A stretch of DNA of 64,000 bases from Melioribacteraceae bacterium (lineage in GTDB: Bacteria > Bacteroidota > Ignavibacteria > Ignavibacteriales > Melioribacteraceae). Both the position numbers and the translations under genes were made by a program. Positions 1 through 64,000 of the stretch are shown piece by piece. The stretch lies in contig JALVFE010000016.1 in NCBI GenBank assembly GCA_027030245.1, forward strand, positions 248,001 to 312,000, read 5' to 3'. The number at the start of each line of letters is the position of its first letter. The stretch's first letter is position 1. Under the pieces are notes generated by a model that made no database searches, had not been told where the DNA came from, and saw nothing but the letters and a program-made list of their open reading frames with translations.

Positions 1-95
1 GCACTTACAAAACTTATTCCCATACCTGCGGAAACATCGAGTTGCGCAAAATTTATGGTTAAAGGCAACAAAATAATAAGTAATAATTTTTTCAT
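1..95 (-). CDS. N-terminus of a secreted protein, cut by the window edge
   Basis: Only the first 31 codons are in the window. They begin with a typical Sec signal peptide: MKKLLL, then a hydrophobic stretch rich in Ile and Leu, then a probable cleavage near NFAQ. The mature start (LDVSAGMGISFVS) has the alternating Gly/Ser/hydrophobic look of an outer-membrane beta-barrel, but too little is visible to name it. The ATG (93-95) overlaps the TGA of the preceding gene (92-94) as ATGA, so it is probably translationally coupled to the flippase-like gene upstream. Confidence 0.6.
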   Translation of the reverse strand, partial: MKKLLLIILLPLTINFAQLDVSAGMGISFVS

Positions 96-1168
96 TCTTT
101 AATCTCTTTCATTTTAAATGCGCTTAAAAAATTTGTTGTAGGCATACCGTTTCTAATTTGCCTTTTATTAATAATCGTGCTGAGTATAACCGTAACAACA
201 ACAAACATAACAGAATTAACCAAATGCGTTACAATTGCAAATGCACTGCTAATATCATTATCGAAACCAAAGAGAACCGTCAACACGGAAATTGTAATCA
301 AGTGATAAGAGCCGATTGAGCCGGGAGTGGGAATAATTATTCCGAAAGCGCTTATTGACATTACAATCCACGCCATTGCAAAAGTTACTTCTTGGATTTC
401 ATTCATTCTCATCATATAAAATGCAAAATACGATGTTGAAGCATACAGCAACATTATTACAACGCTCAGTATCATTGTTAAAGCGAAATCTTTCGGCGTT
501 TTCAGGGTTGAAAATCCTTCGGTAAGTAAATCGAAAATCCTTGTTAATTTGGCGGCTAGCCCTTTTGAAAATTTACCCACAAGTTTCAGAATAACATCGT
601 AAAATTTATGTTTTAATTTTACTAATAAAATCAGAAAGAAAATTATAGCGAAAATGCCTGCAAAACCGAGAACTATTGTAGTTTTCAACCATTCAAACTC
701 TTCAAGCAAATTTCCCGGATAGATAACAACGCTGATCAAAACGGAAATCCCCAATACCAAAACATCGATAACTCTTTCCACAATGATGGTTCCAATCATG
801 GAAGAGCGGGAAATATCTTCCCATCTTCCTAAAAAAAGCGGGCGGTACAACTCACCAAGCCGGGGAACAACGAGATTCACCGTATACCCTACAAATGTTG
901 CTCCGAGCAGATTAATCAAAGAAGTGTCCGGTTTTACCGAATGAATCAGCACTTTCCAACGGTAAGCCCTAAAAACATGGGATAAAAACCAAATTACAAT
1001 AAAAACAAACAACCAGAAAACCGAGATATGTTTAATTATCTTTAATACTTCGTTGAAATCAGTGTTTCTAAACGCAAAGTAAAGAAGCAAAAACATTAAA
1101 ATAACCGGGAATAAAAATCCGAATATTTTCTTTAGCTTCGATTGTCCTTGACTATCTGAGATCGACAA
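92..1168 (-). CDS. Flippase-like integral membrane protein (UPF0104 / lysylphosphatidylglycerol synthase TM-region family)
   Basis: This 358-residue protein has about eight hydrophobic helices. Features of the UPF0104/LPG-synthase transmembrane family are visible: a first helix after residue 14, a segment with RAYRWKVLI near residue 70, PRLGELYRP near 102 and IIVERVIDVLVLG near 128, and PTPGSIGSYH near 281. Members lie in the inner membrane and are thought to move or modify lipids; the substrate here cannot be told. There is no LPG-synthase catalytic domain, so it is not an aminoacyl-PG synthase. It overlaps the LolA-like gene before it by 17 bases and the next gene by ATGA, suggesting one operon with ftsK. 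Confidence 0.8.
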   Translation of the reverse strand: MSISDSQGQSKLKKIFGFLFPVILMFLLLYFAFRNTDFNEVLKIIKHISVFWLFVFIVIWFLSHVFRAYRWKVLIHSVKPDTSLINLLGATFVGYTVNLVVPRLGELYRPLFLGRWEDISRSSMIGTIIVERVIDVLVLGISVLISVVIYPGNLLEEFEWLKTTIVLGFAGIFAIIFFLILLVKLKHKFYDVILKLVGKFSKGLAAKLTRIFDLLTEGFSTLKTPKDFALTMILSVVIMLLYASTSYFAFYMMRMNEIQEVTFAMAWIVMSISAFGIIIPTPGSIGSYHLITISVLTVLFGFDNDISSAFAIVTHLVNSVMFVVVTVILSTIINKRQIRNGMPTTNFLSAFKMKEIKE

Positions 1169-1748
1169 TTTTCACACCTTTTTTAGGTTCGAAAGTAAAT
1201 TTATTTTTTGGGATATTTTGATTTATCTTGATATTTGTTAAATCCACATTGAATTTATTTCCGGAATAATCCGCTATTTGTATTTTCTTAATCAGTGAAT
1301 CGGGTGTGATGGTAACCTTAGCCCAGTCAAATCCCAAATCATCATCCAACGGGATGAATTTAACTTCATAATTATTGTGTGACTTCCCGGTAATTTCCAT
1401 CTTGCATTTGCCGGGAAAATCAAAAATAAATTTTTCGAATGAAAAAGCATCGGGGTTATCCGACAAATTTGTAATAACAACGCGATTAATTTTCTTATTA
1501 AAATTCCATATTGAATTTCCGTCGCTGACGATTAACATATTTTTAAATTCAATACGGTATTTATTTCCTTTTGCATAATAAAATTTTCCCGCATAATGTT
1601 TCCCATCCAGTTTGGTTTGGGCAATTCCGGCGGAAAAGTTTTCTATGGTATTAAACTTAGCTTGTACATTGTGTATAAGCTCTTGCGCCGATTGAGCCGA
1701 AACAACGTATCCCCACATTAAAAACAAACCGATTAATAATTTATTCAT
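1152..1748 (-). CDS. lolA: LolA-like outer-membrane lipoprotein carrier
   Basis: A 198-residue periplasmic protein with a signal peptide (hydrophobic residues 3-15, cleavage likely after VSA). The body reads as a LolA/LolB beta-sandwich: QELIHNVQAKFNTIENFSAG, then Y(Y)AKGNKYRIEF, then SDGNSIWNFNKKINRVVI, and a C-terminal DLTNIKIN...F.F.PKKG motif near the end. LolA shuttles lipoproteins across the periplasm; distant relatives in this phylum sometimes sit in other operons, so carrier function is inferred from the family. The ATG at 1746-1748 overlaps the ftsK stop as TGATG; an in-frame TTG one codon earlier (1751) is possible but less likely. The neighbouring ftsK-lolA arrangement is common in bacteria. 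Confidence 0.82.
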   Translation of the reverse strand: MNKLLIGLFLMWGYVVSAQSAQELIHNVQAKFNTIENFSAGIAQTKLDGKHYAGKFYYAKGNKYRIEFKNMLIVSDGNSIWNFNKKINRVVITNLSDNPDAFSFEKFIFDFPGKCKMEITGKSHNNYEVKFIPLDDDLGFDWAKVTITPDSLIKKIQIADYSGNKFNVDLTNIKINQNIPKNKFTFEPKKGVKIVDLR

Positions 1749-4255
1749 CAAAGCGACCTCAAAATGGTTTCGAGTTGTTCTTCATTTTCAACAAGTACTT
1801 CACGGGCTTTACTGCCATCGGGAGGTCCTACTATACCGGCTTCTTCCAGTTGATCCATAATTCTGGCTGCTCTCGAGTATCCAAGTTTCAGCCTTCTTTG
1901 TAATAGAGAAACCGAACCTTGTTGGTGCTGAACAATAACACGCGCAGCATCTTCGAACATCGGATCGAACTCCGCCAAAACTTTTTCTTTTGCGGTTTGT
2001 TTTTTCTCAACCAAAGACGGAAGTAAATACCGCTTGGAAAAACCCTTCTGGGTGTAAATAAAATTTGTTACCCTTTCCACTTCGTCTGTGGAAATAAATG
2101 CATTTTGCATTCTTATCGGTTTGGGAAGTCCGCCCGGTAAAAACAGCATATCACCTCTTCCAAGCAATTGCTCTGCACCGTTCATATCCAAAATTGTTCT
2201 GGAATCTATTTTCGTAGCCACTTGATAAGCAATTCTTGCGGGGAAGTTCGCTTTGATAACACCCGTAATAACATTAACCGAAGGTCTTTGAGTAGCAACA
2301 ACCAAATGAATTCCAACCGCCCTGGCAAGTTGTGCAATCCTTGCAATCGGGGCTTCCACTTCTTTTCCGGAAGTCATCATTAAATCTGCCAATTCGTCTA
2401 TCACTACAACGATATACGGCAATTTATAATGTTTCATCGAATCCGTATCAGCGGGTTTTGTTTTTTTATTGCTTACTTTTTTATTATAATCGACTATGTT
2501 TCTTACTCCTGCTTTTGCCAATTTATCGTAACGCTTTTCCATTTCGTATTCTATTGCCTTCAATACCAGCAGTGCATTATGCGGATTGGTAATAATTTCT
2601 TCATCTATATCGGGCGACACCGCAAGGTAATGTTTGTTCAATTTTTTATAAAACGAAAGTTCGATTTTTTTTGGATCAATAATTACAAATTTCAACTCCG
2701 ACGGATGCTTCGCATATATTAAACTTGTAATTATCATATTGATACCGACGCTTTTACCGCTTCCCGTTGCGCCGGCTATTAACAAATGCGGCATCAATGT
2801 TAAATCGGTTATGTAAACATCCCCGATTATCGTTTTGCCCATTGCTATCGGTAATTCGTATTTACTTTTTTCAAGATGGGAAATTACCGAGCGCGCGCTT
2901 ACTATTACGGAATGTTCGTTCGGGATTTCCACACCGATTGCACTTTTACCGGGAATAGGCGCTATAATTCGAATACCTCTTGCGGCAAGCGCCAAAGCAA
3001 TGTCGTGTTCAAGACTTACAATTCTGCTGATTTTAACTCCCGGCGAAGGCACTATTTCGTATTGCGTTACTACGGGTCCGGGCGTTACGGAAATATCTTG
3101 AATTTCTATATCGAACAATGCCAATTTGGCTTTTAGCAGTTCCGCATTCCTCTTAAGTTCATTTTCTTCAACTTCTACAATTTCGTTTTCTCGTTTATCC
3201 AGAAGATCGAGATGCGGCGGAATAAAATTAATTTCTTCTTCCCATTGTTCGGGCAATTTATCTTCATCCAAAACACTGTCATGTGTTTCAACAGATTCTT
3301 TTTCGCTATCTTTTAATATTTGAGCTTGTTCAACGATGGTTTCGGGGTCGACTTGCGATTGCGAGATTGTTTCGACTTCATCTTTTCTTATTATCCGGAT
3401 ATTTGTTTCATCATCAAAATCATCTTCCGGCTCGTCAACTGAGTTGTTCTCTCCGGCGGCAAGTTTTTCCATAAGTTTTTTCTTTGCTTTTTCTTTTCTC
3501 AGTTTTTTGATTTCTTCCAGATTTTCCGATTCTTTCTTAACCGCCGTTTGTTTGGAAATTTTTACTTTTTTCTTTTCATCCGTGCCGAATTTATTCAGTA
3601 AATTTTTAATTCCCGCGTACATTTTTTCAAACGGAATATCGAAAACGAGCAAGACGGTAACCAAAAAAAGAGCAAAAAGAAATACCGAACTTCCAAGGGT
3701 GCCGAGCAACCTTCCGATTATCGTTCCGAAAAACGAGCCCAAATTTCCGGAAAGTTCAGGATAATCGGTTAATATGCCAGGTTGCGGAGTATGCTGCAGC
3801 ATTCCGAAAAAAGTGGCAAATATTAAACCCAAAACAATAAAGAAATTAGAAAGGTATGTGGCAATTTTAAAATCAATCTTTCTGATTATCGAATAACCCC
3901 AAATAAACAGAATCAATGAAAAAACAATTGAAAAATAACCGATCGTCAAATTGATTAGAAAGTGGGAAAGATAAGCGCCCAAAAGCCCGAGCCAATTATG
4001 TGTTGTTTCCACGCGGTGAATAAATTCGGGATTTGAAGAAAATATATTGATAAAATCGGAGAAAAAATTATCGAGATTCGCTTCGTCGTATTTGGAAAAA
4101 GAGAGAATGCTCAAAAAAGAAATTAATGCCAATGCAATTAACAAAACTCCGATAATCTTCTTTTTTTGTTCTTCCGAAACGAAAAGATTTTCCGCTGAAA
4201 CTTTCGATAATCTCTTCGCAGTATCTCTCGTACTATTTTTCTTTTTTTTAGCCAT
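1748..4255 (-). CDS. ftsK: FtsK/SpoIIIE DNA translocase
   Basis: The 835-residue protein has the full FtsK plan. The N-terminus is basic with four transmembrane helices (about residues 30-210). A short charged linker (about 215-340) follows, shorter than in E. coli. Then come the alpha/beta RecA-like motor with Walker A GATGSGKS near residue 495 and Walker B VVVIDELADLM near 615, and a gamma winged-helix domain at the end (GSVSLLQRRLKLGYSRAARI, near 770-790) that reads KOPS-type sequences. It pumps chromosome termini through the closing septum and activates XerCD recombination. It overlaps comB upstream by eight bases and lolA downstream. Confidence 0.96.
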   Translation of the reverse strand: MAKKKKNSTRDTAKRLSKVSAENLFVSEEQKKKIIGVLLIALALISFLSILSFSKYDEANLDNFFSDFINIFSSNPEFIHRVETTHNWLGLLGAYLSHFLINLTIGYFSIVFSLILFIWGYSIIRKIDFKIATYLSNFFIVLGLIFATFFGMLQHTPQPGILTDYPELSGNLGSFFGTIIGRLLGTLGSSVFLFALFLVTVLLVFDIPFEKMYAGIKNLLNKFGTDEKKKVKISKQTAVKKESENLEEIKKLRKEKAKKKLMEKLAAGENNSVDEPEDDFDDETNIRIIRKDEVETISQSQVDPETIVEQAQILKDSEKESVETHDSVLDEDKLPEQWEEEINFIPPHLDLLDKRENEIVEVEENELKRNAELLKAKLALFDIEIQDISVTPGPVVTQYEIVPSPGVKISRIVSLEHDIALALAARGIRIIAPIPGKSAIGVEIPNEHSVIVSARSVISHLEKSKYELPIAMGKTIIGDVYITDLTLMPHLLIAGATGSGKSVGINMIITSLIYAKHPSELKFVIIDPKKIELSFYKKLNKHYLAVSPDIDEEIITNPHNALLVLKAIEYEMEKRYDKLAKAGVRNIVDYNKKVSNKKTKPADTDSMKHYKLPYIVVVIDELADLMMTSGKEVEAPIARIAQLARAVGIHLVVATQRPSVNVITGVIKANFPARIAYQVATKIDSRTILDMNGAEQLLGRGDMLFLPGGLPKPIRMQNAFISTDEVERVTNFIYTQKGFSKRYLLPSLVEKKQTAKEKVLAEFDPMFEDAARVIVQHQQGSVSLLQRRLKLGYSRAARIMDQLEEAGIVGPPDGSKAREVLVENEEQLETILRSL

Positions 4256-4988
4256 TCGTTTTTATTTTATCTTTACTTTTTATCACGCCGGAATTATACA
4301 CCGGCACAATATGATGAATATCAACCCGGGAAGCAACATCCAAATCCTTCTCAAAGCCGTTGCTCATAAGTAATTTACCGTGCTCCGATTCTTTTAACAT
4401 TTCAAGCAAATTTTCTTTGTATTTATCATAAAGCATGGCACTGCATTTAGAGGCGTCGCTGTACGAAATATTATCCGTATATTGTTCAATTCTATCTATT
4501 AAGCAACCGGCACAGACGGAATCTTCGAGACTGAACATACCGTGGGAGCCGGCACAAACTATTTCCACATCATTGTTGAGTTCAACCAATTCTCTTGCAA
4601 TGGATTCGATATTATTAAAACTGCAAACAAAAAGGTTTTCGGAATATTTGGCGCGCACTATTGCTTTTGTACCGTTTGTTGTAAACAAGACAATCGATTT
4701 GTCTTTCACAATTTCCTCGGAATATTCGAGCGGAGAATTTCCGAGCGGGAACCCTTCAATTTTTTTTGCGTTCCGTTCCCCGCCCAGTAATGTTTTCCCG
4801 CCGAAAGCATTTCCTGAGACTTTCATCGCGAAGCCGATGGTATTAACAGGTATCACTTCTTTCGCTCCGTTTGCAATTGCGGTTACAATTGTTGTTGTAG
4901 CTCTCAAAACATCTACTACTACTGTTGTTTTTCCCGCAAAGTATAAATCTTCTACGCTAACCGGAGAAATTAGAGTATGGATTTTCAT
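4248..4988 (-). CDS. comB: ComB-family 2-phosphosulfolactate phosphatase
   Basis: The 246-residue sequence matches the ComB family: VVVDVLRATTTIVTA around Asp26, the GGERNAKKIEGFPLGNSPLEY block near residues 69-89, TTNGTKAI near 103, and CAGSHGMFSLEDSVCAG near 145-161. The archaeal enzyme removes phosphate from 2-phosphosulfolactate in coenzyme M synthesis. In bacteria the substrate is rarely known, and no other coenzyme M genes are seen here, so a sulfolactate or other phosphatase role is possible. It lies 2 bases after gcvT and overlaps ftsK, so the three are probably co-transcribed. Confidence 0.85.
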   Translation of the reverse strand: MKIHTLISPVSVEDLYFAGKTTVVVDVLRATTTIVTAIANGAKEVIPVNTIGFAMKVSGNAFGGKTLLGGERNAKKIEGFPLGNSPLEYSEEIVKDKSIVLFTTNGTKAIVRAKYSENLFVCSFNNIESIARELVELNNDVEIVCAGSHGMFSLEDSVCAGCLIDRIEQYTDNISYSDASKCSAMLYDKYKENLLEMLKESEHGKLLMSNGFEKDLDVASRVDIHHIVPVYNSGVIKSKDKIKTNG

Positions 4989-4989
4989 T

Positions 4990-6072
4990 TTATTTAGAAA
5001 TAAATGGAAGTTTTACTATTCGGGCTTTGTGAGTTCTCTTCCTTATCGCAATTTCCACTTCTTCGCCTTCGTTCGCATAACCAATTTTAACATATCCTAA
5101 AGCAATAGGTTTTTCCAAAACGGGACTGACCGTTCCACTGGTAACTTTTCCTATTTCTTCACCGTTTTTAAGTATCGGATAGCCGTGCCGTGGAAAAGCT
5201 TTTTCGGTTAAAATCATCGGAACCAATTTTCTTTTTAAGCCCTCTTCTTTTACTTTCAACAATGCATCCCGACCAATAAAATCACCTTTTTTGAGTTTAG
5301 TTATCCAACCTAATCCGGCTTCGAGCGGATTTGTGGTTTCATCGATATCGTTTCCGTATAAACAATATCCCATTTCCAAGCGCAAGGAATCCCTTGCTCC
5401 GAGTCCAGCCGGTTGAATTTCAAATTCTTTCCCCGCTTCAAAAATTGAATTCCAAATACTTTCGGCTTCGGCTTCATCACCTTTGAAATAAATTTCATAT
5501 CCCAACTCACCGGTATAACCTGTCCGGGATATTAAAACATCTTTGCCGTTAATTTTTGTGGTGTAAAAATGATAAAACTCAAGTTCAAGAGGATCAGCGG
5601 TAATTTTTTCCAAAGTTTTTTTTGAGTTTGGACCTTGGACGGCAATTAACGTATATTCATCGCTTTCATTTTTAACCACCGCATCAAATTTATTGTTTTG
5701 AGTTACCCAATTAAAATCTTTTTCAATATTGGAAGCATTTACCACCAACATGTATTTGTTATCGGCAAGTTTATACACAAGCAAATCGTCAACTATGCCG
5801 CCGTTTTCGTAGCACATTGCAGAATACTGTGCTCTGCCGATCGTTAATTTTGCAGCATTGTTAACGGTAACGTATTGCACCAAATCAAGAGCTTCGTTTA
5901 CTTCTATAATAAATTCCCCCATGTGGGAAACATCGAAAACGCCTACAGAATTACGCACCGCTTTGTGTTCGTTGATAATTGAGGAATATTGAACAGGCAT
6001 TAAATATCCCGCAAATTCAATAAGTTTAGCGCCTAATTTTTGATGCACATTATAAAGTTTAGTTTTTTTCAT
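4990..6072 (-). CDS. gcvT: Glycine cleavage system T protein (aminomethyltransferase)
   Basis: A 360-residue cytoplasmic enzyme that passes the methylene group of glycine, carried on lipoyl-GcvH, to tetrahydrofolate. Family landmarks are present: KLIEFAGYLMPVQY at the start, VGVFDVSHMGEF near residue 44, ISRTGYTGELGYEIY near 185, GLGARDSLRLEMGYCLYGND near 223, and the late FPRHGYPI and GTVSP segments. The start at 6072 (MKKTKLYN) is chosen over an in-frame start nine codons earlier because GGAAA lies just upstream of it and it matches the usual family N-terminus. No gcvH or gcvP lies nearby. Confidence 0.95.
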   Translation of the reverse strand: MKKTKLYNVHQKLGAKLIEFAGYLMPVQYSSIINEHKAVRNSVGVFDVSHMGEFIIEVNEALDLVQYVTVNNAAKLTIGRAQYSAMCYENGGIVDDLLVYKLADNKYMLVVNASNIEKDFNWVTQNNKFDAVVKNESDEYTLIAVQGPNSKKTLEKITADPLELEFYHFYTTKINGKDVLISRTGYTGELGYEIYFKGDEAEAESIWNSIFEAGKEFEIQPAGLGARDSLRLEMGYCLYGNDIDETTNPLEAGLGWITKLKKGDFIGRDALLKVKEEGLKRKLVPMILTEKAFPRHGYPILKNGEEIGKVTSGTVSPVLEKPIALGYVKIGYANEGEEVEIAIRKRTHKARIVKLPFISK

Positions 6073-6139
6073 TACGTTTTCCGAGTTAATTCCATACAAA
6101 TTTAATTAAAACCGTTGTATTTTTCCGAATTTTATAAAT

Positions 6140-7705
6140 CTATGTTATTACTTCATTGGTTTTTGTGACTATAAATTCGAACTTTTGCGGACTCATATCT
6201 TCGTCTTCAACCAGTTTTATTCTTATAAAATATTTGAATTGGATTTTAGTCAAAGTGCTAATGGTTCCCTCTTTAAGTTTCCTCCCGAGCGAAGGATGAA
6301 CTTTAAGCGTAAGACTTTTATGTCTGCCTTCGTTTTTATACCGTTTCAACCAATCTTCTATTTCGTGTATCAAGTTTGAGCGTTTTGTTAAAAGTCCGGT
6401 ACCGTTACAATAAGGACACGGTTCGTACATCGATTGAACAATATTATGTCCTATTCTCTGCCGTGTAATCTGCATTAATCCGAAATCGGTCATTGGCAGC
6501 ATTGCAATTTTCGCCCGGTCTTTTTTAAATTCTTTTTTAAGCTCATCGAATATTTTTTTACGGTTTTTTTCATCTTCCAAATCGATAAAATCCACAACTA
6601 TTAATCCGCCGATATCCCGCAACCGGAGTTGTCTTACAATCTCCCTCGAAGCTTCCAAATCTGTTTTCAAAGAGTTTAATTCTTGTTCTTTCTTCGCTGC
6701 GTATCTACCGCTGTTTACGTCTATAACGGTCATTGCCTCGGTATGTTCTATAATTATATAACCTCCGCTTGGCAGGGGAACTCGTCTACCGAGAAGAGTT
6801 TTAATTTGTTCTTCTATTTTAAAAGTATCGAAAATTGGCTGGTTACCTTTGTAATACTCTATTTTATCGAGTAATTCCGGCTGTATAAACGAAATGTAAT
6901 CCCGTATTTCTTTATATAATTTTTTAGAATCGACAAATACTCTTGAAACATCGGGAGTAAATAGATCTCTTATTACGCGAATTGTTGTTGTCAAATCACT
7001 GTACAAAAGCGCGGGCGGCTTTTTGGTTTTTACCGCTTCTTCAATTTTATTCCACGTGTTTAACAAATATTTCAGATCACCCATAAGGGCTTTTTCGTCT
7101 TGCTCTTTGGCAGCTGTGCGGATAATAAGTCCGTATTTATCAGGAATAATACTTTTAGCCAGATTACGTAAGCGTCTTCTTTCTTTATAGTCGGAGATTT
7201 TTTTTGAAATACCGATTTTATTATCGAAAGGTAAAAGGACACAAAAACGGCCGGGGATTGAGATTGAAGAAGATATCCTTACCCCTTTGTTTTTTATCGG
7301 TTCTTTAATTATCTGAACGATAATTTCCTGACCTTTACGAAGTTTAGGAACTTGACGATTTCCGGTGTAACCGCTTCTTTTTTTGTACTTTGATTGTTGA
7401 GTTTCCGGTTCTTCGTCTTCGTCAACACTTACTTCGTCGTCTTCGTCATCATCCAAAACACTCTGAATTTCTTTGAATCTGTCGCCGATATCGGAAAAAT
7501 GCAAAAACGCATCGTGTTTTTGACCGATATCTACAAAAGCGGCACGAATACCCGGCAGGACCCGGGCAATTCTACCCAAGTAGATATTGCCGACCATTCT
7601 CCGTTTTTCCGGATTATCTACGAAAAAATCAACCAAATTACCGTTTTCCGTAATGGCAACCCGGTTTTGAAGCGAAGAAGAGTTTATGATTATTTCTTTA
7701 GACAT
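6140..7705 (-). CDS. rng: Ribonuclease G/E family endoribonuclease
   Basis: This 521-residue protein has an S1-like N-terminal RNA-binding segment (VGNIYLGRIARVLPGIRAAFVDIG), interrupted by an acidic stretch (DDDEDDEVSVDEDEE) typical of this group. The RNase E/G catalytic core follows, with GRYAAKKEQEL, DIGGLIVVDFIDLED (the metal-binding aspartates) and the zinc-link CPYCNGTG near residue 440. It has the short RNase G-like length and lacks the long C-terminal degradosome scaffold of E. coli RNase E. The start at 7705 is supported by AAGAGGG eight bases upstream. It probably matures rRNA and starts mRNA decay. Confidence 0.93.
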   Translation of the reverse strand: MSKEIIINSSSLQNRVAITENGNLVDFFVDNPEKRRMVGNIYLGRIARVLPGIRAAFVDIGQKHDAFLHFSDIGDRFKEIQSVLDDDEDDEVSVDEDEEPETQQSKYKKRSGYTGNRQVPKLRKGQEIIVQIIKEPIKNKGVRISSSISIPGRFCVLLPFDNKIGISKKISDYKERRRLRNLAKSIIPDKYGLIIRTAAKEQDEKALMGDLKYLLNTWNKIEEAVKTKKPPALLYSDLTTTIRVIRDLFTPDVSRVFVDSKKLYKEIRDYISFIQPELLDKIEYYKGNQPIFDTFKIEEQIKTLLGRRVPLPSGGYIIIEHTEAMTVIDVNSGRYAAKKEQELNSLKTDLEASREIVRQLRLRDIGGLIVVDFIDLEDEKNRKKIFDELKKEFKKDRAKIAMLPMTDFGLMQITRQRIGHNIVQSMYEPCPYCNGTGLLTKRSNLIHEIEDWLKRYKNEGRHKSLTLKVHPSLGRKLKEGTISTLTKIQFKYFIRIKLVEDEDMSPQKFEFIVTKTNEVIT

Positions 7706-7856
7706 AGTAAAACCCTCTTGGCGGTACTGCATTTTGAGGGCGAAGAGAATGATTTGAAGAAAATTACAACGAAACGTTCATTAACTCATTGAGCAAAACC
7801 TTAAAAACTGTTCAATGTTAACTGTTGAGCGTATATTCATATTATTTTCTGTAATT

Positions 7857-8942
7857 TTATGCCACGTTGGCATTTAAAAACTTTGTAAATCTTTCATCCT
7901 CTTCTAACCAAAAGAGTACCTTATTTTGAAATTTTTTGAAAAAATAATCCACATCGTCTCCGGTGTGGAGGTTATTTTTTATTAAAACACTATGATTTAT
8001 AACAATTTCTTCCAGTTCAATTCTTGTTTTAGCTTTGAAAATTTTCATTAACAGCTCGGTTATTCCGCCAAACATTCTAAAATACCAAATAATATTTTTT
8101 TTCGCTTTATCGAGGCTGTTAATATTACCGTATTCATCGGCAAGCATTTTAATATGTCTCAAAGCCAAATTTTTAATTTCATCAATATCAGGTTGCGGAG
8201 GTTGAATATTTTTTTCATACAAATTGTTAAAATCTCTGAAAATAAACGGGTTCCCCAATGCACCCCGCGCAACCATCACCGAATCGCACCCGGTTTGTTC
8301 CAACATTCTTACAGCATCGAAAGGCGTAAACACGGAACCGTTTCCGATAACAGGTATCGATACATTTTTTTTAACTTTTTCAATCCATTCCCACGCAGGT
8401 TCAACGTCATATTTATCTTTTCTTGATCTTGCATGAATTGTGACAAAAGCAGCGCCGTTGTCTTCGGCGACTTTTGCATTTTCAACAACGGTAACTTTAT
8501 TCGGGTTCATTCCCAATCTCAACTTAACCGAAACGGGAATACCGTTGCTGCCTTCTACCAGAGCCTTAACCAACCGCCCTAGTTTTTTAGTATCGTTCAA
8601 CAACCAAGCGCCCATTTTGTTAGATATAACTTTATTTACCGGGCAACCGCAATTCAAATCGATTACATCGGGTTTTAATTCCGACAGTTTACGGGCGGCT
8701 TCCCGCAAAATCGCTTCATCGTTTCCTAAAATTTGAATTCCAATCGGTTTTTCCGATTTGTGAAACGTTGCGAACCTAAGCGTATTGAAATTTCCTTTTA
8801 CAATCCCATCGGCGCTTACCATTTGAGTAAAAGTTAAACCGGCACCGAATTCTTTCGCGATTTTCCGGAACGGCGCGTCGGAAATTTCCGCCATTGGTGC
8901 CAGAATTAATTTACTGCCGATATTTAAGTTTCCGATTTTCAT
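7857..8942 (-). CDS. dus: tRNA-dihydrouridine synthase
   Basis: The 361-residue flavoenzyme reduces specific uridines in tRNA to dihydrouridine. The Dus signature is clear: LILAPMAEISDAPFR near residue 15, FTQMVSADG, IQILGNDE, then DVIDLNCGCPVNKV with the catalytic cysteine near residue 100. VKLRLG, FVTIHARSRKDKY and IPVIGNGSV complete the TIM barrel, and a helical C-terminal domain follows. It is closest to the DusB type by layout, but the subfamily is not certain. The ATG at 8940-8942 is preferred over a TTG two codons upstream. It sits just after the pnp terminator, so it needs its own promoter. Confidence 0.92.
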   Translation of the reverse strand: MKIGNLNIGSKLILAPMAEISDAPFRKIAKEFGAGLTFTQMVSADGIVKGNFNTLRFATFHKSEKPIGIQILGNDEAILREAARKLSELKPDVIDLNCGCPVNKVISNKMGAWLLNDTKKLGRLVKALVEGSNGIPVSVKLRLGMNPNKVTVVENAKVAEDNGAAFVTIHARSRKDKYDVEPAWEWIEKVKKNVSIPVIGNGSVFTPFDAVRMLEQTGCDSVMVARGALGNPFIFRDFNNLYEKNIQPPQPDIDEIKNLALRHIKMLADEYGNINSLDKAKKNIIWYFRMFGGITELLMKIFKAKTRIELEEIVINHSVLIKNNLHTGDDVDYFFKKFQNKVLFWLEEDERFTKFLNANVA

Positions 8943-8949
8943 TATCAAT

Positions 8950-8996
8950 AAAAAAGGAACAACCCTGCGTTGTAAATTTTAACGCAGAATTGTTCC
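8950..8996 (-). terminator. Rho-independent terminator of the rimP-pnp operon
   Basis: Immediately after the pnp stop codon, a 16-base stem with few mismatches (8981-8996 paired with 8956-8971, arms GGAACAA..CTGCGTT) is followed on the minus strand by TTTTTTATT. This is a textbook intrinsic terminator and separates pnp from dus. Confidence 0.92.
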
Positions 8997-9003
8997 TAAT
9001 AAA

Positions 9004-11106
9004 TTATTTTTTTTCCGAGTTTTCTTTATTGTCTTCCAACAATGCTTTTCTGGAAAGACTGTACTTTCCGTTTTCAATCCGGATTAATTTTACTCCGACT
9101 TTTTCCCCTTCTTTCAAAAAGTCGGATACTTTGTTCACGCGGGAATTATCGATTTGCGAAATGTGCAACAAACCTTGAACACCCGGCAAGAACTCGATAA
9201 ATGCACCATAATCCGTAATCTTAACAACTTTACCTTCGTAAACCATTCCTACTTCGGGTTCTGCAGTTAAACCAACGATGTAATCTCTGGCTTGGTTTAC
9301 TTTGTCAAGCTGCGCTCCGGAGATATGAACCGTTCCGTCTTCATCGATATAAACTTCCACACCGTAATCTTTCTGTATGCCTTGAATCACTTTACCGGCC
9401 GGACCGATAACCGCACCGATTTTATCCTGATTAATTTTAAAAGCCAATTGTTTCGGAGCGTATACCGAAATTTGCTCTTTTGGTTTAGAAAGTACGGCAT
9501 TCATTTTTTCTAGAATATGCAATCTGCCTTCTTTTGCTTGGGCAAGCGCTTTTTCCATAATCTCGAATGAAATGCCTTGAATTTTTATATCCATTTGAAT
9601 TGCGGTAATTCCTTCGGAAGAACCGGCAACTTTAAAATCCATATCGCCAAGATGGTCTTCGTTTCCGGAAATATCTGATAGAATTGCATATTGTTCGCCT
9701 TCTTTAATCAATCCCATTGCTATTCCGCTTATTGCTTTGGAAACCGGCACACCGCCATCCATAAGCGCAAGCGAACCGGCGCAAACCGTTGCCATGGACG
9801 AAGAACCGTTTGATTCCAAAATATCGGAATTCAAGCGTAAGGAATAGGCAAAATCCTTTTCCGGAGGAATGATATTTTTCAAAGCCCGTTCCGCTAAATT
9901 TCCGTGACCGATTTCTCTTCTGCCCGGCCCGGAAAATCTTCCGGTTTCCCCGACGCTAAACGGCGGGAAATTATAATGCAGAATGAATCTTTTGGTGTAT
10001 TCTTCAAGCAAGCCGTCTATAATTTGTTCGTCTGCTTTTGTACCCAAAGTTAATGTTGTTAAACTTTGGGTTTCCCCACGAGTGAACAATGCTGAACCAT
10101 GCGTACGGGCAAGAATCCCGGTTTCGATTGATATCGGACGGATATCTTTGGTCCCTCTTCCATCGAGTCGTTTTCCTTGCTCAAGTATTTGCTTGCGCAT
10201 TAATTCTTTCTCGATATCGTGGAGAATTTCCTTAATTACTTTTTCTTGCTCGGGATATTTTTCCGCCAGAGCTTCAAGTACCGATTCGTTTAATTCTTTG
10301 TTCTTTTTAGCGCGTTCTTTTTTTGCGAGAACCGTACCGACAAGTTCCGCATATTTATCGTAAGCCAATTCGTAAACATCTTTTTTCAGCTCTTCGTCAA
10401 TTTCCACTTCGGGAACTTCCATTTTGGGAATTCCGCATAATTCGCGCAGCTCATTTTGTACTTCAACGAGCTTTTTAATACTTTCGTGCGCCACTTTCAA
10501 CGCTTCGAGGAAATCTTCTTCGCTTACCTCTTTCGCTTCACCTTCCACCATCATAATCGAATCTTCGTTACCGGCCACAATTAATTCCAAATCGCTGTTT
10601 TGAATTTCTTCGATAGTGGGATTAATTACATACTCGCCGTTAACTCTGCACACTCTTACTTCCCCGATAGGTCCTTCGAACGGAATATCGGATATTGTTA
10701 AAGCGGCGGAAGCGCCGATTGCACCGAGCACATCGCCTTCGTTCATTCCGTCGAACGAATAAACGAATCCGATAATTTGGGTTTCGTTTTTAAATTGCTT
10801 TGGGAAAAGCGGACGTATTGGACGGTCGATTAATCTGGAAGTGAGTATTTCTTTTTCCGTCGGTCTTCCTTCCCGTTTAAAAAAACCGCCCGGGTATTTT
10901 CCGGCGGCAAATGCTTTTTCACGGTATTCAACCGATAGCGGGAAAAAGTCTTGGTCTTCCTTTGCAGTATCGGATGCCGAAGCCGCGACGAAAACCATCG
11001 TATCGCCCAGGCGCACCATTACCGCGCCGTTTGCCTGACGGGCATAGCGACCGGTTTCAATAATTATTTTTTTACCGCCAATTTCTACTTCTTTAGTGTA
11101 AATCAT
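9004..11106 (-). CDS. pnp: Polyribonucleotide nucleotidyltransferase (PNPase)
   Basis: A 700-residue phosphorolytic 3'-5' exoribonuclease. Two RNase PH domains flank an all-helical linker: the first from about residue 10 (GRYARQANGAVMVRLGDTMV...KFKREGRPTEKE-like segment), the second from about 315 (RLDGRGTKDIRPI, FTRGETQSLTTLTLGT). A KH domain (GAVIGPAGKVIQGI, near 565) and an S1 domain (GMVYEGKVVKITDYGAFIEFLPGVQGLLHIS, near 630) end the protein. Length and domain order are normal for the family. It is the last gene of the translation operon, 9 bases after rpsO. Confidence 0.97.
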   Translation of the reverse strand: MIYTKEVEIGGKKIIIETGRYARQANGAVMVRLGDTMVFVAASASDTAKEDQDFFPLSVEYREKAFAAGKYPGGFFKREGRPTEKEILTSRLIDRPIRPLFPKQFKNETQIIGFVYSFDGMNEGDVLGAIGASAALTISDIPFEGPIGEVRVCRVNGEYVINPTIEEIQNSDLELIVAGNEDSIMMVEGEAKEVSEEDFLEALKVAHESIKKLVEVQNELRELCGIPKMEVPEVEIDEELKKDVYELAYDKYAELVGTVLAKKERAKKNKELNESVLEALAEKYPEQEKVIKEILHDIEKELMRKQILEQGKRLDGRGTKDIRPISIETGILARTHGSALFTRGETQSLTTLTLGTKADEQIIDGLLEEYTKRFILHYNFPPFSVGETGRFSGPGRREIGHGNLAERALKNIIPPEKDFAYSLRLNSDILESNGSSSMATVCAGSLALMDGGVPVSKAISGIAMGLIKEGEQYAILSDISGNEDHLGDMDFKVAGSSEGITAIQMDIKIQGISFEIMEKALAQAKEGRLHILEKMNAVLSKPKEQISVYAPKQLAFKINQDKIGAVIGPAGKVIQGIQKDYGVEVYIDEDGTVHISGAQLDKVNQARDYIVGLTAEPEVGMVYEGKVVKITDYGAFIEFLPGVQGLLHISQIDNSRVNKVSDFLKEGEKVGVKLIRIENGKYSLSRKALLEDNKENSEKK

Positions 11107-11115
11107 TTAATTTCC

Positions 11116-11385
11116 TTATTTTCTAATTCCTAATTCTTTAATTATTTTTCTGTATCGTTCGATGTCCCGTGCTTTAAGATAATCCAACAATCTTCTTCTT
11201 TTACCAACCATTTTCATCAAACCGCGACGGGACGCATGGTCTTTTTTATGATTTGCAAAATGGTCTCTCAAAGTGTTAATTCTTCCGGTAAGAATCGCAA
11301 TTTGAACTTCCGCAGTTCCGGTATCTTTTTCGTTTTTACCGAACTTCGAAATCAACTCTTGTTTTTGTTCTTTTGTTAATGGCAT
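11116..11385 (-). CDS. rpsO: 30S ribosomal protein S15
   Basis: The 89-residue protein carries the S15 signature: [21 protein letters not shown], then [33 protein letters not shown]. It binds 16S rRNA at the central-domain three-way junction and the B4 bridge to the large subunit. A strong Shine-Dalgarno (GAGGTGATAAA before ATG) precedes the gene. The rpsO-pnp order is conserved across bacteria. A 48-base leader separates it from ribF; S15 autoregulation through such leaders is known elsewhere but is not shown here. Confidence 0.98.
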
Positions 11386-11433
11386 TTTATCACCTCATTT
11401 AGTTATACAATGTAACCCCAGAATTAACCGGGA

Positions 11434-12375
11434 TTAATTAATTACTTTCTGTTTTAAAACTTCTTTTGTCCGGCGGATATCTTCTTCTATTTGTTTGATA
11501 AGTTCGTTTTTCCCGCCGAATTTTTTTTCGTCCCTTAATCTTTTTATGAACTCTACTTTTATGTTTTCGCCGTATATTTTTTTATTAAAATTTAAAATAT
11601 GAACTTCGGTAATCGCGTGGGGAGTTTGATTAAACGTAGGGCGAAAACCGATATTCATAACCCCGAAATATACTTTATTTTCAACTTTTACGGAAACAGC
11701 ATAAACACCGTTAGCGGGAATTAATTTTTGTTTATCTTCGGGTTGAATATTCGCCGTAGGGAAACCCAGAACTATTCCTCTACCGGCGCCGGGAACAACT
11801 TTGCCCGACAAGCAATAATTTCTGCCTAAATAGTTATTCGCCTCTTCAATCTTGCCATCCAACAATAAATTACGAATCAAAGTACTGCTTATAACAACCC
11901 CGTTTTCTTTCATCGGCGGAACACGGGTAACTTCAAATCCATATTCTTTTCCCATTTCCCGCAAAGCGTTTTCATCACCTTCCCTATCCCTTCCGAATTT
12001 ATGGTCGTACCCGATTACAACATGCCGCGCGCCAATTTTATCGCAAATATATTGTTTGATGAATTCCACCGAAGTTAATTTTGAAAACTCTTCGGTGAAT
12101 TTTATTATCATAAGATTTTCTATTCCAAAACTTTTAAATATTTCTTTTTTTTCGCTTAATGTAGTTAACAACCGGATATCGAATTTTTTGGAAACAACCG
12201 TTCTCGGATGAGGCTCAAAAGTTATCACAAAATTTCTGAAGCCTTTCTCACGGGAAATTTTCAGCATTTCGTTTAATATTTGTTGGTGACCGCGATGAAC
12301 GCCGTCGAACGTACCAATGGTGACAACCGTATTTTTAGACTTTTCTATATTTGAGTTTCCGTCGAATATTTCCAT
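11434..12375 (-). CDS. ribF: Bifunctional riboflavin kinase / FAD synthetase
   Basis: This 313-residue enzyme converts riboflavin to FMN and then FAD. The N-terminal nucleotidyltransferase domain has TIGTFDGVHRGHQQIL near residue 20, FEPHPRTV near 52, GYDHKFGRDREG near 123 and SSTLIRNLL near 163. The C-terminal flavokinase domain has GKVVPGAGRGIVLGFPTANI near 193 and ANGVYAV, with GVMNIGFRPTF near 235. It starts one base after the truB stop in the operon. Confidence 0.95.
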   Translation of the reverse strand: MEIFDGNSNIEKSKNTVVTIGTFDGVHRGHQQILNEMLKISREKGFRNFVITFEPHPRTVVSKKFDIRLLTTLSEKKEIFKSFGIENLMIIKFTEEFSKLTSVEFIKQYICDKIGARHVVIGYDHKFGRDREGDENALREMGKEYGFEVTRVPPMKENGVVISSTLIRNLLLDGKIEEANNYLGRNYCLSGKVVPGAGRGIVLGFPTANIQPEDKQKLIPANGVYAVSVKVENKVYFGVMNIGFRPTFNQTPHAITEVHILNFNKKIYGENIKVEFIKRLRDEKKFGGKNELIKQIEEDIRRTKEVLKQKVIN

Positions 12376-13095
12376 TTAGTTCTCTACTTTCGCAATTTCC
12401 CGTTTACCGAAAATTTCTTTAATTTCATTAATGCTAAAAGCATCGGAAACTTTGAATTCGCCGATCTCAGTTCTTCTCAATTCTTTCAAGTAACCGCCGC
12501 ATCCCAACTTTTCTCCGAAATCGTTAGCAATTACTCTGATGTAAGTTCCCTTGGAACATTTAATACGAAAATAAATATCAGGTAAATTAATTTTCTTAAT
12601 TTCAAAATTATAAATTGTAACTTTTCTCGGTTTCCTTTCGATATCAATCCCTTTGCGTGCATATTTGTAAAGGGATTTACCCTTATGTTTTACCGCCGAG
12701 TACATCGGTGGAATTTGTTCTATTTCACCCAAAAATTCTTTACGCACTCTTTCAATATCCCCGTCAGTTACGTACGAATAATCTTTTTCTTCCACTGCAT
12801 CGGTTTCGGCATCCATCGAAGGAGTGCTTTTCCCCAGCGATATTATGCCTTCGTAAGTTTTAGGTTTGTCCTGGAACTTTCTTATTTCTTTTGTCTTTTT
12901 TCCCGTACATAATATCAACAATCCGGTTGCCGCCGGATCCAAAGTGCCGGCATGCCCGATTTTCTTAATGTTTAAGATTTTTCTTAATTGCCTAATTACG
13001 TCGAAAGAGCTTATGCCTTCCGGTTTATCAATAAGAATCACTTCACCGGCCGAAAAATCCGGTGTTATATTTTTAATTGTGCTCTTTGCTATCAT
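12376..13095 (-). CDS. truB: tRNA pseudouridine-55 synthase
   Basis: The enzyme isomerises U55 in the T loop of tRNAs. Motifs are clear: LIDKPEGISSFDVIRQLR, then KIGHAGTLDPAATGLL with the catalytic Asp, PKTYEGIISLGKSTPSMDAE, IEQIPPMYSAVKHKGKSLYKYARKG, and CSKGTYIRVIANDFGE. The start at 13095 (MIAKSTIKN) is preferred; an in-frame upstream start at 13134 would lie inside rbfA. With the chosen start it overlaps rbfA by 23 bases. Length 239 residues is normal for a short TruB without the extended PUA tail. Confidence 0.94.
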   Translation of the reverse strand: MIAKSTIKNITPDFSAGEVILIDKPEGISSFDVIRQLRKILNIKKIGHAGTLDPAATGLLILCTGKKTKEIRKFQDKPKTYEGIISLGKSTPSMDAETDAVEEKDYSYVTDGDIERVRKEFLGEIEQIPPMYSAVKHKGKSLYKYARKGIDIERKPRKVTIYNFEIKKINLPDIYFRIKCSKGTYIRVIANDFGEKLGCGGYLKELRRTEIGEFKVSDAFSINEIKEIFGKREIAKVEN

Positions 13096-13429
13096 CTTTA
13101 CGAATTTTGTTAAACAATTCCTCCATCTTTTCAACGTAATCGAGCGTATCGTCCAAATAAAAATTTAATTCCGGTGTATTTTTTATTCTCACTCTGTGAG
13201 CCAATTCCGTTCTTAAAAAACCTTTCAGCGATTCGATATGATTCATCACATATTCGCGTTTGCTTTTATCGAGAATCGAAATATAGACTTTTGCGATTTT
13301 CAAATCGGGTGTAACTTTAACGTTGGTAATCGTAACAAGTCCCAATTCCGGATCTTGAACTTTATGTAAAAAAATCAGACTTAATTCTTCTTGAATCAAT
13401 GCCGATATTTTTTTTAGTCTTACGGACAT
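13073..13429 (-). CDS. rbfA: Ribosome-binding factor A
   Basis: A 118-residue small-subunit assembly factor. It shows the RbfA KH-fold pattern: RLKKISALIQEELSLIF at the start, DPELGLVTITNVKVTPDLKIAKVYISIL, then a helix LKGFLRTELAHRVRIKNTPELNFYLDDTLDYVEKMEELFNKI near the end. It lies between infB (3-base gap) and truB (overlap), the usual order. Helps 16S 5'-end maturation and late 30S assembly, mainly in the cold. Confidence 0.95.
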   Translation of the reverse strand: MSVRLKKISALIQEELSLIFLHKVQDPELGLVTITNVKVTPDLKIAKVYISILDKSKREYVMNHIESLKGFLRTELAHRVRIKNTPELNFYLDDTLDYVEKMEELFNKIRKDDSKEHN

Positions 13430-13432
13430 CTT

Positions 13433-16018
13433 TTATTCCAAATATTGTTTGGTTTCCACGGTTCTATAAGCTTCTATAATATCACCGACTTTTATATCAT
13501 TAAAGTTTTGAATGCTAAGTCCGCATTCGTAACCCGCATCAACTTCTTTAACGTCGTCTTTAAATCTCTTTAGCGAAGCCAATTGTCCTTCGTAAATTAC
13601 CACGCCGTCTCTGAACAGTCTGATTTTTTGATTTCTCGTTATTTTTCCTTCTTGAACATAACAACCTGCAACGGTACCGACCTTGGGTACTTTAAAGATT
13701 TCGCGCACTTCCACAACAGCGGCAACTTCTTCGGTAATTACCGGGGAAAGCATACCTTCGAGTGCAGATTTTATTTCGTTCACGCAATCGTAAATTACAT
13801 TATAAAGTCTGATATCTACTTTTTCTTTCTCCGCAAGTTTTCTTGCGTTAGAATTCGGTCGAACATGAAAACCAACGATAATAGCATTGGAAACACTCGC
13901 CAGCAACACATCGCTTTCCGAAATTGCACCGACACCTTTATGAATTACATTTACTTTAACATCTTTGGTAGAAAGTTTAATTAATGCATCGGAGAGAGCT
14001 TCAACGGAACCATCGACGTCGCCCTTAATAATAACGCCCAATTCTTTTGCCTTACCTTCGCTGATTTGCGATGCGATTTCATCCAACGTTATATGTCTTT
14101 TTTGTCTGCGTTCTTGTTCGCGTTGAATTTGCTGACGTTTAACGCTTATTTCTCTTGCTTCACGTTCGGATTCAACAACAACAAAAACGTCACCGGCTTG
14201 AGGCGATCCTTCAAATCCAAGAACCAGAACAGGAGTAGAAGGCGGGGCTTCTTTCACTTTCTTGTTTCTTTCATCGAACATCGCCCGTACTCTTCCGTAT
14301 TGATTTCCCGCCACGAAAGGTTCGCCGATTTTAAGAGTTCCTTTTTGGACTAACACCGTGGCTGTAATACCTCTACCCTTTTCAAGTGTTGTTTCAATAA
14401 TAGCTCCTCTTGCCCTTCTATCGGGATTTGCTTTAAGTTCAAGAATTTCAGCTTCCAAAAGAATCTTTTCCAAAAGCAAATCAACATTTTCACCGGTCTT
14501 TGCCGAAATTTCCACCGACTGATATTTTCCTCCCCAATCTTCCACCAAAACATTTCTTTCGGCTAATTGCTGTTTAATCTTCTCAACGTTTGCATTCGGT
14601 TTATCGATTTTGTTGATAGCAACAATAATCGGTACACCCGCAGCTTGCGCATGGTTGATTGCTTCAACGGTCTGCGGCATAACCGCATCGTCTGCGGCAA
14701 CAATCAACACAACAATATCCGTAACGCTGGCGCCTCTTGCACGCATCGCGGTAAATGCCTCGTGACCCGGCGTATCGAGAAAAGTTATGTAATGGTCTTC
14801 ATCCACTTTGACTTTATATGCACCAATGTGCTGTGTTATACCTCCGGCTTCACCGGCAACAACGTTGGATTTACGGATGTAATCGAGCAAAGAAGTTTTA
14901 CCGTGATCTACGTGTCCCATTATCGTTACAACCGGAGGTCTTGGTTTCAATGATTCCGGCGGGTCTTCGAAATCGGCTAATTTGTCTAATGCTACTTCTT
15001 CCTCGAAGACTACTTCGTAACCAAATTCTTCCGCAACAAGACTTATCGTTTCAACATCCAATCGTTGGTTAACCGTTACCATCAATCCGAGAGACATAAA
15101 TTTCTGTATTACTTCACTTGCGGGGATTCCCATTAAATTTGCCAATTCCCCGACAGCGATAAATTCGGTAACATGAATTTTTTTCTTTTCAAGTTGTTTT
15201 TGTTCTTCGATAATTTCAAGCTGTTCTTGTTTCTCTTTTCTTTTCTTTTTTCTCTTGCTTGCTCTATCGCCAATACCCGATTCTTCCAAGCTCAAAAGAG
15301 TTTGTTTGACCGCTTTATCTATTTCTTTTTTATCGATTTCGAACCGCTTAGCTTTTTTCTTTTTCTTCGATTTTTTAAGTTCGTCGCCGTCTATTGCCAT
15401 TGCTTTCTTTTTAGCTTTCAGCACTTTTTTCTTCTTCTTTTTCTTACCCGGACGTTCATCCGCTTCGACGGCCGGTTCCCCTTTCTTAGCTTTCGATTCC
15501 GATTTTTCCTCCTCTTCGGCAATAGAATCTATTTTTCCGACAATTTTCAAACCGCCTTGTTTTAATTCTTTTTCCGAATCGGTTAAATAAACTTCAGGTT
15601 CTTCCGTGGTTGGCGATCCTTCGACTTCAACCTTCTGCTCTTCTTCTACTTTTGTTTCACTTTCGGCCGGTTCGGTATCCTCTGCTACCGGTTCTTCGGT
15701 AACAACTGCAGGTTCGGTTTCTTCTTCCGCTACGGGTTCAGGTTCTTTAGCTTCTTCCTTTTGTTTTTCTTCTTCAACCACTTCGCCGTGAGCTTTTTTG
15801 AAGTCGAGAATCTTTTTATAATGTTTTTCAGCTAATTCAATATCTTTTTTAAACTTATCGTAGATTGCGGCAAGCATTTCGTCGGTTAAAACAGACATAT
15901 GCGATTTAACCTTAAAATCTTTTCCTTTCAGAAACTCGAGCAATGTTTCCGTGGAAAGATTATACTCCGCGGCAAATTTGTACAACCTAATTTTTTCAGC
16001 TTTTTTTGTTTCGGGCAT
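13433..16018 (-). CDS. infB: Translation initiation factor IF-2
   Basis: An 861-residue GTPase. Residues 1-50 form the IF2N-like domain ([29 protein letters not shown]). About 80-290 is a low-complexity linker of Glu/Val/Thr runs followed by Lys-rich blocks. A second IF2N unit ([22 protein letters not shown]) precedes the G domain: [12 protein letters not shown] (G1), [17 protein letters not shown] (G3), NKIDKPNA (G4). C-terminal domains II-IV include the initiator-tRNA binding part. It positions fMet-tRNA on the 30S subunit; the matching tRNA gene lies at 28.1 kb. Confidence 0.97.
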
Positions 16019-16035
16019 TTTAATCTCTTATAATT

Positions 16036-17283
16036 TTATTCTTCTTCTTCAAATTGATTTTTTATGATTTCAATAATCTCATTTGCTTTTTCTTCGTCTA
16101 TACCTTCAATTTTCTTCAATTCGTCCGCACCGGCAGTAAGAACTTCCACAGCGGTATCGAAACGGGCATGTATAAGAAGGTTAACAATTTCGGCGCCTAA
16201 TTCATCTTTCAGATCAACTAATTCAATATCATCTTCGTATTCTTCGAACGGTTTTTCTTCTCTGATAACGTCTATGTGATATCCTGTCAGTTTCATTGCA
16301 AGGCGGATATTAACACCGTTTCTTCCGACAATTAAAGATACTTGATCGCTATCGGCATAAACCGTGCATGTTTTTTCGTCTTCGTTAATTTCTATTTGTT
16401 TTAATTTAGCCGGAGCCAAAGCACGTTGAATGTACTCGACCGGATCATCGGAATAATTTATCACATCGATGTTCTCATTGTTAAGTTCGCGAACAATCGA
16501 GTGAATCCTGATACCTTTCATTCCCACGCAAGCTCCAACGGCATCGATGCGGGCATCGTTAGATTCTACAGCAACCTTGGCTCTTTCGCCGGGTTCACGT
16601 GCGATACCTTTAATCTCAATAATACCATCGTAAATTTCGGGGATTTCAATTTCGAATAATCTTTTCAAGAATTCGTTATCTGCACGGGAAACTATAATTA
16701 CAGGTCTGTTTCCGGATTTTTCCACCTTTTTTACAACGGCGCGGATTGTATCACCTTTTCGATAACGTTCACGTGGAATTTGTTCGGAGCGCGGCAGAAT
16801 TAATTCGTTTTTGTTATGATTTATCAATACATCATTCTTTCTTACTTGATAGATATCGCCGACAATTATCTCACCAATCATTTCGCTGTATTCTTTAACA
16901 ACAATTTCTTTCTCTATTTCTCTGATTCTCTGATTCAAGCTTTGTCGGGCTAAATTAATTAATCTACGACCGAACGAGGAAAGCTCTATTTTCTCAATAT
17001 AATCGTCACCGACTTCAAGCTCTTCTTCGTTGCCGCGTTCGTTTACCTCGTCAATACTTATTTCTGTATTCGGATCGGTTACTTCTTCCACGATTTTTCT
17101 TTCGAGGAAAATTTCTATATCGCCTCTGTCCATATTTACAACAACTTCGTAAGACGCATCGGGACCATATTTTTTCTTTACCAGCACACCGAATACCTCT
17201 TCGATAATACCGGCAAGTATATCTTTATCTAAACCTTTTTCTCTTACCATTTGAGAAAAGGATTCAACAATAGTTGGGTTCAT
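16036..17283 (-). CDS. nusA: Transcription termination/antitermination factor NusA
   Basis: The 415-residue protein begins with the RNA-polymerase-binding domain (SQMVREKGLDKDILAGIIEEV). An S1 domain (GEIIVGDIYQVRKNDVLINHNKNELILPRSEQIPRERYRKGD, near residues 135-180) and two KH domains follow (AREPGERAKVAVESNDARIDAVGACVGMKGIRI; VYADSDQVSLIVGRNGVNIRLAMKLTG). A C-terminal helix-hairpin-helix (LKKIEGIDEEKANEIIEII) ends it. NusA slows polymerase and strengthens hairpin termination. An attenuator-like hairpin just before rimP suggests possible feedback. Confidence 0.96.
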   Translation of the reverse strand: MNPTIVESFSQMVREKGLDKDILAGIIEEVFGVLVKKKYGPDASYEVVVNMDRGDIEIFLERKIVEEVTDPNTEISIDEVNERGNEEELEVGDDYIEKIELSSFGRRLINLARQSLNQRIREIEKEIVVKEYSEMIGEIIVGDIYQVRKNDVLINHNKNELILPRSEQIPRERYRKGDTIRAVVKKVEKSGNRPVIIVSRADNEFLKRLFEIEIPEIYDGIIEIKGIAREPGERAKVAVESNDARIDAVGACVGMKGIRIHSIVRELNNENIDVINYSDDPVEYIQRALAPAKLKQIEINEDEKTCTVYADSDQVSLIVGRNGVNIRLAMKLTGYHIDVIREEKPFEEYEDDIELVDLKDELGAEIVNLLIHARFDTAVEVLTAGADELKKIEGIDEEKANEIIEIIKNQFEEEE

Positions 17284-17299
17284 TTGGATTGCCTCCCTG

Positions 17300-17752
17300 T
17301 CAAAATCTAATTATTACTTTTGCTTTTTGTATTTGGTTAAAACTCAGTTTTTTTTCGCCTTTGTTTGTTTGGAACGTTAACTCGTCACCTTCGACTTTTA
17401 TCAATTCGCCTTCAAATTTTTTGACGGTATCGTCTTCAAGATATTTTACTTCAAAATTTCTGTTAACGTGTTTCGGATATTGTCTGAGAAACTTCAAAGG
17501 TTTATCGATTCCCGGCGAAGAAACATCCAATCTGTAATTTCCGCTTAACAGTTCTTCTTCTTCGATTACGGTAGTTAATTTTCTGCTCAATTTTGAGCAA
17601 TCATTAGCGGTAACCGGTTTGTCTCCGTCGATGTAAATTTCCACTATCGGGTTTCTCTCGTTACCGCGTATTACCAAATCCACAAGTAGAAAACCGTTGT
17701 TTTCTACTATTTCCGTTATTTTTTCCCTGATATATTTTTTATTCCGTTCCAT
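17300..17752 (-). CDS. rimP: Ribosome maturation factor RimP
   Basis: A 150-residue 30S assembly factor and first gene of the operon. The N-terminal domain shows LVDLVIRGNERNPIVEIYIDGDKPVTANDCSKLSRKLTTVIEEE, followed by NYRLDVSSPGIDKPLKFLRQYPKHVNRNFEVKY, the best conserved RimP block; an SH3-like C-terminal domain ends with FNQIQKAKVIIRF. The start at 17752 (MERNKKYI) is chosen because the alternative seven codons earlier would lie in the hairpin at 17764-17780. No clear Shine-Dalgarno is visible. Confidence 0.93.
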   Translation of the reverse strand: MERNKKYIREKITEIVENNGFLLVDLVIRGNERNPIVEIYIDGDKPVTANDCSKLSRKLTTVIEEEELLSGNYRLDVSSPGIDKPLKFLRQYPKHVNRNFEVKYLEDDTVKKFEGELIKVEGDELTFQTNKGEKKLSFNQIQKAKVIIRF

Positions 17753-17763
17753 ACAAACAAAAA

Positions 17764-17780
17764 TCGCCCTCAAGGGGCGA
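17764..17780 (-). terminator. Attenuator-like hairpin in the rimP-nusA leader
   Basis: On the minus strand the stem TCGCCC/GGGCGA with a 5-base loop is followed by ATTTTTGTTTGT and then the rimP ATG. It has the form of an intrinsic terminator but lies inside the leader of the operon, about 6 bases after the predicted transcription start and 12 before the start codon. No gene upstream needs terminating within 500 bases, so an attenuator role is more likely than a plain terminator; this is inference. Confidence 0.55.
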
Positions 17781-17792
17781 AATTAGAATTAA

Positions 17793-17823
17793 CAAATTTA
17801 CAAACTTATTCTTGATTTAGCAA
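17793..17823 (-). promoter_or_regulatory. Predicted promoter of the rimP-nusA-infB operon
   Basis: Read on the minus strand, TTG (17821-17823) is followed after exactly 20 bases by TAAATTTG (17793-17800). This matches the Bacteroidetes-type TTG / TAnnTTTG promoter, and the same N20 spacing occurs before the tRNA, the restriction operon and (with one mismatch) marR in this window. Confidence 0.65.
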
Positions 17824-17950
17824 GATATTACTTATAAATACAATTTAACTGATATGTTCCCGATCTACTTTAACTAAGCTCCACACTCTGTAAAGTTAGT
17901 ATAAAATTAATTCTTCAATTCCGGTAAGATACGGATATTGCAAGTGGTAA

Positions 17951-18224
17951 CCGGTGGAACGGACCGGTCCTTTCCACCAGGGAAAAGGAATGGTACTTCC
18001 ACTAAGTAATCTTTTGAAGAGGAATGGTCCTCTCCAACAGTGTTTTTTAATATCGGTAAGGTTTTTCCGGTTAAAAATGTCGAGGCATGAGCCTCGACAT
18101 CAGTGAAACCGGTGGAAATGAGTGGTCCTTTCCACCAGGAAATTTTTTGGAGAGGAATGGTCCTCTCCAACAGTGTTTTAGTTTTTATACAGTTAAAAAT
18201 GTCGAGGCATGGGCCTCGACATCA
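17951..18224. repeat. Cluster of three kinds of short hairpin repeats
   Basis: The 543 bases between rimP and the TlpA-like gene hold no convincing gene but contain three repeat types, each twice. Type A (17951-17981 and 18109-18140) is CCGGTGGAA...TTTCCACCAGG. Type B (18019-18047 and 18151-18180) is GAGGAATGGTCCTCTCCAAC followed by AGTGTTTT. Type C (18069-18102 and 18191-18224) is a perfect hairpin TGTCGAGGC-ATGA-GCCTCGACA with flanking TTAAAAA and TCA. The order is A-B-C-A-B-C, so a composite of about 140 bases has been duplicated. They resemble REP/BIME-type intergenic palindromes. Confidence 0.85.
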
Positions 18225-18316
18225 GGGCAACAATAATTTTTCAGGCAGAAATCTTGTGGAAATGAAAGGTTTACTCCATAAGTGAAATCTTATGCTTATT
18301 CTCTCTTCACAAAAAA

Positions 18317-19942
18317 CTATTTTCCAAAAACCTTGCTTAACGTTTTATCCAAATTCTTGCCTCTTAAATCTACTCCGGTCGCAATTATTTTTCCTTCTTC
18401 ATTGACTAATACAGGTTTTGGAATTCCGAGCACTTCGAATTCTTTGGCAAGTTTACTCGATAAACCTCCTTTAACAAACGAGTGCAACCACGGCATCTTC
18501 CATTTTTTTGTCCTGAATTTTTGAACATCTTTGGGCGAAAGATCGAACGACAAACTAAGAATCGTGAAGTTTTTATCCTTATATTTTTCATAAGCTCTGT
18601 GTAAACTTTTCATTTCCATTATACACGGTGCACACCAAGTAGCCCAAAAATCTATCAAATAAACTTTACCGAGTAAACTTTTATCCGAATAAACCTTATT
18701 CGAATCTTCGAGCGATTTCACGGAAAAAGAAGGAACTTTTACGCCTACTTTTATTTTCTTATCTGTAAAAAACCGCCTTTCAATAGCTTTTGTAATCGCA
18801 GTATTGCCGTATTCGCTCTTTAATCTTTCAAAAATTTTCTTCGCTTCCTTTTCATTTTTTGCTTTTTTAGCATCATAGAAACTTTGCGCCAGTATCTTAG
18901 CCTTATCATCATCGCTTAGAAATTTATTTTTCAAAACTTTTTCGAGATATTCATCTTTATCCGGATAAAAAGAAACAGCGTTGATAAATGGCCCGTATGT
19001 AAGTCCCCATAAAAACGATTCCGGTGCAATTTCGTCGAAAACAGAGACGGCCAAACTCGTATCGATATTATTTACCGGATAATTTAGCAACTCGGCATAA
19101 TATAACAGAGCTAATTTTTTTCTGAGTTTGTTTTTGCCTTCTTTAATTTCATTTTCCAAAAGGGTTTTAAAATCACCGAAATCGAAAGTAAAACCCTTCA
19201 CATCTTCAAATTCACTCCTATAAGCCACGAATTTCTCTCTAAGTTCGTTAAGTTTATTGTAATATTGTTTGGTGAGTTGATAAAGAAAAGAATCGATGGA
19301 ATTAGCGTTTTTAAATTCAACCATTTCGTCTTTCCCGCTTTTAATCAATTTCGAAGGATCAAAAACAATTTTTACTTTACCGTCTTTAACTTTAACAACC
19401 GAAATAAAATCGCCGCCGTTATCGTATTCGTAATCATCGGATTGCGTACCATTGATGCTTCTTGACTTATGAACGCCGAGCAATTGGTATTTGAAAAACT
19501 GTTTATCGGTTTTCATTTCGAATGAAAATGTACCGTCATTTTCCTTTTTCATCGGAACGGCTGTGTCAAAATTAAATTTATTAAATTCACCTATAATTCT
19601 AACATCATCCAATTTATCTTTATAGTCATAAGTTTTTAATTTAACATTTATAACAGATTTTCTATCCCCGTTATTAACAACCGGAAAGTTTAATGATTCA
19701 TGGGAAACACCCGTAAATTGTAAAGTGTAGATTCCTTTTCCCTCTATTTTAAAATTAAAGTTACCGTCTGATGAAACTGTATACGATTTGATAGGCGGAC
19801 CGTTTAAACTTTTTTGGACATGAACCATTCCTTTTATTAAGGGACCATCGACACCTTGAAGGTTGCCGGAAATTTCCAATGTTTGAGCGTTAAGTGCATA
19901 AATAGCAAATAGAAAAGTTATTAAAAATATTAATTTTTTCAT
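18317..19942 (-). CDS. Secreted TlpA-like thioredoxin-domain protein
   Basis: A 541-residue exported protein. The signal peptide (MKKLIFLITFLFAIYALNAQ) is followed by a beta-sandwich region (about 25-170) resembling the N-terminal domain of Bacteroidetes thiol-disulfide proteins, a long helical middle (about 180-390), and a C-terminal TlpA/ResA thioredoxin domain from about 400. That domain has the active site WATWCAPC and the cis-Pro region LGIPKPVLVNEEGKII. It probably reduces periplasmic disulfides or helps cytochrome maturation, but the partner is unknown. It stands alone between a repeat cluster and the MATE gene. Confidence 0.85.
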   Translation of the reverse strand: MKKLIFLITFLFAIYALNAQTLEISGNLQGVDGPLIKGMVHVQKSLNGPPIKSYTVSSDGNFNFKIEGKGIYTLQFTGVSHESLNFPVVNNGDRKSVINVKLKTYDYKDKLDDVRIIGEFNKFNFDTAVPMKKENDGTFSFEMKTDKQFFKYQLLGVHKSRSINGTQSDDYEYDNGGDFISVVKVKDGKVKIVFDPSKLIKSGKDEMVEFKNANSIDSFLYQLTKQYYNKLNELREKFVAYRSEFEDVKGFTFDFGDFKTLLENEIKEGKNKLRKKLALLYYAELLNYPVNNIDTSLAVSVFDEIAPESFLWGLTYGPFINAVSFYPDKDEYLEKVLKNKFLSDDDKAKILAQSFYDAKKAKNEKEAKKIFERLKSEYGNTAITKAIERRFFTDKKIKVGVKVPSFSVKSLEDSNKVYSDKSLLGKVYLIDFWATWCAPCIMEMKSLHRAYEKYKDKNFTILSLSFDLSPKDVQKFRTKKWKMPWLHSFVKGGLSSKLAKEFEVLGIPKPVLVNEEGKIIATGVDLRGKNLDKTLSKVFGK

Positions 19943-20062
19943 GACATTCTCCTTGCTAAGTAAGTATACTCATTAAAATATAAATGATTTTAGTAAAAAT
20001 CAAATAATTAAATATGAAACCATATTAATAAATGGTAAATTTTTGTAATGAGTAATTTAAGG

Positions 20063-21361
20063 TTACGAATTACGGAAAATATATTTACGCGAATAGACGG
20101 AGAGTGTAATACCCCGCGCGAGCATAAACATTATCATTGCAAACCATAGTGCGTGGTTGCCCCAATACGGATAGAGCAAGTAAAACAAAGGCAGAAAAAC
20201 AACGGCTGCAGAAAAAACCATGGAATTCCGCATCGGTTTGGCGGCTGTGGCGCCTATGAATATTCCGTCCCAAATGAAACTAACTGCATTAATAAGCGGA
20301 GCAATAATCGTCCAACCGGCGAATTGCATTGCGGTTGTAATCACTTGGTATTGGTTTGTATATAAAGAGATGATCCCCTTAATCCAAATGAGAAAAATTA
20401 AAGAAAGCGCCACACCTTGTCCCAATCCCCAACCGAAAATATATTTAACGGTTTTAACGAGCATCGGTTTATTCTGTTTACCGATGTATTTCCCGACGAG
20501 ACTCTCCGCGGCAAATGCGAATCCGTCAACTCCGTAAGAAAGAATCAACCAAAGTTGGAGCAAAATAGAGTTAGCCGAAAGAACCGTATCGCCGAACTCA
20601 GCCGATTTTGCGGTAAAGAAACTGAAAACGAAAATCAAGAACAACGTTCGAATAAACAGATCGAAGTTAATTCCGAAGAACTTTTTAATTTTATCGAACT
20701 CGAGCAATTTAGTTTTATCGTAAAACCGGAAAACCGAGGGATAATATTTTACAATTAGCAACATTCCGAAGCCCAAACCGGCGTACTGCGAAATAACCGT
20801 TGCCCAAGCAATGCCGTCCACCGTCATTCCGAACCGGTAGACGAACAAAAAATTTAATAAGATGTTCAGCAAATTAACAAACAGACCGAGATAAAGCGGG
20901 AATCTGGAATTTTGCATTCCGAGGTACCAACCGTGCAATGCATAAAGGGAAAGCGTTGCCGGTGCTGCAAAAATCCGTATTTGGAAATAAACTCTCGCAT
21001 GACTTTCCACTTCCTCCGAACCGTTGATAAGTTTGAATGCTATCAAATCAATTATATCTTTGGCGGCAATTAAAAACGCGGCGATTCCAAGAGCGACCAA
21101 AACCGCACGGGCAAGGGTAAGAATAATTTCGCGGTTGTTTTTTCCTCCGTAAGCTTGAGCGGTCAGACCGGTAGTACCCATCCGCAGAAAGCCAACTCCC
21201 CAGTAAATGAAATTGAAAATCATTGAACCCACGGCAATTGCACCGATGTAAACGGGACCGGGCAAATGTCCCATTATTGCCGTATCGACGGAACTTAAAA
21301 GCGGAACGGTAAGATTGCTGAGAATATTCGGAATTGCAAGCCGGAGTATTTTTCTATTCAC
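20063..21361 (-). CDS. MATE-family efflux transporter (DinF-like)
   Basis: The 432-residue protein has about twelve hydrophobic helices in two related halves. Family features include PNILSNLTVPLLSSVDTAIMGHL at the start and GTTGLTAQAYGGKN near residue 65, with the second-half counterpart GFAFAAESLVGKYIGKQ near 280. MATE pumps export cationic drugs or metabolites with Na+ or H+. The start codon is GTG (21359-21361). It lies 30 bases after proC and is the last gene of the hemW-symporter-proC group. Confidence 0.92.
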   Translation of the reverse strand: MNRKILRLAIPNILSNLTVPLLSSVDTAIMGHLPGPVYIGAIAVGSMIFNFIYWGVGFLRMGTTGLTAQAYGGKNNREIILTLARAVLVALGIAAFLIAAKDIIDLIAFKLINGSEEVESHARVYFQIRIFAAPATLSLYALHGWYLGMQNSRFPLYLGLFVNLLNILLNFLFVYRFGMTVDGIAWATVISQYAGLGFGMLLIVKYYPSVFRFYDKTKLLEFDKIKKFFGINFDLFIRTLFLIFVFSFFTAKSAEFGDTVLSANSILLQLWLILSYGVDGFAFAAESLVGKYIGKQNKPMLVKTVKYIFGWGLGQGVALSLIFLIWIKGIISLYTNQYQVITTAMQFAGWTIIAPLINAVSFIWDGIFIGATAAKPMRNSMVFSAAVVFLPLFYLLYPYWGNHALWFAMIMFMLARGITLSVYSRKYIFRNS

Positions 21362-21391
21362 TTACTTATCTTTCTCATAAAGTTTAAAGTC

Positions 21392-22204
21392 TCATGACAA
21401 CTTTGCGCACTTTTCCGCAGAAGTAACAATTCCTTTAATCAAAGAAGAACTGAAACCGTTATGCTCCATTTCGTTCAGTCCGGCAATTGTGCATCCTTGG
21501 GGAGTTGTAACTTTATCCACTTCCCTTTCGGGATGACTGTTATTGTTCAACAAAATCGAAGCGGCGCCTTTAGCCGTTTGAGCCGCAATAAACAAAGCCT
21601 CTTCGGCATGAAAACCGATTTCTATTCCGCCTTGGGATGCGGCGCGGATTGCACGCAAGAAGAAAGCAATTCCGCAAGCGCCCAAAACAGTTGCGGCAAC
21701 CATCAATTCTTCTTTAATTATTAAAGTCTTACCCAAATGATTGAAAAGCTCTTGTGCCAGCTGTAAATATTCATCTTCTTTCTTTTGCATACTCAAACAT
21801 GTCATTGATTCACCGATTGCAATCGCCGTATTAGGCATTACGCGTACTACCGGAATATTTTCCCCGATTTGTTTTTTGATTGCGGATATTTCAAGACCGG
21901 AAACAACCGAAAAAACAACATGCCGTTTGGGTTGAAGTACATCCTTAATTTCAGCGAGTAAATCATTTGCTTGTTGCGGTGTAACTGTAATAATAATCAA
22001 ATCGGATTTTTCCACAGCTGATTTGTTATTTGAAGTAGCCTCAAATCCTTGTTCCTTCAATGATTTAAGGGCACCGTGGTTTCTTCTGGTAAGAATCAGA
22101 TTTTTCTTTTTCAACACTTTCGATTCTATAAGTCCTTTTGCAATAGCGTAACCGATGTTACCGCAACCAAGAATTGCAATTTTTTGTGCAGCAAGGGATT
22201 TCAT
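21392..22204 (-). CDS. proC: Pyrroline-5-carboxylate reductase
   Basis: A 270-residue NAD(P)H enzyme for the last step of proline synthesis. The Rossmann motif KIAILGCGNIGYAIAKGL is at residue 8, VVRVMPNTAIAIGESMT near 123, and the C-terminal dimer/active-site helix region (VTTPQGCTIAGLNEMEHNGF) near 238 matches the conserved TSPGGTT..GL..LE motif. It overlaps the symporter gene by ATGA (22201-22204), indicating coupled translation. Confidence 0.94.
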   Translation of the reverse strand: MKSLAAQKIAILGCGNIGYAIAKGLIESKVLKKKNLILTRRNHGALKSLKEQGFEATSNNKSAVEKSDLIIITVTPQQANDLLAEIKDVLQPKRHVVFSVVSGLEISAIKKQIGENIPVVRVMPNTAIAIGESMTCLSMQKKEDEYLQLAQELFNHLGKTLIIKEELMVAATVLGACGIAFFLRAIRAASQGGIEIGFHAEEALFIAAQTAKGAASILLNNNSHPEREVDKVTTPQGCTIAGLNEMEHNGFSSSLIKGIVTSAEKCAKLS

Positions 22205-23433
22205 TTTTGTTCCTCTATTTTTAATTTTTCACCTTCGGTTTTAGCAATTACGGCCGCACCGCAGCTGTCGCTCCACACATTAATTACTGTTCTCATCATA
22301 TCCAAAATTCTATCCACTGCTAAGATTAAACCTATACCTTCCAGAGGCAATCCTACAGCGGAAAGAATTATGGTCATCATAACCAAGCCAGCCATAGGAA
22401 CGCCGGCAGCGCCTATTGATGCCAGTAATGCGGTAATTACAACTACAACTTGTTGCGTAATAGAGAGATCAATTCCGTAAGCTTGAGCAATAAACATTGC
22501 CGCTACGCATTCGTAAAGCGCTGTTCCGTCCATATTTACTGTTGCACCAAGCGGCAACGTGAAACTTGTAATTTTATTGGATACTCCGGCTTCGTGTTCA
22601 ACCGCTTCCATTGTTAAAGGCAGCGTTGCATTTGAGGAAGACGTGGAGAAAGCGGTAAGCAAAGGAGTCGTCATCACCCGCGCATATTTAATGGGATTTA
22701 ATTTCCCGACAAATCTTAATATTGCAGGTAACGTAAAGGTTCCGTGAATCAAAAGAGCCAGGGCAACGGTAATCATGTATAGGCCTAATTTCCCAACAAT
22801 ATTAAGTAAACCGCCCGCATCAGCTTGTTCCGCAACAACTTTCGCAACGATACCGAGAATACCGAGCGGCGTAAATTTAATAACGAACATTGTTATTGCC
22901 ATCATCACATTGAATATACCATTGAAAAAATCGGTTAGTTGGGTTGTATATTTTTTTTCAACTTTCATTATGAAATAACCGAACAGTATGGCAAAAAAAA
23001 TCAACGCCAGCATTTCCCCTTTTGCCATCGATTCGACTATGTTTGTCGGAACGATACTGTACAATGTATCGGCAAAGGAGCGTTTGGTAATTTCCAAATG
23101 TTCAACGTTTTGCGCCAGTCCCAAATCGGCTCCCACTCCGGGTCTGATTATATTTACAACAAACAATCCCGTAACGATTGCCAGTGTGCTTGTGGAAACG
23201 TAATAGGCAAAAGTTTTCAAACCTAAACGGCCCAAATTTTCGGCTGTCCCGATATTTGCCACTCCGGAAATGATTGAGCTAAGAATTAAAGGAACGATAA
23301 CCATTTTCAAAGCTCTGAGAAAAAGCGTTCCCATCCAACTAACGTAATTTACGTATTCGGTTAAATAGAGCCCGTAAAATACCGCCACTATTAGTGCAAT
23401 TAAAATCTGCCAGTGTAGTTTAAGTTTTAACAT
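22201..23433 (-). CDS. Dicarboxylate/amino-acid:cation symporter (DAACS/GltP family)
   Basis: This 410-residue membrane protein has the DAACS signatures: the serine-rich re-entrant loop FSTSSSNATLPLTMEA (near residue 265), the Na+-binding NMDGTALYECVAA (near 298), and the second hairpin ASIGAAGVPMAGLVMM (near 340). Eight helices are expected. It takes up glutamate, aspartate or C4-dicarboxylates with Na+ or H+; the substrate cannot be read from the sequence. It lies 19 bases after hemW and overlaps proC, so glutamate uptake feeding proline synthesis is plausible. Confidence 0.93.
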   Translation of the reverse strand: MLKLKLHWQILIALIVAVFYGLYLTEYVNYVSWMGTLFLRALKMVIVPLILSSIISGVANIGTAENLGRLGLKTFAYYVSTSTLAIVTGLFVVNIIRPGVGADLGLAQNVEHLEITKRSFADTLYSIVPTNIVESMAKGEMLALIFFAILFGYFIMKVEKKYTTQLTDFFNGIFNVMMAITMFVIKFTPLGILGIVAKVVAEQADAGGLLNIVGKLGLYMITVALALLIHGTFTLPAILRFVGKLNPIKYARVMTTPLLTAFSTSSSNATLPLTMEAVEHEAGVSNKITSFTLPLGATVNMDGTALYECVAAMFIAQAYGIDLSITQQVVVVITALLASIGAAGVPMAGLVMMTIILSAVGLPLEGIGLILAVDRILDMMRTVINVWSDSCGAAVIAKTEGEKLKIEEQK

Positions 23434-23452
23434 TGTTTATCCTTATTTAACA

Positions 23453-24586
23453 TTATATAATTTTTAATAAAATTTCATCGCAGAGCGAATAACCTTTTTT
23501 TGTCAATTTAATAAAATCACCGGTAAAATAAATCATCCCGCCCGATTTTAATTCATCGAGAATCTTTTTTTTCTTTTCCAACCACGAGTTCCCAAATTTA
23601 CTTTTGAATACATTCAAATTCAATCCTTTACTGCGGAGCGCAAGCATAACGAATTCTTCAAGCATTTCGTTCCCGCTTAATTTTTCTTCCCCTCTAACCG
23701 CATTGCCGGACTTTTCAATTTTATCGATATACATTTTCAAACTGGAAAAATTCCACCACCGTTTTCCTTGCAAGAAAGAATGAGCCGATGGTCCCAATCC
23801 AACATATTCGCGATGGTCCCAATAAGCTAGATTATGTTTACATTCGTATCCTTCTTTGCAAAAATTGGAGACTTCGTATTGCCGGAACCCCGATTGAGTA
23901 AGAAAATCAATCGTAGTTTCATACAAATCCGCATCGTAATCATCGTCGCCTATTTTTACTTTTCCGTCCAATACCAATTTGTTCAGTATCGTTCCCCTTT
24001 CAAGTATTAAGCTATAAGCCGAAATATGTTTAACGGGAAGCGAAACCGCTGTTTTCAAATTTTCAATCCATTCTTTTTTAGTTTGACCGGGCAGATTAAA
24101 AATCAAATCCAAATTAACATTTTCGAAACCGCTTTCAGCAGCTTGCCGGATGGAATTGATTGCCGTTTGTCTGTCGTGAATCCGCGTTAGAAATTTCAAA
24201 TCTTTATCATGAAAAGATTGGACTCCAATACTTATGCGGTTAATTCCCAAGTTCTTAAATTCTTTAAAATCTTCTTTGGTAACAGTGCCCGGATTAGTCT
24301 CGAGCGTTATTTCCGCACTTTCCGTCACATTAAAATTTTTGTGAATGTAATTTAAAATTTCCCCGATAAACTTTGGACCCATTAACGAAGGCGTTCCGCC
24401 TCCGAAGAATATTGTTGAAATCTTTCGCTGTACGGCAAGCAAACTTTTAACGTAATGAATTTCTTTTTCTAAGGCGGAAATATACGAGTTACGATTTTCC
24501 TGAGTGATAATGGAATAAAAATCGCAATAGATACATTTATGATCGCAAAAAGGAATGTGAACGTATAAAGAAATTTCTTTTCCCAA
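23453..24586 (-). CDS. hemW: HemW-like radical SAM protein
   Basis: The 377-residue protein has the radical SAM cysteine motif CDHKCIYC at residues 14-21 (CxxxCxxC) and IFFGGGTPSLM near 59. It also has TLETNPGT near 97, RISIGVQSFHDKDL near 115 and LDLIFNLPGQTKKEW near 155, and lacks the extra HemN-type N-terminal region. HemW is now viewed as a heme chaperone rather than coproporphyrinogen oxidase. The start is TTG (24584-24586); no ATG lies upstream in frame, and the MGKEISLYVHIPFC beginning fits the family exactly. Confidence 0.9.
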   Translation of the reverse strand: MGKEISLYVHIPFCDHKCIYCDFYSIITQENRNSYISALEKEIHYVKSLLAVQRKISTIFFGGGTPSLMGPKFIGEILNYIHKNFNVTESAEITLETNPGTVTKEDFKEFKNLGINRISIGVQSFHDKDLKFLTRIHDRQTAINSIRQAAESGFENVNLDLIFNLPGQTKKEWIENLKTAVSLPVKHISAYSLILERGTILNKLVLDGKVKIGDDDYDADLYETTIDFLTQSGFRQYEVSNFCKEGYECKHNLAYWDHREYVGLGPSAHSFLQGKRWWNFSSLKMYIDKIEKSGNAVRGEEKLSGNEMLEEFVMLALRSKGLNLNVFKSKFGNSWLEKKKKILDELKSGGMIYFTGDFIKLTKKGYSLCDEILLKII

Positions 24587-24649
24587 TTGAATTCTGTATT
24601 AATTTCACAAACAAAATCCAATTTAGGCAAGTTTGTAAAAAAAGGAAAA

Positions 24650-24687
24650 TAAAATCAGAAAGGAGCCGCACTTTGCCATACGGCTCC
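24650..24687 (-). terminator. Rho-independent terminator after the lipoprotein gene
   Basis: Downstream of the stop at 24700 the minus strand reads GGAGCCG, a 12-base loop, CGGCTCC, then TTTCTGATTTTATTTT. The seven-base perfect stem and T-rich tail make a good intrinsic terminator for the lipoprotein/barrel pair. Confidence 0.82.
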
Positions 24688-24699
24688 GTAAAGTGAAAA

Positions 24700-25257
24700 T
24701 TATAGAGTTGTTTTAGCTTCGAACGCTATATCCAAAGCGCCTTCGAAAGAATAAGGAGCCGAACCTTGTGTAATATTCATCGAAAATTCCGCTGTCATGC
24801 AAATATCTCCTCCGCTTTCCAAAGCTTGTTGTAAATAGCTGTTTAATGTATTGAATTCATCGGTATTAAGCGTAATTACATATGGCGTATTCATATAATC
24901 GCCGGGGGAAACATCTTCAAGAACTTCTTTGAATAGAACATTCCCGAGCGGATCGTAAACTTTCAAAACAATATCGCCACGCACATCCGAAGGAGAATAT
25001 GATATTGTTCTGATTGCCGCTTCAACGTATGTGAGTTCGCTTATATCGTCTTTATATTGCAAATAGGTTTCGTTTTGGTTTACGCAGAAGGTGGAAGATT
25101 GAACCATCGAACTGTTTGAACCCGAAGTTGAAAATGTTACCGACATGGGTATATTTACGGGAAAGGTTTTAATGGTATCGAGAACATCGCAGGCGGAAGA
25201 AAAGATTAAAACCGCGAGCAATAAAAAACCGTTTAATAATAATTTGTTTTTTTTCAT
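24700..25257 (-). CDS. Hypothetical lipoprotein
   Basis: A 185-residue protein with a type II signal peptide: basic start MKKNK, hydrophobic stretch, then the lipobox LIFSSAC with Cys23 as lipidation site. The mature part is Ser/Thr-rich and mainly beta (YVEAAIRTISYSPSDVRGDIVLKVYDP). Two further cysteines may pair. I do not recognise the family. AAGGAG precedes the start by a good distance and the gene follows the beta-barrel gene by 10 bases, so the two are probably made together and act at the outer membrane. Confidence 0.75.
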   Translation of the reverse strand: MKKNKLLLNGFLLLAVLIFSSACDVLDTIKTFPVNIPMSVTFSTSGSNSSMVQSSTFCVNQNETYLQYKDDISELTYVEAAIRTISYSPSDVRGDIVLKVYDPLGNVLFKEVLEDVSPGDYMNTPYVITLNTDEFNTLNSYLQQALESGGDICMTAEFSMNITQGSAPYSFEGALDIAFEAKTTL

Positions 25258-25267
25258 TTTTTACTCC

Positions 25268-26149
25268 TTAAAATTCAAAAGAAATTCCAGTTGTTACAAC
25301 ACTTTGAGAACCAATACTGTAGTCTGCATTAATTACAAAAAATGCCGCCGAGAAAGCCGCACCGACGGTCATCCTGATATTGTTATCACCGTCGATTGTA
25401 GCTTTAATTTCCTGTCCGTCCAACGTGGAAACATTATTGGGATCTTCGAAAACATAAGTAAAATCAATCGTCGAAGTTTCGTATTGAAGTCCGCCGTACA
25501 ACGTTAATAATCCGAAAGATTTACTGGCGTGAACGTTAAAAGCTATGTTTTTCGATTCCATTACATTTGTGACGGAAAGTTTATTATACAAAAACTGAAC
25601 GGCAATATTAACCGGTATTAAAGGAATATATTGACTTATGCTATGTTTTATACCGAATCCGAAAAGGCTTAAACTCTCTCCGCTGTCACCCAAATCGATA
25701 TCGGGCAGATACCTTACCATCAATTCCGTTCCCATAAAACTCACAGCAGCTTGCGGATAAGCCAACGGCACGGTGGAAACATTTAAACCTCCTGGATAAG
25801 TGACGTAACCGAGCGGTCCGGCATACACGGCACCTTTATCACCCCAAATTGTTGCGGTTTCTTTATTTGCGTTGTAGCCTTCCGGCAAACCGGCAGGTGT
25901 AAAAGTAAGTTGAGCGTCGGGGACAAATATAAACATTGCCCTAACTCCGACCGAAAAACCGAATAATTTTGAGACATATGCATCATGATAACCGGCCGAG
26001 TTTAATCCCACACCAAGCGATGTAACCGCCGGTTTGGCGTATTCAGTAAAGTCTTTTTCCAAAAGATAACTGAAACGGTCTTCCAATTGAGCCGAAACTT
26101 GAAGCGAAAAAGTTAACATAAGAAGTATTGCAAATGCAGTTTTTCTCAT
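25268..26149 (-). CDS. Putative outer-membrane beta-barrel protein
   Basis: The 293-residue protein starts with a clear signal peptide (MRKTAFAILLMLTFSLQVSAQ). The rest alternates polar and hydrophobic residues as in membrane strands and ends in a phenylalanine (VVTTGISFEF), the usual outer-membrane insertion signal. Segments such as LFGFSVGVRAMFIF and LSLFGFGIKHSISQYIP fit barrel strands. It looks like the DUF6588-type proteins of Bacteroidetes/Ignavibacteria, recalled from memory and unverified. Function unknown. Confidence 0.7.
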   Translation of the reverse strand: MRKTAFAILLMLTFSLQVSAQLEDRFSYLLEKDFTEYAKPAVTSLGVGLNSAGYHDAYVSKLFGFSVGVRAMFIFVPDAQLTFTPAGLPEGYNANKETATIWGDKGAVYAGPLGYVTYPGGLNVSTVPLAYPQAAVSFMGTELMVRYLPDIDLGDSGESLSLFGFGIKHSISQYIPLIPVNIAVQFLYNKLSVTNVMESKNIAFNVHASKSFGLLTLYGGLQYETSTIDFTYVFEDPNNVSTLDGQEIKATIDGDNNIRMTVGAAFSAAFFVINADYSIGSQSVVTTGISFEF

Positions 26150-26272
26150 TTTGCTCCTCTTTTTTAGGTGAGTAAAAGTTATTTTATTACTATCGAACTT
26201 TTTCCGAATTTTTCAATTACCGGAATAATGAATAACCGGATAAAACAATAGAACAAAATATATGCCACAAGA

Positions 26273-27976
26273 TTAAAAATTCATTAATTCCCTTGCGCCT
26301 TTCAAGCTCGATTCCGTTACTTCCTCCCCGCTGATAAGTTTTGCAACTTCTTTAATTCTTTCTTCACCGGAAAGTTTACGCAACCTGCTTATTACTCTGC
26401 CGTCTTTTTTAATTTTTTCCACAACAAAATGAGTATCTGCCAATCCGGCAATTTGAGGTAAGTGTGTAATTGAGATAATTTGGTGATATGCAGCCAAATC
26501 TTTCAGCGCTTTCCCTACTTTTTGAGCTATTCTGCCGCTTATTCCGGTATCGATTTCATCGAAAATAAGCAAAGGTAATTTGTCGTTTTTAGCCAAAATT
26601 GATTTCAACGCGAGCATGATTCGCGAGATTTCTCCGCCCGAAGCAACTTTTGCAAGTGGTTTGGGTTCCTCACCGATATTTGTGGAAATGAAAAATTCAA
26701 TTTCGTCAATTCCCGTTGTGCCGAATTTTACTTTGCGGTCCCCGATTTTAACATAGTGTTCATCATCCGCCGTTGCATAAACACGGTTGAATTTCACTTC
26801 GAATTCGGCGTCGTTAATTCCCAAATTTTTCAGTTCCCGCTCAACACCTTTTTTAATTTTAAGAGCTGTTTTTTGCCGGTTTTCCGATAACCCGGAAGCG
26901 ACTTTTGCCAAACGGTCTCTTATTTCTTCTATCTCTTTTTCCATCTCGGAAATTCTATCCGAAAAGTTTTCCGCCAGGTTTAATTCCTCTTCGATTTTAT
27001 TCCTGTATTCCAAAATTTTATCAATTGTCTTGCCGTATTTTTTCTTCAAAAGCGTAAGTTCACCAAGTCTTTCCCGGATAAAATTTATCCTTTCAGGTTC
27101 AACATCGAGCTTATCTTTATAATCCCGGAAAAAATCAGCCAAATCGTTTACGGAAGCTAAGATTTCTTCGAGTTGCTTGTTTCTTTCGGAAAAGGATTTA
27201 TCTATACGGGCAAGGTCATCCAACATATTCCGTACGGAAACCAAACTATCGAAAACCGAATTATCGGCTTCGTATAATTGATAGTAAATGTTTGTGGTGT
27301 TTGTAAGTAATTTTTCCGAATTTTCGAGAATGTTAAGCTCTTCTTCCAGTTTTTCGTCTTCGTTTTCTTCAGGCGCGATTTTATCTATTTCTTCCAACTG
27401 AAACGAATAAAATTCTTTTTTTTCAATTAGACTTTGCTCTTTACTTTTCAACTCACGCAATTCGGATAATTTTTCATTAAAATCTCTGCGAAGTGTGGAA
27501 AATTCATCCAGTGAATTTTGATAGTTACCGAATTCATCAAGCATCGCAAGTTGGAAATCGGTGCGCAAAAGAGTTTGATGATCGTGTTGCCCGTGCAAAT
27601 CCACCAAAAGTCTGCCGATCTCTTTGATGATGCTCAATTGTGCGGGCGTATCGTTTATAAAACTTCTGCTTGTGGATTTTAGTGAAATTTCCCTTCGTAA
27701 AATCAGATCCGGTTCATAATCCAAATCGTATTTCTCAAACAAAGTTTTGATTTTCTTATTATCGGAAACGTCGAAAATCCCTTCGACGATTGCTTTGTTC
27801 GCGCCTTTGCGAACAATATCGGAAGATGCGCGTTCTCCGAGAAGAAGGTTCATAGCCCCGATAATTATGGATTTCCCTGCTCCCGTTTCGCCGGTAATGA
27901 TATTTAAACCTTTATCAAACTCGACTTCTATATTTTCGATTAATGCGTAATTCTTTATGAGAAGTGATTTTAACAT
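26273..27976 (-). CDS. recN: DNA repair protein RecN
   Basis: A 567-residue SMC-like ATPase for double-strand break repair. The N-terminus has the ABC head with Walker A GETGAGKS at residues 29-36. Two long charged coiled-coil arms occupy about 155-370. The C-terminal head has the signature LAKVASGGEISRIMLALKSIL near 443, Walker B LPLLIFDEIDTGISGRIAQKVG near 468, and the ITHLPQIAG H-loop near 505. Length and order are normal. It seems to be a single-gene transcript next to the initiator tRNA. Confidence 0.95.
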   Translation of the reverse strand: MLKSLLIKNYALIENIEVEFDKGLNIITGETGAGKSIIIGAMNLLLGERASSDIVRKGANKAIVEGIFDVSDNKKIKTLFEKYDLDYEPDLILRREISLKSTSRSFINDTPAQLSIIKEIGRLLVDLHGQHDHQTLLRTDFQLAMLDEFGNYQNSLDEFSTLRRDFNEKLSELRELKSKEQSLIEKKEFYSFQLEEIDKIAPEENEDEKLEEELNILENSEKLLTNTTNIYYQLYEADNSVFDSLVSVRNMLDDLARIDKSFSERNKQLEEILASVNDLADFFRDYKDKLDVEPERINFIRERLGELTLLKKKYGKTIDKILEYRNKIEEELNLAENFSDRISEMEKEIEEIRDRLAKVASGLSENRQKTALKIKKGVERELKNLGINDAEFEVKFNRVYATADDEHYVKIGDRKVKFGTTGIDEIEFFISTNIGEEPKPLAKVASGGEISRIMLALKSILAKNDKLPLLIFDEIDTGISGRIAQKVGKALKDLAAYHQIISITHLPQIAGLADTHFVVEKIKKDGRVISRLRKLSGEERIKEVAKLISGEEVTESSLKGARELMNF

Positions 27977-28036
27977 AAATCCGGCAACATAATTGGTGAA
28001 AAGTTGTATAAATTTAACAAAAAATAATCATTTTGG

Positions 28037-28067
28037 TTGCTCTTTTTCAATTTACTTTATATATTTG
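28037..28067 (+). promoter_or_regulatory. Predicted promoter of the initiator tRNA
   Basis: TTG (28037-28039) lies 20 bases before TATATTTG (28060-28067), matching the TTG-N20-TAnnTTTG shape seen elsewhere in the window. The tRNA begins about 57 bases further on. Confidence 0.6.
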
Positions 28068-28123
28068 TGTCCCTTAAAAATTAGGGTTGGGTAGGCAGTT
28101 ATTTGACAAATAAATTTTACATC

Positions 28124-28196
<73 letters not shown>

Positions 28197-28202
28197 TAGA
28201 AA

Positions 28203-28234
28203 AAGCCAATTACATTTGTGATAGGCTTTTTTTG
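28203..28234 (+). terminator. Terminator after the initiator tRNA
   Basis: AAGCCAATTACA and TGTGATAGGCTT form an imperfect hairpin followed by TTTTT, seven bases after the tRNA. Related copies (GCAAATTACATTTGTGATTGGC plus T run) recur at the end of each downstream 460-bp unit. Confidence 0.75.
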
Positions 28235-28301
28235 TTCAATTAATTTTTACAAATGGAGTTGGCAGGGAATTCCTTAAGAAGAATGTTCCCGAATATTAAA
28301 G

Positions 28302-28348
28302 CGGAGGTTACAGGTTCAATCCGCCGCAGGCGGACTGTCCCCGCTACA
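28302..28348 (+). pseudogene. tRNA-fMet 3'-half remnant interrupted by a palindrome
   Basis: GCGGAGGTTACAGGTTCAA and TGTCCCCGCTAC match the 3' half of the intact initiator tRNA. The T arm is split by the palindrome TCCGCCGCAGGCGGA. The same remnant recurs at 28762-28808 and 29222-29268; the last has GCAGG like the true gene instead of ACAGG. None can fold as a working tRNA. Confidence 0.85.
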
Positions 28349-28476
28349 AAGAAAAATCCTCAACGAAAGTTGGGGATTTTTTTGTTTAAGACTTTTAATC
28401 ACCTTTCCAAAATATAATTTTTTAGTCTGATTGTTTTAATTCACTGAGCAAAGAATTAATTAGCGAAGAAATTATC

Positions 28477-28522
28477 GTCGGGCTCATATCCCGAAAATTT
28501 TCGGGATGCAGGTTTAAGTCCA
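28477..28522 (+). pseudogene. tRNA-fMet anticodon-arm remnant interrupted by a palindrome
   Basis: CGTCGGGCTCATA and TGCAGGTTTAAGTCC match the anticodon and T arms of the intact tRNA. The sequence between them is replaced by the palindrome TCCCGAAAATTTTCGGGA. The second unit carries the same remnant at 28936-28981 with GTCGTGCTCATA, a further stem mutation. Confidence 0.82.
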
Positions 28523-28638
28523 TCTAAAAACTTAAAATTGTCATTCCGAACTTGTTTCGGAATCTATTGTTGAACTGTTTGAAAGTTTTAGATGCTGAAA
28601 CAATTCGCCTGCGGCGAACAGCATGACACTTTTAGATC
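28523..28638 (+). mobile_element. 116-bp MITE-like element (second copy at 28982-29097)
   Basis: The element begins ATCTAAAA and ends TTTTAGAT. Inside these ends, TGTCATTCC... and ...GCATGACA form a subterminal inverted repeat. The middle has GAACTTGTTTCGGAATCT and AGATGCTGAAACAA, typical of small non-coding elements spread in Bacteroidetes-related genomes, plus a small palindrome TTCGCCTGCGGCGAA. No transposase is encoded. Both copies sit at the same place in the tandem unit, so insertion came before the duplication. Confidence 0.7.
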
Positions 28639-29515
28639 GTCCTACATGCTGACCACAAAGAGAAAGCAAATTACATTTGTGATTGGCTTTTTTTATTCCT
28701 AAAGTTTAACAAATGGCGTTGGCAGGGAATTTCTTAAGAAGAATGTTCCTGAATATTAAAGCGGAGGTTACAGGTTCAATCCGCCGCAGGCGGACTGTCC
28801 CCGCTACAAAGAAAATCCTCAACGAAAGTTGGGGATTTTTTTGTTTAAAACTTTTAATCACCTTTCCAAAATATAATTTTTTAGTCTGATTGTTTTAATT
28901 CACTGAGCAAAGAATTAATTAACGAAGAAATGATCGTCGTGCTCATATCCCGAAAATTTTCGGGATGCAGGTTCAAGTCCATCTAAAAACTTAAAATTGT
29001 CATTCCGAACTTGTTTCGGAATCTATTGTTGAACTGTTTGAAAGTTTTAGATGCTGAAACAATTCGCCTGCGGCGAACAGCATGACACTTTTAGATCGTC
29101 CTACATGCTGACCACAAAGAGAAAGCAAATTACATTTGTGATTGGCTTTTTTTATTCCATAAAGTTTAACAAATGGCGTTGGCAGGGAATTCCTTAAGAA
29201 GAATGTTCCCGAATATTAAAGCGGAGGTTGCAGGTTCAATCCGCCGCAGGCGGACTGTCCCCGCTACAAAAAAAATCCTCAACAAATGTTGGGGATTTTT
29301 TTATCTAGTTAACTAATCTTATCTTCAAAAAAATTATTTGTTAACCGATTCACATCTTTAAGGTGGGCTTCGTATTTTAAGAAAAACTCGTCGAAACAAT
29401 GTCTCGAAGATTGAAGGGCTAGGTGCTATTAGAACGAATTATCTCCAGAAATTGCCCAAATGGATTTCCAAAATATAAAATTTCTATACAGCAACGCCAT
29501 TACTGTGAAAAAATG

Positions 29516-29560
29516 TTTGATTCATTTAATTTTTTAAAGTATATTTGCAATAACGTTATT
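29516..29560 (+). promoter_or_regulatory. Predicted promoter and palindromic operator of the type I RM operon
   Basis: TTTG (29516-29519) and TATATTTG (29540-29547) are 20 bases apart, the same promoter shape as at the tRNA. Two bases after it, at the expected transcription start, lies the perfect 12-base palindrome AATAACGTTATT (29549-29560), a likely repressor or controller site. No obvious C-protein is encoded next to it. Confidence 0.6.
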
Positions 29561-29573
29561 ATTGTATAGAATT

Positions 29574-30161
29574 ATGAAGACAAAGTTAAAATATATCGCC
29601 AATATTCAATCGGGTTATTCTTTCCGTTCAAAAATATCGAAAAAAGATAACGGGAATATCCAATTAATTCAAATGAAAGATTTAAACGAACAATTCAAAG
29701 TGAATACAAAAGATTTGGATAAAATCGAAATTTCCAATATGAGAAACAATTATTTGATGAAAAAAAACGATTTGATTTTTAAATCGAGGGGTTTGGATAC
29801 AAAAGCTTCTATTTTAGATAAAGATATAGACAATACAATTTTAGCTGCGCCTCTTATAAGAATTAGAATTAAAAACACAAATGTTTTACCTGAATATGTT
29901 CTTTGGTATATTAATGAATTACCTGCGCAAACGTTTATAAATAGAAGAGCGAAAGGGACTTTCCAAAAAATGATTACAAAACAAGATTTGGAAGATCTTG
30001 AAATAGAAATCCCGGAAATTGAAAAACAAAGGAAAATTTTAGAAATATTTTATTTGGCAAATAAAGAATCTTCATTACTGGCAGAACTGTCGAAAAAGAA
30101 AAAGAGATACATTTCAAAAATTTTATTGGATAAAATTAAGGAGAATCAAAATGGCAACTAA
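29574..30161 (+). CDS. Half-size type I restriction specificity subunit (HsdS-like)
   Basis: A 195-residue protein with one target-recognition domain: KLKYIANIQSGYSFRSKI at the start, then VNTKDLDKIE, YLMKKNDLIFKSRG, TILAAPLIRIRI, FQKMITKQDLEDLEIEIPEIEKQ and a helical tail ending in a Lys-rich stretch. A full HsdS has two such units; the operon also has one of normal size (34115-35260). Half-size S proteins can act as dimers or swap specificity; which applies here is unknown. The ATG at 29574 is preferred to a TTG four codons earlier. It overlaps the next small gene by 11 bases. Confidence 0.82.
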   Translation: MKTKLKYIANIQSGYSFRSKISKKDNGNIQLIQMKDLNEQFKVNTKDLDKIEISNMRNNYLMKKNDLIFKSRGLDTKASILDKDIDNTILAAPLIRIRIKNTNVLPEYVLWYINELPAQTFINRRAKGTFQKMITKQDLEDLEIEIPEIEKQRKILEIFYLANKESSLLAELSKKKKRYISKILLDKIKENQNGN

Positions 30162-30324
30162 TCCCCCAACCGGAGACGGTCATCGTAACGGAGCTGTAAG
30201 AAAACGTTCTCAAATTTTCAATCCTAAAACAAAAAGATGGGTAAAAAGAGATACGGAAACGGGAAAATTCATCGATCAAAAAGCTGATAAAAAACCCTTC
30301 AAAGGCGTAAGGAAAGAAAAATGA
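30151..30324 (+). CDS. Small conserved basic protein of type I RM operons
   Basis: A 57-residue protein in frame from ATG 30151 to TGA 30324, preceded by AAGGAG. It is rich in Lys/Arg, has no membrane segment, and reads GDGHRNGAVRKRSQIFNP, then RWVKRDTETGKF, then PFKGVRKEK. I recall proteins of this kind (GDGHR.G.VR.RSQ ... KRD..TG.F ... FKGVRKE) next to hsdM in other genomes; the role is unknown. It overlaps the HsdS-like gene before it and the hsdM start after it (ATGA), so all three are tightly coupled. Confidence 0.8.
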   Translation: MATNPPTGDGHRNGAVRKRSQIFNPKTKRWVKRDTETGKFIDQKADKKPFKGVRKEK

Positions 30325-31883
30325 GTGAAAATAAAATAAGTCAAAAAAATATTAACAATGCGGCGTGGGCGGCATGCGATACTTTCCGGGGCGTTGTCGA
30401 TCCGGCTCAATACAAAGATTACATTCTTGTGATGCTTTTTTTAAAATACATTTCCGATGTTTGGAAAGACCACTACGAAAATTACAAAAAACAATATGGT
30501 AACGACGAAACCAGAATAAGAAGAAAACTTGAAAGAGAACGGTTTACTTTACCGGAAATAGAATTGAAAGATGAGAAAACCGGAGAAATTATTGATAAAT
30601 TTTTAGCTGATTTTTACAGCTTGTACAAAAGACGCGATTATCCTAATATCGGCGATTTGATAAATATCGTTTTAGCCGATATCGAAGAGAAAAACAAATC
30701 GAAATTAGAAGGTGTATTCAGAAATATTGATTTCAACAGCGAAGCAAATTTGGGAAAGACCAAAGATAGAAACCGGAGATTAAAATTACTACTCGAAGAT
30801 TTTAATAAACCGGAATTGGACATGCGCCCCAGCAAGGTATCGGAAGACGTAATCGGGAATACATATATTTATTTAATAGAAAGGTTTGCTTCGGACGCCG
30901 GCAAAAAAGCAGGCGAATTTTATACACCGCACAAGGTATCGGAATTGGTAGCAAAGCTTGCGCAACCGAAATCGGGCGATAAAATATGCGACCCTGCTTG
31001 CGGTTCCGGAGGATTGTTAATTGAAGCAGCCAAAGAAGTTGGAGATAAAAATTTTGCTCTGTTCGGAATGGAAGTAAACGGTAGCACCTGGGCTTTAGCA
31101 AGAATGAACATGTTTCTTCATCAAATAGACGGAGCAAGAATTGAATGGTGCAACACTTTAACCGCGCCGGCGCTTGTAGAAAACGATAAACTAATGAAAT
31201 TTAACGTTGTTGTTGCAAATCCGCCTTTTTCTTTGGATAAATGGGGAGCCGAAGAAGCCGAAAGCGATATTTATAACAGATTCTGGAGAGGAATACCGCC
31301 GAAGAGTAAAGGCGATTGGGCTTTTATAACCCACATGGTAGAGGCGGCCATTGAAAAAGAAGGAAGGGTTGTAGTTGTTGTTCCTCACGGTGTTTTGTTC
31401 AGAGGCGGGGCAGAAGGAAGAATAAGACAAAAAATGATTGAAGAAAATATTCTTGATGCGGTTATAGGTTTGCCGGGAAACCTTTTCCCAACCACGTCAA
31501 TCCCTGTGGCAATTTTGGTATTCGATAAAAAAAGGGAAAAAGGCGGATTAAACGAGAACCGCAAAGATGTAATTTTTATCGATGCAAGCCGGGAATTTAT
31601 TCAAGGGAAAAACCAAAACGAACTTTCCGAAGAACATATTAACAAAATAGTTGAAACATATCGTAAAAGAAAAACAGTTGATAAATATTCATACGTAGCA
31701 ACTTTTGATGAAATCAAAGAAAACGAATTTAACCTGAACATTCCCAGGTATGTAGATACATTTGAAGAGGAAGAAGAAATTGATATCGACGAAGTGCAAA
31801 AAGAAATTGAAGAATTGGAAAAAGAACTTGACGAAATTCGTAAACAAATGAATGCTAAACTAAAAGAGATTTTAAGAGATTAA
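30321..31883 (+). CDS. hsdM: Type I DNA methyltransferase subunit HsdM
   Basis: The 520-residue N6-adenine methyltransferase has the HsdM N-terminal helical domain (ISQKNINNAAWAACDTFRGVVDPAQYKDYILVMLFLKYISDVW). The SAM-binding motif DPACGSGG follows AGEFYTPHKVSELVAKL near residue 200, and the catalytic NPPF sits in VVANPPFSLDKWG near 295. A long charged coiled coil (EEEEEIDIDEVQKEIEELEKELDEI) ends it. It methylates the recognition site and joins HsdS and HsdR. The gene starts by ATGA overlap with the 57-aa gene. Confidence 0.96.
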   Translation: MSENKISQKNINNAAWAACDTFRGVVDPAQYKDYILVMLFLKYISDVWKDHYENYKKQYGNDETRIRRKLERERFTLPEIELKDEKTGEIIDKFLADFYSLYKRRDYPNIGDLINIVLADIEEKNKSKLEGVFRNIDFNSEANLGKTKDRNRRLKLLLEDFNKPELDMRPSKVSEDVIGNTYIYLIERFASDAGKKAGEFYTPHKVSELVAKLAQPKSGDKICDPACGSGGLLIEAAKEVGDKNFALFGMEVNGSTWALARMNMFLHQIDGARIEWCNTLTAPALVENDKLMKFNVVVANPPFSLDKWGAEEAESDIYNRFWRGIPPKSKGDWAFITHMVEAAIEKEGRVVVVVPHGVLFRGGAEGRIRQKMIEENILDAVIGLPGNLFPTTSIPVAILVFDKKREKGGLNENRKDVIFIDASREFIQGKNQNELSEEHINKIVETYRKRKTVDKYSYVATFDEIKENEFNLNIPRYVDTFEEEEEIDIDEVQKEIEELEKELDEIRKQMNAKLKEILRD

Positions 31884-32043
31884 ATAAGTGTGGTTGAGAG
31901 CTAGATTAAAACGCCCAAGCGCGAAATTGTTATAACTGCAAGTTTTAACCCGCAGAAAAAAAACATTAAAGGTTTTGGCATAAGTTTTTGCAACGAAGTA
32001 AGCAAAAATTATGACAAAACCGGAAACTATATACTAATAAAAC
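31884..32043 (+). other. 160-base gap with an open frame lacking a start
   Basis: Between hsdM and the AlbA_2 gene one frame is open for about 45 codons after a TAG at 31904 (reading ..REIVITASFNPQKK..GFGISFCNEVSKNYDKTG..), with no ATG, GTG or TTG in frame. It may be a remnant of a deleted gene; no promoter is obvious. Confidence 0.35.
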
Positions 32044-34077
32044 ATGAATATCAATCAAATACTTGAAGAAATATCGAACGGTGAAGGTCTGCATACGGAA
32101 TTCAAAGAATCGAAGAACAAACTTCCCTCGGATTTATTTGAAACCGTTTGCGCATTTTTAAATACTGACGGAGGAATGATTTTACTCGGAGTGGACGATA
32201 ACGGAACGATAACCGGGATTGAACAAAATGCAGTTACAAAACTTAAAACCGATTTGACAAATCTTTCGAACAATCCCCAAAAGATAGATCCGCCTTATCT
32301 TTTGTTTCCGCACGAATTTGAAATTGAAGGGGAAATAATTATTGCCGTTCAAGTTCCGCTTAGCTCACAGCTGCATAAAACCGGCGGAGAAATATTTATG
32401 CGCAGCGAAGACGGAGATTACAAAATTAAAGGCACTCATCAATTGGCGGGTATTATTAACCGTAAATTGGGACTTTTTACCGAGCAAAGAACTTTCCCGT
32501 ACTTTAGTATTGATGATTTGCGACTCGAACTTTTTGACAAAGCAAGACGTTTGATGCGATCTTATAATTCACAACATCCGTGGTTAAATTATTCCAACGA
32601 AGAATTACTTCAAATAGGCGGGTTTTATAATGTTGATTACAAAACCGGTAAATCGTCTCTTTCGCTTGCCGCTATTTTAATGTTTGGAAACGATCTTGCT
32701 ATTCAACAAGCGGTTCCTGCTTATAAAATTGATTGCCTTTTAAGACGAGAAAACACAGACCGCTACGACGACCGTTTGATTATTAGAACAAACTTGATTG
32801 ATGCTTACGACTTAATGATGGAATTTATAAGAAAGCACATGAACGATCCCTTCTACCTCGAAGGGGACCAGCGCGTAAGTCTGCGGGATAAAATTTTCCG
32901 CGAAGCTGTTTCCAATATCATTTCGCACAGGGAATATACAAGTCCGGCTCCGGCAAGACTGATGATTTACAAAGATAAAGTTATTTTGGATAATCCTTCC
33001 GTGCCTCACCACTTCGGAGAAATTACACCGGAAAATCTTAAACCGTTTTCCAAAAATCCTACTATTTGTAAGTTTATGATTCAGCTCGGAAGATTCGACG
33101 AACTCGGTTCCGGAGTTACAAACATCAACAAATATCTTCCGCTTTATGCAAAAGGAGCAAAACCTGTATTCAAAGAAACCGGTTCCGGTTTTGAATTGAT
33201 TTTACCTATGGATGAAACAGCCTATGTTACAATACATGATACAGTCTATGTCGCCACCCAAGTAAATACTCATGTCGAACGTCTTTTACTTGCTTTGGAA
33301 GGTGAAATGTCCCGCGCCGAACTGATGAATAAATTAGGAGTGGCAAGCGTCAGATATTTCCGAAAAGGCTATTTACAGCCCGCATTGAAAGAAAATTTAA
33401 TAGAAATGACAATTCCGGATAAGCCGAGAAGCGTTAAGCAAAAATACAGACTTACGGAAAAAGGGATTGAACGCCTTAAATCTTCCGATAACATAGGCTC
33501 TAAAAACAGAGCCTATGTTAGAGCCCATGTTACCCCTTATGTTGAACGGCTTTTGCAAGTCATCGAGGGGGAAATATCGGCGGAAGAATTGCAAAAGAAA
33601 TTGGGCGTCACAGATTCGAAAAACTTTAAAAAAGTGTATTTAAAGCCCGCATTACAAGAAAATTTAATTGAAATGACGATTCCGGATAAACCGAACAGCC
33701 GCTTTCAGAAATATAGAATATCGGAAAAAGGAAGGGAATTTTTAAAAGGTAACGTTATTAAAGAAAAGAAAATTAAATACGCTACCACCCAAGTCACCAC
33801 CCAAGTCGCCACCCAAGTCGACCATCATGACGCCCAACATGTAACCCAGCAAGTTAGGGCTTTATTAAAATCATTAAAAGGCGAAATGACGCGCGCGGAA
33901 TTAATGAACAATTTAAAACTGAAAGACAGAGTTAATTTTTATGAAAAATACTTGCAGCCCGCTTTGGCTCTTGATTTAATTGAAATGACAATTCCCGATA
34001 AACCCAAAAGCAAAAACCAAAAATATAGATTGACTGCTAAAGGGAAAGAAATTTTGGAGAAACATGACTATACATAG
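32044..34077 (+). CDS. AlbA_2 / GHKL-type ATP-binding protein with three winged-helix repeats
   Basis: A 677-residue protein common inside type I RM operons. The Schlafen-AlbA_2 domain is at residues 1-135 (EGLHTEFKESKNKLPSDLFETVCAFLNTDGGMILLGVDDNG). A GHKL-like ATPase domain spans about 260-400 (REAVSNIISHREY...ILDNPS). The C-terminus has three related winged-helix units (about 415-480, 500-565 and 605-670), each with GE(M/I)SxxEL.xKLG and a conserved LIEMTIPDKP. The linkers are rich in TQVTTQVATQV. It may regulate or sense nucleic acids; the function in RM loci is not established. Database names as RecG-like helicase would be misleading: no helicase motor is present. Confidence 0.85.
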   Translation: MNINQILEEISNGEGLHTEFKESKNKLPSDLFETVCAFLNTDGGMILLGVDDNGTITGIEQNAVTKLKTDLTNLSNNPQKIDPPYLLFPHEFEIEGEIIIAVQVPLSSQLHKTGGEIFMRSEDGDYKIKGTHQLAGIINRKLGLFTEQRTFPYFSIDDLRLELFDKARRLMRSYNSQHPWLNYSNEELLQIGGFYNVDYKTGKSSLSLAAILMFGNDLAIQQAVPAYKIDCLLRRENTDRYDDRLIIRTNLIDAYDLMMEFIRKHMNDPFYLEGDQRVSLRDKIFREAVSNIISHREYTSPAPARLMIYKDKVILDNPSVPHHFGEITPENLKPFSKNPTICKFMIQLGRFDELGSGVTNINKYLPLYAKGAKPVFKETGSGFELILPMDETAYVTIHDTVYVATQVNTHVERLLLALEGEMSRAELMNKLGVASVRYFRKGYLQPALKENLIEMTIPDKPRSVKQKYRLTEKGIERLKSSDNIGSKNRAYVRAHVTPYVERLLQVIEGEISAEELQKKLGVTDSKNFKKVYLKPALQENLIEMTIPDKPNSRFQKYRISEKGREFLKGNVIKEKKIKYATTQVTTQVATQVDHHDAQHVTQQVRALLKSLKGEMTRAELMNNLKLKDRVNFYEKYLQPALALDLIEMTIPDKPKSKNQKYRLTAKGKEILEKHDYT

Positions 34078-34114
34078 TTTTTATTTGGAAATGAAAAATA
34101 TTGGGGTGAAATAA

Positions 34115-35260
34115 GTGATTAGAAAAATTAAATTAGGCGATATTGCTGATATTTGTTCAGGGGGTACTCCAACACGTACCAAATCAAGTTATTGGAATGG
34201 CAAAATTCCGTGGGTTAAAACAACGCAGATTCAAAATTGTCTAATTTCTGAAAATGATATTGATGAATGGATTACAGAAGAAGGACTAAAAAAATCTTCA
34301 GCCAAAATTATTTCTAAAGGAACAATTTTAATGGCTATGTATGGCCAAGGTAAAACGCGCGGGCAAGTGGCGATCCTTAATATAGATGCAGCTATCAATC
34401 AAGCATGTGCTGCGATAAAAATAAACTCAACTGCAAATAAATATTTTGTTTATCAATATTTATTATTTAAGTATTATTCTATAAGAAATCTTAGTAATTC
34501 CGGTAGCCAAAAAAATCTTAGCTTAAGTTTAATAAAACGAATTCCGATTCATTTACCTCCCCTCCCCGAACAAAAAGCCATTGCATCGCTTCTCTCCGTT
34601 TGGGACGAAGCAATTGAGAAAACCGAACGACTGATTGAGGCGAAGGAGAGACAATTGAAATACACGAGAAGAAGCATATTTGCTAAATTAAATAATAATT
34701 CAAATATGAATTTACTTAGATTAAAAAAATTATGTAAAATTAAAAAAGGAGAACAAATTAATAAAATAGCTATGGTAGAAAACGGCAAATATTATGTTTT
34801 AAACGGCGGAGTTCTACCTTCAGGTTTTTTAAATAAATGGAATACACCCGAGAATACAATATCTATTAGCGAAGGTGGTAATTCTTGTGGTTTTGTAAAT
34901 TTTAATACTGAAAAATTTTGGGCCGGAGGACATTGTTATACTCTAAGGAACTTATCAAATAAAATTTACAAGGAATATTTATATCACTATCTTAAAAACA
35001 ATCAAGAACAGCTAATGAAATTACGTGTTGGCTCTGGTTTACCCAATATTCAAAAAAAGGATATAGAAAATTTTAAAGTTGCTGTCCCTAATCTAAAAAA
35101 ACAAAAACTCATTGCAAATTTGTTAAATGAAATCATAGAAGAAATAAATTTACTTAAACAACTGAACGACAAATACAAAACCCAAAAACGCGGCTTGATG
35201 CAAAAGTTGTTAACGGGGAAATGGAGAGTGAAAATCAATGAGGAAATAGAAAATGAGTGA
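34115..35260 (+). CDS. hsdS: Type I restriction specificity subunit HsdS
   Basis: The 381-residue protein has two target-recognition domains. The first has IADICSGGTPTRTKSSYWNGKIPWV and the second LKKLCKIKKGEQINKI. They are joined by a conserved helical spacer (LPEQKAIASLLSVWDEAIEKTERLIEAKERQL, about residues 150-180) and a C-terminal counterpart (LKQLNDKYKTQKRGLMQKLLTGKWRV). It reads the split DNA site for HsdM and HsdR. The start is GTG (34115) with GGGGTGA upstream. The spacer is markedly richer in G+C than the two recognition domains, a mark of domain swapping. It overlaps the patatin gene by 8 bases. Confidence 0.93.
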   Translation: MIRKIKLGDIADICSGGTPTRTKSSYWNGKIPWVKTTQIQNCLISENDIDEWITEEGLKKSSAKIISKGTILMAMYGQGKTRGQVAILNIDAAINQACAAIKINSTANKYFVYQYLLFKYYSIRNLSNSGSQKNLSLSLIKRIPIHLPPLPEQKAIASLLSVWDEAIEKTERLIEAKERQLKYTRRSIFAKLNNNSNMNLLRLKKLCKIKKGEQINKIAMVENGKYYVLNGGVLPSGFLNKWNTPENTISISEGGNSCGFVNFNTEKFWAGGHCYTLRNLSNKIYKEYLYHYLKNNQEQLMKLRVGSGLPNIQKKDIENFKVAVPNLKKQKLIANLLNEIIEEINLLKQLNDKYKTQKRGLMQKLLTGKWRVKINEEIENE

Positions 35261-36176
35261 GAAAACTTTTAAAATACTAGCTATTGATGGTGGTGGAATT
35301 AGAGGAGTATTTCCAGCTCATATTCTAAATTGTTTACAAAAGAGATTAGGAATAGATGTTAATAATTATTTTGATATGATTGCTGGAACAAGTACCGGTT
35401 CGATAATAGCTTCTGCAATAGCTTGTAAAATATCCCCGGAAAAAATAATAAAGCTTTATAAAGAAAAAGGGAGAAAGATATTTGTTGGTAAAAATGTGTT
35501 ATTGCCAAAATTTATTAAACCGGCTTTTATCAGTCTTTATAAAAACGAAGGATTAATTAAAATCCTTAAAGAAGAGTTTGGTGATATAAAACTTGGCGAT
35601 ATAAAAATACCATTACTTTTACCTGCAACTGATATAGGCAATGGCAGTGTGCATGTGTTCAAATCTGGCTATTCTAGTGATTTCTCTCGTGACATTGAAC
35701 GATTTGTTTACGAAGCAGTATCTGCATCTTGTTCAGCACCAATTTATTTTGACCCAATTAGAATAGACAAATACTTATTAGCTGATGGTGGTGTTTGGGC
35801 AAATAATCCATCATTAGCTGCTGTAATAGATGCAAAAAAAAGACTTAATATTGATTTTGATAAGATAAAGATTTTTAGTCTTGGGACTGGACATTCAAGA
35901 ATAGCTTATAATATTTCAACACATAAATATTGGGGATTTTTAACAGGGTTAAATGGGAAAGAGTTTGTTAGCTTTATTTTATCTCTTCAATCCCAATCAA
36001 TAAATAACTATTTGCATTTATTATTAAATAAAGAGCAAATACTTCGGATAGATTTTGAATCTGACAAACAGCTTCCATTAGATGATTTATCACAAATTGA
36101 TAATTTAATATCAAGAGCTGACCACGAATTTACTCACAGAACTGTGGAAATTAAAAAGTTTTTTGAAATAACCTAA
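35253..36176 (+). CDS. capV: CBASS effector: patatin-like phospholipase (CapV type)
   Basis: The 307-residue protein has the patatin catalytic plan: oxyanion loop GGGIRG at residues 13-18, nucleophile elbow GTSTG with Ser48, and catalytic Asp178 in DGG. In CBASS, CapV-type phospholipases are switched on by cyclic nucleotides and break the cell membrane to stop phage growth. It is directly followed by a CD-NTase and an E2-like gene. Codons are AT-rich compared with hsdM and hsdR around it. It begins inside the end of hsdS, so it has no promoter of its own in sight. Ungapped length is within the usual 300-360. Confidence 0.9.
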   Translation: MSEKTFKILAIDGGGIRGVFPAHILNCLQKRLGIDVNNYFDMIAGTSTGSIIASAIACKISPEKIIKLYKEKGRKIFVGKNVLLPKFIKPAFISLYKNEGLIKILKEEFGDIKLGDIKIPLLLPATDIGNGSVHVFKSGYSSDFSRDIERFVYEAVSASCSAPIYFDPIRIDKYLLADGGVWANNPSLAAVIDAKKRLNIDFDKIKIFSLGTGHSRIAYNISTHKYWGFLTGLNGKEFVSFILSLQSQSINNYLHLLLNKEQILRIDFESDKQLPLDDLSQIDNLISRADHEFTHRTVEIKKFFEIT

Positions 36177-36187
36177 AGGAGTCTATT

Positions 36188-37393
36188 ATGTTATCAGTAG
36201 AGAAAAAGAACATTGTTCTCAATGAAATTTTGAGAAATTTAGAATTACCCGAGATTGCTTACAAAAAAGCAAAAGAGCGTTATGAAGATCTTGGTGAAGA
36301 GTTAAGTAAACCCAAATCTAAAATACACAAATATAAACCTCATGTTTACTCACAAGGGTCTTTCAGATTAGGGACAGCAATAAAACCAATCAATGAGGAT
36401 GACGCATACGATTTAGATCTAGCATGTGAATTGGAAGAAGGAATAACAAAAAAGGATTCAACACAAAAGCATGTTAAAGAACTGGTTGGGGAAGAACTTG
36501 AAAAATACAGAATATCTAGAGGAATAAAAGAACAATTAGAAGCTAAGCATCGATGTTGGCGCTTGGAATATCAAGACGAATTAAATTTCCATATAGATAT
36601 AGTCCCTTGTATTCCGGAAGAAGAAGAAAAAAGAAATCTTATTAAAGAAGCAATGTTGCGTGAAGGAATAGATACTTTGTTATCTGAATCAGTAGCAAAT
36701 CTAACGGTTGCAATTACAGACGATAGACATAAAAAGTATGATAAAATTAGTGATGATTGGAAAATTAGCAATCCTCAAGGGTATGCTAAATGGTTTGAGT
36801 CGAGAATGAAGTTAGCACCACCGGAATTTCTTCAACAAAGGGCACTATTTTTAGAGAAAGCAAACATAGATGAATTGCCTGTTTTTGAATGGAAGACTCC
36901 TTTACAGCAAGCTATACAACTATTGAAAAGGCATAGAGATATAATGTTCAAAGACAATTCAGATAGTAAACCAATTTCAATAATAATTACAACATTAGCT
37001 GCAAAAGCTTATAATGGTGAAACAGAAATTTCCGAAACAGTCTTAAATATATTAAATAGAATGGGCAATTTTGTTAATGCAAATAAGCCCAAAGTCCCTA
37101 ATCCAGTAGATCCGAGTGAGGATTTTGCGGATAAATGGTATGATGAAAAATATCAAAAATATGAACTTGAAAAAAACTTTTATTTATGGTTAAACGGGGC
37201 AAAAGTTAATTTTGATTTATTATTCGCCACTGATGATCCTTCAATAATTTCAGAAAGAATTGAACAAAAATTCAAAATTTCTTTAGACAAAAAGATATTA
37301 AGTAATAAACTAGGAATTATTACACCTTCTTTGAATATAAAGCCTCAAAAAGAACATTTTGAAACATCTCAAAAACCTTGGCTTGATATTTAA
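36188..37393 (+). CDS. CBASS cyclic nucleotidyltransferase (CD-NTase, SMODS family)
   Basis: A 401-residue nucleotidyltransferase. The active-site pattern is clear: GSFRLGT (residues 57-63), then the metal-binding DxD at Asp75/Asp77 (AYDLDLA), and the third Asp at 137 in FHIDIVP. A helical C-terminal half follows, with ETPLQQAIQLLKRHRD-like helix near 240. It should make a cyclic di- or trinucleotide on phage infection; the product cannot be read from sequence. The C-terminus (QKPWLDI) does not end in Gly or Ala, as would be simplest for E2-type conjugation. It starts 11 bases after capV with AAAGGAG upstream. Confidence 0.9.
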   Translation: MLSVEKKNIVLNEILRNLELPEIAYKKAKERYEDLGEELSKPKSKIHKYKPHVYSQGSFRLGTAIKPINEDDAYDLDLACELEEGITKKDSTQKHVKELVGEELEKYRISRGIKEQLEAKHRCWRLEYQDELNFHIDIVPCIPEEEEKRNLIKEAMLREGIDTLLSESVANLTVAITDDRHKKYDKISDDWKISNPQGYAKWFESRMKLAPPEFLQQRALFLEKANIDELPVFEWKTPLQQAIQLLKRHRDIMFKDNSDSKPISIIITTLAAKAYNGETEISETVLNILNRMGNFVNANKPKVPNPVDPSEDFADKWYDEKYQKYELEKNFYLWLNGAKVNFDLLFATDDPSIISERIEQKFKISLDKKILSNKLGIITPSLNIKPQKEHFETSQKPWLDI

Positions 37394-37396
37394 ATT

Positions 37397-38071
37397 ATGC
37401 AATTAAGTAATAGAGAAATACAAGAATTTTTATTCAGATATCCAAAAATGAATTTGTTACCTATAACAAATGGAAAAGTAGTATTTGAAGGTATATTTGA
37501 ATGCATTGCTCAATATAAAGATTTAGAAGAACTTATAATTTCTTATGAATTGAGAATTGAAATTCCTAAAGAATTTCCAAAAATACTACCAAAATATTTT
37601 CTCAAAGATAGCAAAGTCAAACAAGATATTGATTTACATTTAATCGGAGATAATAAAGAAATTTGTTTAGGTATAGAACTAAGTCTGATGATTGAATTAA
37701 ATAAATCCAAATCCTTTTTAGTATATACAAAAAATGTTTTGATTCCTTATCTATATGGTTTGACCTATAAATTAAAACATGGTGAATTTCCATTTCCGGA
37801 AGTTGATCATGGCATTAAAGGTAAAATAAATGAATATAAAATTATCTTAAAACTTGATAGTAATTATAAAGTTTATAATGCATTAAGGTTACTGAGTATG
37901 AAACCGGATTTTGCAAATTTTGAAAAATGTCCTTGTGGTTGTTCAAACCCATATCTTGCTTGTACATACAGAAAAACACTTGAGAAATATAGATATGTTG
38001 CAACACCCTCTTGGTTTAGTGAAGAAGCGATTAAAATTTTTATAGAAATAATGAAAAATAAAGTAATATGA
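37397..38071 (+). CDS. Stand-alone E2-like CBASS protein
   Basis: The 224-residue protein fits a bacterial ubiquitin-conjugating (E2-like) fold: beta strands around YELRIEIPKEFPKILPKYF (residues 50-68), a conserved His81, and the probable catalytic Cys90 in EICLG. Residues 178-189 hold four cysteines (CPCGC...C) that could bind zinc. There is no E1 domain and no JAB peptidase next to it, so the set CapV / CD-NTase / E2 fits the short type II CBASS in which a single E2 acts on the CD-NTase. It follows the CD-NTase by three bases and overlaps hsdR by ATGA. Function by context and fold; sequence identity is not testable here. Confidence 0.78.
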   Translation: MQLSNREIQEFLFRYPKMNLLPITNGKVVFEGIFECIAQYKDLEELIISYELRIEIPKEFPKILPKYFLKDSKVKQDIDLHLIGDNKEICLGIELSLMIELNKSKSFLVYTKNVLIPYLYGLTYKLKHGEFPFPEVDHGIKGKINEYKIILKLDSNYKVYNALRLLSMKPDFANFEKCPCGCSNPYLACTYRKTLEKYRYVATPSWFSEEAIKIFIEIMKNKVI

Positions 38072-41000
38072 ATTTATCTAATTCTTTCCAATTCAACGAA
38101 AAATATCTCTCTCAGATTCCGGCTTTGCAACTGCTTATCAATCTGGGTTATAGCTATCTAACTCCCACCGAAGCCCTGAAAGAAAGAGGCGGGAAATTAA
38201 GCAATGTTCTCTTGGAAAATATTTTAAGGGAACAGTTAAAAAAACTGAATAGAATTTATTTCAGAGGTAAGGAATATCTTTTCAGCGAAGAGAATATTCA
38301 ATCGGCAATACAGAAACTAAAAAATGTAAGATACGACGGTCTGCAAAAAACCAACGAAGCCGTTTATGATTTGCTTACTTTGGGAACTTCGCTCGAGCAA
38401 AACGTTGACGGCTATTCAAAAAGTTTCGATATTAAATTTATCGATTGGAATAATTGGGATAGAAATGTTTTTCACGTAACAGCGGAATTCGGCGTTGAAC
38501 GAACCGGAAGCGGAGAAACATCGCGCCCCGATATTGTTTTATTCGTAAACGGAATTCCCTTTGGCGTAATCGAATGCAAATCTCCGAAAAATGAAATCAG
38601 CGAAGCGATTCATCAATTCATCAGAAATCAAAACTTCAAATACATTCCCAAGTTGTTTATCTATTCCCAATTATTGGTTGCCGTTAATAAAAACGAAGCG
38701 AAATACGCAACCGCCGGAACAATCGAGAAATTTTGGAGCATTTGGAAAGAACTCGAATTTTCCGAAAAAGAAATATCGGAAACGGTAAATAAAAAATTAA
38801 CTGAAGAACAAAAGAATAAACTTTTCTCCCATGATTTTAAATATGCCCAATCGTATTTTGATAAACTTGAAGAGCAAGGAGACAGAATAATTACCGGACA
38901 AGACAAAGTTTTATATAGCTTATGCAAACCGGAACGGCTACTTGAACTGGCATATAAGTTCATTGTGTTTGAATCGGGCATAAAAAAGATTGCACGCTAC
39001 CAGCAATATTTTGTTGTTAAGGAAACAATGAAACGGATTAAACAAGTTGACGCTAACGGCGTAAGAAAAGGGGGAATTGTTTTTCATACTCAAGGTTCCG
39101 GTAAATCTTTAACAATGGTTATGCTTACAAGAAACCTCGCGCTCGATAAAAGTTTAAGAAATCCGAGAATTGTTTTGGTTACCGACAGAACCGATTTGGA
39201 TAAACAACTCGGAAATACATTTACCGATTGCGGTTTCGCTCCGAAAAGAGCAAAATCGGGAAGAGATTTACTTGAATTGGTTTCCGTAAAAAAAGCAACA
39301 ATTATAACAACACTCATACACAAATTCGATAAAGCTCTTAACGTTCGGAAATTTAAAGAAGATTCTTCCGACGTTTTTATGTTAGTGGACGAGAGTCACC
39401 GGACAAATTACAAATCGCTTGCTGCAAGAATGCGCCAAATGTTTCCAAAAGCTTGTTATATCGGTTTCACCGGCACTCCGCTAATGAAAAAGGAGAAGAA
39501 CAGCTTTGCAAAATTCGGCGGATTAATAGAACCCCATTATTCGATAAGAGAAGCCGTTGAAGATAAGGCGGTTGTTCCGTTACTTTACGAAGGACGCGAT
39601 GTAACGATAACACAAAACAAAAACGCAATCGATTTATGGTTTGAAAGGCACACTAAAAATTTAAGCGAAAAACAAAAAGCCGATTTGAAAAGAAAATACG
39701 CGCGGGCGGAAATGCTGAACAAAGCCGATCGCGTAATTTACATGAGAGCTTTCGATATAAGCGAACATTACAGAATTAATTGGAAAGGTACGGGGTTTAA
39801 AGCTCAGTTAGTTGCCCCAAGTAAACCGGCTGCTATTAAATATCATCAATATCTTAACGAGTTTGGTTACGTTTCTTCGGAGGTTATCATTTCTCCTCCG
39901 GATATGCGGGAAGGTTATGAAGAAGTTGAAGACGAAGCAACCGACGACGTTATAAGATTTTGGCAAAAAATGATGAGAAGATACGGGAGCGAAGAAGAAT
40001 ATAATAAAAATATAATCAACCAATTTAAATTCGGTGAAGACCCCGAAATACTAATTGTCGTTAGTAAACTATTAACCGGTTTCGATGCGCCGCGAAACAC
40101 GGTTTTATATTTAACCGCAACTTTGAGAGAACACAATTTACTTCAGGCAATTGCACGAGTTAACCGGTTACACGAAAACAAAGACTACGGTTACATAATT
40201 GATTATGCAAATATTTTGGGCGAGTTGGATAAAGCTCTTACTATGTACGATGCATTTAAAGAATACGACGAAGAAGATTTGATAGGAACGGTTACATCCA
40301 TCAAACAGGAAATCGAGAAACTGCCGCAAAAACATTCCGAATTATGGGATATTTTCAAACCGGTGAAAAATACTTACGACGAAGAAGAATACGAAAGATT
40401 ATTAGCAGACGAAGAATTACGAAATGAATTTTATGAAAAACTAACCGAGTATGGTAAAACGTTAAGTATTGCATTATCATCTTACGAATTTCTTATAAAT
40501 ACGGATGATAAAAAATTAATTGCTTATAAAAATGACTTGAAAAAGTTTTACAATTTAAGAAATTCGGTTAAGTATAGATATGCGGAAACGATACGATATA
40601 AAGAATACGAACCTAAAATTAAAAAATTGTTGGATACGCATATTAACGCGAATGATGTAATAAAACTAAACGAACCTGTAAATATTTTCAATGAAAAATT
40701 ATTTCAAGGTGTAAAAGAAGAACAAGGAATATACAAAACCGGATCGACTGCTTCACAAGCGGATTCGATTGCTTATGCTACAAAAAAAGTAATTTCCGAA
40801 AAAATGGAAGAAGACCCCGCGTTTTATCAAAAATTTTCAGCGCTCATTCAGCAGGCAATAGACGATTGGAAAGCCAAACGTATTTCGGATATTGAATATT
40901 TGAAGAAAATCCTGGATTTAAGAAAAAAAGTTGTAACCAAACAACACGAGGATATACCGTCAAAGCTTAAAAATAACGACGAAGCAATTGCATTTTACGG

Positions 41001-41277
41001 AGTAATTAAACCCGTTTTGGATATGGACGGTTTAACAAATGAAATACAGGAAAACGCTGCCGCAGAAATAGCGTTAAAGATTAAAGAAATTCTGAACAAT
41101 CATTTTAAAGTTAATTTTTGGCAAGACGAAGACGCACAAAACGCAGCTAAAAACAATATAGACGATTATCTTTTCGATGTGATTAAAGGCGAAAAAAAAA
41201 TTAATCTGAGTACGAAACAAATGGACGAAATAATAGAAAAAACTTTTTCTATTGCAAAATTCAGAAGTTTACAATGA
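38068..41277 (+). CDS. hsdR: Type I restriction endonuclease subunit HsdR
   Basis: A 1069-residue motor-nuclease. The N-terminal PD-(D/E)xK nuclease is seen in RPDIVLFVNGIPFGVIECKSP (about residues 150-172). The SF2 translocase has Walker A FHTQGSGKS (about 341-349), DEAD-type VDESHR (about 440), GFTGTPL, and motif VI QAIARVNR (about 690). A helical C-terminal domain follows and binds HsdM/HsdS. It pumps unmodified DNA and cuts far from the site. The ATG overlaps the E2 stop (ATGA), so restriction is now coupled to CBASS gene expression. Confidence 0.96.
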   Translation: MNLSNSFQFNEKYLSQIPALQLLINLGYSYLTPTEALKERGGKLSNVLLENILREQLKKLNRIYFRGKEYLFSEENIQSAIQKLKNVRYDGLQKTNEAVYDLLTLGTSLEQNVDGYSKSFDIKFIDWNNWDRNVFHVTAEFGVERTGSGETSRPDIVLFVNGIPFGVIECKSPKNEISEAIHQFIRNQNFKYIPKLFIYSQLLVAVNKNEAKYATAGTIEKFWSIWKELEFSEKEISETVNKKLTEEQKNKLFSHDFKYAQSYFDKLEEQGDRIITGQDKVLYSLCKPERLLELAYKFIVFESGIKKIARYQQYFVVKETMKRIKQVDANGVRKGGIVFHTQGSGKSLTMVMLTRNLALDKSLRNPRIVLVTDRTDLDKQLGNTFTDCGFAPKRAKSGRDLLELVSVKKATIITTLIHKFDKALNVRKFKEDSSDVFMLVDESHRTNYKSLAARMRQMFPKACYIGFTGTPLMKKEKNSFAKFGGLIEPHYSIREAVEDKAVVPLLYEGRDVTITQNKNAIDLWFERHTKNLSEKQKADLKRKYARAEMLNKADRVIYMRAFDISEHYRINWKGTGFKAQLVAPSKPAAIKYHQYLNEFGYVSSEVIISPPDMREGYEEVEDEATDDVIRFWQKMMRRYGSEEEYNKNIINQFKFGEDPEILIVVSKLLTGFDAPRNTVLYLTATLREHNLLQAIARVNRLHENKDYGYIIDYANILGELDKALTMYDAFKEYDEEDLIGTVTSIKQEIEKLPQKHSELWDIFKPVKNTYDEEEYERLLADEELRNEFYEKLTEYGKTLSIALSSYEFLINTDDKKLIAYKNDLKKFYNLRNSVKYRYAETIRYKEYEPKIKKLLDTHINANDVIKLNEPVNIFNEKLFQGVKEEQGIYKTGSTASQADSIAYATKKVISEKMEEDPAFYQKFSALIQQAIDDWKAKRISDIEYLKKILDLRKKVVTKQHEDIPSKLKNNDEAIAFYGVIKPVLDMDGLTNEIQENAAAEIALKIKEILNNHFKVNFWQDEDAQNAAKNNIDDYLFDVIKGEKKINLSTKQMDEIIEKTFSIAKFRSLQ

Positions 41278-41987
41278 AGAAAGAATACCGTAAAATAAAG
41301 TACGGAAAAAAAGTAATAAATTATTCCGTTGTTTATAGCAAAAGAAAAACACTTCAAATTGCTGTTCATCCCGATTATTCGGTAGTAATTACAGCGCCCC
41401 AAAATACGGAAGATTACTTAATCAAAACTAAAATACAAAAAAGAGCTAAATGGATAAATAAACAACTAAACTATTTCAAACAATTTGAGCCCCGTACGAC
41501 GCGCAAATATTTTCTTAACGGCGAAACTCATTTATATCTCGGTAAACGTTATCGGTTGAAAATCATTTCCGGTCTAAATGAAGGGGTAATATTGAAAAAC
41601 GGATATTTTATAGTAGTTCAACGTGATAAAGAAAATCAAAAGAGAACATCCGAATTGCTAAATAATTGGTATTTACGAAAAGCCGGAGAAAAATTTACCG
41701 AATACTTCGATATATGTTGGGAAAACTTTTCAGATATTACCGCAATAAAACCGTTATTAAGAATCCGAAAAATGAAAACAAGATGGGGTAGTCTTTCTAA
41801 GAAAGGAACTTTAACATTAAATCCTGAACTTATTAAAGCGCCAAAAGAATGTATAGAATACGTAATAACGCATGAGCTTTGTCATACCGTTTACCACAAT
41901 CATAGTTCACAATTTTATTCATTACTCGAGAGAATCATTCCGGATTGGAAAAGAATTAAGCACAAACTTGAAATAAACTTAAGTTGA
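41274..41987 (+). CDS. YgjP/SprT-like zinc metallopeptidase of RM operons
   Basis: The 237-residue protein belongs to the DUF45/YgjP-like group: MKTRWGSLSKKGTLTLNPELIKAPKECIEYVI then the zinc motif HELCHTVYHNHSSQFY (HExxH-like with a third His six residues on) and the C-terminal PDWKRIKHKLE. Such proteins are frequent last genes of type I RM operons; a protease role is inferred and the substrate is unknown. It overlaps hsdR by ATGA and ends the island. Confidence 0.87.
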   Translation: MKKEYRKIKYGKKVINYSVVYSKRKTLQIAVHPDYSVVITAPQNTEDYLIKTKIQKRAKWINKQLNYFKQFEPRTTRKYFLNGETHLYLGKRYRLKIISGLNEGVILKNGYFIVVQRDKENQKRTSELLNNWYLRKAGEKFTEYFDICWENFSDITAIKPLLRIRKMKTRWGSLSKKGTLTLNPELIKAPKECIEYVITHELCHTVYHNHSSQFYSLLERIIPDWKRIKHKLEINLS

Positions 41988-42060
41988 TTTTTATTTGATA
42001 TAATTTATTTGAGAAGTAATAATGGTATAAAATGTATTAGATGGGTCCCCTATTTAATTT

Positions 42061-42252
42061 TTATGAGAAGTAATAAATAGCATACATTAATAATGCAAAA
42101 TGTAAAAACGCTAAAATACCTCCGGCTAATTTTTTCTTAAACATTCTTCTTTTATATAATCTTTCTTCTTCCAATGCTTTCTCGCTATAATAATCCCCTT
42201 TACTGGGATTCCAACTAGGATGAGTAAGCGGTTGGTCGATATAGTTTTCCAT
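42061..42252 (-). CDS. Small hypothetical membrane protein
   Basis: A 63-residue protein: a polar N-terminal half (MENYIDQPLTHPSWNP, then a charged EKALEEERLYKRRMFKKK) and one transmembrane helix at the C-terminus (LAGGILAFLHFALLMYAIYYF). AAAGGGG lies before the ATG. The basic residues before the helix predict that the N-terminus stays in the cytoplasm. Family not recognised. It is divergent from marR. The final bases of the gene are partly repeated about 55 bases downstream. Confidence 0.55.
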   Translation of the reverse strand: MENYIDQPLTHPSWNPSKGDYYSEKALEEERLYKRRMFKKKLAGGILAFLHFALLMYAIYYFS

Positions 42253-42447
42253 ATTTATACCCCTTTGTTTTTCCTGACAACTAATTTATCTGTTGCGAAA
42301 AATAGTGAATGGCATATTTCAATCAGTGACTTTAATCACATTGTAGGGAAATTTTTTGGAGATTTAAATTGTTGGATATTTCAGTCCGATTATTTATTTT
42401 ACAATCGTAAATAATAAACAATATTGAAAAATCTATTTTTTAAGGTC

Positions 42448-42478
42448 TTGAACTAATCTTTTTTTTACTTTATTTTAG
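42448..42478 (+). promoter_or_regulatory. Predicted promoter of marR
   Basis: TTG (42448-42450), 20 bases, TATTTTAG (42471-42478): one mismatch to TAnnTTTG with the same spacing as the other promoters. The marR ATG lies 26 bases downstream. Confidence 0.5.
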
Positions 42479-42503
42479 TAAATAAAATATTACGGAACAT
42501 GCT

Positions 42504-42962
42504 ATGAAAAAAAATATGACTTCTCGCGAAATTGCCCGCGAAATGGCGGTATTAACTTGTGAATTGGCTAAAGCTTGCAATCAGAAAGAAAAAGCTTTTG
42601 CGGCTAAATTTAATTTGACTCCGGCTGAATTCAGATGTTTGAGATTATTTTCAAACCACGATTCGCTTTCAATTAAATTTATTACGCGTGCCATGAATAT
42701 AACACCAGGCAGAACAACTCACATTTTAACTTCTTTGGAAGATAAAAAATTGGTTAAACGTAAAGCCGACCCCAAAGATAAACGGAACATGATTGTTTAC
42801 TTAACCAATAAAAGCAAACCGTTTATTAAAAATCTCACCGAAAATCATATCAAAATACATGAAGAGATTTTGGGTCATATTAAAAAAAGCAACCAACCGA
42901 TGATTGTTAATGTTATGCGCGATGTGATAGATGCGCTTTACAAATGGACAGATAAAAAATAA
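42504..42962 (+). CDS. MarR-family transcriptional regulator
   Basis: The 152-residue protein has the MarR winged helix: KFNLTPAEFRCLRLFSNHDSLSIKFITRAMNITPGRTTHILTSLEDKKLVKRKADPKDKRNMIVYLT. Dimerising helices lie at both ends. Cysteines at residues 18, 24 and 49 (ELAKAC, FRC) could sense oxidants or thiophilic agents, but nothing proves it. Target genes are unknown; the divergent small membrane gene or the ArsS pair are candidates. The 259 bases between its end and arsS hold no gene I can see. Confidence 0.88.
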   Translation: MKKNMTSREIAREMAVLTCELAKACNQKEKAFAAKFNLTPAEFRCLRLFSNHDSLSIKFITRAMNITPGRTTHILTSLEDKKLVKRKADPKDKRNMIVYLTNKSKPFIKNLTENHIKIHEEILGHIKKSNQPMIVNVMRDVIDALYKWTDKK

Positions 42963-43221
42963 CCGGTTGCTTCGTTAATCAGTAAAACTGTTTGTTTTTA
43001 AAAATTCATTCTTTAGTAAATTATATTTTGGGTTGAGCGATTCGGTTATGAAAAGGATTATTACCGGAATGTGCTCAATCCAAATTAAGAATTCCCATCT
43101 ATACTTAAGTTGAAATAAAGGGAGTAAAACCGGATAAATCAGAAACAAAAGACGGAGTGAAAAAACAAGAAAGATTCCCGTCCAACTGCAATATCAACGG
43201 AATCCGGTTGGGCAAAAAAAA

Positions 43222-44268
43222 CTAAGTTAGTTCACCACCGCAGCTCGATCCGGCACCCGCTGTACATCCGAAACAGTGCTGACCCGTAATAATTTCCCTT
43301 CCTTCCAAAATCTGCTGGTTGAAATCTTTTATATGGCGCGAGTTTTCTGTTTTTACTTTTAACTCCAACATCTGATTAAAATCGCAATCATAAAGATAGC
43401 CGTTCCAACCGACCGACAAAGTATATTTACACATTACGTTTTTAGCCGCTTCGGGATTAAAAGCATTTACCAATTTTTCCATGTACTCTTCGTAATTGCC
43501 GGATGCGATTAGGTATTCCAAATATCTGCTGATTGGCATATTGGTAATTGTGTAAAGATTATTGAAAACAATTCCGAAGTTCTTTGCCAATTCCCTTTTA
43601 TAATCTTTTTCCAAACATTCCTGACCGGGAGGCAAAAAAGCGCCGACGGGATTGTAAACCAAATTGAAAATCAAACCGGAATCTTCTTTTCCGTAACCAA
43701 GACCGTTGAGTATTTTCATTGCTTTAATCGATTTTTCAAATACGCCGCTTCCCCTTTGCCTGTCGGTAAACGAAGCTTTGTAATACGGAAGCGACGAAAC
43801 TATTTCAACTTGGTTCTCTGCGAGGAATTCGGGATAATCTTCAAACCCGTTTGTTACAAGGATTGTTAAATTGGAGCGAACGATTATATGCTTATCCAAT
43901 TTTTTAATTTCCGTAACGAACCATTTGAAGTCGGGATTCATCTCCGGCGCCCCGCCGGTAAGATCAACGGTTTCAATATCCGAGTTTTTCAATGCGGTCA
44001 AACATTGCTCCATCGTTTCTCGGGACATTATCTCTTTTCTGTCCGGACCCGCATCAACGTGGCAATGTTTGCAAACCTGGTTACACATTTTCCCCAGATT
44101 GATCTGTAAAATTTCTATTTTCCCCGCCCGTAGTTTATCTTCCCCGGTATCTTTGTATTTAGAATCAAACGCGGGGAAACCGTTTTTGCGGTTAATAATT
44201 TCCAATTGAACTTCCGGGGCGGCCAATTCATTCCCGAAAGCTTTCATGCTTTTATGTCTTGCTTCCAA
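43222..44268 (-). CDS. arsS: ArsS-like radical SAM / Cys-rich protein
   Basis: This 348-residue protein has the radical SAM motif CNQVCKHC (Cys62, Cys66, Cys69), DLTGGAPEMNP near residue 98, SSLPYYKASFTDRQRG near 154, and a Cys-rich end (CFGCTAGAGSSCGG). This matches ArsS, which helps build arsenosugars, and related radical SAM/Cys-rich proteins. No arsM methyltransferase lies nearby, so an arsenic role is not certain. The TTG start (44266-44268) is favoured by AGGAG at proper spacing; the ATG seven codons later has no ribosome site. It follows the AhpD-like gene by 12 bases. Confidence 0.84.
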   Translation of the reverse strand: MEARHKSMKAFGNELAAPEVQLEIINRKNGFPAFDSKYKDTGEDKLRAGKIEILQINLGKMCNQVCKHCHVDAGPDRKEIMSRETMEQCLTALKNSDIETVDLTGGAPEMNPDFKWFVTEIKKLDKHIIVRSNLTILVTNGFEDYPEFLAENQVEIVSSLPYYKASFTDRQRGSGVFEKSIKAMKILNGLGYGKEDSGLIFNLVYNPVGAFLPPGQECLEKDYKRELAKNFGIVFNNLYTITNMPISRYLEYLIASGNYEEYMEKLVNAFNPEAAKNVMCKYTLSVGWNGYLYDCDFNQMLELKVKTENSRHIKDFNQQILEGREIITGQHCFGCTAGAGSSCGGELT

Positions 44269-44280
44269 TTTTTCTCCTGA

Positions 44281-44613
44281 CTACATTGTTAATTTTTTAT
44301 TTACGTTTTTCATTTGAACTCCGTGGACCAAAGATGCGCCTCCGCGTATTGCGCTTGCAACATGTACCGCTTCTGTCATTTGTTCCAGATCGGCGCCTTT
44401 CTCCAAACACGCTTGTGTGTATGCATCAATGCAATACGGACATTGAACGGCATGCGCCACCGCCAATGCGATCAGAGCTTTTTCTCTTTCGGAAAGAGCG
44501 CCTTCTTTGAAAACCTCGGAATACCAATCGTTAAATTTTTTCCAGAGTTCCGGTGCGCCTTCTCCTATTTCGGAAAATTTTTTCAAATCTTTCGGGTCGT
44601 AATAAGTTTCCAT
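44281..44613 (-). CDS. AhpD-like carboxymuconolactone decarboxylase-family protein
   Basis: A 110-residue helical protein with the redox motif CPYC at residues 58-61, in the AhpD/CMD context EREKALIALAVAHAVQCPYCIDAYTQACLEKG. Such proteins commonly pair with ArsS-type radical SAM genes, as here (12-base gap). Relatives paired with these radical SAM proteins sometimes use selenocysteine in this motif, as I recall; here both positions are cysteine codons. It may handle peroxide or thiol redox for the partner enzyme. Confidence 0.85.
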   Translation of the reverse strand: METYYDPKDLKKFSEIGEGAPELWKKFNDWYSEVFKEGALSEREKALIALAVAHAVQCPYCIDAYTQACLEKGADLEQMTEAVHVASAIRGGASLVHGVQMKNVNKKLTM

Positions 44614-44814
44614 TATTTATCCTTTATGAATTTATTAATTTCGGTTTAAGGAATTTAAAAATTCGCGGTTAATAAAAATAATTTCTTTAAATTTTCGTTG
44701 ACTTATAATCTTTTAAGAAAATCCGACATATAAGATAACATTTCGGGAATTAAAGATTAAGTAAGAAATTAATAAAAAAATGTAACCCCGGCGACTTTTC
44801 TAAACAAATATTTA

Positions 44815-44842
44815 AAAATAAAAAACCGGACAAAAGTCCGGC
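44815..44842 (-). terminator. Terminator of the sulfur-carrier / porin operon
   Basis: The minus strand reads GCCGGAC-TTTT-GTCCGG followed by TTTTTTATTTTT, an intrinsic terminator 28 bases after the FadL-like stop. Confidence 0.85.
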
Positions 44843-44869
44843 TTGGGGAAAGTTATGAAAAAAGGATGT

Positions 44870-46117
44870 TTATAAGTTATATGTAAGTCCGATGCTGAAA
44901 GCAAGAACATCCAAGTGATGAACGCCGGGCATGTTTTCCGGCTGAAGCGGATTAGGATAAGCATCAACGTCTCTGTCCGCACCAAGCAAATACTCAAGCG
45001 AACCTTCGAGAGTTACGTTATTCATAAAATAACTGAATCCACCGGTAACAACGTGATTTGTGGAAGACGGGAAAAGGAAATTCAAAGTTTCGTCCGGCGC
45101 CGGAGCTGGGTCGTAATAATAACCTACACGAACGGCATACATTCCGCAAGGGGCATATTCCGCACCGAAGCGGATTTGTGTTGCGTCTTTCCAGTTAAGC
45201 GTAAATTCGGATTCCTGGTTCCATTGTTTATATTTTGCAGTCAATTTATCAAGCGCTTTCCAATTGCTGTATTGCGCGTCCAAAGTTAACGTTACCGATT
45301 TTGAAGGATGATAAGCCAAACCACCGGCAATCCACATCGGCCAAGTCACATCCCTGTCGAAGTCGCTTTTCATTTCCATCGGTAAATCCAATAATTCGCC
45401 TGTTCCGCTCATCGTTACCTTCGTAGCTGTTCTAAATGTTGCGCCTACCGATAATTTTTTTGAAGCGTCATATTTCAAACCGATTGTTACGCCGTAGCCC
45501 AATCCGGTTGATTCTTCCGAATATTGAGGTAAAGTTTCCGGTGTTCCGTCTTGATTCAAATCTAAAAGTTGCGAATGAGGTCTTTTTAAATCGAACATTG
45601 CGTAATAAATATTAGCGGCAACACCAATGGAAAATTGTTCTGTAACTTGATAGGCGATTCCGGGTGAGAAGTTAATTACCCCGATTTTCGACATCCAATC
45701 GAATGGCCCGAGTCCTTGGGTTAATGCAATCACTTCTCTTCCGTTCCATTCTGCGCCCAAACCGGCCGGCACGTAAACACCGAACGATAACGCCAAATTG
45801 TTCATTCTGTAATTAAAGAAGAAATTAGGACTGATATAATGGTTTGTTACGGTTTTTGCATCGATTCCCGCAGCTTTATATTTGTACGTTCCGAAAGGAA
45901 TAACATCGGTACCGAAAACGAGAATGGAAGAATTCAATTTTGCCAAACCTGCGGGATTCCAATATAATGCCGTTCCGTCGTTTGCCAACCCAACGAACGC
46001 GCCGCCCATACCTAATGCTCTGGTTCCGATACTGTTTAAACTTAGACCGTTTGCAAATAACGAAGAACCGAAAGCGAGAATAGTTAATAATGCTGTAAGA
46101 GATAGTAGCTTTTTCAT
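44870..46117 (-). CDS. FadL/OmpP1-like outer-membrane porin
   Basis: The 415-residue protein has a signal peptide (MKKLLSLTALLTILAFGSSLFANG). The FadL N-terminal block follows: NSIGTRALGMGGAFVGLANDGTALYWNPAGLA. Beta strands run to the end, with AVRVGYYYDPAPAPDETLNFLFP near residue 330 and a terminal SIGLTYNL. FadL channels bring in hydrophobic molecules. In this operon, with SQR- and DsrE-like genes, it might admit sulfur compounds; that is a guess from context. Confidence 0.88.
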   Translation of the reverse strand: MKKLLSLTALLTILAFGSSLFANGLSLNSIGTRALGMGGAFVGLANDGTALYWNPAGLAKLNSSILVFGTDVIPFGTYKYKAAGIDAKTVTNHYISPNFFFNYRMNNLALSFGVYVPAGLGAEWNGREVIALTQGLGPFDWMSKIGVINFSPGIAYQVTEQFSIGVAANIYYAMFDLKRPHSQLLDLNQDGTPETLPQYSEESTGLGYGVTIGLKYDASKKLSVGATFRTATKVTMSGTGELLDLPMEMKSDFDRDVTWPMWIAGGLAYHPSKSVTLTLDAQYSNWKALDKLTAKYKQWNQESEFTLNWKDATQIRFGAEYAPCGMYAVRVGYYYDPAPAPDETLNFLFPSSTNHVVTGGFSYFMNNVTLEGSLEYLLGADRDVDAYPNPLQPENMPGVHHLDVLAFSIGLTYNL

Positions 46118-46147
46118 ACGCCCCTCATTTTGTTTAGTTTAATTAAT

Positions 46148-47245
46148 TTATTCCGGTTTATACATATTTCCCAATAATGCTCGTTTTATTGCTTCATCTA
46201 AAATTCCGGGCATACTCATGTGATTCATAAACGCCGACATTCCGGCATCCCAGAAATACATATCCATTCTGAACATTTCGCGCGGAGTGTAAATGTTTAT
46301 TTTTCCGTTCTCTTTTATTATCAATACTTCGATAGGATATGCCGCGGCGTGATCTATACCCGGACAAAGATTTTCGTCGCTTTCCCTCGAACTTCCGGCA
46401 ATATGAAACGACAACCCTTCCGTTCTTGGTCGTGAAATTCCAAGCAGCACAGCGTTCTTATCGGGCGATTCAACTTCACCGATTATTTTCCATTTCAAAA
46501 CGTCTTTCGATTTGGTATAGCGGTATTCGATATCGTCTTGGGTAGGAGAAAAATGTTTCATGTTTTCTTTTAATGTTTTAACTAATCCGGAAACCGAGTT
46601 TTTCGAAGCATCTGCGGAAAATATTTGGGGGAATTGGTCTTCGTCGGTGAAGAATGTTAAAGGTCCCACCATCATAAACATATCTTTTGAAGCTTCGGCC
46701 AAATCGTCGTCGTCGCGTATGGGTTCCATCATAACATTTAATTTTTCACCGAATTTACAACCGTAAATCGTGCTCAAAATATCGTTCTTAAACGAAACGG
46801 TCTTATTAATAACTTCATTATATTTTGCTTCGTCATCCTCAGCCAAATCGTTAAAAATTATTCTGTTTATTGTTTCCGGATCGGCTAAAACAATTTGCAC
46901 ACCTTCCGGATTTTCGTAAACCGCAATTCTGAAAAACGCGGCAACCAAATATTTGTTTCCGTAGGAAGTAAGCATTTTAATGTAATCGTCAGAAGTAAAT
47001 ACAATTTCCTTTACTCTAAACTTACACTTATCTTCATCTTTTTCCCGGACAATATCCGGTGTAGCCAATTCGTAATAATTTAGAACTTTAAAATTATTAC
47101 TTTCAACGTTTTCCAATAATTTTGCACCGACGGAATCGATATCCTGACGAATATTTTTACCCGCCAGAACATACATTCCGTGTTGCGATGCGGGCAATAT
47201 GCCGGCAAAGCTTAATACAACTAAAACAATTAGTTTCTTTAACAT
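46148..47245 (-). CDS. Hypothetical secreted protein of the sulfur operon
   Basis: A 365-residue protein with a signal peptide (MLKKLIVLVVLSFAGILPAS). The first part (residues 25-230) has two stretches that could be repeats of one fold (VGAKLLENVESNNFKVLNYYEL..., RRIIFND...). The second half has GISRPRTEGLSFHIAGSSRESDENLCPGIDHAAAYPIEVLIIKENGKINIYTPREMFRMDMYFWDAG. This last part and the overall look recall DUF302-like proteins, only weakly. Sits between the DsrE-like and FadL-like genes, so a periplasmic part in sulfur handling is likely. Not identified. Confidence 0.65.
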   Translation of the reverse strand: MLKKLIVLVVLSFAGILPASQHGMYVLAGKNIRQDIDSVGAKLLENVESNNFKVLNYYELATPDIVREKDEDKCKFRVKEIVFTSDDYIKMLTSYGNKYLVAAFFRIAVYENPEGVQIVLADPETINRIIFNDLAEDDEAKYNEVINKTVSFKNDILSTIYGCKFGEKLNVMMEPIRDDDDLAEASKDMFMMVGPLTFFTDEDQFPQIFSADASKNSVSGLVKTLKENMKHFSPTQDDIEYRYTKSKDVLKWKIIGEVESPDKNAVLLGISRPRTEGLSFHIAGSSRESDENLCPGIDHAAAYPIEVLIIKENGKINIYTPREMFRMDMYFWDAGMSAFMNHMSMPGILDEAIKRALLGNMYKPE

Positions 47246-47330
47246 AAATAATCTCCGGTTACTCGATTTGTACTAAGAACAAAATTTAACGATAATAATA
47301 TACGAATATCTTTTTTAATAAATAAAACCG

Positions 47331-47816
47331 CTAAGTAAAAATAATTTGCGCGCCCGCTGATTTTTCGTAAAATTCGCCAACGGTAAGAATTTCTTCTACT
47401 TGCGGACACAAATCGTCTTTTGTTAAATGAAACATATCCATAGCGGCTTTGCATGCGTATATTTTACCGCCCGCATCGCTAATCATTTCAATAAATTCAC
47501 GCACCGGCGGTATATCGAGCGCTTCCATTTCCTTTTTCATCATGTAAGTAGCGAATGCCGACATTCCGGGAATCATTCCCAAAATCGTAGGCATTTTCAT
47601 TCCGCCGGGCATTCTCATAGCGGAATTTCCTACGGTTGCCACGCTGAGTTTATCCATTCTTTTATCTACAATTGCATCCAACCCGAAAAATGTAAAGAAC
47701 AGCATCGCTTCTATTCCTTCCATCAAAGCGCCGTTGCCCATAATCAATCCGGGATAAACTCCGTCAAGCGAACCTTTCGATACTACGATTGATACTTTTG
47801 TTATTTCATCCGACAT
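47331..47816 (-). CDS. DsrE/DsrF-like (DsrE2-type) sulfur-relay protein
   Basis: A 161-residue DsrE-family protein: KVSIVVSKGSLDGVYPGLIMGNGALMEGIEAMLFFTFFGLDAI at the start and ISDAGGKIYACKAAMDMFHLTKDDLCP near residue 115, with two cysteines there. The large hydrophobic middle (LGMIPGMSAFATYMMKKEM) is typical of the DsrE2 group. These proteins pass persulfide sulfur between carriers. The start at 47816 is set by AAGGAGATATGAA; an in-frame upstream start lies in the preceding gene. It follows the TusE/DsrC-like gene by 20 bases. Confidence 0.85.
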   Translation of the reverse strand: MSDEITKVSIVVSKGSLDGVYPGLIMGNGALMEGIEAMLFFTFFGLDAIVDKRMDKLSVATVGNSAMRMPGGMKMPTILGMIPGMSAFATYMMKKEMEALDIPPVREFIEMISDAGGKIYACKAAMDMFHLTKDDLCPQVEEILTVGEFYEKSAGAQIIFT

Positions 47817-47836
47817 TTCATATCTCCTTAAATTTA

Positions 47837-48154
47837 TTAAACACAACCTTTGGGTTTAGGTAATCCGGCAATTTTAGCCGCTTTTTTCGCGGGTCCTTTC
47901 GGAAACAGTTGATATAATTCTTTTGTATTTACACCGCTTTGTTTGGTTAATTTTCTTATGGACGGAACACTTCCGGTTTCTTGATATTCTTTACGGAGAA
48001 AATTAATCACCATCCAGTGTTTCTCAGTTAGTTCTTCTATACCTTCTTGTTTGGCTAATTCTTTTGCAAGGTCTTCCGACCAATCTTCCATGTTAGCCAA
48101 GTGTCCGTCTGCGTCCAGTTCAATGGTTTTACCTAATAATTCTACAGCTGCCAT
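47837..48154 (-). CDS. TusE/DsrC-family sulfur carrier
   Basis: The 105-residue protein follows the DsrC/TusE plan: LDADGHLANMEDWSEDLAKELAKQEGI, TEKHWMVINFLRKEY, PSIRKLTKQSGVNTKELYQLFPKGPAKKAAKIAGLPKP and the tail KGCV. The penultimate cysteine (Cys104, the CysA arm) is present. The second cysteine of true DsrC, ten residues earlier, is Ala here. So it is closer to TusE or DsrC-like carriers than to the DsrC of sulfite reductase; no dsrAB is in the window. AAGGAGAG precedes the ATG. Confidence 0.9.
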   Translation of the reverse strand: MAAVELLGKTIELDADGHLANMEDWSEDLAKELAKQEGIEELTEKHWMVINFLRKEYQETGSVPSIRKLTKQSGVNTKELYQLFPKGPAKKAAKIAGLPKPKGCV

Positions 48155-48171
48155 TTTTTTCTCTCCTTTAT

Positions 48172-48867
48172 TTAGTTGTTAATAAATTGTTCTTTATTAT
48201 TTTCGGTTTGCTCTGCTAAACTTTTCAAAAATGTAATTCCGAACGCCAAACCGCGTCTCATTTCCGGAGTATTAAATTGTCTCAAGAGTTTCATGTATGA
48301 AATATCCCCTTCAACTTCGATATCCAATTTTTTATAAACGTTAACCGCATTGTTTATGGCGTGGAGCATATCGGGTTGGGTCAGGTTTTTAATGGTGTTA
48401 AGAATAGTTACAATATTATCTCCCAACGCTTTAACGTCTTCCACGGTGAACGATGTTACTATGTTATCCAGAATGGTGCCGAATTCTTTAAAGAATTGGA
48501 AATAACCTTTCCTGTCGAATTCATCCAATTTGTGCATAAAGTCGATTACTGATTCGCGCGAAATAGGTCCGAAATCCTGCAGAAAATCCTTTAAGCTTTC
48601 GAGCTGATCGAGAGTTTTACTGATGTTGTTTACGTTTCTCAAAAGCTTTTTGGCAAAAGCGAGAATATCGCCGGTGTTAAGCGAGTCGTGAACTTCTTCC
48701 AATTCAACAACGGCGGTTTGGAATAAATCTTTGCCAACGCGCGTGAAATCTTCTTTCAGGTCTTCCATCTCACGTCTGTGACGTCTTTGAAGATCGATTT
48801 CTTCAAGAATTATATCAAGCTTTTTGTTAATATCGTTTATCTGATTTTGAATATTTTTTTCTTCCAT
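48172..48867 (-). CDS. DUF1641 protein
   Basis: A 231-residue cytoplasmic helical protein. A coiled coil at residues 1-50 (KNIQNQINDINKKLDIILEEIDLQRRHRREMEDL) precedes the DUF1641-like region: DILAFAKKLLRNVNNISKTLDQLESL, then LGDNIVTILNTIKNLTQPDMLHAINNAVNVY and PEMRRGLAFGITFLKSL. DUF1641 proteins often lie with SQR-type flavoproteins or formate dehydrogenases; the function is unknown. Lies 2 bases after the flavoprotein gene. Confidence 0.82.
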   Translation of the reverse strand: MEEKNIQNQINDINKKLDIILEEIDLQRRHRREMEDLKEDFTRVGKDLFQTAVVELEEVHDSLNTGDILAFAKKLLRNVNNISKTLDQLESLKDFLQDFGPISRESVIDFMHKLDEFDRKGYFQFFKEFGTILDNIVTSFTVEDVKALGDNIVTILNTIKNLTQPDMLHAINNAVNVYKKLDIEVEGDISYMKLLRQFNTPEMRRGLAFGITFLKSLAEQTENNKEQFINN

Positions 48868-48869
48868 AG

Positions 48870-50099
48870 CTAAACCCTCTTTCCTGCCATGGTCATTTGA
48901 GATTCTATCGGTAATTCTTGACCTTTAAGCAATAAATGCCAATACATCCAACGGAACATTACTTTTCCGTAATGATTCATCTTCGTTTCTTCCAACAGCG
49001 AAAAAGGTCCTATTCCGGGAAGCGGGAATTTCCCGGGAAGCGGTTCGGTGTCGTAATTAAAATCTATCAATATTCCTTTACCGAATCCTGATTCTATGTA
49101 GCAATTGGCGTGACCGTCGAATTTAGCTTTCGGTTCCAAACCGTCTATCACATCGAGAAAGTTTTCGAACAAAATATCCGATTCGAAATGGGCTACCGAA
49201 CCGGCTTTGGAGCTTGGCAAATCAGTTGCATCGCCGATAACGAAAATATTATCGAACCCTTTTGCCATCAGAGTATGTTTGTCGGTCGGTATGAAATTAA
49301 GCTCGTCTCCCATTCCGCTGCGTTCAATTGCTTCATCACCCATATTTGTCGGAATTGTTACAAGAACATCGAACGGGATTTCTTGCTCATCCCAAGAAAC
49401 GATTTTTTTATTTTCATTATCCACACGTGCAATGTTAAATTCGGTTGTAAGCTTAATGTTTTTCTTGTCTAAGAAGTCACCCAAAATAGAAGCGGCGCGG
49501 GGTTTTGTAAATGCACCGGGAAGCGGGGTTACAAAATGAATTTCCACTTTGTCCCTTATTCCCTTTTCGGTAAAAAACCAATCGGCGAGAAAAACAAATT
49601 CCAACGGAGCTACCGGGCATTTTATCGGCATTTCCGTAATGTTTAATACCAGTTTACCGCCTTCCCAGTGTTTGAAGAAATTTCTCAATGCCAAAGCGCC
49701 GTCGATTGTATAAAAATCGAAAATATTCTTATACCAGAGTTCTCCTTTCATTCCTTCCGTTTCTTCCGGGCGGATTTTCGAACCGGTTGCAATTATTAAG
49801 TAATCGTAAGACAACACTTGATTGTTTTTCAGCAACACCCGGTTTTTATCCGGTTCAATTCTATCTATTTCGGACATTACAACGTTTACGCCCGTCGGGA
49901 AGAAATCCCTTTTAGGTTTTATTACATCTTTCTTTGTATATATATCGAATGGTATAAACAAAAATCCGGGTTGGTAATAATGCGTTTCGTATTGATCAAC
50001 TATTGTTATTTGCCATTCGTTTTTATCGAGAACGTTATGTAACTTATTTAGCATCATTGTTCCGGCCGTACCGGCACCGAGTATAAGCAGTTTTCTCAT
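48870..50099 (-). CDS. Sulfide:quinone oxidoreductase-like flavoprotein
   Basis: The 409-residue protein has the FAD motif LLILGAGTAGTMMLNKL at the N-terminus, ATGSKIRPEETEG near residue 104, and VIGDATDLPSSKAGSVAHFES near 287. Cys161 (MPIKCPVAP) and Cys333 (HANCYIE) match the two active-site cysteines of SQR. The C-terminus has an amphipathic stretch (KVMFRWMYWHLLLKG) for membrane contact. SQR oxidises sulfide to polysulfide and reduces quinone; here persulfide could go to the downstream DsrE/TusE-like carriers. It lies 15 bases after the MerR gene. Confidence 0.87.
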   Translation of the reverse strand: MRKLLILGAGTAGTMMLNKLHNVLDKNEWQITIVDQYETHYYQPGFLFIPFDIYTKKDVIKPKRDFFPTGVNVVMSEIDRIEPDKNRVLLKNNQVLSYDYLIIATGSKIRPEETEGMKGELWYKNIFDFYTIDGALALRNFFKHWEGGKLVLNITEMPIKCPVAPLEFVFLADWFFTEKGIRDKVEIHFVTPLPGAFTKPRAASILGDFLDKKNIKLTTEFNIARVDNENKKIVSWDEQEIPFDVLVTIPTNMGDEAIERSGMGDELNFIPTDKHTLMAKGFDNIFVIGDATDLPSSKAGSVAHFESDILFENFLDVIDGLEPKAKFDGHANCYIESGFGKGILIDFNYDTEPLPGKFPLPGIGPFSLLEETKMNHYGKVMFRWMYWHLLLKGQELPIESQMTMAGKRV

Positions 50100-50114
50100 T
50101 TTTTCATCTCCTTT

Positions 50115-50537
50115 TTACGGTAATAATTCTTTTAATTTTTCTTTGATTGATGCACAATTGCCGAAGCTTCTGTAAACTTCGCAAGTTCTGCATTCCCTGT
50201 CTTTGCATACGTTTTTTTTGTGGTTAATCATCCAGCAAGGTTTAGTGTGTCCGCTGTAAAATTCGCAGTGAGCCCTGTCTTCCGCACTGCATTTAACAAT
50301 TGCCCAACAAGGGATTAAGGCAAGCACCCTTCTCATTCCTTCAATATTGATTTTGTCTTCGTTGATGGTTTTCCTAATGCACATCACCCTTTCGATATCG
50401 CGATCGGAGTAAAGTCTTTGGTTACTTGTTTTCTTGAACGGAATAATCAATCCTTCGCGTTCGTACATTCTGAGCGTGGGAACCGAGATTCCCATTAATT
50501 TTGCTGCGGTGCTAATCGTATATTTGGGTTCGTCCAT
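50115..50537 (-). CDS. MerR-family regulator with Cys-rich C-terminus (operon of the SQR-like gene)
   Basis: A 140-residue protein: MerR winged helix at residues 6-55 (YTISTAAKLMGISVPTLRMYEREGLIIPFKKTSNQRLYS) and a nine-cysteine array: Cys53, then 77, 83, 91, 101, 111, 116, 119, 128. The spacing is identical to that of the two other MerR proteins in the window. It could hold a metal or Fe-S cluster, or sense sulfane sulfur. The start at 50537 has GGAAAGGAAA upstream; a TTG 21 bases earlier is possible. It is the first gene of the minus operon and has a dyad in its promoter. Confidence 0.88.
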   Translation of the reverse strand: MDEPKYTISTAAKLMGISVPTLRMYEREGLIIPFKKTSNQRLYSDRDIERVMCIRKTINEDKINIEGMRRVLALIPCWAIVKCSAEDRAHCEFYSGHTKPCWMINHKKNVCKDRECRTCEVYRSFGNCASIKEKLKELLP

Positions 50538-50559
50538 TTTATTTTCCTTTCCGTTCAAA

Positions 50560-50593
50560 CTTGATACCCGATAGTATCAACTTTCTTGCCAAT
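50560..50593 (-). promoter_or_regulatory. Promoter/operator block of the MerR-SQR operon
   Basis: On the minus strand: ATTGGCAAGAAAG, then TTGATA, 8 bases, TATCAAG. The dyad GTTGATAC/GTATCAAG is nearly perfect. TTGGCAAG-N4-TTGAT also resembles a sigma-54 -24/-12 element (one or two mismatches). The same block precedes the MerR gene at 51386. Confidence 0.7.
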
Positions 50594-50733
50594 GATTGAT
50601 ATCAATTTTTGTTTCATTTTCGAAGGATTTTGAAATTAAATTCCCAATCTCAAGAAAACCGGCAGTGGGATTTTTCCAAACTTCGGGAAATAAAGGAGCA
50701 AATAACTTTTTATAAATCGAAAGAGGAGGAAAC

Positions 50734-50759
50734 AAAAAAGGGCTGAATATCAGCCCTTT
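50734..50759 (-). terminator. Terminator after the broken rhodanese-fold copy
   Basis: AAAGGGCTGA-TAT-TCAGCCCTTTTTT on the minus strand is an intrinsic terminator. It lies 10 bases after the stop of the pseudogene and may be its former terminator. Confidence 0.75.
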
Positions 50760-50769
50760 CATACAAAAT

Positions 50770-51030
50770 TAGTAACCTTCCCGTTTTCTTTTGTGGCGTG
50801 TCTTTTTCAATTTTATTTTAACGGGAGCTTTTAATTTAGGAAGCTCGATGTTTTGTTGAGTTGCTTTAGCGCCGGTTTGTGGTTGCCCGCCGAAATATTT
50901 ATTTCCCCTATCTTTTCGAATTCAAGTTTTTCTTGTGGCGTTGCATTAACGCTAAGTTTGGGGAAGAGGATTTTATCTCTCCAACAATTCAAGTTATCTT
51001 CCAAAACATTTATACCTTAATAACCGTTTA
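50770..51030 (-). pseudogene. Truncated, frameshifted copy of the rhodanese-fold protein gene
   Basis: About 260 bases match the 3' part of the gene at 58110-58760, including FPKLSVNATPQEKLEFEKI and the tail RHKRKREG. A four-base deletion near 50904-50910 shifts the frame, the first two-thirds of the gene are missing, and the final Cys codon has become Tyr before the stop. It is a relic of a duplicated or rearranged operon on this side of the plus-strand MerR. Confidence 0.85.
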
Positions 51031-51342
51031 CGTTTAGGTTATAGCATTCCGTATTATATTTATAGTATAAAATATTTTTTTGCTAAAGAGTCATTTTGTA
51101 AAAAATTTTAAGGTATTGCCCCTCTTTAATACTAAATTTTGCAAACACTAATTCCCACATATATTTACCGGGTATAAGTACGTTGGAAAGTATTTAACAG
51201 TTGAAAGTAATAACCAACATACGAAATAAGATACCAATATCCTTTTAGTCTATAAAACAATAAATTTTCCATTTTTTTTCTTGATGTTAATAACCGAATA
51301 ATTAAAATCAACGAATTTAACCGAAAAACCAATAAACCAGAA
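51031..51342. other. AT-rich intergenic DNA
   Basis: No gene is visible between the pseudogene and the MerR promoter block. A weak inverted repeat (ATAACC...GGTTAT, 51022-51044) marks the end of the pseudogene homology. The rest is AT-rich without a recognisable signal. Confidence 0.6.
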
Positions 51343-51377
51343 TTGGCAAGAAACTTGCTAATTGCAGTTATCAAGTT
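51343..51377 (+). promoter_or_regulatory. Promoter/operator block of the plus-strand molybdoenzyme operon
   Basis: TTGGCAAG-AAAC-TTGCT (51343-51359) agrees with the sigma-54 consensus YTGGCACG-N4-TTGCW at all but one fixed position. The dyad CTTGCTA-N8-TATCAAG (51354-51375) overlaps it. An alternative reading is a TTG-N20-TATAAATT promoter with the dyad in the spacer, as MerR proteins prefer. The block is shared with the promoter at 50560-50593. The MerR ATG is only 8 bases beyond the dyad. Confidence 0.7.
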
Positions 51378-51385
51378 TATAAATT

Positions 51386-51835
51386 ATGAAAGATTATATA
51401 AACATACCGTCCAACGAACCTATTTTTTCAATTAGTACTGCAGCTAAATTAGTCGGGGTTTCGGTACAAACTTTACGATTATATGAAAAAGAAGGTTTAA
51501 TTATTCCGTTTAGAAAAAAATCAAATCAAAGATTATTCTCGCAAGATGACTTAAAAAGAATCCGTTGTATTCGCTCTACAATCAACGAGAAAAAAATTAG
51601 TATAAATGGAATAAAGTCTCTCTATGCACTCCTTCCTTGCTGGGAAATAGTTAAATGCTCTGACGAGGAACGGAACGTTTGCCCGGCATATTTAGAAAGT
51701 TCTCAACCCTGCTGGAGTTATTCTCATAGCTCAAATGTTTGCAGTACGAGAGAATGCAGAGAATGTGAAGTATACAAAGGAATAGGAAACTGTATTGATG
51801 TTAAAAATCTTATAAAAAAAATCGGCAAAAATTAG
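51386..51835 (+). CDS. MerR-family regulator with Cys-rich C-terminus (plus-strand operon)
   Basis: A 149-residue paralogue of the MerR protein at 50115. The winged helix reads FSISTAAKLVGVSVQTLRLYEKEGLIIPFRKKSNQRLFS. Nine cysteines at 61, 85, 91, 99, 109, 119, 124, 127 and 136 have the same spacing as its paralogues (CWEIVKC, CPAY, PCW, VC, CREC). It heads the operon for the TorD-like chaperone and molybdoenzyme and probably controls it through the dyad just upstream. Confidence 0.9.
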   Translation: MKDYINIPSNEPIFSISTAAKLVGVSVQTLRLYEKEGLIIPFRKKSNQRLFSQDDLKRIRCIRSTINEKKISINGIKSLYALLPCWEIVKCSDEERNVCPAYLESSQPCWSYSHSSNVCSTRECRECEVYKGIGNCIDVKNLIKKIGKN

Positions 51836-51859
51836 GAATTAATGATTAACGGAGAATTT

Positions 51860-52465
51860 ATGGGACAAAAAGAACGTGAAATAATTTATAAAACCTTTTC
51901 GAAATTATGTTATTACCCGGATGAAGAATTAGCCGGTCTGCTAAAGAATGGCGTAATAACCGAATTTTTAATGAGTCTGGACCCTGAGAATAAAGAAATT
52001 CAAAAACTTGAGGAATGGGTTGATTCGTTTAATTCAACAGAAAAGTTGCTTGAAGAACTCCAGGTTGAATATACAAGTTTATTTATCACCAACTTCCCTT
52101 CCGTTCCCGCTCCCATGTTCAAATCATACTATTTCGAAAACGAAATACTTGGTGAGTCGACGGAAAAAATAATGGACATTTATGAACAATATAATTTTAA
52201 GGTTTCCGACTTGATGAAGGAACCTGCCGACCATTTAGCTATTCTGTTGGAATTTATTTATCGAATTATTCAAATCGACAATACTTACTATTTCCAAATA
52301 AAATTTATAAAAGATGAAATACTCAGTTGGATGACCCCCTTCAAGGAAAGCGTGGACTCGGCATCTACAAATGTATTTTATCCGACCACAATCGAAACAA
52401 TTATTAACTATCTCAAAAATGAAGTAACACAATACGAGACTAAATTTGCGGGAGCTGAATTATGA
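51860..52465 (+). CDS. TorD/DmsD-like chaperone for a molybdoenzyme
   Basis: The 201-residue all-helical protein fits the TorD/NarJ chaperone family: REIIYKTFSKLCYYPDEELAGLL at the start, LQVEYTSLFITNFPSVPAPMFKSYYFENEILGESTEKIMDIYEQY in the middle, and PADHLAILLEFIYRII. Such chaperones hold the Tat signal of the catalytic subunit until the cofactor is in. The start at 51860 has GGAGAATTT just upstream; an in-frame ATG at 51842 is less likely. It overlaps the catalytic subunit gene by ATGA. Confidence 0.87.
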   Translation: MGQKEREIIYKTFSKLCYYPDEELAGLLKNGVITEFLMSLDPENKEIQKLEEWVDSFNSTEKLLEELQVEYTSLFITNFPSVPAPMFKSYYFENEILGESTEKIMDIYEQYNFKVSDLMKEPADHLAILLEFIYRIIQIDNTYYFQIKFIKDEILSWMTPFKESVDSASTNVFYPTTIETIINYLKNEVTQYETKFAGAEL

Positions 52466-54804
52466 GTATCTCAAGGCGTGAATTTATAAAGCGCGGTGCG
52501 TTAACGGCTGGAGCTTTAACAATATTATCCGGAACAACCGTTAAAGGATTAAATAAAAAAAATTTTCCTAAGGGTTGGAAGGGTCGCCAACGCGTTAAAG
52601 AAATTCCATCAATCTGCGAAATGTGTTTTTGGCGATGCGGAATTTTAGGAAACGTTGACAAACACGGCAAGTTATTAAAAATTGACGGCAATCCCAATCA
52701 CCCGCTAACCGAAGGCAGACTTTGCGCCAGAGGAAATGCAGGTCACAAACTGGCTTATGACCCCGATAGATTGAAATATCCGCTAATGAGAGTAGGTAAA
52801 AGAGGCGAAGGGAAATTTAAAAGAGTTTCCTGGGATGAAGCTTTGGATTTTATGGCAGAAAAACTGAAAAAAATTAAAGCAGAATACGGCGCAGAAGCCG
52901 TAGGATTCTTCCCGCACGGAATTCAAGCCAGATTCTTTGAACATTTGATGAAAGGTTTCGGCACTCCAAATATTGTGGAACCCGCTTTTGCTCAATGCCG
53001 TGGTTCAAGAGACGTGGGATATAAATTAACTTTTGGTAATTCCGTAGGCTCACCAGAACCTTTGGATTTTGAAAACACTGATTTAATGGTATTCATCGGT
53101 ACGCATATAGGTGAAAATGTGTTTACGGGTCAGAATTTACAATTCGCTAACGCAATTGAAAGAGGCGCAAAATTAATTGTAGTTGACCCGCGTTTTTCTG
53201 TAGCTGCCGCAAAAGCCGATTATTGGCTACCGATAAAACCGGGTACCGATACCGCTTTGTTGTTAGCTTGGATGCATGTATTAATCTATGAAAATCGATA
53301 TGATAAAGAATATATCAGAAAATATGCGATTGGTTTCGATCAATTAAAAAAACACGTGAAAGATTTTACGCCGGAATGGGCTTCAAAAATAACAGGCTTG
53401 CCTGCTTCGTTAATTTTGGATACCGCCCGTGAGATGGGCAAATACTATCCGAAAGTAGGTATTCATCCCGGTAGACATGTTGCCTGGTACGGGAATGATA
53501 GCCAACGTGCAAGAGCAATGGCAATTCTCACGGCGTTGCTGGGAAGTTACGGAAGACCCGGAGGTATTTATCTATCAAGTAAAATTCCGGCACCTAAATA
53601 TCCTTCGGGGAAAAATCCCAAACCCGGACCCCGCGCGGACGGTGCCGGAACAGTTTATCCATTCGGATCCAGAGGACTGGGAATAACAAACGGATTAATT
53701 GATGCTACTTATGACGAAGACCCTTATCCAATTAAAGCATGGATAGTTTACAGTCAGAACGTATTACAAAGCATTCCGGATCCTTGGAAAACAAAGGAGG
53801 CAATAGACAAACTCGATTTGTTTGTTGTTGTTGATATTATGCCTATGGAACAGTATTTATATGCCGATCTTGTTTTACCCGAAGCAACTTATTTGGAAAG
53901 GTACGACGACCTTTATACCGTGAAAAATGCTAAAAAGCCATTTGCGGCAATCAGACAACCAATTATCGATCCTCTATACGAAGCAAAACCAGGCTGGTGG
54001 ATCGCTAAAGAAACAGCAAAACGTTTAGGTTTGGAAGAACATTTTCAATGGGAAACAATAGAAGAATATTTAGATTATAGATTATCCGGACTCGGAAAGA
54101 CTTTACAACAAGTACAAGCAAAAGGAATTGTAGTTTACGATAAGGGAACACCGTATTATGACTTTTCCAAACCGATTCATTTTAAAACAAGAAGCGGTAA
54201 AATTGAACTTTATTCCCAAACTCTGAAAGATTATGGATTCGACCCGATGCCGGTTTATGAACCGGTTGAGGAAGTACCAAAAGGATATTTCAGATTAACT
54301 TACGGACGTTCACCCGTTCACTCTTTCGCCCGCTCTCAAAACAACGAGATACTTCACGGTTATATGCCCGAAAACGAATTATGGATAAACAGCACTGTAG
54401 CAAATCAATTGGGATTATCGGACGGGGAATATGTTAGATTAGAAAATCAAGACGGAATTTTAAGTAACAACATCAGATTAAAAGTAACCCCCGGAATTCA
54501 TCCGGAAGCGGTATTTATGGTTCACGGGTTCGATCAGAAATCGCCCGCTTTACGTTTGGCATATAAACACGGAGCTTCCGATAATTACTTGATGAGCCGG
54601 GTAAATATCGATCCGCTTTCAGGAGGTACCGGAATGAGAGTAAACTTTGTAAGGATTATTAAAAACGGTCAACCTGTTATGGTAAGCGGAGCCGAAAGCA
54701 TAGTTCCAAAATTCAAAAAAAATACAAAAACCAGAACACCGAAAAAACGCATTGTAGTTCCCCAAGCTGCAACGGAAGCCGGTGAATCGGAAGAAGGATG
54801 CTAA
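52462..54804 (+). CDS. Molybdopterin oxidoreductase catalytic subunit (polysulfide/thiosulfate reductase type)
   Basis: A 780-residue Tat-exported enzyme. The twin-arginine signal is SRREFIK at residues 4-10. The proximal 4Fe-4S motif uses Cys52, 55, 59 and 88, and the molybdenum ligand is probably Cys179 in AFAQC, as in PsrA/PhsA. LIVVDPRFS and KPGTDTALLLAWMH are typical MopB segments, and the C-terminal cofactor-binding domain has NQLGLSDGEYVRLENQDG. It ends in an added tail PKKRIVVPQAAT...ESEEGC not present in its paralogue (61444). It likely reduces polysulfide, sulfur or thiosulfate in the periplasm; the substrate is inferred. Confidence 0.9.
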   Translation: MSISRREFIKRGALTAGALTILSGTTVKGLNKKNFPKGWKGRQRVKEIPSICEMCFWRCGILGNVDKHGKLLKIDGNPNHPLTEGRLCARGNAGHKLAYDPDRLKYPLMRVGKRGEGKFKRVSWDEALDFMAEKLKKIKAEYGAEAVGFFPHGIQARFFEHLMKGFGTPNIVEPAFAQCRGSRDVGYKLTFGNSVGSPEPLDFENTDLMVFIGTHIGENVFTGQNLQFANAIERGAKLIVVDPRFSVAAAKADYWLPIKPGTDTALLLAWMHVLIYENRYDKEYIRKYAIGFDQLKKHVKDFTPEWASKITGLPASLILDTAREMGKYYPKVGIHPGRHVAWYGNDSQRARAMAILTALLGSYGRPGGIYLSSKIPAPKYPSGKNPKPGPRADGAGTVYPFGSRGLGITNGLIDATYDEDPYPIKAWIVYSQNVLQSIPDPWKTKEAIDKLDLFVVVDIMPMEQYLYADLVLPEATYLERYDDLYTVKNAKKPFAAIRQPIIDPLYEAKPGWWIAKETAKRLGLEEHFQWETIEEYLDYRLSGLGKTLQQVQAKGIVVYDKGTPYYDFSKPIHFKTRSGKIELYSQTLKDYGFDPMPVYEPVEEVPKGYFRLTYGRSPVHSFARSQNNEILHGYMPENELWINSTVANQLGLSDGEYVRLENQDGILSNNIRLKVTPGIHPEAVFMVHGFDQKSPALRLAYKHGASDNYLMSRVNIDPLSGGTGMRVNFVRIIKNGQPVMVSGAESIVPKFKKNTKTRTPKKRIVVPQAATEAGESEEGC

Positions 54805-54859
54805 AAATGAAACTTAAAATAAATAGTAATTGCATAATCAGATTAATAACGGAGGTGAA

Positions 54860-55591
54860 ATGGCTCGATATGCTATGGTGATCGATTTACGTAAATGTGT
54901 TGGATGCGACGCTTGTACGGTAGCCTGCCGCACCGAATGGGATGTTCCTATTGGTCACGCAAGGACGTGGGTCGAGCAATCCGTAACGGTTGGAGAATTT
55001 CCAAACGTTTCAGGAACAAATTGGGTTGCTCAATGTAACCATTGCGACGAACCGTCGTGCATCGAACCTTGTCCTACAGGCGCTACCTTTCAACTAAAAA
55101 ACGGAATAGTCAAAGTTGATACCGATCTTTGTATCGGTTGCGGTTATTGCGTAGAGGCTTGTCCGTACGATGCAAGATATATAAATCCATTAACAAATAA
55201 AGTAGATAAGTGCGACTTCTGTGAAGCCCGACTGGAAGAAGGATTACAACCTGCATGCGTTACAACTTGCACCGGCGATGCAAAATTCTTCGGCGATTTG
55301 GAAGATCCGAACAGTGAAGTATACAAAAAAGTATACGAAGAAGGTGCATGGAGAAACGAAAACGATAACGCTGCAATTGGTCCAAATGTTTATTACTTGG
55401 GAACGCCCGAACAGTTGGAGATTGTCAAAGAAAAATTTGGACCTCGGGAACCACGGTTGTTACCTCCTGCACAAGCATGGAAAAATATTCTTAAACCTGT
55501 GGTTTTAACCGCTATTGGAGCTACTTTTGCGGGACAAGCAGTAGCCTTTTTTAATCAGTTAAGAAAAGGGGAGGAACCGATAGATGACTAA
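54860..55591 (+). CDS. 4Fe-4S electron-transfer subunit (PsrB/PhsB type)
   Basis: The 243-residue protein has four cubane motifs of the PsrB/DmsB kind: CVGCDACTVAC (residues 13-23), CNHCDEPSCIEPCP, CIGCGYCVEACP, and CDFCEARLEEGLQPACVTTC. A C-terminal hydrophobic helix (VVLTAIGATFAGQAVAFF) may anchor it, an unusual extra against the 179-residue paralogue. The start at 54860 has GGAGGTGAA upstream. It carries electrons between the membrane subunit and the molybdoenzyme. Confidence 0.92.
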   Translation: MARYAMVIDLRKCVGCDACTVACRTEWDVPIGHARTWVEQSVTVGEFPNVSGTNWVAQCNHCDEPSCIEPCPTGATFQLKNGIVKVDTDLCIGCGYCVEACPYDARYINPLTNKVDKCDFCEARLEEGLQPACVTTCTGDAKFFGDLEDPNSEVYKKVYEEGAWRNENDNAAIGPNVYYLGTPEQLEIVKEKFGPREPRLLPPAQAWKNILKPVVLTAIGATFAGQAVAFFNQLRKGEEPIDD

Positions 55592-57065
55592 TATTACTGT
55601 ATGCCAGCTTGAAAAGGCGCTAAACTATTTCGACCACCCACCGGAACTTACTGCATCCGAAAAAGATGTGATGCGTCAACGTAAAATGAAAAAGCACGAT
55701 GTTGCCATAATATTAGTCCATTGGTTTAACGCCATCACCTGGATTTTTATGTTAATTACGGGAGCTGCTTTAATCGTTTCGGGATTGTACAAATTTGCTC
55801 CCGACTTTTTCATTAATATAGTCAGAGGAATGTTTGAAACTCCCGGCAATTTGATAGAATTTCATATTTGGCTGGGTGTTATTTGGATTGTGGTTTTTAT
55901 GGCTTATACGATATTCGGTTATAGAAAATATCTACGAAAACAAAGTCTTAAAGAAATACCAATTAACAAATCCAAAGATATCTTTGATAAACTCAAAGCT
56001 GTACAGTGTGTATTGTTCGGTAATCCGGCATTATGTTTAGATAAAAAAGATTTTCTATGGCTGAAAATAAGACTACTGGGAATACTCGGCTTATCCGACG
56101 AACCTTTACCACCGCAAGGTTCATTCAACGCGGGACAAAAATTATACGGGTTATTAGTTGCCTTAATGACACCGGTTATAATGTTAACCGGCGTAATAAT
56201 GGCTTTTCATATTGGACCTTTGTGGCTAATACAATGGTCAATACCAATTCACTTCACTGCAGTCGGATTAGTAGTATCCGGTTTATTGATTCATGTTTAC
56301 ATGGGTGCGGTTTTCCCCGAAGAAAAACCTGCTTTCTTTTCTATGATAACCGGAAATGTGAGTGAATTGTTTTTATATAAACATCACTTTGAATATTGGA
56401 AGGAACGAATAGTTAAACAATGTGAGTGGCGTAAGAAAACCGACCCGGATGTAACTTTAACCGACATTCTACCAAATTCCCTCGCCGAAAAAGTACTGAA
56501 AAAAGTTGAAGAACTAGGCGACTTGGGAAAGGAATCCGAGAAACCAAAAGAAATACAACCGGAAAAATTTTGGAACCCTTATTTTGCGGGGTTTATGCTT
56601 GGTTTATTATTCCTGTTTACATATTTCGTTTATGGTAGAGGTTTGGGAGCTTCAAGCTTTCTCTCAAGAACAGGCACTTATTTATGGAATTTAGTTGCAC
56701 CTGAATATGTTCATTCTCATCCTTATTGGTCAAGATATTTCCACAACGGACATACTCCTTTAGGTAATTTTATGATATTCGAAGTACTCGGGGTAATTAT
56801 CGGTGCATATTGGTCAAGTAAAAAAGCCAGAAGAGCAAAAATAGAAATTCATAAAGGTCCGGGAATATCTAATAAAGTTAGAATATTTATGGCATTTGCG
56901 GGCGGTATTTTAATGGGACTCGGTGCAAGAATTGCCCGGGGTTGTACCAGTGGTCAAGGACTTACGGGAGGTATCACCCTTTCGGTAGGAGCATGGTTAT
57001 TTGTCTTTGTGGCTATTGGTATCGGTTATTTTAGTGCATACATTTTTAGGAGGTACTGGTTATGA
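55584..57065 (+). CDS. Cytochrome b / YeeE-YedE fusion membrane protein
   Basis: The 493-residue protein joins two membrane units. Residues 1-290 look like a formate-dehydrogenase gamma-type cytochrome b: about four helices with candidate heme histidines His46 (VHWFNA), His94 (EFHIWL), His223 (PIHFTA) and His237 (LIHVYM). Residues 330-493 are a YeeE/YedE half-transporter with GRGLGASS and the RGCTSGQGLTGG motif (Cys454). In the paralogous operon the anchor (NrfD) and this YeeE half are separate genes. It probably takes electrons from quinol for the molybdoenzyme and links this to transport of a sulfur species. It overlaps the 4Fe-4S gene by 8 bases and the next by ATGA. Confidence 0.88.
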   Translation: MTNITVCQLEKALNYFDHPPELTASEKDVMRQRKMKKHDVAIILVHWFNAITWIFMLITGAALIVSGLYKFAPDFFINIVRGMFETPGNLIEFHIWLGVIWIVVFMAYTIFGYRKYLRKQSLKEIPINKSKDIFDKLKAVQCVLFGNPALCLDKKDFLWLKIRLLGILGLSDEPLPPQGSFNAGQKLYGLLVALMTPVIMLTGVIMAFHIGPLWLIQWSIPIHFTAVGLVVSGLLIHVYMGAVFPEEKPAFFSMITGNVSELFLYKHHFEYWKERIVKQCEWRKKTDPDVTLTDILPNSLAEKVLKKVEELGDLGKESEKPKEIQPEKFWNPYFAGFMLGLLFLFTYFVYGRGLGASSFLSRTGTYLWNLVAPEYVHSHPYWSRYFHNGHTPLGNFMIFEVLGVIIGAYWSSKKARRAKIEIHKGPGISNKVRIFMAFAGGILMGLGARIARGCTSGQGLTGGITLSVGAWLFVFVAIGIGYFSAYIFRRYWL

Positions 57066-57694
57066 TTGCACCTATTTTTAAGCAAATTTCAGTTAGTATA
57101 GAATTTCAATACTTTTTGGCAATTCTTATTGGTATCGCATTCGGTTACATATTGGAGAGAGCAGGATTCGGAAACGCAAGAAAAATTGCAGCGGAATTTT
57201 ATTTTGATGATTTCACGATGATAAAAGTGTTTTTCACAACTTTAATTGTGGGGAGCGCAGGTTTATTATTTCTCAATTGGTTCGGGTGGTTAGACTTAGA
57301 TAAAATCTTTATACCAAGGACGTATATTTGGGGACAGTTTGTCGGTGGCATCGTTTTGGGTGCAGGATTCGGCGTCGGGGGTTATTGTCCGGGAACCAGT
57401 ATGGTTTCGGCTGCTTCCGGCAAGTTGGACGGAATGGCGTTTGTTGCGGGCGCTTTTGTCGGTACAATGTCCTTCGGTGATATATTTTACGATTGGCTTA
57501 AAGATATTTATATGGGCGGTGCAATGGGTAGAATTACATTACCGGAATTCTTAGGATTAAATCCCGGAGTTGTAGTATTTCTGGTTATTTTAATGGCGTT
57601 AGGTACTTTTTGGATTGCCGAGAAAATTGAAAACGGTAAATGGGACCCGTATAAAAAATTCAGAAAGGAACCCAGAAAAATCATCGAAAGGTAA
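57062..57694 (+). CDS. YeeE/YedE family sulfur transporter, second half
   Basis: A 210-residue membrane protein of about five helices: FGYILERAGFGNARKIAAEFYFDDFTMIKVFFT and the motif GGYCPGTSMVSAASGKLDG. It is the partner of the YeeE half fused to the cytochrome b. In YeeE/TsuA transporters, cysteines in such motifs pass thiosulfate across the membrane. The ATG overlaps the previous stop. The paralogue is at 58762-59364. Confidence 0.88.
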   Translation: MIAPIFKQISVSIEFQYFLAILIGIAFGYILERAGFGNARKIAAEFYFDDFTMIKVFFTTLIVGSAGLLFLNWFGWLDLDKIFIPRTYIWGQFVGGIVLGAGFGVGGYCPGTSMVSAASGKLDGMAFVAGAFVGTMSFGDIFYDWLKDIYMGGAMGRITLPEFLGLNPGVVVFLVILMALGTFWIAEKIENGKWDPYKKFRKEPRKIIER

Positions 57695-57740
57695 AACTTA
57701 GATAGTTTACCTTTCAACATTTATTTAACGGAGAACTAAA

Positions 57741-58019
57741 ATGCATAACGATAGTAATAATTCAAAACTCAAACAAATTTCGGCTATTGTTGCTTTGGTT
57801 TTGGGATTAATTTTAGCAATCGGTTACCCAACCGGCGGTGTAAAAGCCGATAAAGAAGTTAATGAACAAATTGTTACCCATAAAAATTTTGTAACGCATC
57901 CTCAAAATAACAACGTAAAAAAACCAATCGTAAAAAAAGAGAAACCCAAAAAGAAGAGGGTTATACCTATTGCTCCACAACCCGGAAATGCTGAAGAATC
58001 GCAAGACGAAGGCTGTTGA
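57741..58019 (+). CDS. Small membrane-anchored protein with Gly-Cys tail
   Basis: A 92-residue protein: one hydrophobic helix (residues 12-28, AIVALVLGLILAIGYP) ending in PTGGV, a polar stretch, a Lys/Pro-rich region (KKEKPKKKRVIPIAPQ) and an acidic end ...EESQDEGC. The helix plus G.P.GGV and the basic-then-GC end match the two ends of the rhodanese-fold protein at 58110, as if its middle domain were absent. The C-terminal part also matches the tail of the catalytic subunit in the same operon. Family unknown. AACGGAG lies before the ATG. Confidence 0.75.
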   Translation: MHNDSNNSKLKQISAIVALVLGLILAIGYPTGGVKADKEVNEQIVTHKNFVTHPQNNNVKKPIVKKEKPKKKRVIPIAPQPGNAEESQDEGC

Positions 58020-58048
58020 CTATTAATTTATCTAATAGGCTTTTAATA

Positions 58049-58086
58049 AAAAAGTGTAATCCGACCATGTACGGATTACACTTTTT
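58049..58086. terminator. Bidirectional terminator between convergent sulfur operons
   Basis: AAAAAGTGTAATCCG (58049-58063) and CGGATTACACTTTTT (58072-58086) form a 15-base perfect stem with an 8-base loop. A run on one side and T run on the other make it work in both directions, between the genes ending at 58019 and 58110. Confidence 0.93.
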
Positions 58087-58109
58087 AAATATTCAAAAAC
58101 AAATCTAGG

Positions 58110-58760
58110 TCAACAACCCTCACGTTTTCTTTTGTGGCGTGTCTTTTTCAATTTGATTTTAACGGGAGCTTTTAACTTTGGAAGCTCAACATTTCTTTGG
58201 GTTGCTTTAGCGCCGGTTTGAGGCTGACCGCCGAAGTATTTACTTATTTCCGCAATCTTTTCGAATTCAAGTTTTTCTTGAGGCGTTGCATTAACGCTAA
58301 GTTTGGGAAATAAAATTTTATCCCTCCAACTATTCAAACCACCTTCCAAAACATGAACACTTTTATAATCATCGGCTTTTAGAATAAACCATCCTTGAGC
58401 TGCGGTAAATTCGTCGTTATCGTACAAAATAATTTTTTCATTACGCATCAAATCCGAATCCAACAATTTGGAAATGGGAATACATTCCGATGTGGGAATA
58501 TTATATTTATCGAATTCTTCCGGCTTACGTAAATCAACCAATCTGTAATCATATTTTCCGTCTATAATCCACCGGGCTAAATCTTTTACATCTATTTTAT
58601 CATTATTTGTAGAAGCAGTAATGGCAAGGTCTTTCAAGTTAACGTGTCTATAAACTCCGCCTGCCGGATCACCGATAAATGCAGCAAGGAACCCTAATAA
58701 GATTGCAAGAATTCCAACTCTCTTACGCGGAGGATATTCCGCAAATTTCTTTAGCATCAT
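58110..58760 (-). CDS. Membrane-anchored rhodanese-fold protein lacking the catalytic Cys, with Gly-Cys tail
   Basis: A 216-residue protein: N-terminal helix (residues 15-30) after a basic start RKR, so the rest should be periplasmic; a rhodanese fold at about 58-150 (RLVDLRKPEEFDKYNIP...VHVLEGGLNSW); a linker; a basic end ...KTRHKRKREGC. The active-site loop after KIILY reads DNDEFTAAQ, with Asp114 where Cys is expected. The only cysteines are Cys93 and the terminal Cys216. The start at 58760 has GGAGGG upstream. It is the last gene of the minus operon. A broken copy lies at 50770. Confidence 0.83.
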   Translation of the reverse strand: MMLKKFAEYPPRKRVGILAILLGFLAAFIGDPAGGVYRHVNLKDLAITASTNNDKIDVKDLARWIIDGKYDYRLVDLRKPEEFDKYNIPTSECIPISKLLDSDLMRNEKIILYDNDEFTAAQGWFILKADDYKSVHVLEGGLNSWRDKILFPKLSVNATPQEKLEFEKIAEISKYFGGQPQTGAKATQRNVELPKLKAPVKIKLKKTRHKRKREGC

Positions 58761-58761
58761 T

Positions 58762-59364
58762 TTATTTTCCCTCCGATCTTTTTTTGGCAACTACTTTTTC
58801 GCCCCATTCTACCAATGTAAAACCGGCAATAGCGATAAGAATTACAACCGAAAGTACAAAACCGTAACTGACATCAAAGAATTGCGGCAAATTAACTTTT
58901 CCCATGTGTGTGGAATAGAAGAAATCTTTAATTGCGGGAAACATTTCCCCGAATACGAAAATTCCGAAAAACCCGCCTAAAGCATAAAATATAGCATCGA
59001 TTTTTCCCGTAGCTATTGCAACTCCGGAAGTTCCCGGGCAGTACCCGCCAATTACAAATCCGATACCCAAAATCAAACCGCCGAGAGCTTGCGGCAGCAA
59101 ATAAGTATCTCCGTAATAAACAAGGGATAAATCCAAAAATCCAAACCAAGCAAGGTAAAATAATCCGATCATTGCGGTTACTATTGCGGTAAACATCACT
59201 TTGAATACGCGCATATCGGTGAAATAGAATTGAGCGGCTAACATTCTTCCGCTGCCGAAACCGCCCCTTTCCAATACGAAGCCGAAAAACAATCCGATAA
59301 CAAAAGCAATAATTAAACTGACTTCGTCATTAAAAAAACCGAATTTATAAAATGGTGCTGTCAT
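58762..59364 (-). CDS. YeeE/YedE family sulfur transporter, second half (minus operon)
   Basis: A 200-residue membrane protein: FGFVLERGGFGSGRMLAAQFYFTDMRVFKVMFT and GGYCPGTSGVAIATGKIDA match the paralogue at 57062. The start at 59364 makes an ATGA overlap with the gene before it, with GGAGG eight bases upstream; a longer frame reaching 59484 would run through the previous gene and is not supported. Works with the half at 59361. Confidence 0.88.
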   Translation of the reverse strand: MTAPFYKFGFFNDEVSLIIAFVIGLFFGFVLERGGFGSGRMLAAQFYFTDMRVFKVMFTAIVTAMIGLFYLAWFGFLDLSLVYYGDTYLLPQALGGLILGIGFVIGGYCPGTSGVAIATGKIDAIFYALGGFFGIFVFGEMFPAIKDFFYSTHMGKVNLPQFFDVSYGFVLSVVILIAIAGFTLVEWGEKVVAKKRSEGK

Positions 59365-59936
59365 ATCCATTGCCTCCTTACAAAATAAGCTGTTGCGTAA
59401 GCGCCGGCGAAAACCATCAGCATAAATGCCCATCCGCCCAGACTTAAAGCGGCTCCGCCGGTAAGACCTTGTCCGCTGGTACATCCGCGAGCCATTTTTG
59501 CCCCGAAGCCCATCAAGGTTCCACCGATGAAGGCAAATAAAAATCTTTTTTTGTTTGTAAATCGCGGACCCTTTTCTACAATTAGTTTATTTCTTCCGGC
59601 TATAGCACCGGAAATAAATCCGCCGACGACCAATCCTATAACTTCAAATACAAGCCAATCTTTAAATGGGCTTTGTGTTCCGTCTCCCAAATAACCTTTG
59701 TAAAAATCATTATTTTCTACCGTGGAAGGCGAAACCGTATCTACTCCTACAGCTACAACCGTACTCAGCGCGCCCGAAGCGCCCAATCCCCTTCCCATAA
59801 TCACAAACGTTGCGAGGAGAACAATGCCAAGTAAAAGTCCGATAAGATACGGATTCGTATAGTGATACGGTGTAAGTTCTCCTTCCCTAACGTTATCTTC
59901 GAGATGATGAGTAAACCATTCTTTAAATTTGAACAT
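59361..59936 (-). CDS. YeeE/YedE family sulfur transporter, first half (minus operon)
   Basis: A 191-residue membrane protein with GRGLGASGALS, GPRFTNKKRFLFAFIGGTLMGFGAKMARGCTSGQGLTGGAALSLGGWAF. It is the stand-alone counterpart of the C-terminal part of the cytochrome b fusion (55584). A cysteine in RGCTSGQ is expected in the transport path. Lies 12 bases after the NrfD gene. Confidence 0.88.
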   Translation of the reverse strand: MFKFKEWFTHHLEDNVREGELTPYHYTNPYLIGLLLGIVLLATFVIMGRGLGASGALSTVVAVGVDTVSPSTVENNDFYKGYLGDGTQSPFKDWLVFEVIGLVVGGFISGAIAGRNKLIVEKGPRFTNKKRFLFAFIGGTLMGFGAKMARGCTSGQGLTGGAALSLGGWAFMLMVFAGAYATAYFVRRQWI

Positions 59937-59948
59937 TTTTATACTCCG

Positions 59949-60893
59949 TTAATTAGTTAAAACATACCAATGGCTGTATTGACCTGCGGCAACAATTACA
60001 AATCTTAAAATTAAGCCGCCTATAATCACCATAATAGGCGCAATTGGTGTATGGTGAATTTTATGGTTTACGGCCAACAATTGTATAAAAAGCGGAATCA
60101 CTATTCCCATTCCGATAACAAAAACCCAAAAAACAGCAGCATATTTCCCTGTCATTAACAAATCTAAAGCTTTAGCGTGTACATCGGAATTGCTTGATAG
60201 CCCGATTAAAAAAACCGTAATGATAAATAATTCCAAAATTAAAAATGCGTTATCCGATTTTGCGAGGAGCTCTCTTTCGTAAACGTTCTTTGCAATTAAG
60301 TGGACAAAAGCCGCTGCGCTCGAAAGTCCGGAGACCAAAAATAAAAGCCATAAAATTGATGAACTCCAGAGCGGTCGTGCACCGAGGGAACTCAACAGAA
60401 CGCCGGTATACATACCGATAGCGGCACCGAAAAACATCGAAACAACGCCAAGATATTTTATTAGCATCGGTTTACTGTGTAAATACTCATGCCATTTTTT
60501 TACATGCGGAATCTTTTCCAATAAAAGCCGGTGAGGTCTCATTAACATACTGGCAAATAAAATAGGATAAACCAAAACCAAGATCCATGAGCCCCACGAC
60601 ATTGGTGAAGTAATTTGAAATGTTGTATAAAGTCGCCAGACATAAGGTTTATGTTCCAAATCCAAAAACAATGCAAACATTCCAAGCGAAAGTAAAAGGA
60701 AACTCATTATCGGCAAATAGTAGCATGAACAGTTAGTTTCCTTGTATCTGCCGCTGAAGAGGAAATACCCGGAAATTAACATCATTCCGGCTACCATACC
60801 GCCCAAGAAAAGGTAGACCGGTATTTCCCAACCCCAGATATGCAATGACGGATCGATCAAATGATTATGCCGTGTTGTTGTAATTTCAATCAT
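59949..60893 (-). CDS. NrfD/PsrC-type membrane anchor
   Basis: The 314-residue protein has about eight helices. NrfD/PsrC features: WGWEIPVYLFLGGMVAGMMLISGYF near the start, LFLDLEHKPYVWRLYTTFQITSPMSWGSWILVL near residue 75, and MYTGVLLSSLGARPLWSSSILWLLFLVSGLSSAAAFVHL. PsrC exchanges electrons with quinones and has no heme. Two ATGs and one TTG lie together at the start; 60893 has AGGAG at the best distance. It replaces the cytochrome b of the plus operon. Confidence 0.9.
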   Translation of the reverse strand: MIEITTTRHNHLIDPSLHIWGWEIPVYLFLGGMVAGMMLISGYFLFSGRYKETNCSCYYLPIMSFLLLSLGMFALFLDLEHKPYVWRLYTTFQITSPMSWGSWILVLVYPILFASMLMRPHRLLLEKIPHVKKWHEYLHSKPMLIKYLGVVSMFFGAAIGMYTGVLLSSLGARPLWSSSILWLLFLVSGLSSAAAFVHLIAKNVYERELLAKSDNAFLILELFIITVFLIGLSSNSDVHAKALDLLMTGKYAAVFWVFVIGMGIVIPLFIQLLAVNHKIHHTPIAPIMVIIGGLILRFVIVAAGQYSHWYVLTN

Positions 60894-60902
60894 CATCAAC
60901 TC

Positions 60903-61442
60903 CTAAATTAAATAAAATATATTGGGCTTCGTTCCCGCTTCCGGTAATAACGAATGATGTTTGCGGGAATTCAATAATTTACTTACTTCACTGTTTGGAT
61001 CATCCAAATCACCGAAGTGCATGCAATGCGTCGGGCATACAGATACGCAAGCCGGATCCAAACCTTCTTCAACTCTGTGAACGCAGAATGTACATTTATC
61101 AACGTAACCTTCCGGGTGAACAAATCTGGCATCATACGGACAAGAAGCAATGCAAGCTTTACACCCAATACATTCGTTATGATCAACCAAGACAATACCA
61201 CCGACATCATGAAAATGACTTGCGCCGGTCGGGCATGCCGTTACGCACGGGGCATCCGAACAATGGTTACATCTTTCCGATCGTATTTCAAGTTGCGTAT
61301 TTGGAAATTTCCCGGTGGCTACTTGTTTTATCCAGTCTCTGGCATAACCTTCCGGTACGTTGTTTTCCGTTTCGCACGCCACTACGCAATCTGCACAGCC
61401 AACGCATTTTGCGGTATCTATCACCATTCCGAATCTTGCCAT
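60903..61442 (-). CDS. 4Fe-4S electron-transfer subunit (PsrB type, minus operon)
   Basis: A 179-residue protein with four 4Fe-4S motifs: CVGCADCVVAC (residues 14-24), CNHCSDAPCVTACP, CIGCKACIASCP and CTFCVHRVEEGLDPACVSVC. It lacks the C-terminal hydrophobic helix of its paralogue at 54860. GAGGCATAAA precedes the ATG and the gene follows the catalytic subunit by one base. Confidence 0.93.
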   Translation of the reverse strand: MARFGMVIDTAKCVGCADCVVACETENNVPEGYARDWIKQVATGKFPNTQLEIRSERCNHCSDAPCVTACPTGASHFHDVGGIVLVDHNECIGCKACIASCPYDARFVHPEGYVDKCTFCVHRVEEGLDPACVSVCPTHCMHFGDLDDPNSEVSKLLNSRKHHSLLPEAGTKPNIFYLI

Positions 61443-61443
61443 T

Positions 61444-63654
61444 TTATGCCTCCGTCTCGAATGTTACAAAATTTACGTTCATTCCAGTTCCTCCCATTAA
61501 AGGATCGACTTTGTATTTTGTAATCAATTGCGAATCGCTTGCACCTTTTAAGTAAGCGCCTTTCAGCATCCTTGCATTGTGTCCGAATCCGTGAACAATA
61601 TATACACAATCCGTTCTGATTCTCTCTGTTGCTTTAATTCTCACTTTGTTGCTCAATACCCCGTCTTGATTTTTTAATCTAACATACTCACCGGGTTTTA
61701 AGCCTAATCTTTTAACAACATCGGCGTTAACCCAAACTTCATTTTCATCCATAACATTATTTAACAATCTATTTGTTTGAGTTCGACTGAACGAGTGCAT
61801 CGGGGCACGACCGAATAATAATCTGAAGTATCCCGGAGGCGGGTCTTCGTGTTTGGTAAATTTCGGAATCGGGTCGAATCCCTTTTCGGCTAAAATTGTC
61901 GAATACAATTCGATTTTACCTGTCGGTGTTTCAAATTCCGGCTCAAACCCTTCTTCGATGTATAGAGGAATTTTGGGACCTTTAATAACGCCTTTCTTTT
62001 TCAATTCAGCTAAACTTAGTCCGGCTAATTTTAACCTTGTATCAAGATATTCTTCAATATTTTTCCACGGGAAATATTTTTGCAATCCTAATTTTTCCCC
62101 TAATTTTTTAGCGATCCACCAACCAGGTTTTTGATCGTGTGGCGGATCAACTACCGGTTGCCTTATGGAAACAAATGGTTGTTTAAAATATGGAGCAAAT
62201 AAATCGTCGTACCTTTCTAGATAGACCGCTTCGGGCAAAACCACATCGGCGTACCCGGCAATTTCGCTCGGTACAACATCAATTACAACCAACAAATCAA
62301 GCTTTTGGATTGCATCTATTGTTTCTTGTGTATTAGGCAACGAATAAAGAATATTAGTACCGTAAACAAACCAACCTTTAATCGGGTAAGGATTTTCCGT
62401 AAGAGTTGCTTCTCTTAATCCGGTAGTATAACCTTCCGCACCTCCGAAAGGATATTTTCCTCCGGGATTATCGGCTCTTTCCCGTTCCGGTTTGGGATAA
62501 GGAGGATACGGATAAGACGGTATATCAAAAACATCTTGGTTGGTTAAACCGCCTTTTCTGCCCCAGCTTCCGATTAAAGCATTGATTATAGCAAGGGCTC
62601 TACCCCTTTGTGTATCATCACCGTACCAAACGGAATGTCTTCCCGGATGAACTAACGTATGGGGGATATATCTTGCAATTTCGTGCGCGGTTTCTCTGAT
62701 TAATTCCGGCTCAATACCCGTAATCGGATAAGCCCATTCGGGTGTGTATCCGCTAACTGCGGCTTTCAGTTGTTCAAATCCGAATGTATATTTTTCTACG
62801 TAATCTTTATCGTACAGATTTTCCGAAATCAATATGTTAATCCACGTAAGCAGCAATGCCAAATCCGTTCCGGGTTTAATAGGCAGATAATATTTTGCTT
62901 TTGTAGCTGCGGTTGACATACGCGGATCAACAACAATAATCGATGCACCCCTTTCGACCGCTTTGGAAAATTCTTGCACTTGTGTGTTGTGCATGTTTTC
63001 GCCGATGTGGGAACCGAACAAAACAATGCACTCGGCATTTTCTATATCCGTACGTTCCGGTCCGCCTACAACATCGCCGTAGGTAATTTCGAATGCTGTG
63101 TCTCTCGGTCCCAGACATTGATCGAACGAAGGAGCCGCAATATTTCTCGTTCCATAAGCTTTTAAGAGATGCTTGAAAAATCCACCGCCGATACCATGAC
63201 TGAAGAACCCAATGGATTCCGGCCCGTATTCATTCTTAATTTTATTCATTTTTTTAGCGATGTAATCCAGAGCTTCATCCCAAGTAACTTGAACCCATTT
63301 TTCTTCGCCCCTTTCGCTTTTACGGATAAGCGGAGCTTTCAATCTATCGGGATCGTAATGGGCGCCAACGCCGCCCGTACCGCGCGGGCAAAGTCTTCCG
63401 TTGCTTAACGGATCTTCCGGATTACCTTCTATTTTCCACAATTTACCGTCTTTAACATAAGCTATCGCGCTGCATTTCCAGAAACACATACTGCAATACG
63501 TCGGGATTTTTTGAATCCCCTTAACTTGCTTTCCGGTTTTTTCTTCGATTTTTTTAGCACCTTTCACAATTCCGCTTGCAGAAGAAAGAGCTGCAGTGGC
63601 AACTATCGAAGCTCCGGAAATTTTTAAGAATCTCCTTCTGGATAAATATGCCAT
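61444..63654 (-). CDS. Molybdopterin oxidoreductase catalytic subunit (minus operon)
   Basis: A 736-residue paralogue of the enzyme at 52462. The Tat signal is SRRRFLK (residues 5-11), the 4Fe-4S cysteines are 54, 57, 61 and 89, and the probable Mo ligand is Cys180 (SFDQC). The segments LIVVDPR-like SIIVVDPRMSTAATKAKYYLPIKPGTDLALLL and the final VNFVTFETEA are aligned with the paralogue, but the added basic-acidic tail is absent. Together with PsrB- and NrfD-type partners it forms a standard polysulfide/thiosulfate-reductase complex; the direction (reductase or oxidase) and substrate are not certain. Confidence 0.9.
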   Translation of the reverse strand: MAYLSRRRFLKISGASIVATAALSSASGIVKGAKKIEEKTGKQVKGIQKIPTYCSMCFWKCSAIAYVKDGKLWKIEGNPEDPLSNGRLCPRGTGGVGAHYDPDRLKAPLIRKSERGEEKWVQVTWDEALDYIAKKMNKIKNEYGPESIGFFSHGIGGGFFKHLLKAYGTRNIAAPSFDQCLGPRDTAFEITYGDVVGGPERTDIENAECIVLFGSHIGENMHNTQVQEFSKAVERGASIIVVDPRMSTAATKAKYYLPIKPGTDLALLLTWINILISENLYDKDYVEKYTFGFEQLKAAVSGYTPEWAYPITGIEPELIRETAHEIARYIPHTLVHPGRHSVWYGDDTQRGRALAIINALIGSWGRKGGLTNQDVFDIPSYPYPPYPKPERERADNPGGKYPFGGAEGYTTGLREATLTENPYPIKGWFVYGTNILYSLPNTQETIDAIQKLDLLVVIDVVPSEIAGYADVVLPEAVYLERYDDLFAPYFKQPFVSIRQPVVDPPHDQKPGWWIAKKLGEKLGLQKYFPWKNIEEYLDTRLKLAGLSLAELKKKGVIKGPKIPLYIEEGFEPEFETPTGKIELYSTILAEKGFDPIPKFTKHEDPPPGYFRLLFGRAPMHSFSRTQTNRLLNNVMDENEVWVNADVVKRLGLKPGEYVRLKNQDGVLSNKVRIKATERIRTDCVYIVHGFGHNARMLKGAYLKGASDSQLITKYKVDPLMGGTGMNVNFVTFETEA

Positions 63655-63658
63655 TTTT

Positions 63659-64000
63659 CTATTCCGTAATTTTTTGTACTAAAGATTTAATTTTACCGCA
63701 TTGGGTATAGTTCAGATAAACTTCACATTCACGGCAATCCCGATTTTCGCAAATCGTATTCGGATGATTATATGTCCAACAAGGATTTTCGCCACCGTTA
63801 TAGGCACCGCAATTCTTTCTGTCCTCAATTGAACAATTTATAACTTCCCAACAAGGAATCAGAGAATAGATAACCTTAATCCCGTTAATGCTAATACCCT
63901 TGTCTTTCATTGCCTTGCGGATACATTGAATTCTATCTATATCCTTTTTCGAATATACTCTTTGATTTGATTCGGTTTTATGAGGAATTATTAACCCTTC
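63659..64000 (-). CDS. MerR-family regulator with Cys-rich C-terminus, cut by the window edge
   Basis: The reading frame is open to the last base of the window and begins in mid-winged-helix (EGLIIPHKTESNQRVYSKKDIDRIQCIRKAMKDKG). The C-terminal array CWEVINC...NC...PCW...IC...DCREC...QC has exactly the cysteine spacing of the MerR proteins at 50115 and 51386. It lies 5 bases before the catalytic-subunit gene, so it heads the minus operon. Its promoter is outside the window. Confidence 0.88.
   Translation of the reverse strand, partial: EGLIIPHKTESNQRVYSKKDIDRIQCIRKAMKDKGISINGIKVIYSLIPCWEVINCSIEDRKNCGAYNGGENPCWTYNHPNTICENRDCRECEVYLNYTQCGKIKSLVQKITE

Follow-up and report, generated by a model that had tools for sequence, protein, structure and literature searches.

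Among described sulfur carriers, SoxY bears its carrier cysteine in a GGCGG motif (PMC6067878), and DsrC, which is cytoplasmic in A. vinosum, has a penultimate cysteine that is persulfidated in vitro (PMC3397948). In the YeeE pore, the first and second pore cysteines are given as C293 and C91, acting in a cysteine relay with YeeD (PMC11073785). Sulfur import via YeeE-type pores is described in PMC11582611 as poorly understood; the same source calls hand-over from the SoxY cysteine to the SoxT channel 'conceivable', yet also questions it, and doubts an atom-by-atom hand-over within YeeE because the pore cysteines lie ~7 Å apart. For a metallopterin-dependent ergothioneine synthase, sulfur supply through a relay of persulfides carried on protein has been proposed (PMC9516567); unlike in the operons considered here, a fused cysteine desulfurase domain provides the sulfur, and the product is ergothioneine.

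Section 22 of PMC6338057 describes an operon of Ca. Thermonerobacter consisting of psrABC, DUF395 and a rhodanese gene, with psrABC also occurring in Melioribacter roseus and Ignavibacterium album. Compared by description, it corresponds in gene content and order (psrABC, two Sulf_transp genes and a rhodanese gene, with MerR before) to the operons that we call type A. That section names the last gene a rhodanese-related sulfurtransferase and mentions neither a missing catalytic cysteine nor a tail. Literature searches for YeeE with rhodanese and C-terminal cysteine, and for Stygiobacter electus, found no paper, and one combining rhodanese, a swinging arm and a terminal cysteine returned no title or abstract start naming this system.

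The window, i.e., the whole stretch of 64,000 nucleotides that was analysed, contains a type A and a type B operon, and shares the PF04143 pore family with YeeE/TsuA, YeeD/TsuB, SoxT and PmpAB. YeeD acts on the cytoplasmic side, whereas the arm described here is probably on the outer side. The tailed proteins resemble SoxYZ in part: they too have a C-terminal arm with a Gly-flanked cysteine near its end, but the end is mostly GGC in type D and EGC in type A, against GGCGG in SoxY. The cysteine is usually the last residue, and the carriers of the arm are a degenerate rhodanese anchored in the membrane, a bare TM anchor, a YeeE half or a Mo enzyme. With DsrC/TusE they share a flexible C-terminal arm and a GC end, but DsrC/TusE is of another fold (PF04358) and, in A. 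vinosum, cytoplasmic, whereas here a rhodanese fold, or none, is combined with a membrane anchor. The three tailed proteins of the window do not match PF04358; a separate DsrC/TusE protein of the same island (47837-48154, ending PKPKGCV) does. The arm proteins of the window have either a rhodanese match in Pfam or none at all. A SoxYZ system was rejected on a PF13501 search that had no positive control: SoxY gave no match in the own genome and a single sub-threshold match elsewhere among 58 genomes, and as 0 of 14 control genomes matched, the sensitivity of this search is unproven. No TusA over the cut-off was found in the own genome (best 21.6 bits).

The three tails of the window

Three proteins of the window end in Glu-Gly-Cys, as the first-pass annotation had reported. 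The type B catalytic subunit MopB (52462-54804, plus strand), which is PsrA/PhsA-like with a Tat-type N-terminus, ends ESEEGC; the small membrane protein of type B (57741-58019, plus strand) ends ESQDEGC; and the type A rhodanese-fold protein (58110-58790, minus strand; the ORF extends to 58790, with an ATG start at ~58757) ends KRKREGC. The paralogous type A MopB (61444-63654, minus strand), which matches a PhsA-type profile below its cut-off, was correctly said to lack the tail. For the first two proteins a shared preceding region, PKK(K)R(I/V)(V/I)P, had also been proposed; this is similar in style (PKKRIVVPQ in MopB, PKKKRVIPI in the small protein) and does not amount to a strict motif.

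Across the 3.8-Mb genome the DNA pattern GARGGNTGYTRR (EGC plus a stop, TGG being admitted too) had 15 matches against 24 for the reversed pattern, so the EGC-stop string is not enriched. Only three of the 15 end a plausible gene, and these are the window proteins. Five further matches end ORFs of 21, 27, 28, 42 and 60 aa, the longest of which lies antisense within a 346-aa ORF; the other seven are not at the end of any ORF of at least 15 aa. A genome-wide EGC tag was rejected because no more than these three plausible genes have it. The 'new sulfur-carrying tag' of the first-pass annotation is therefore no general tag of this genome, but orthologues do keep it. That annotation would have counted a lack of conservation in orthologous operons as refutation, and the outcome was in its favour: of 73 complete copies of the type A rhodanese-fold protein, drawn from several phyla, 72 end [E/D/Q]GC, and in type B the MopB tail and the DEGC end of the small protein are each kept in 6/6 (window included). 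Judged on sequence, the terminal-Cys tail is real and more widespread than first described, and its conservation among orthologues is stronger proof of it than the genome pattern count. Its reported distribution over an enzyme, a membrane protein and a rhodanese holds; however, the tail belongs primarily to the rhodanese-fold protein that accompanies split YeeE pores, whereas on the catalytic subunit it is less common and was seen only in types B and C.

The type A operon and its arm protein

The type A operon of the window lies on the minus strand. Beside MopB it comprises an Fe-S subunit (60903-61442) with ferredoxin-type Cys motifs and a conserved place in the gene order, an NrfD-type membrane subunit (59949-60899; TIGR03148, 1.1e-29, below its cut-off), two PF04143 pore halves, YeeE1 (59361-59936, with the Cys of RGCTSG) and YeeE2 (58762-59484, with the Cys of CPGT), and the arm protein (PF00581, 7.3e-14), which has one TM anchor, a rhodanese fold and a variable linker. 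A decayed copy of the last gene, with broken frames, is found at 50775-51046 (minus strand; 93% identity over query residues 183-225); its tail is readable and ends EGY.

Relatives were sought with scan patterns that excluded the tail itself, and the first 30 type A loci were read among 64 genomes with any match. Loci L007-L036 and L037-L112 overlap partly in their genomes, as do L187-L207 and L208-L237, and the sets are not to be summed because they come partly from the same genomes. The six-gene order is complete in 59/59 type A loci holding MopB; the remaining 17 loci are truncated, and what they retain agrees with this order. In L106 and L108, NrfD and YeeE1 seemed to have changed places, but this was an effect of sorting stop-to-stop ORFs by their start and disappeared when the matches were placed. 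MerR is the scored gene directly before MopB in 30/59 loci, and the type A rhodanese-fold genes occur in several bacterial phyla.

A terminal or penultimate cysteine was absent from the sister subunits (MopB 0/61, YeeE1 0/70, Fe-S 0/66, NrfD 0/67; total 0/264 ORFs), and among unfused YeeE2 a cysteine occupied one of the last two positions in 1/69 (L049, which ends in Cys); on these counts the tail was rejected as a general property of the operon's proteins. Within the tail, synonymous codons and all three stops vary among type A copies, therefore selection acts on the protein level, and a DNA-level or terminator artefact was likewise rejected. The arm is conserved at the protein level, and the proteins that carry it are encoded next to YeeE halves, or fused to them, in which two pore cysteines are retained. 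The YeeE1 cysteine is kept in 70/70 and the YeeE2 cysteine in 74/74 type A sequences at least 45% identical. Against S. thermophila YeeE, YeeE1 aligned at the Cys293 segment (E 1.6e-9) and YeeE2 gave a weak phmmer match at the Cys91 segment (E 0.0035); PF04143 halves with pore cysteines, as in a YeeE/YedE transporter, are thus present. The third, inner cysteine (C22 site) is absent from the window YeeE2 in a weak alignment.

The arm protein is a rhodanese in fold and family (PF00581; 6mxv, 3nhv): its AF2 model (pLDDT 86.9) matches rhodaneses, including by Foldseek, while the small type B protein does not have this fold. However, the catalytic cysteine is absent in 70/72 rows, the position being occupied by Ser (51), Gly (11), Ala (5), Asp (2, window included), Cys (2) or Thr (1). 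A cysteine stands one column before it in 3/72 rows, and among 30 nearer relatives three have Cys at the catalytic position (L012, L017, L030), so a few type A copies could be active rhodaneses. The fold being mostly without its catalytic residue, the arm cysteine is the only conserved one: it forms the sole well-conserved Cys column (72/72) and is the only cysteine in the last 200 residues of 51/64 type A sequences (64 of 71 were counted, with fusions and L068 omitted). Because the domain mostly lacks its own catalytic cysteine and the tail carries the only conserved one, the tailed rhodanese domain is not an additional sulfurtransferase. The linker spans 34-76 residues in 62 sequences and contains no helix or strand in the AF2 model.

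Operons of types B, C and D

The type B operon lies on the plus strand and begins with a TorD-type chaperone (51842-52465; PF02613, 1.1e-20, with TorD family matches below the equivalog cut-off). Its MopB matched T. thermophilus 2vpw, a structure deposited as thiosulfate reductase, over residues 4-740 (phmmer, 760 bits, E 2.9e-227), which establishes homology of the Mo catalytic subunit to PsrA; the PhsA profile scored 540 bits, where its equivalog cut-off is 694. Beyond the 2vpw match lies a C-terminal extension (residues 741-780, at 54682-54801), of basic-Pro-acidic character, that ends EGC. The operon further encodes an Fe-S subunit (54830-55591; PF13247, TtrB/NrfC-like), a cytochrome b561-type subunit fused to a YeeE1-type half with the outer pore cysteine (55584-57065; PF01292 and PF04143), a YeeE2-type half with the CPGT cysteine (57062-57694; PF04143), and the small arm protein, whose only cysteine is its last residue. 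The RGCTSG of the YeeE1-type half aligned with the segment of S. thermophila YeeE that holds the outer cysteine. The small protein combines an anchor and an arm without a rhodanese domain; its anchor resembles that of the type A rhodanese, and convincing matches to it (E <= 2.6e-5) were found only in 6/97 genomes, the same ones that have the tailed type B MopB.

All three MopB and all three rhodanese-like proteins of type C are tailed, and E778, G779 and C780 are invariant in an 8-row alignment of types B and C. Searching the tailed-MopB alignment against 395 genomes of the phylum listed 44 matches with E <= 1e-200, from 43 genomes; among the MopB ends read in that search (13 rows being unread and L272 cut by the contig end) the type B MopB of the own genome was alone in having the tail. 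A tree of 35 sequences (L180 and L092 not included) gave no support for more than one origin of the MopB tail: the eight tailed MopB of types B and C fall on one side of a branch with support of 100/99.

In type D, for which 30 loci were read among 50 genomes with matches, an octaheme cytochrome takes the place of the Mo enzyme and is paired with the arm; related operons, these included, follow the same design with GGC tails. Fusions of YeeE2, rhodanese and tail end in GC, or GC plus one residue, in 19/19 type D cases, and six type A loci hold such a natural fusion. The type D ends are mostly GGC, sometimes GGCG, GGCA, GGCS or GGCT, and not GGCGG. The AF2 model of a type D fusion is of lower confidence (pLDDT 60.7), with a disordered tail, residues 384-396 below 50 and a poor YeeE half. 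Between types the residues before GC differ strongly (KKKREGC, DEEGC, KRVIGGC) and thus do not point to a docking site common to them all. Overall, the arm is hosted by a rhodanese-fold protein, a bare TM anchor or a YeeE half, and in types B and C also by the Mo enzyme.

The doubly tailed operons could be explained by a disulfide tether, in which the cysteines of the MopB tail and of its membrane partner hold the soluble Mo enzyme beside the pore. In types B and C both proteins have tails, alike within an operon, and at locus L238 two tandem rhodanese-like proteins have near-identical KKKPEGGC tails, both of which speak for a tether. Yet in the type A and D operons read the tail occurs only on the rhodanese-fold protein or fusion, with none on an enzyme subunit, and the tailed domain of type D is joined to a pore half in any case. 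Therefore the arm must work there without a matching tail, and we regard the tether as unlikely.

A proposed periplasmic sulfur-carrying arm

The reading that we favour, and hold to be probable, is that the tail acts as a periplasmic, membrane-anchored arm that swings between a respiratory sulfur enzyme and the split YeeE pore and passes sulfane sulfur on its terminal cysteine. Inspection by eye shows positive residues before the anchor and a Tat-type signal on the Mo enzyme, which suggests that the arm faces the periplasm. We infer that its terminal cysteine would be loaded with sulfur, as a persulfide or thiosulfonate, which it would take from or return to the Mo or haem enzyme; by homology, the former would be of the polysulfide/thiosulfate-reductase type. 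The arm would then meet the outer pore cysteine and so match, on the periplasmic side, the 'fourth cysteine' that YeeD contributes in the cytoplasm, with the dead rhodanese domain as a possible docking platform. From known YeeE function we would guess at import of sulfane sulfur rather than export. The flexible DsrC-like arm with a terminal cysteine next to a YeeE pore, suggested in the first-pass annotation, fits these data, and on the best reading it may work like the SoxY and DsrC arms while lying outside both families. That no AF2 model has a docked tail counts against the carrier reading, as do the doubt of PMC11582611 about hand-over in the channel, the divergence of the residues before GC, the lack of a TusA match over the cut-off in the own genome and the few copies that could be active rhodaneses.

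Other roles for the tail are less probable. The dead rhodanese domain and its tail might gate the pore or sense redox instead of carrying sulfur, and YeeE halves adjoin the tailed genes in all loci with enough flanking DNA, some being fused; in types B and C, however, the Mo subunit is tailed as well, which is hard to reconcile with gating alone, and such regulation seems improbable. More improbable in our view is that the GC end is a thiolate ligand of a metal site or of the partner enzyme's haem: C-terminal thiolates are able to bind metals, but the alignments contain one conserved cysteine and no conserved His in the arm, and the same arm accompanies two unrelated redox enzymes, Mo and octaheme. 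Least probable is a sorting or attachment signal, with the terminal GC as a site for lipid modification or envelope linkage, for while sorting signals typically take the form of a short conserved end that follows a variable linker, this one was found on only three genes of the genome, which lie together in one sulfur island, on proteins already anchored or in a complex, with a charge before GC that varies by type and, in type D, sometimes a residue past the cysteine.

Returning to the sulfur-carrying arm, it is possible, though we advance this more tentatively, that these operons encode a new class of periplasmic sulfur-delivery arms for split YeeE pores, in which the catalytic-Cys role has moved to the end of the tail and the arm has been acquired by the Mo enzyme in some operons. 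Enzyme, carrier and pore would form one machine, with the arm cysteine as an outer 'zeroth cysteine' of the relay through the pore. The operon itself has already been described as encoding a rhodanese sulfurtransferase (PMC6338057). Genes that carry this annotation in such operons would have to be renamed, as the catalytic cysteine is missing from most of them. For the question of how sulfur from the periplasm, whether formed or bound there, passes into the cell through YeeE-type pores, these operons, which occur in several phyla, offer a compact and testable case in which a terminal cysteine stands beside two pore cysteines.

Two convergent operons in the sulfur island

The three Glu-Gly-Cys tails described by the first-pass annotation were all seen in the window sequence and its translations, and the observation is here confirmed and extended. 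They belong to MopB, the PsrA/PhsA-like Mo catalytic subunit (52462-54804, plus strand), a small membrane protein (57741-58019, plus strand) and a rhodanese-fold protein (58110-58790, minus strand). Across the organism's genome (3.8 Mb, 40 contigs; the window lies within contig C16) the Glu-Gly-Cys-stop codon pattern gave 15 matches against 24 for a reversed control, and the only plausible proteins among the 15 were these three; the next-longest open reading frame (ORF) ending at such a match has 60 aa and lies antisense within a 346-aa ORF.

The genes form two convergent operons which meet at 58.0-58.1 kb. The plus-strand operon (type B) encodes a MerR regulator, a TorD chaperone, the tailed MopB, an Fe-S protein, a cytochrome b561-YeeE fusion, a second YeeE half and the small tailed membrane protein, while the minus-strand operon (type A) encodes an untailed MopB, an Fe-S protein, NrfD, both halves of the split YeeE pore (YeeE1 and YeeE2) and the tailed rhodanese-fold protein. 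Since the match of the tailed MopB to Thermus thermophilus 2vpw, deposited as thiosulfate reductase, covers residues 4-740, its last 40 residues are an extension; we take 2vpw to be the polysulfide reductase PsrA.

A degraded second copy of the type A rhodanese gene (50775-51046, minus strand) adjoins a MerR gene. As a same-genus genome (L187) carries an intact type A operon in the corresponding position, immediately ahead of MerR-SQR-DUF1641-DsrC-DsrE, the intact window operon at 58-64 kb could have arisen by relocation or duplication. Beside the island lie sulfur-relay genes of cytoplasmic type (47331-50099, minus strand) for a DsrE2-like protein, a DsrC/TusE ending PKPKGCV, a DUF1641 protein and a type III sulfide:quinone reductase (NF049943, 681 bits), possible acceptors behind the pore. 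Relatives (~53% identity) of a 365-aa protein with no Pfam match at E 0.001 (46148-47245, minus strand) lie close to these same sulfur genes in four other loci (L038, L051, L071, L186). Two MerR-type regulators with Cys-rich C-termini, possibly sulfur sensors, flank the island (50115-50558, minus strand; 51386-51835, plus strand), and a MerR relative is the scored gene immediately before MopB in 30/59 type A loci.

Conservation of the type A tail

A rhodanese alignment, run against the GTDB genome collection through peptide patterns that left the tail untouched, yielded 76 type A loci. A Gly-Cys end was present in 72; three others are truncated at contig ends (L075, L094, L111), and in L058 the reading frame is lost ahead of the tail. 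A recount reproduced this tally. The tail is thus conserved in orthologous operons, being kept in every complete type A rhodanese but that of L058. Direct reading of 71 ends gave 69 EGC, one DGC (L077) and one QGC (L102), the ORF of L056 ends KKKEGC, and a partly overlapping set of nearer relatives, window included, had EGC in 30/30 loci. Codon use in the 71 loci varied freely for the last Gly (GGT/GGC/GGA/GGG, 21/21/13/16), the terminal Cys (TGT/TGC, 33/38) and the stop (TAA/TAG/TGA, 17/19/35). Among complete sister ORFs, Cys occurred at the last two positions in 0/61 MopB, 0/70 YeeE1, 0/66 Fe-S and 0/67 NrfD proteins, and in 1/69 unfused YeeE2 (L049).

The order MopB-FeS-NrfD-YeeE1-YeeE2-rhodanese was complete in all 59 loci holding MopB; the other 17 are cut fragments, and the part of the order that they retain agrees with it. 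In six loci YeeE2 and the tailed rhodanese share a single ORF. Record titles include Ignavibacteria, Kapaibacterium, Acidobacteria, Gemmatimonadetes, Opitutaceae, Myxococcales, Eisenbacteria and one Gammaproteobacterium MAG. As almost all of these records are metagenome bins, an isolated odd placement may reflect misbinning.

In the alignment with 6mxv the catalytic Cys position follows a beta-strand Tyr, and there the 72 rows hold Ser (51), Gly (11), Ala (5), Asp (2), Cys (2) or Thr (1); a Cys stands one column earlier in 3/72, and Cys occupies the catalytic position in 3/30 nearer relatives (L012, L017, L030). To judge from these residues, most type A rhodaneses are dead as conventional sulfurtransferases. 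The terminal residue is the one well-conserved Cys column (72/72; next best, 6/72) and the sole Cys of the last 200 residues in 51 of the 64 sequences counted. An AF2 model of the window protein, confident as a whole (pLDDT 86.9, and 60-70 over the last 35 residues), matches rhodaneses; beyond its final helix it has no secondary structure except a two-residue bridge. Between the FGG motif and the C-terminus the linker measures 34-76 residues (62 sequences).

Tails in the other operon types

In type B, tailed MopB and small protein co-occur in the same 6/97 genomes, ending EGC (6/6) and DEGC (6/6), respectively. The small protein lacks a rhodanese domain but has an anchor similar to that of type A: the six anchors aligned to 52 type A N-termini with mean scores of 27.5-34.0, reached by 0-3/200 shuffled controls (best of 108 other hydrophobic segments, 25.7). 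It looks like a type A protein minus the rhodanese domain. In the type C sample (G076, G080, G078), MopB terminates in AIKEGC/AIREGC, and the final gene encodes a rhodanese-like protein ending TIKEGC, AIKEGC or AVREGC, with PF00581 in the one scanned (L178) and no Cys seen in the active-site loop of the sequences read. Comparison of type B and type C ends suggests that paired tails are alike within an operon and unlike between types, which from few independent cases is suggestive only. Likewise, a tandem pair of rhodanese-like genes (L238, 5628-6924) has diverged bodies and nearly identical PEGGC tails, ending KKKKKRKPEGGC and KKKKKKKPEGGC.

Type D operons combine an octaheme cytochrome of the tetrathionate reductase family (in L187, TIGR04315, 591 bits), cytochrome b561, YeeE1 and a YeeE2-rhodanese fusion. 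All 19 fusions read end in GC or GC plus one residue; their conserved Cys are two at the CPGT motif (19/19, 18/19) and the terminal one (19/19), with none in the rhodanese loop. Among twelve stretches read, the octaheme cytochrome was present in nine (L241-L249) and a Mo enzyme with NrfD in two (L238, L240), while L239 is too short to assign an enzyme. When the type D alignment was searched against the phylum, 50/296 genomes were listed, and the YeeE-linked rhodanese carried a GC or GC-plus-one tail in 30/30 loci read, that of L234 in a broken frame. The L187 operon (156-6228) places the TIGR04315 cytochrome with cytochrome b561, YeeE genes and an ExtM-like cytochrome scoring below the model's cut-off (ExtM belongs to selenite/tellurite reduction operons). 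Selenium chemistry is possible there, because a review (PMC13188914) records selenoprotein forms of both YeeE (GUxSG, similar to the YeeE1 Cys site) and TIGR04315.

The split pore and the probable role of the arm

Among type A sequences that share 45% identity or more with the window proteins, one pore Cys is kept in YeeE1 (70/70) and one in YeeE2 (74/74). Against the solved S. thermophila YeeE, YeeE1 aligns with the outer (C293) and YeeE2 with the middle (C91) cysteine segment; at the inner C22 site window YeeE2 has no Cys, in a weak alignment (E 0.0035). PMC11073785 counts the cysteines from C293 through C91 to C22 and adds YeeD C17, located on the cytoplasmic side, as a fourth. PMC11582611 already notes retention of C293 and C91 by the PmpA/PmpB halves and doubts direct sulfur hand-over across cysteines ~7 A apart.

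Carriage of sulfur on a Cys arm has precedents in SoxY (PMC6067878) and DsrC (PMC3397948). SoxY was not found in this genome, nor over cut-off in any of the 58 searched (own included), a search without a positive control since no control genome responded. PMC6338057 gives the same gene order as type A in Ca. Thermonerobacter, names a 'rhodanese-related sulfurtransferase' in that set and reports relatives of psrABC from M. roseus and I. album; the papers PMC12998232, PMC12142623 and PMC13047784, which treat sulfur disproportionation and cable bacteria, cover further YeeE clusters and Psr operons. Searches of open-licence papers brought up none whose title or first lines of abstract name a terminal-Cys tail of this kind.

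What the sequences show directly is a conserved Gly-Cys arm, in type A on a rhodanese that has mostly lost its catalytic Cys, in association with pore and enzyme genes. Because it sits on varied carriers (rhodanese-fold protein, bare anchor, pore and enzyme), the comparison suggests that the function lies in the arm rather than in the rhodanese fold. The first-pass proposal of a sulfur-carrying arm is plausible and is sharpened here: the arm would be tethered, probably in the periplasm, next to the cysteine-lined sulfur pore and the periplasmic sulfur enzyme, and its terminal Cys would take up and carry sulfur; the periplasmic location, the loading, the partners and the direction are inferred. 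Most likely, such a flexible terminal-Cys arm carries sulfur.
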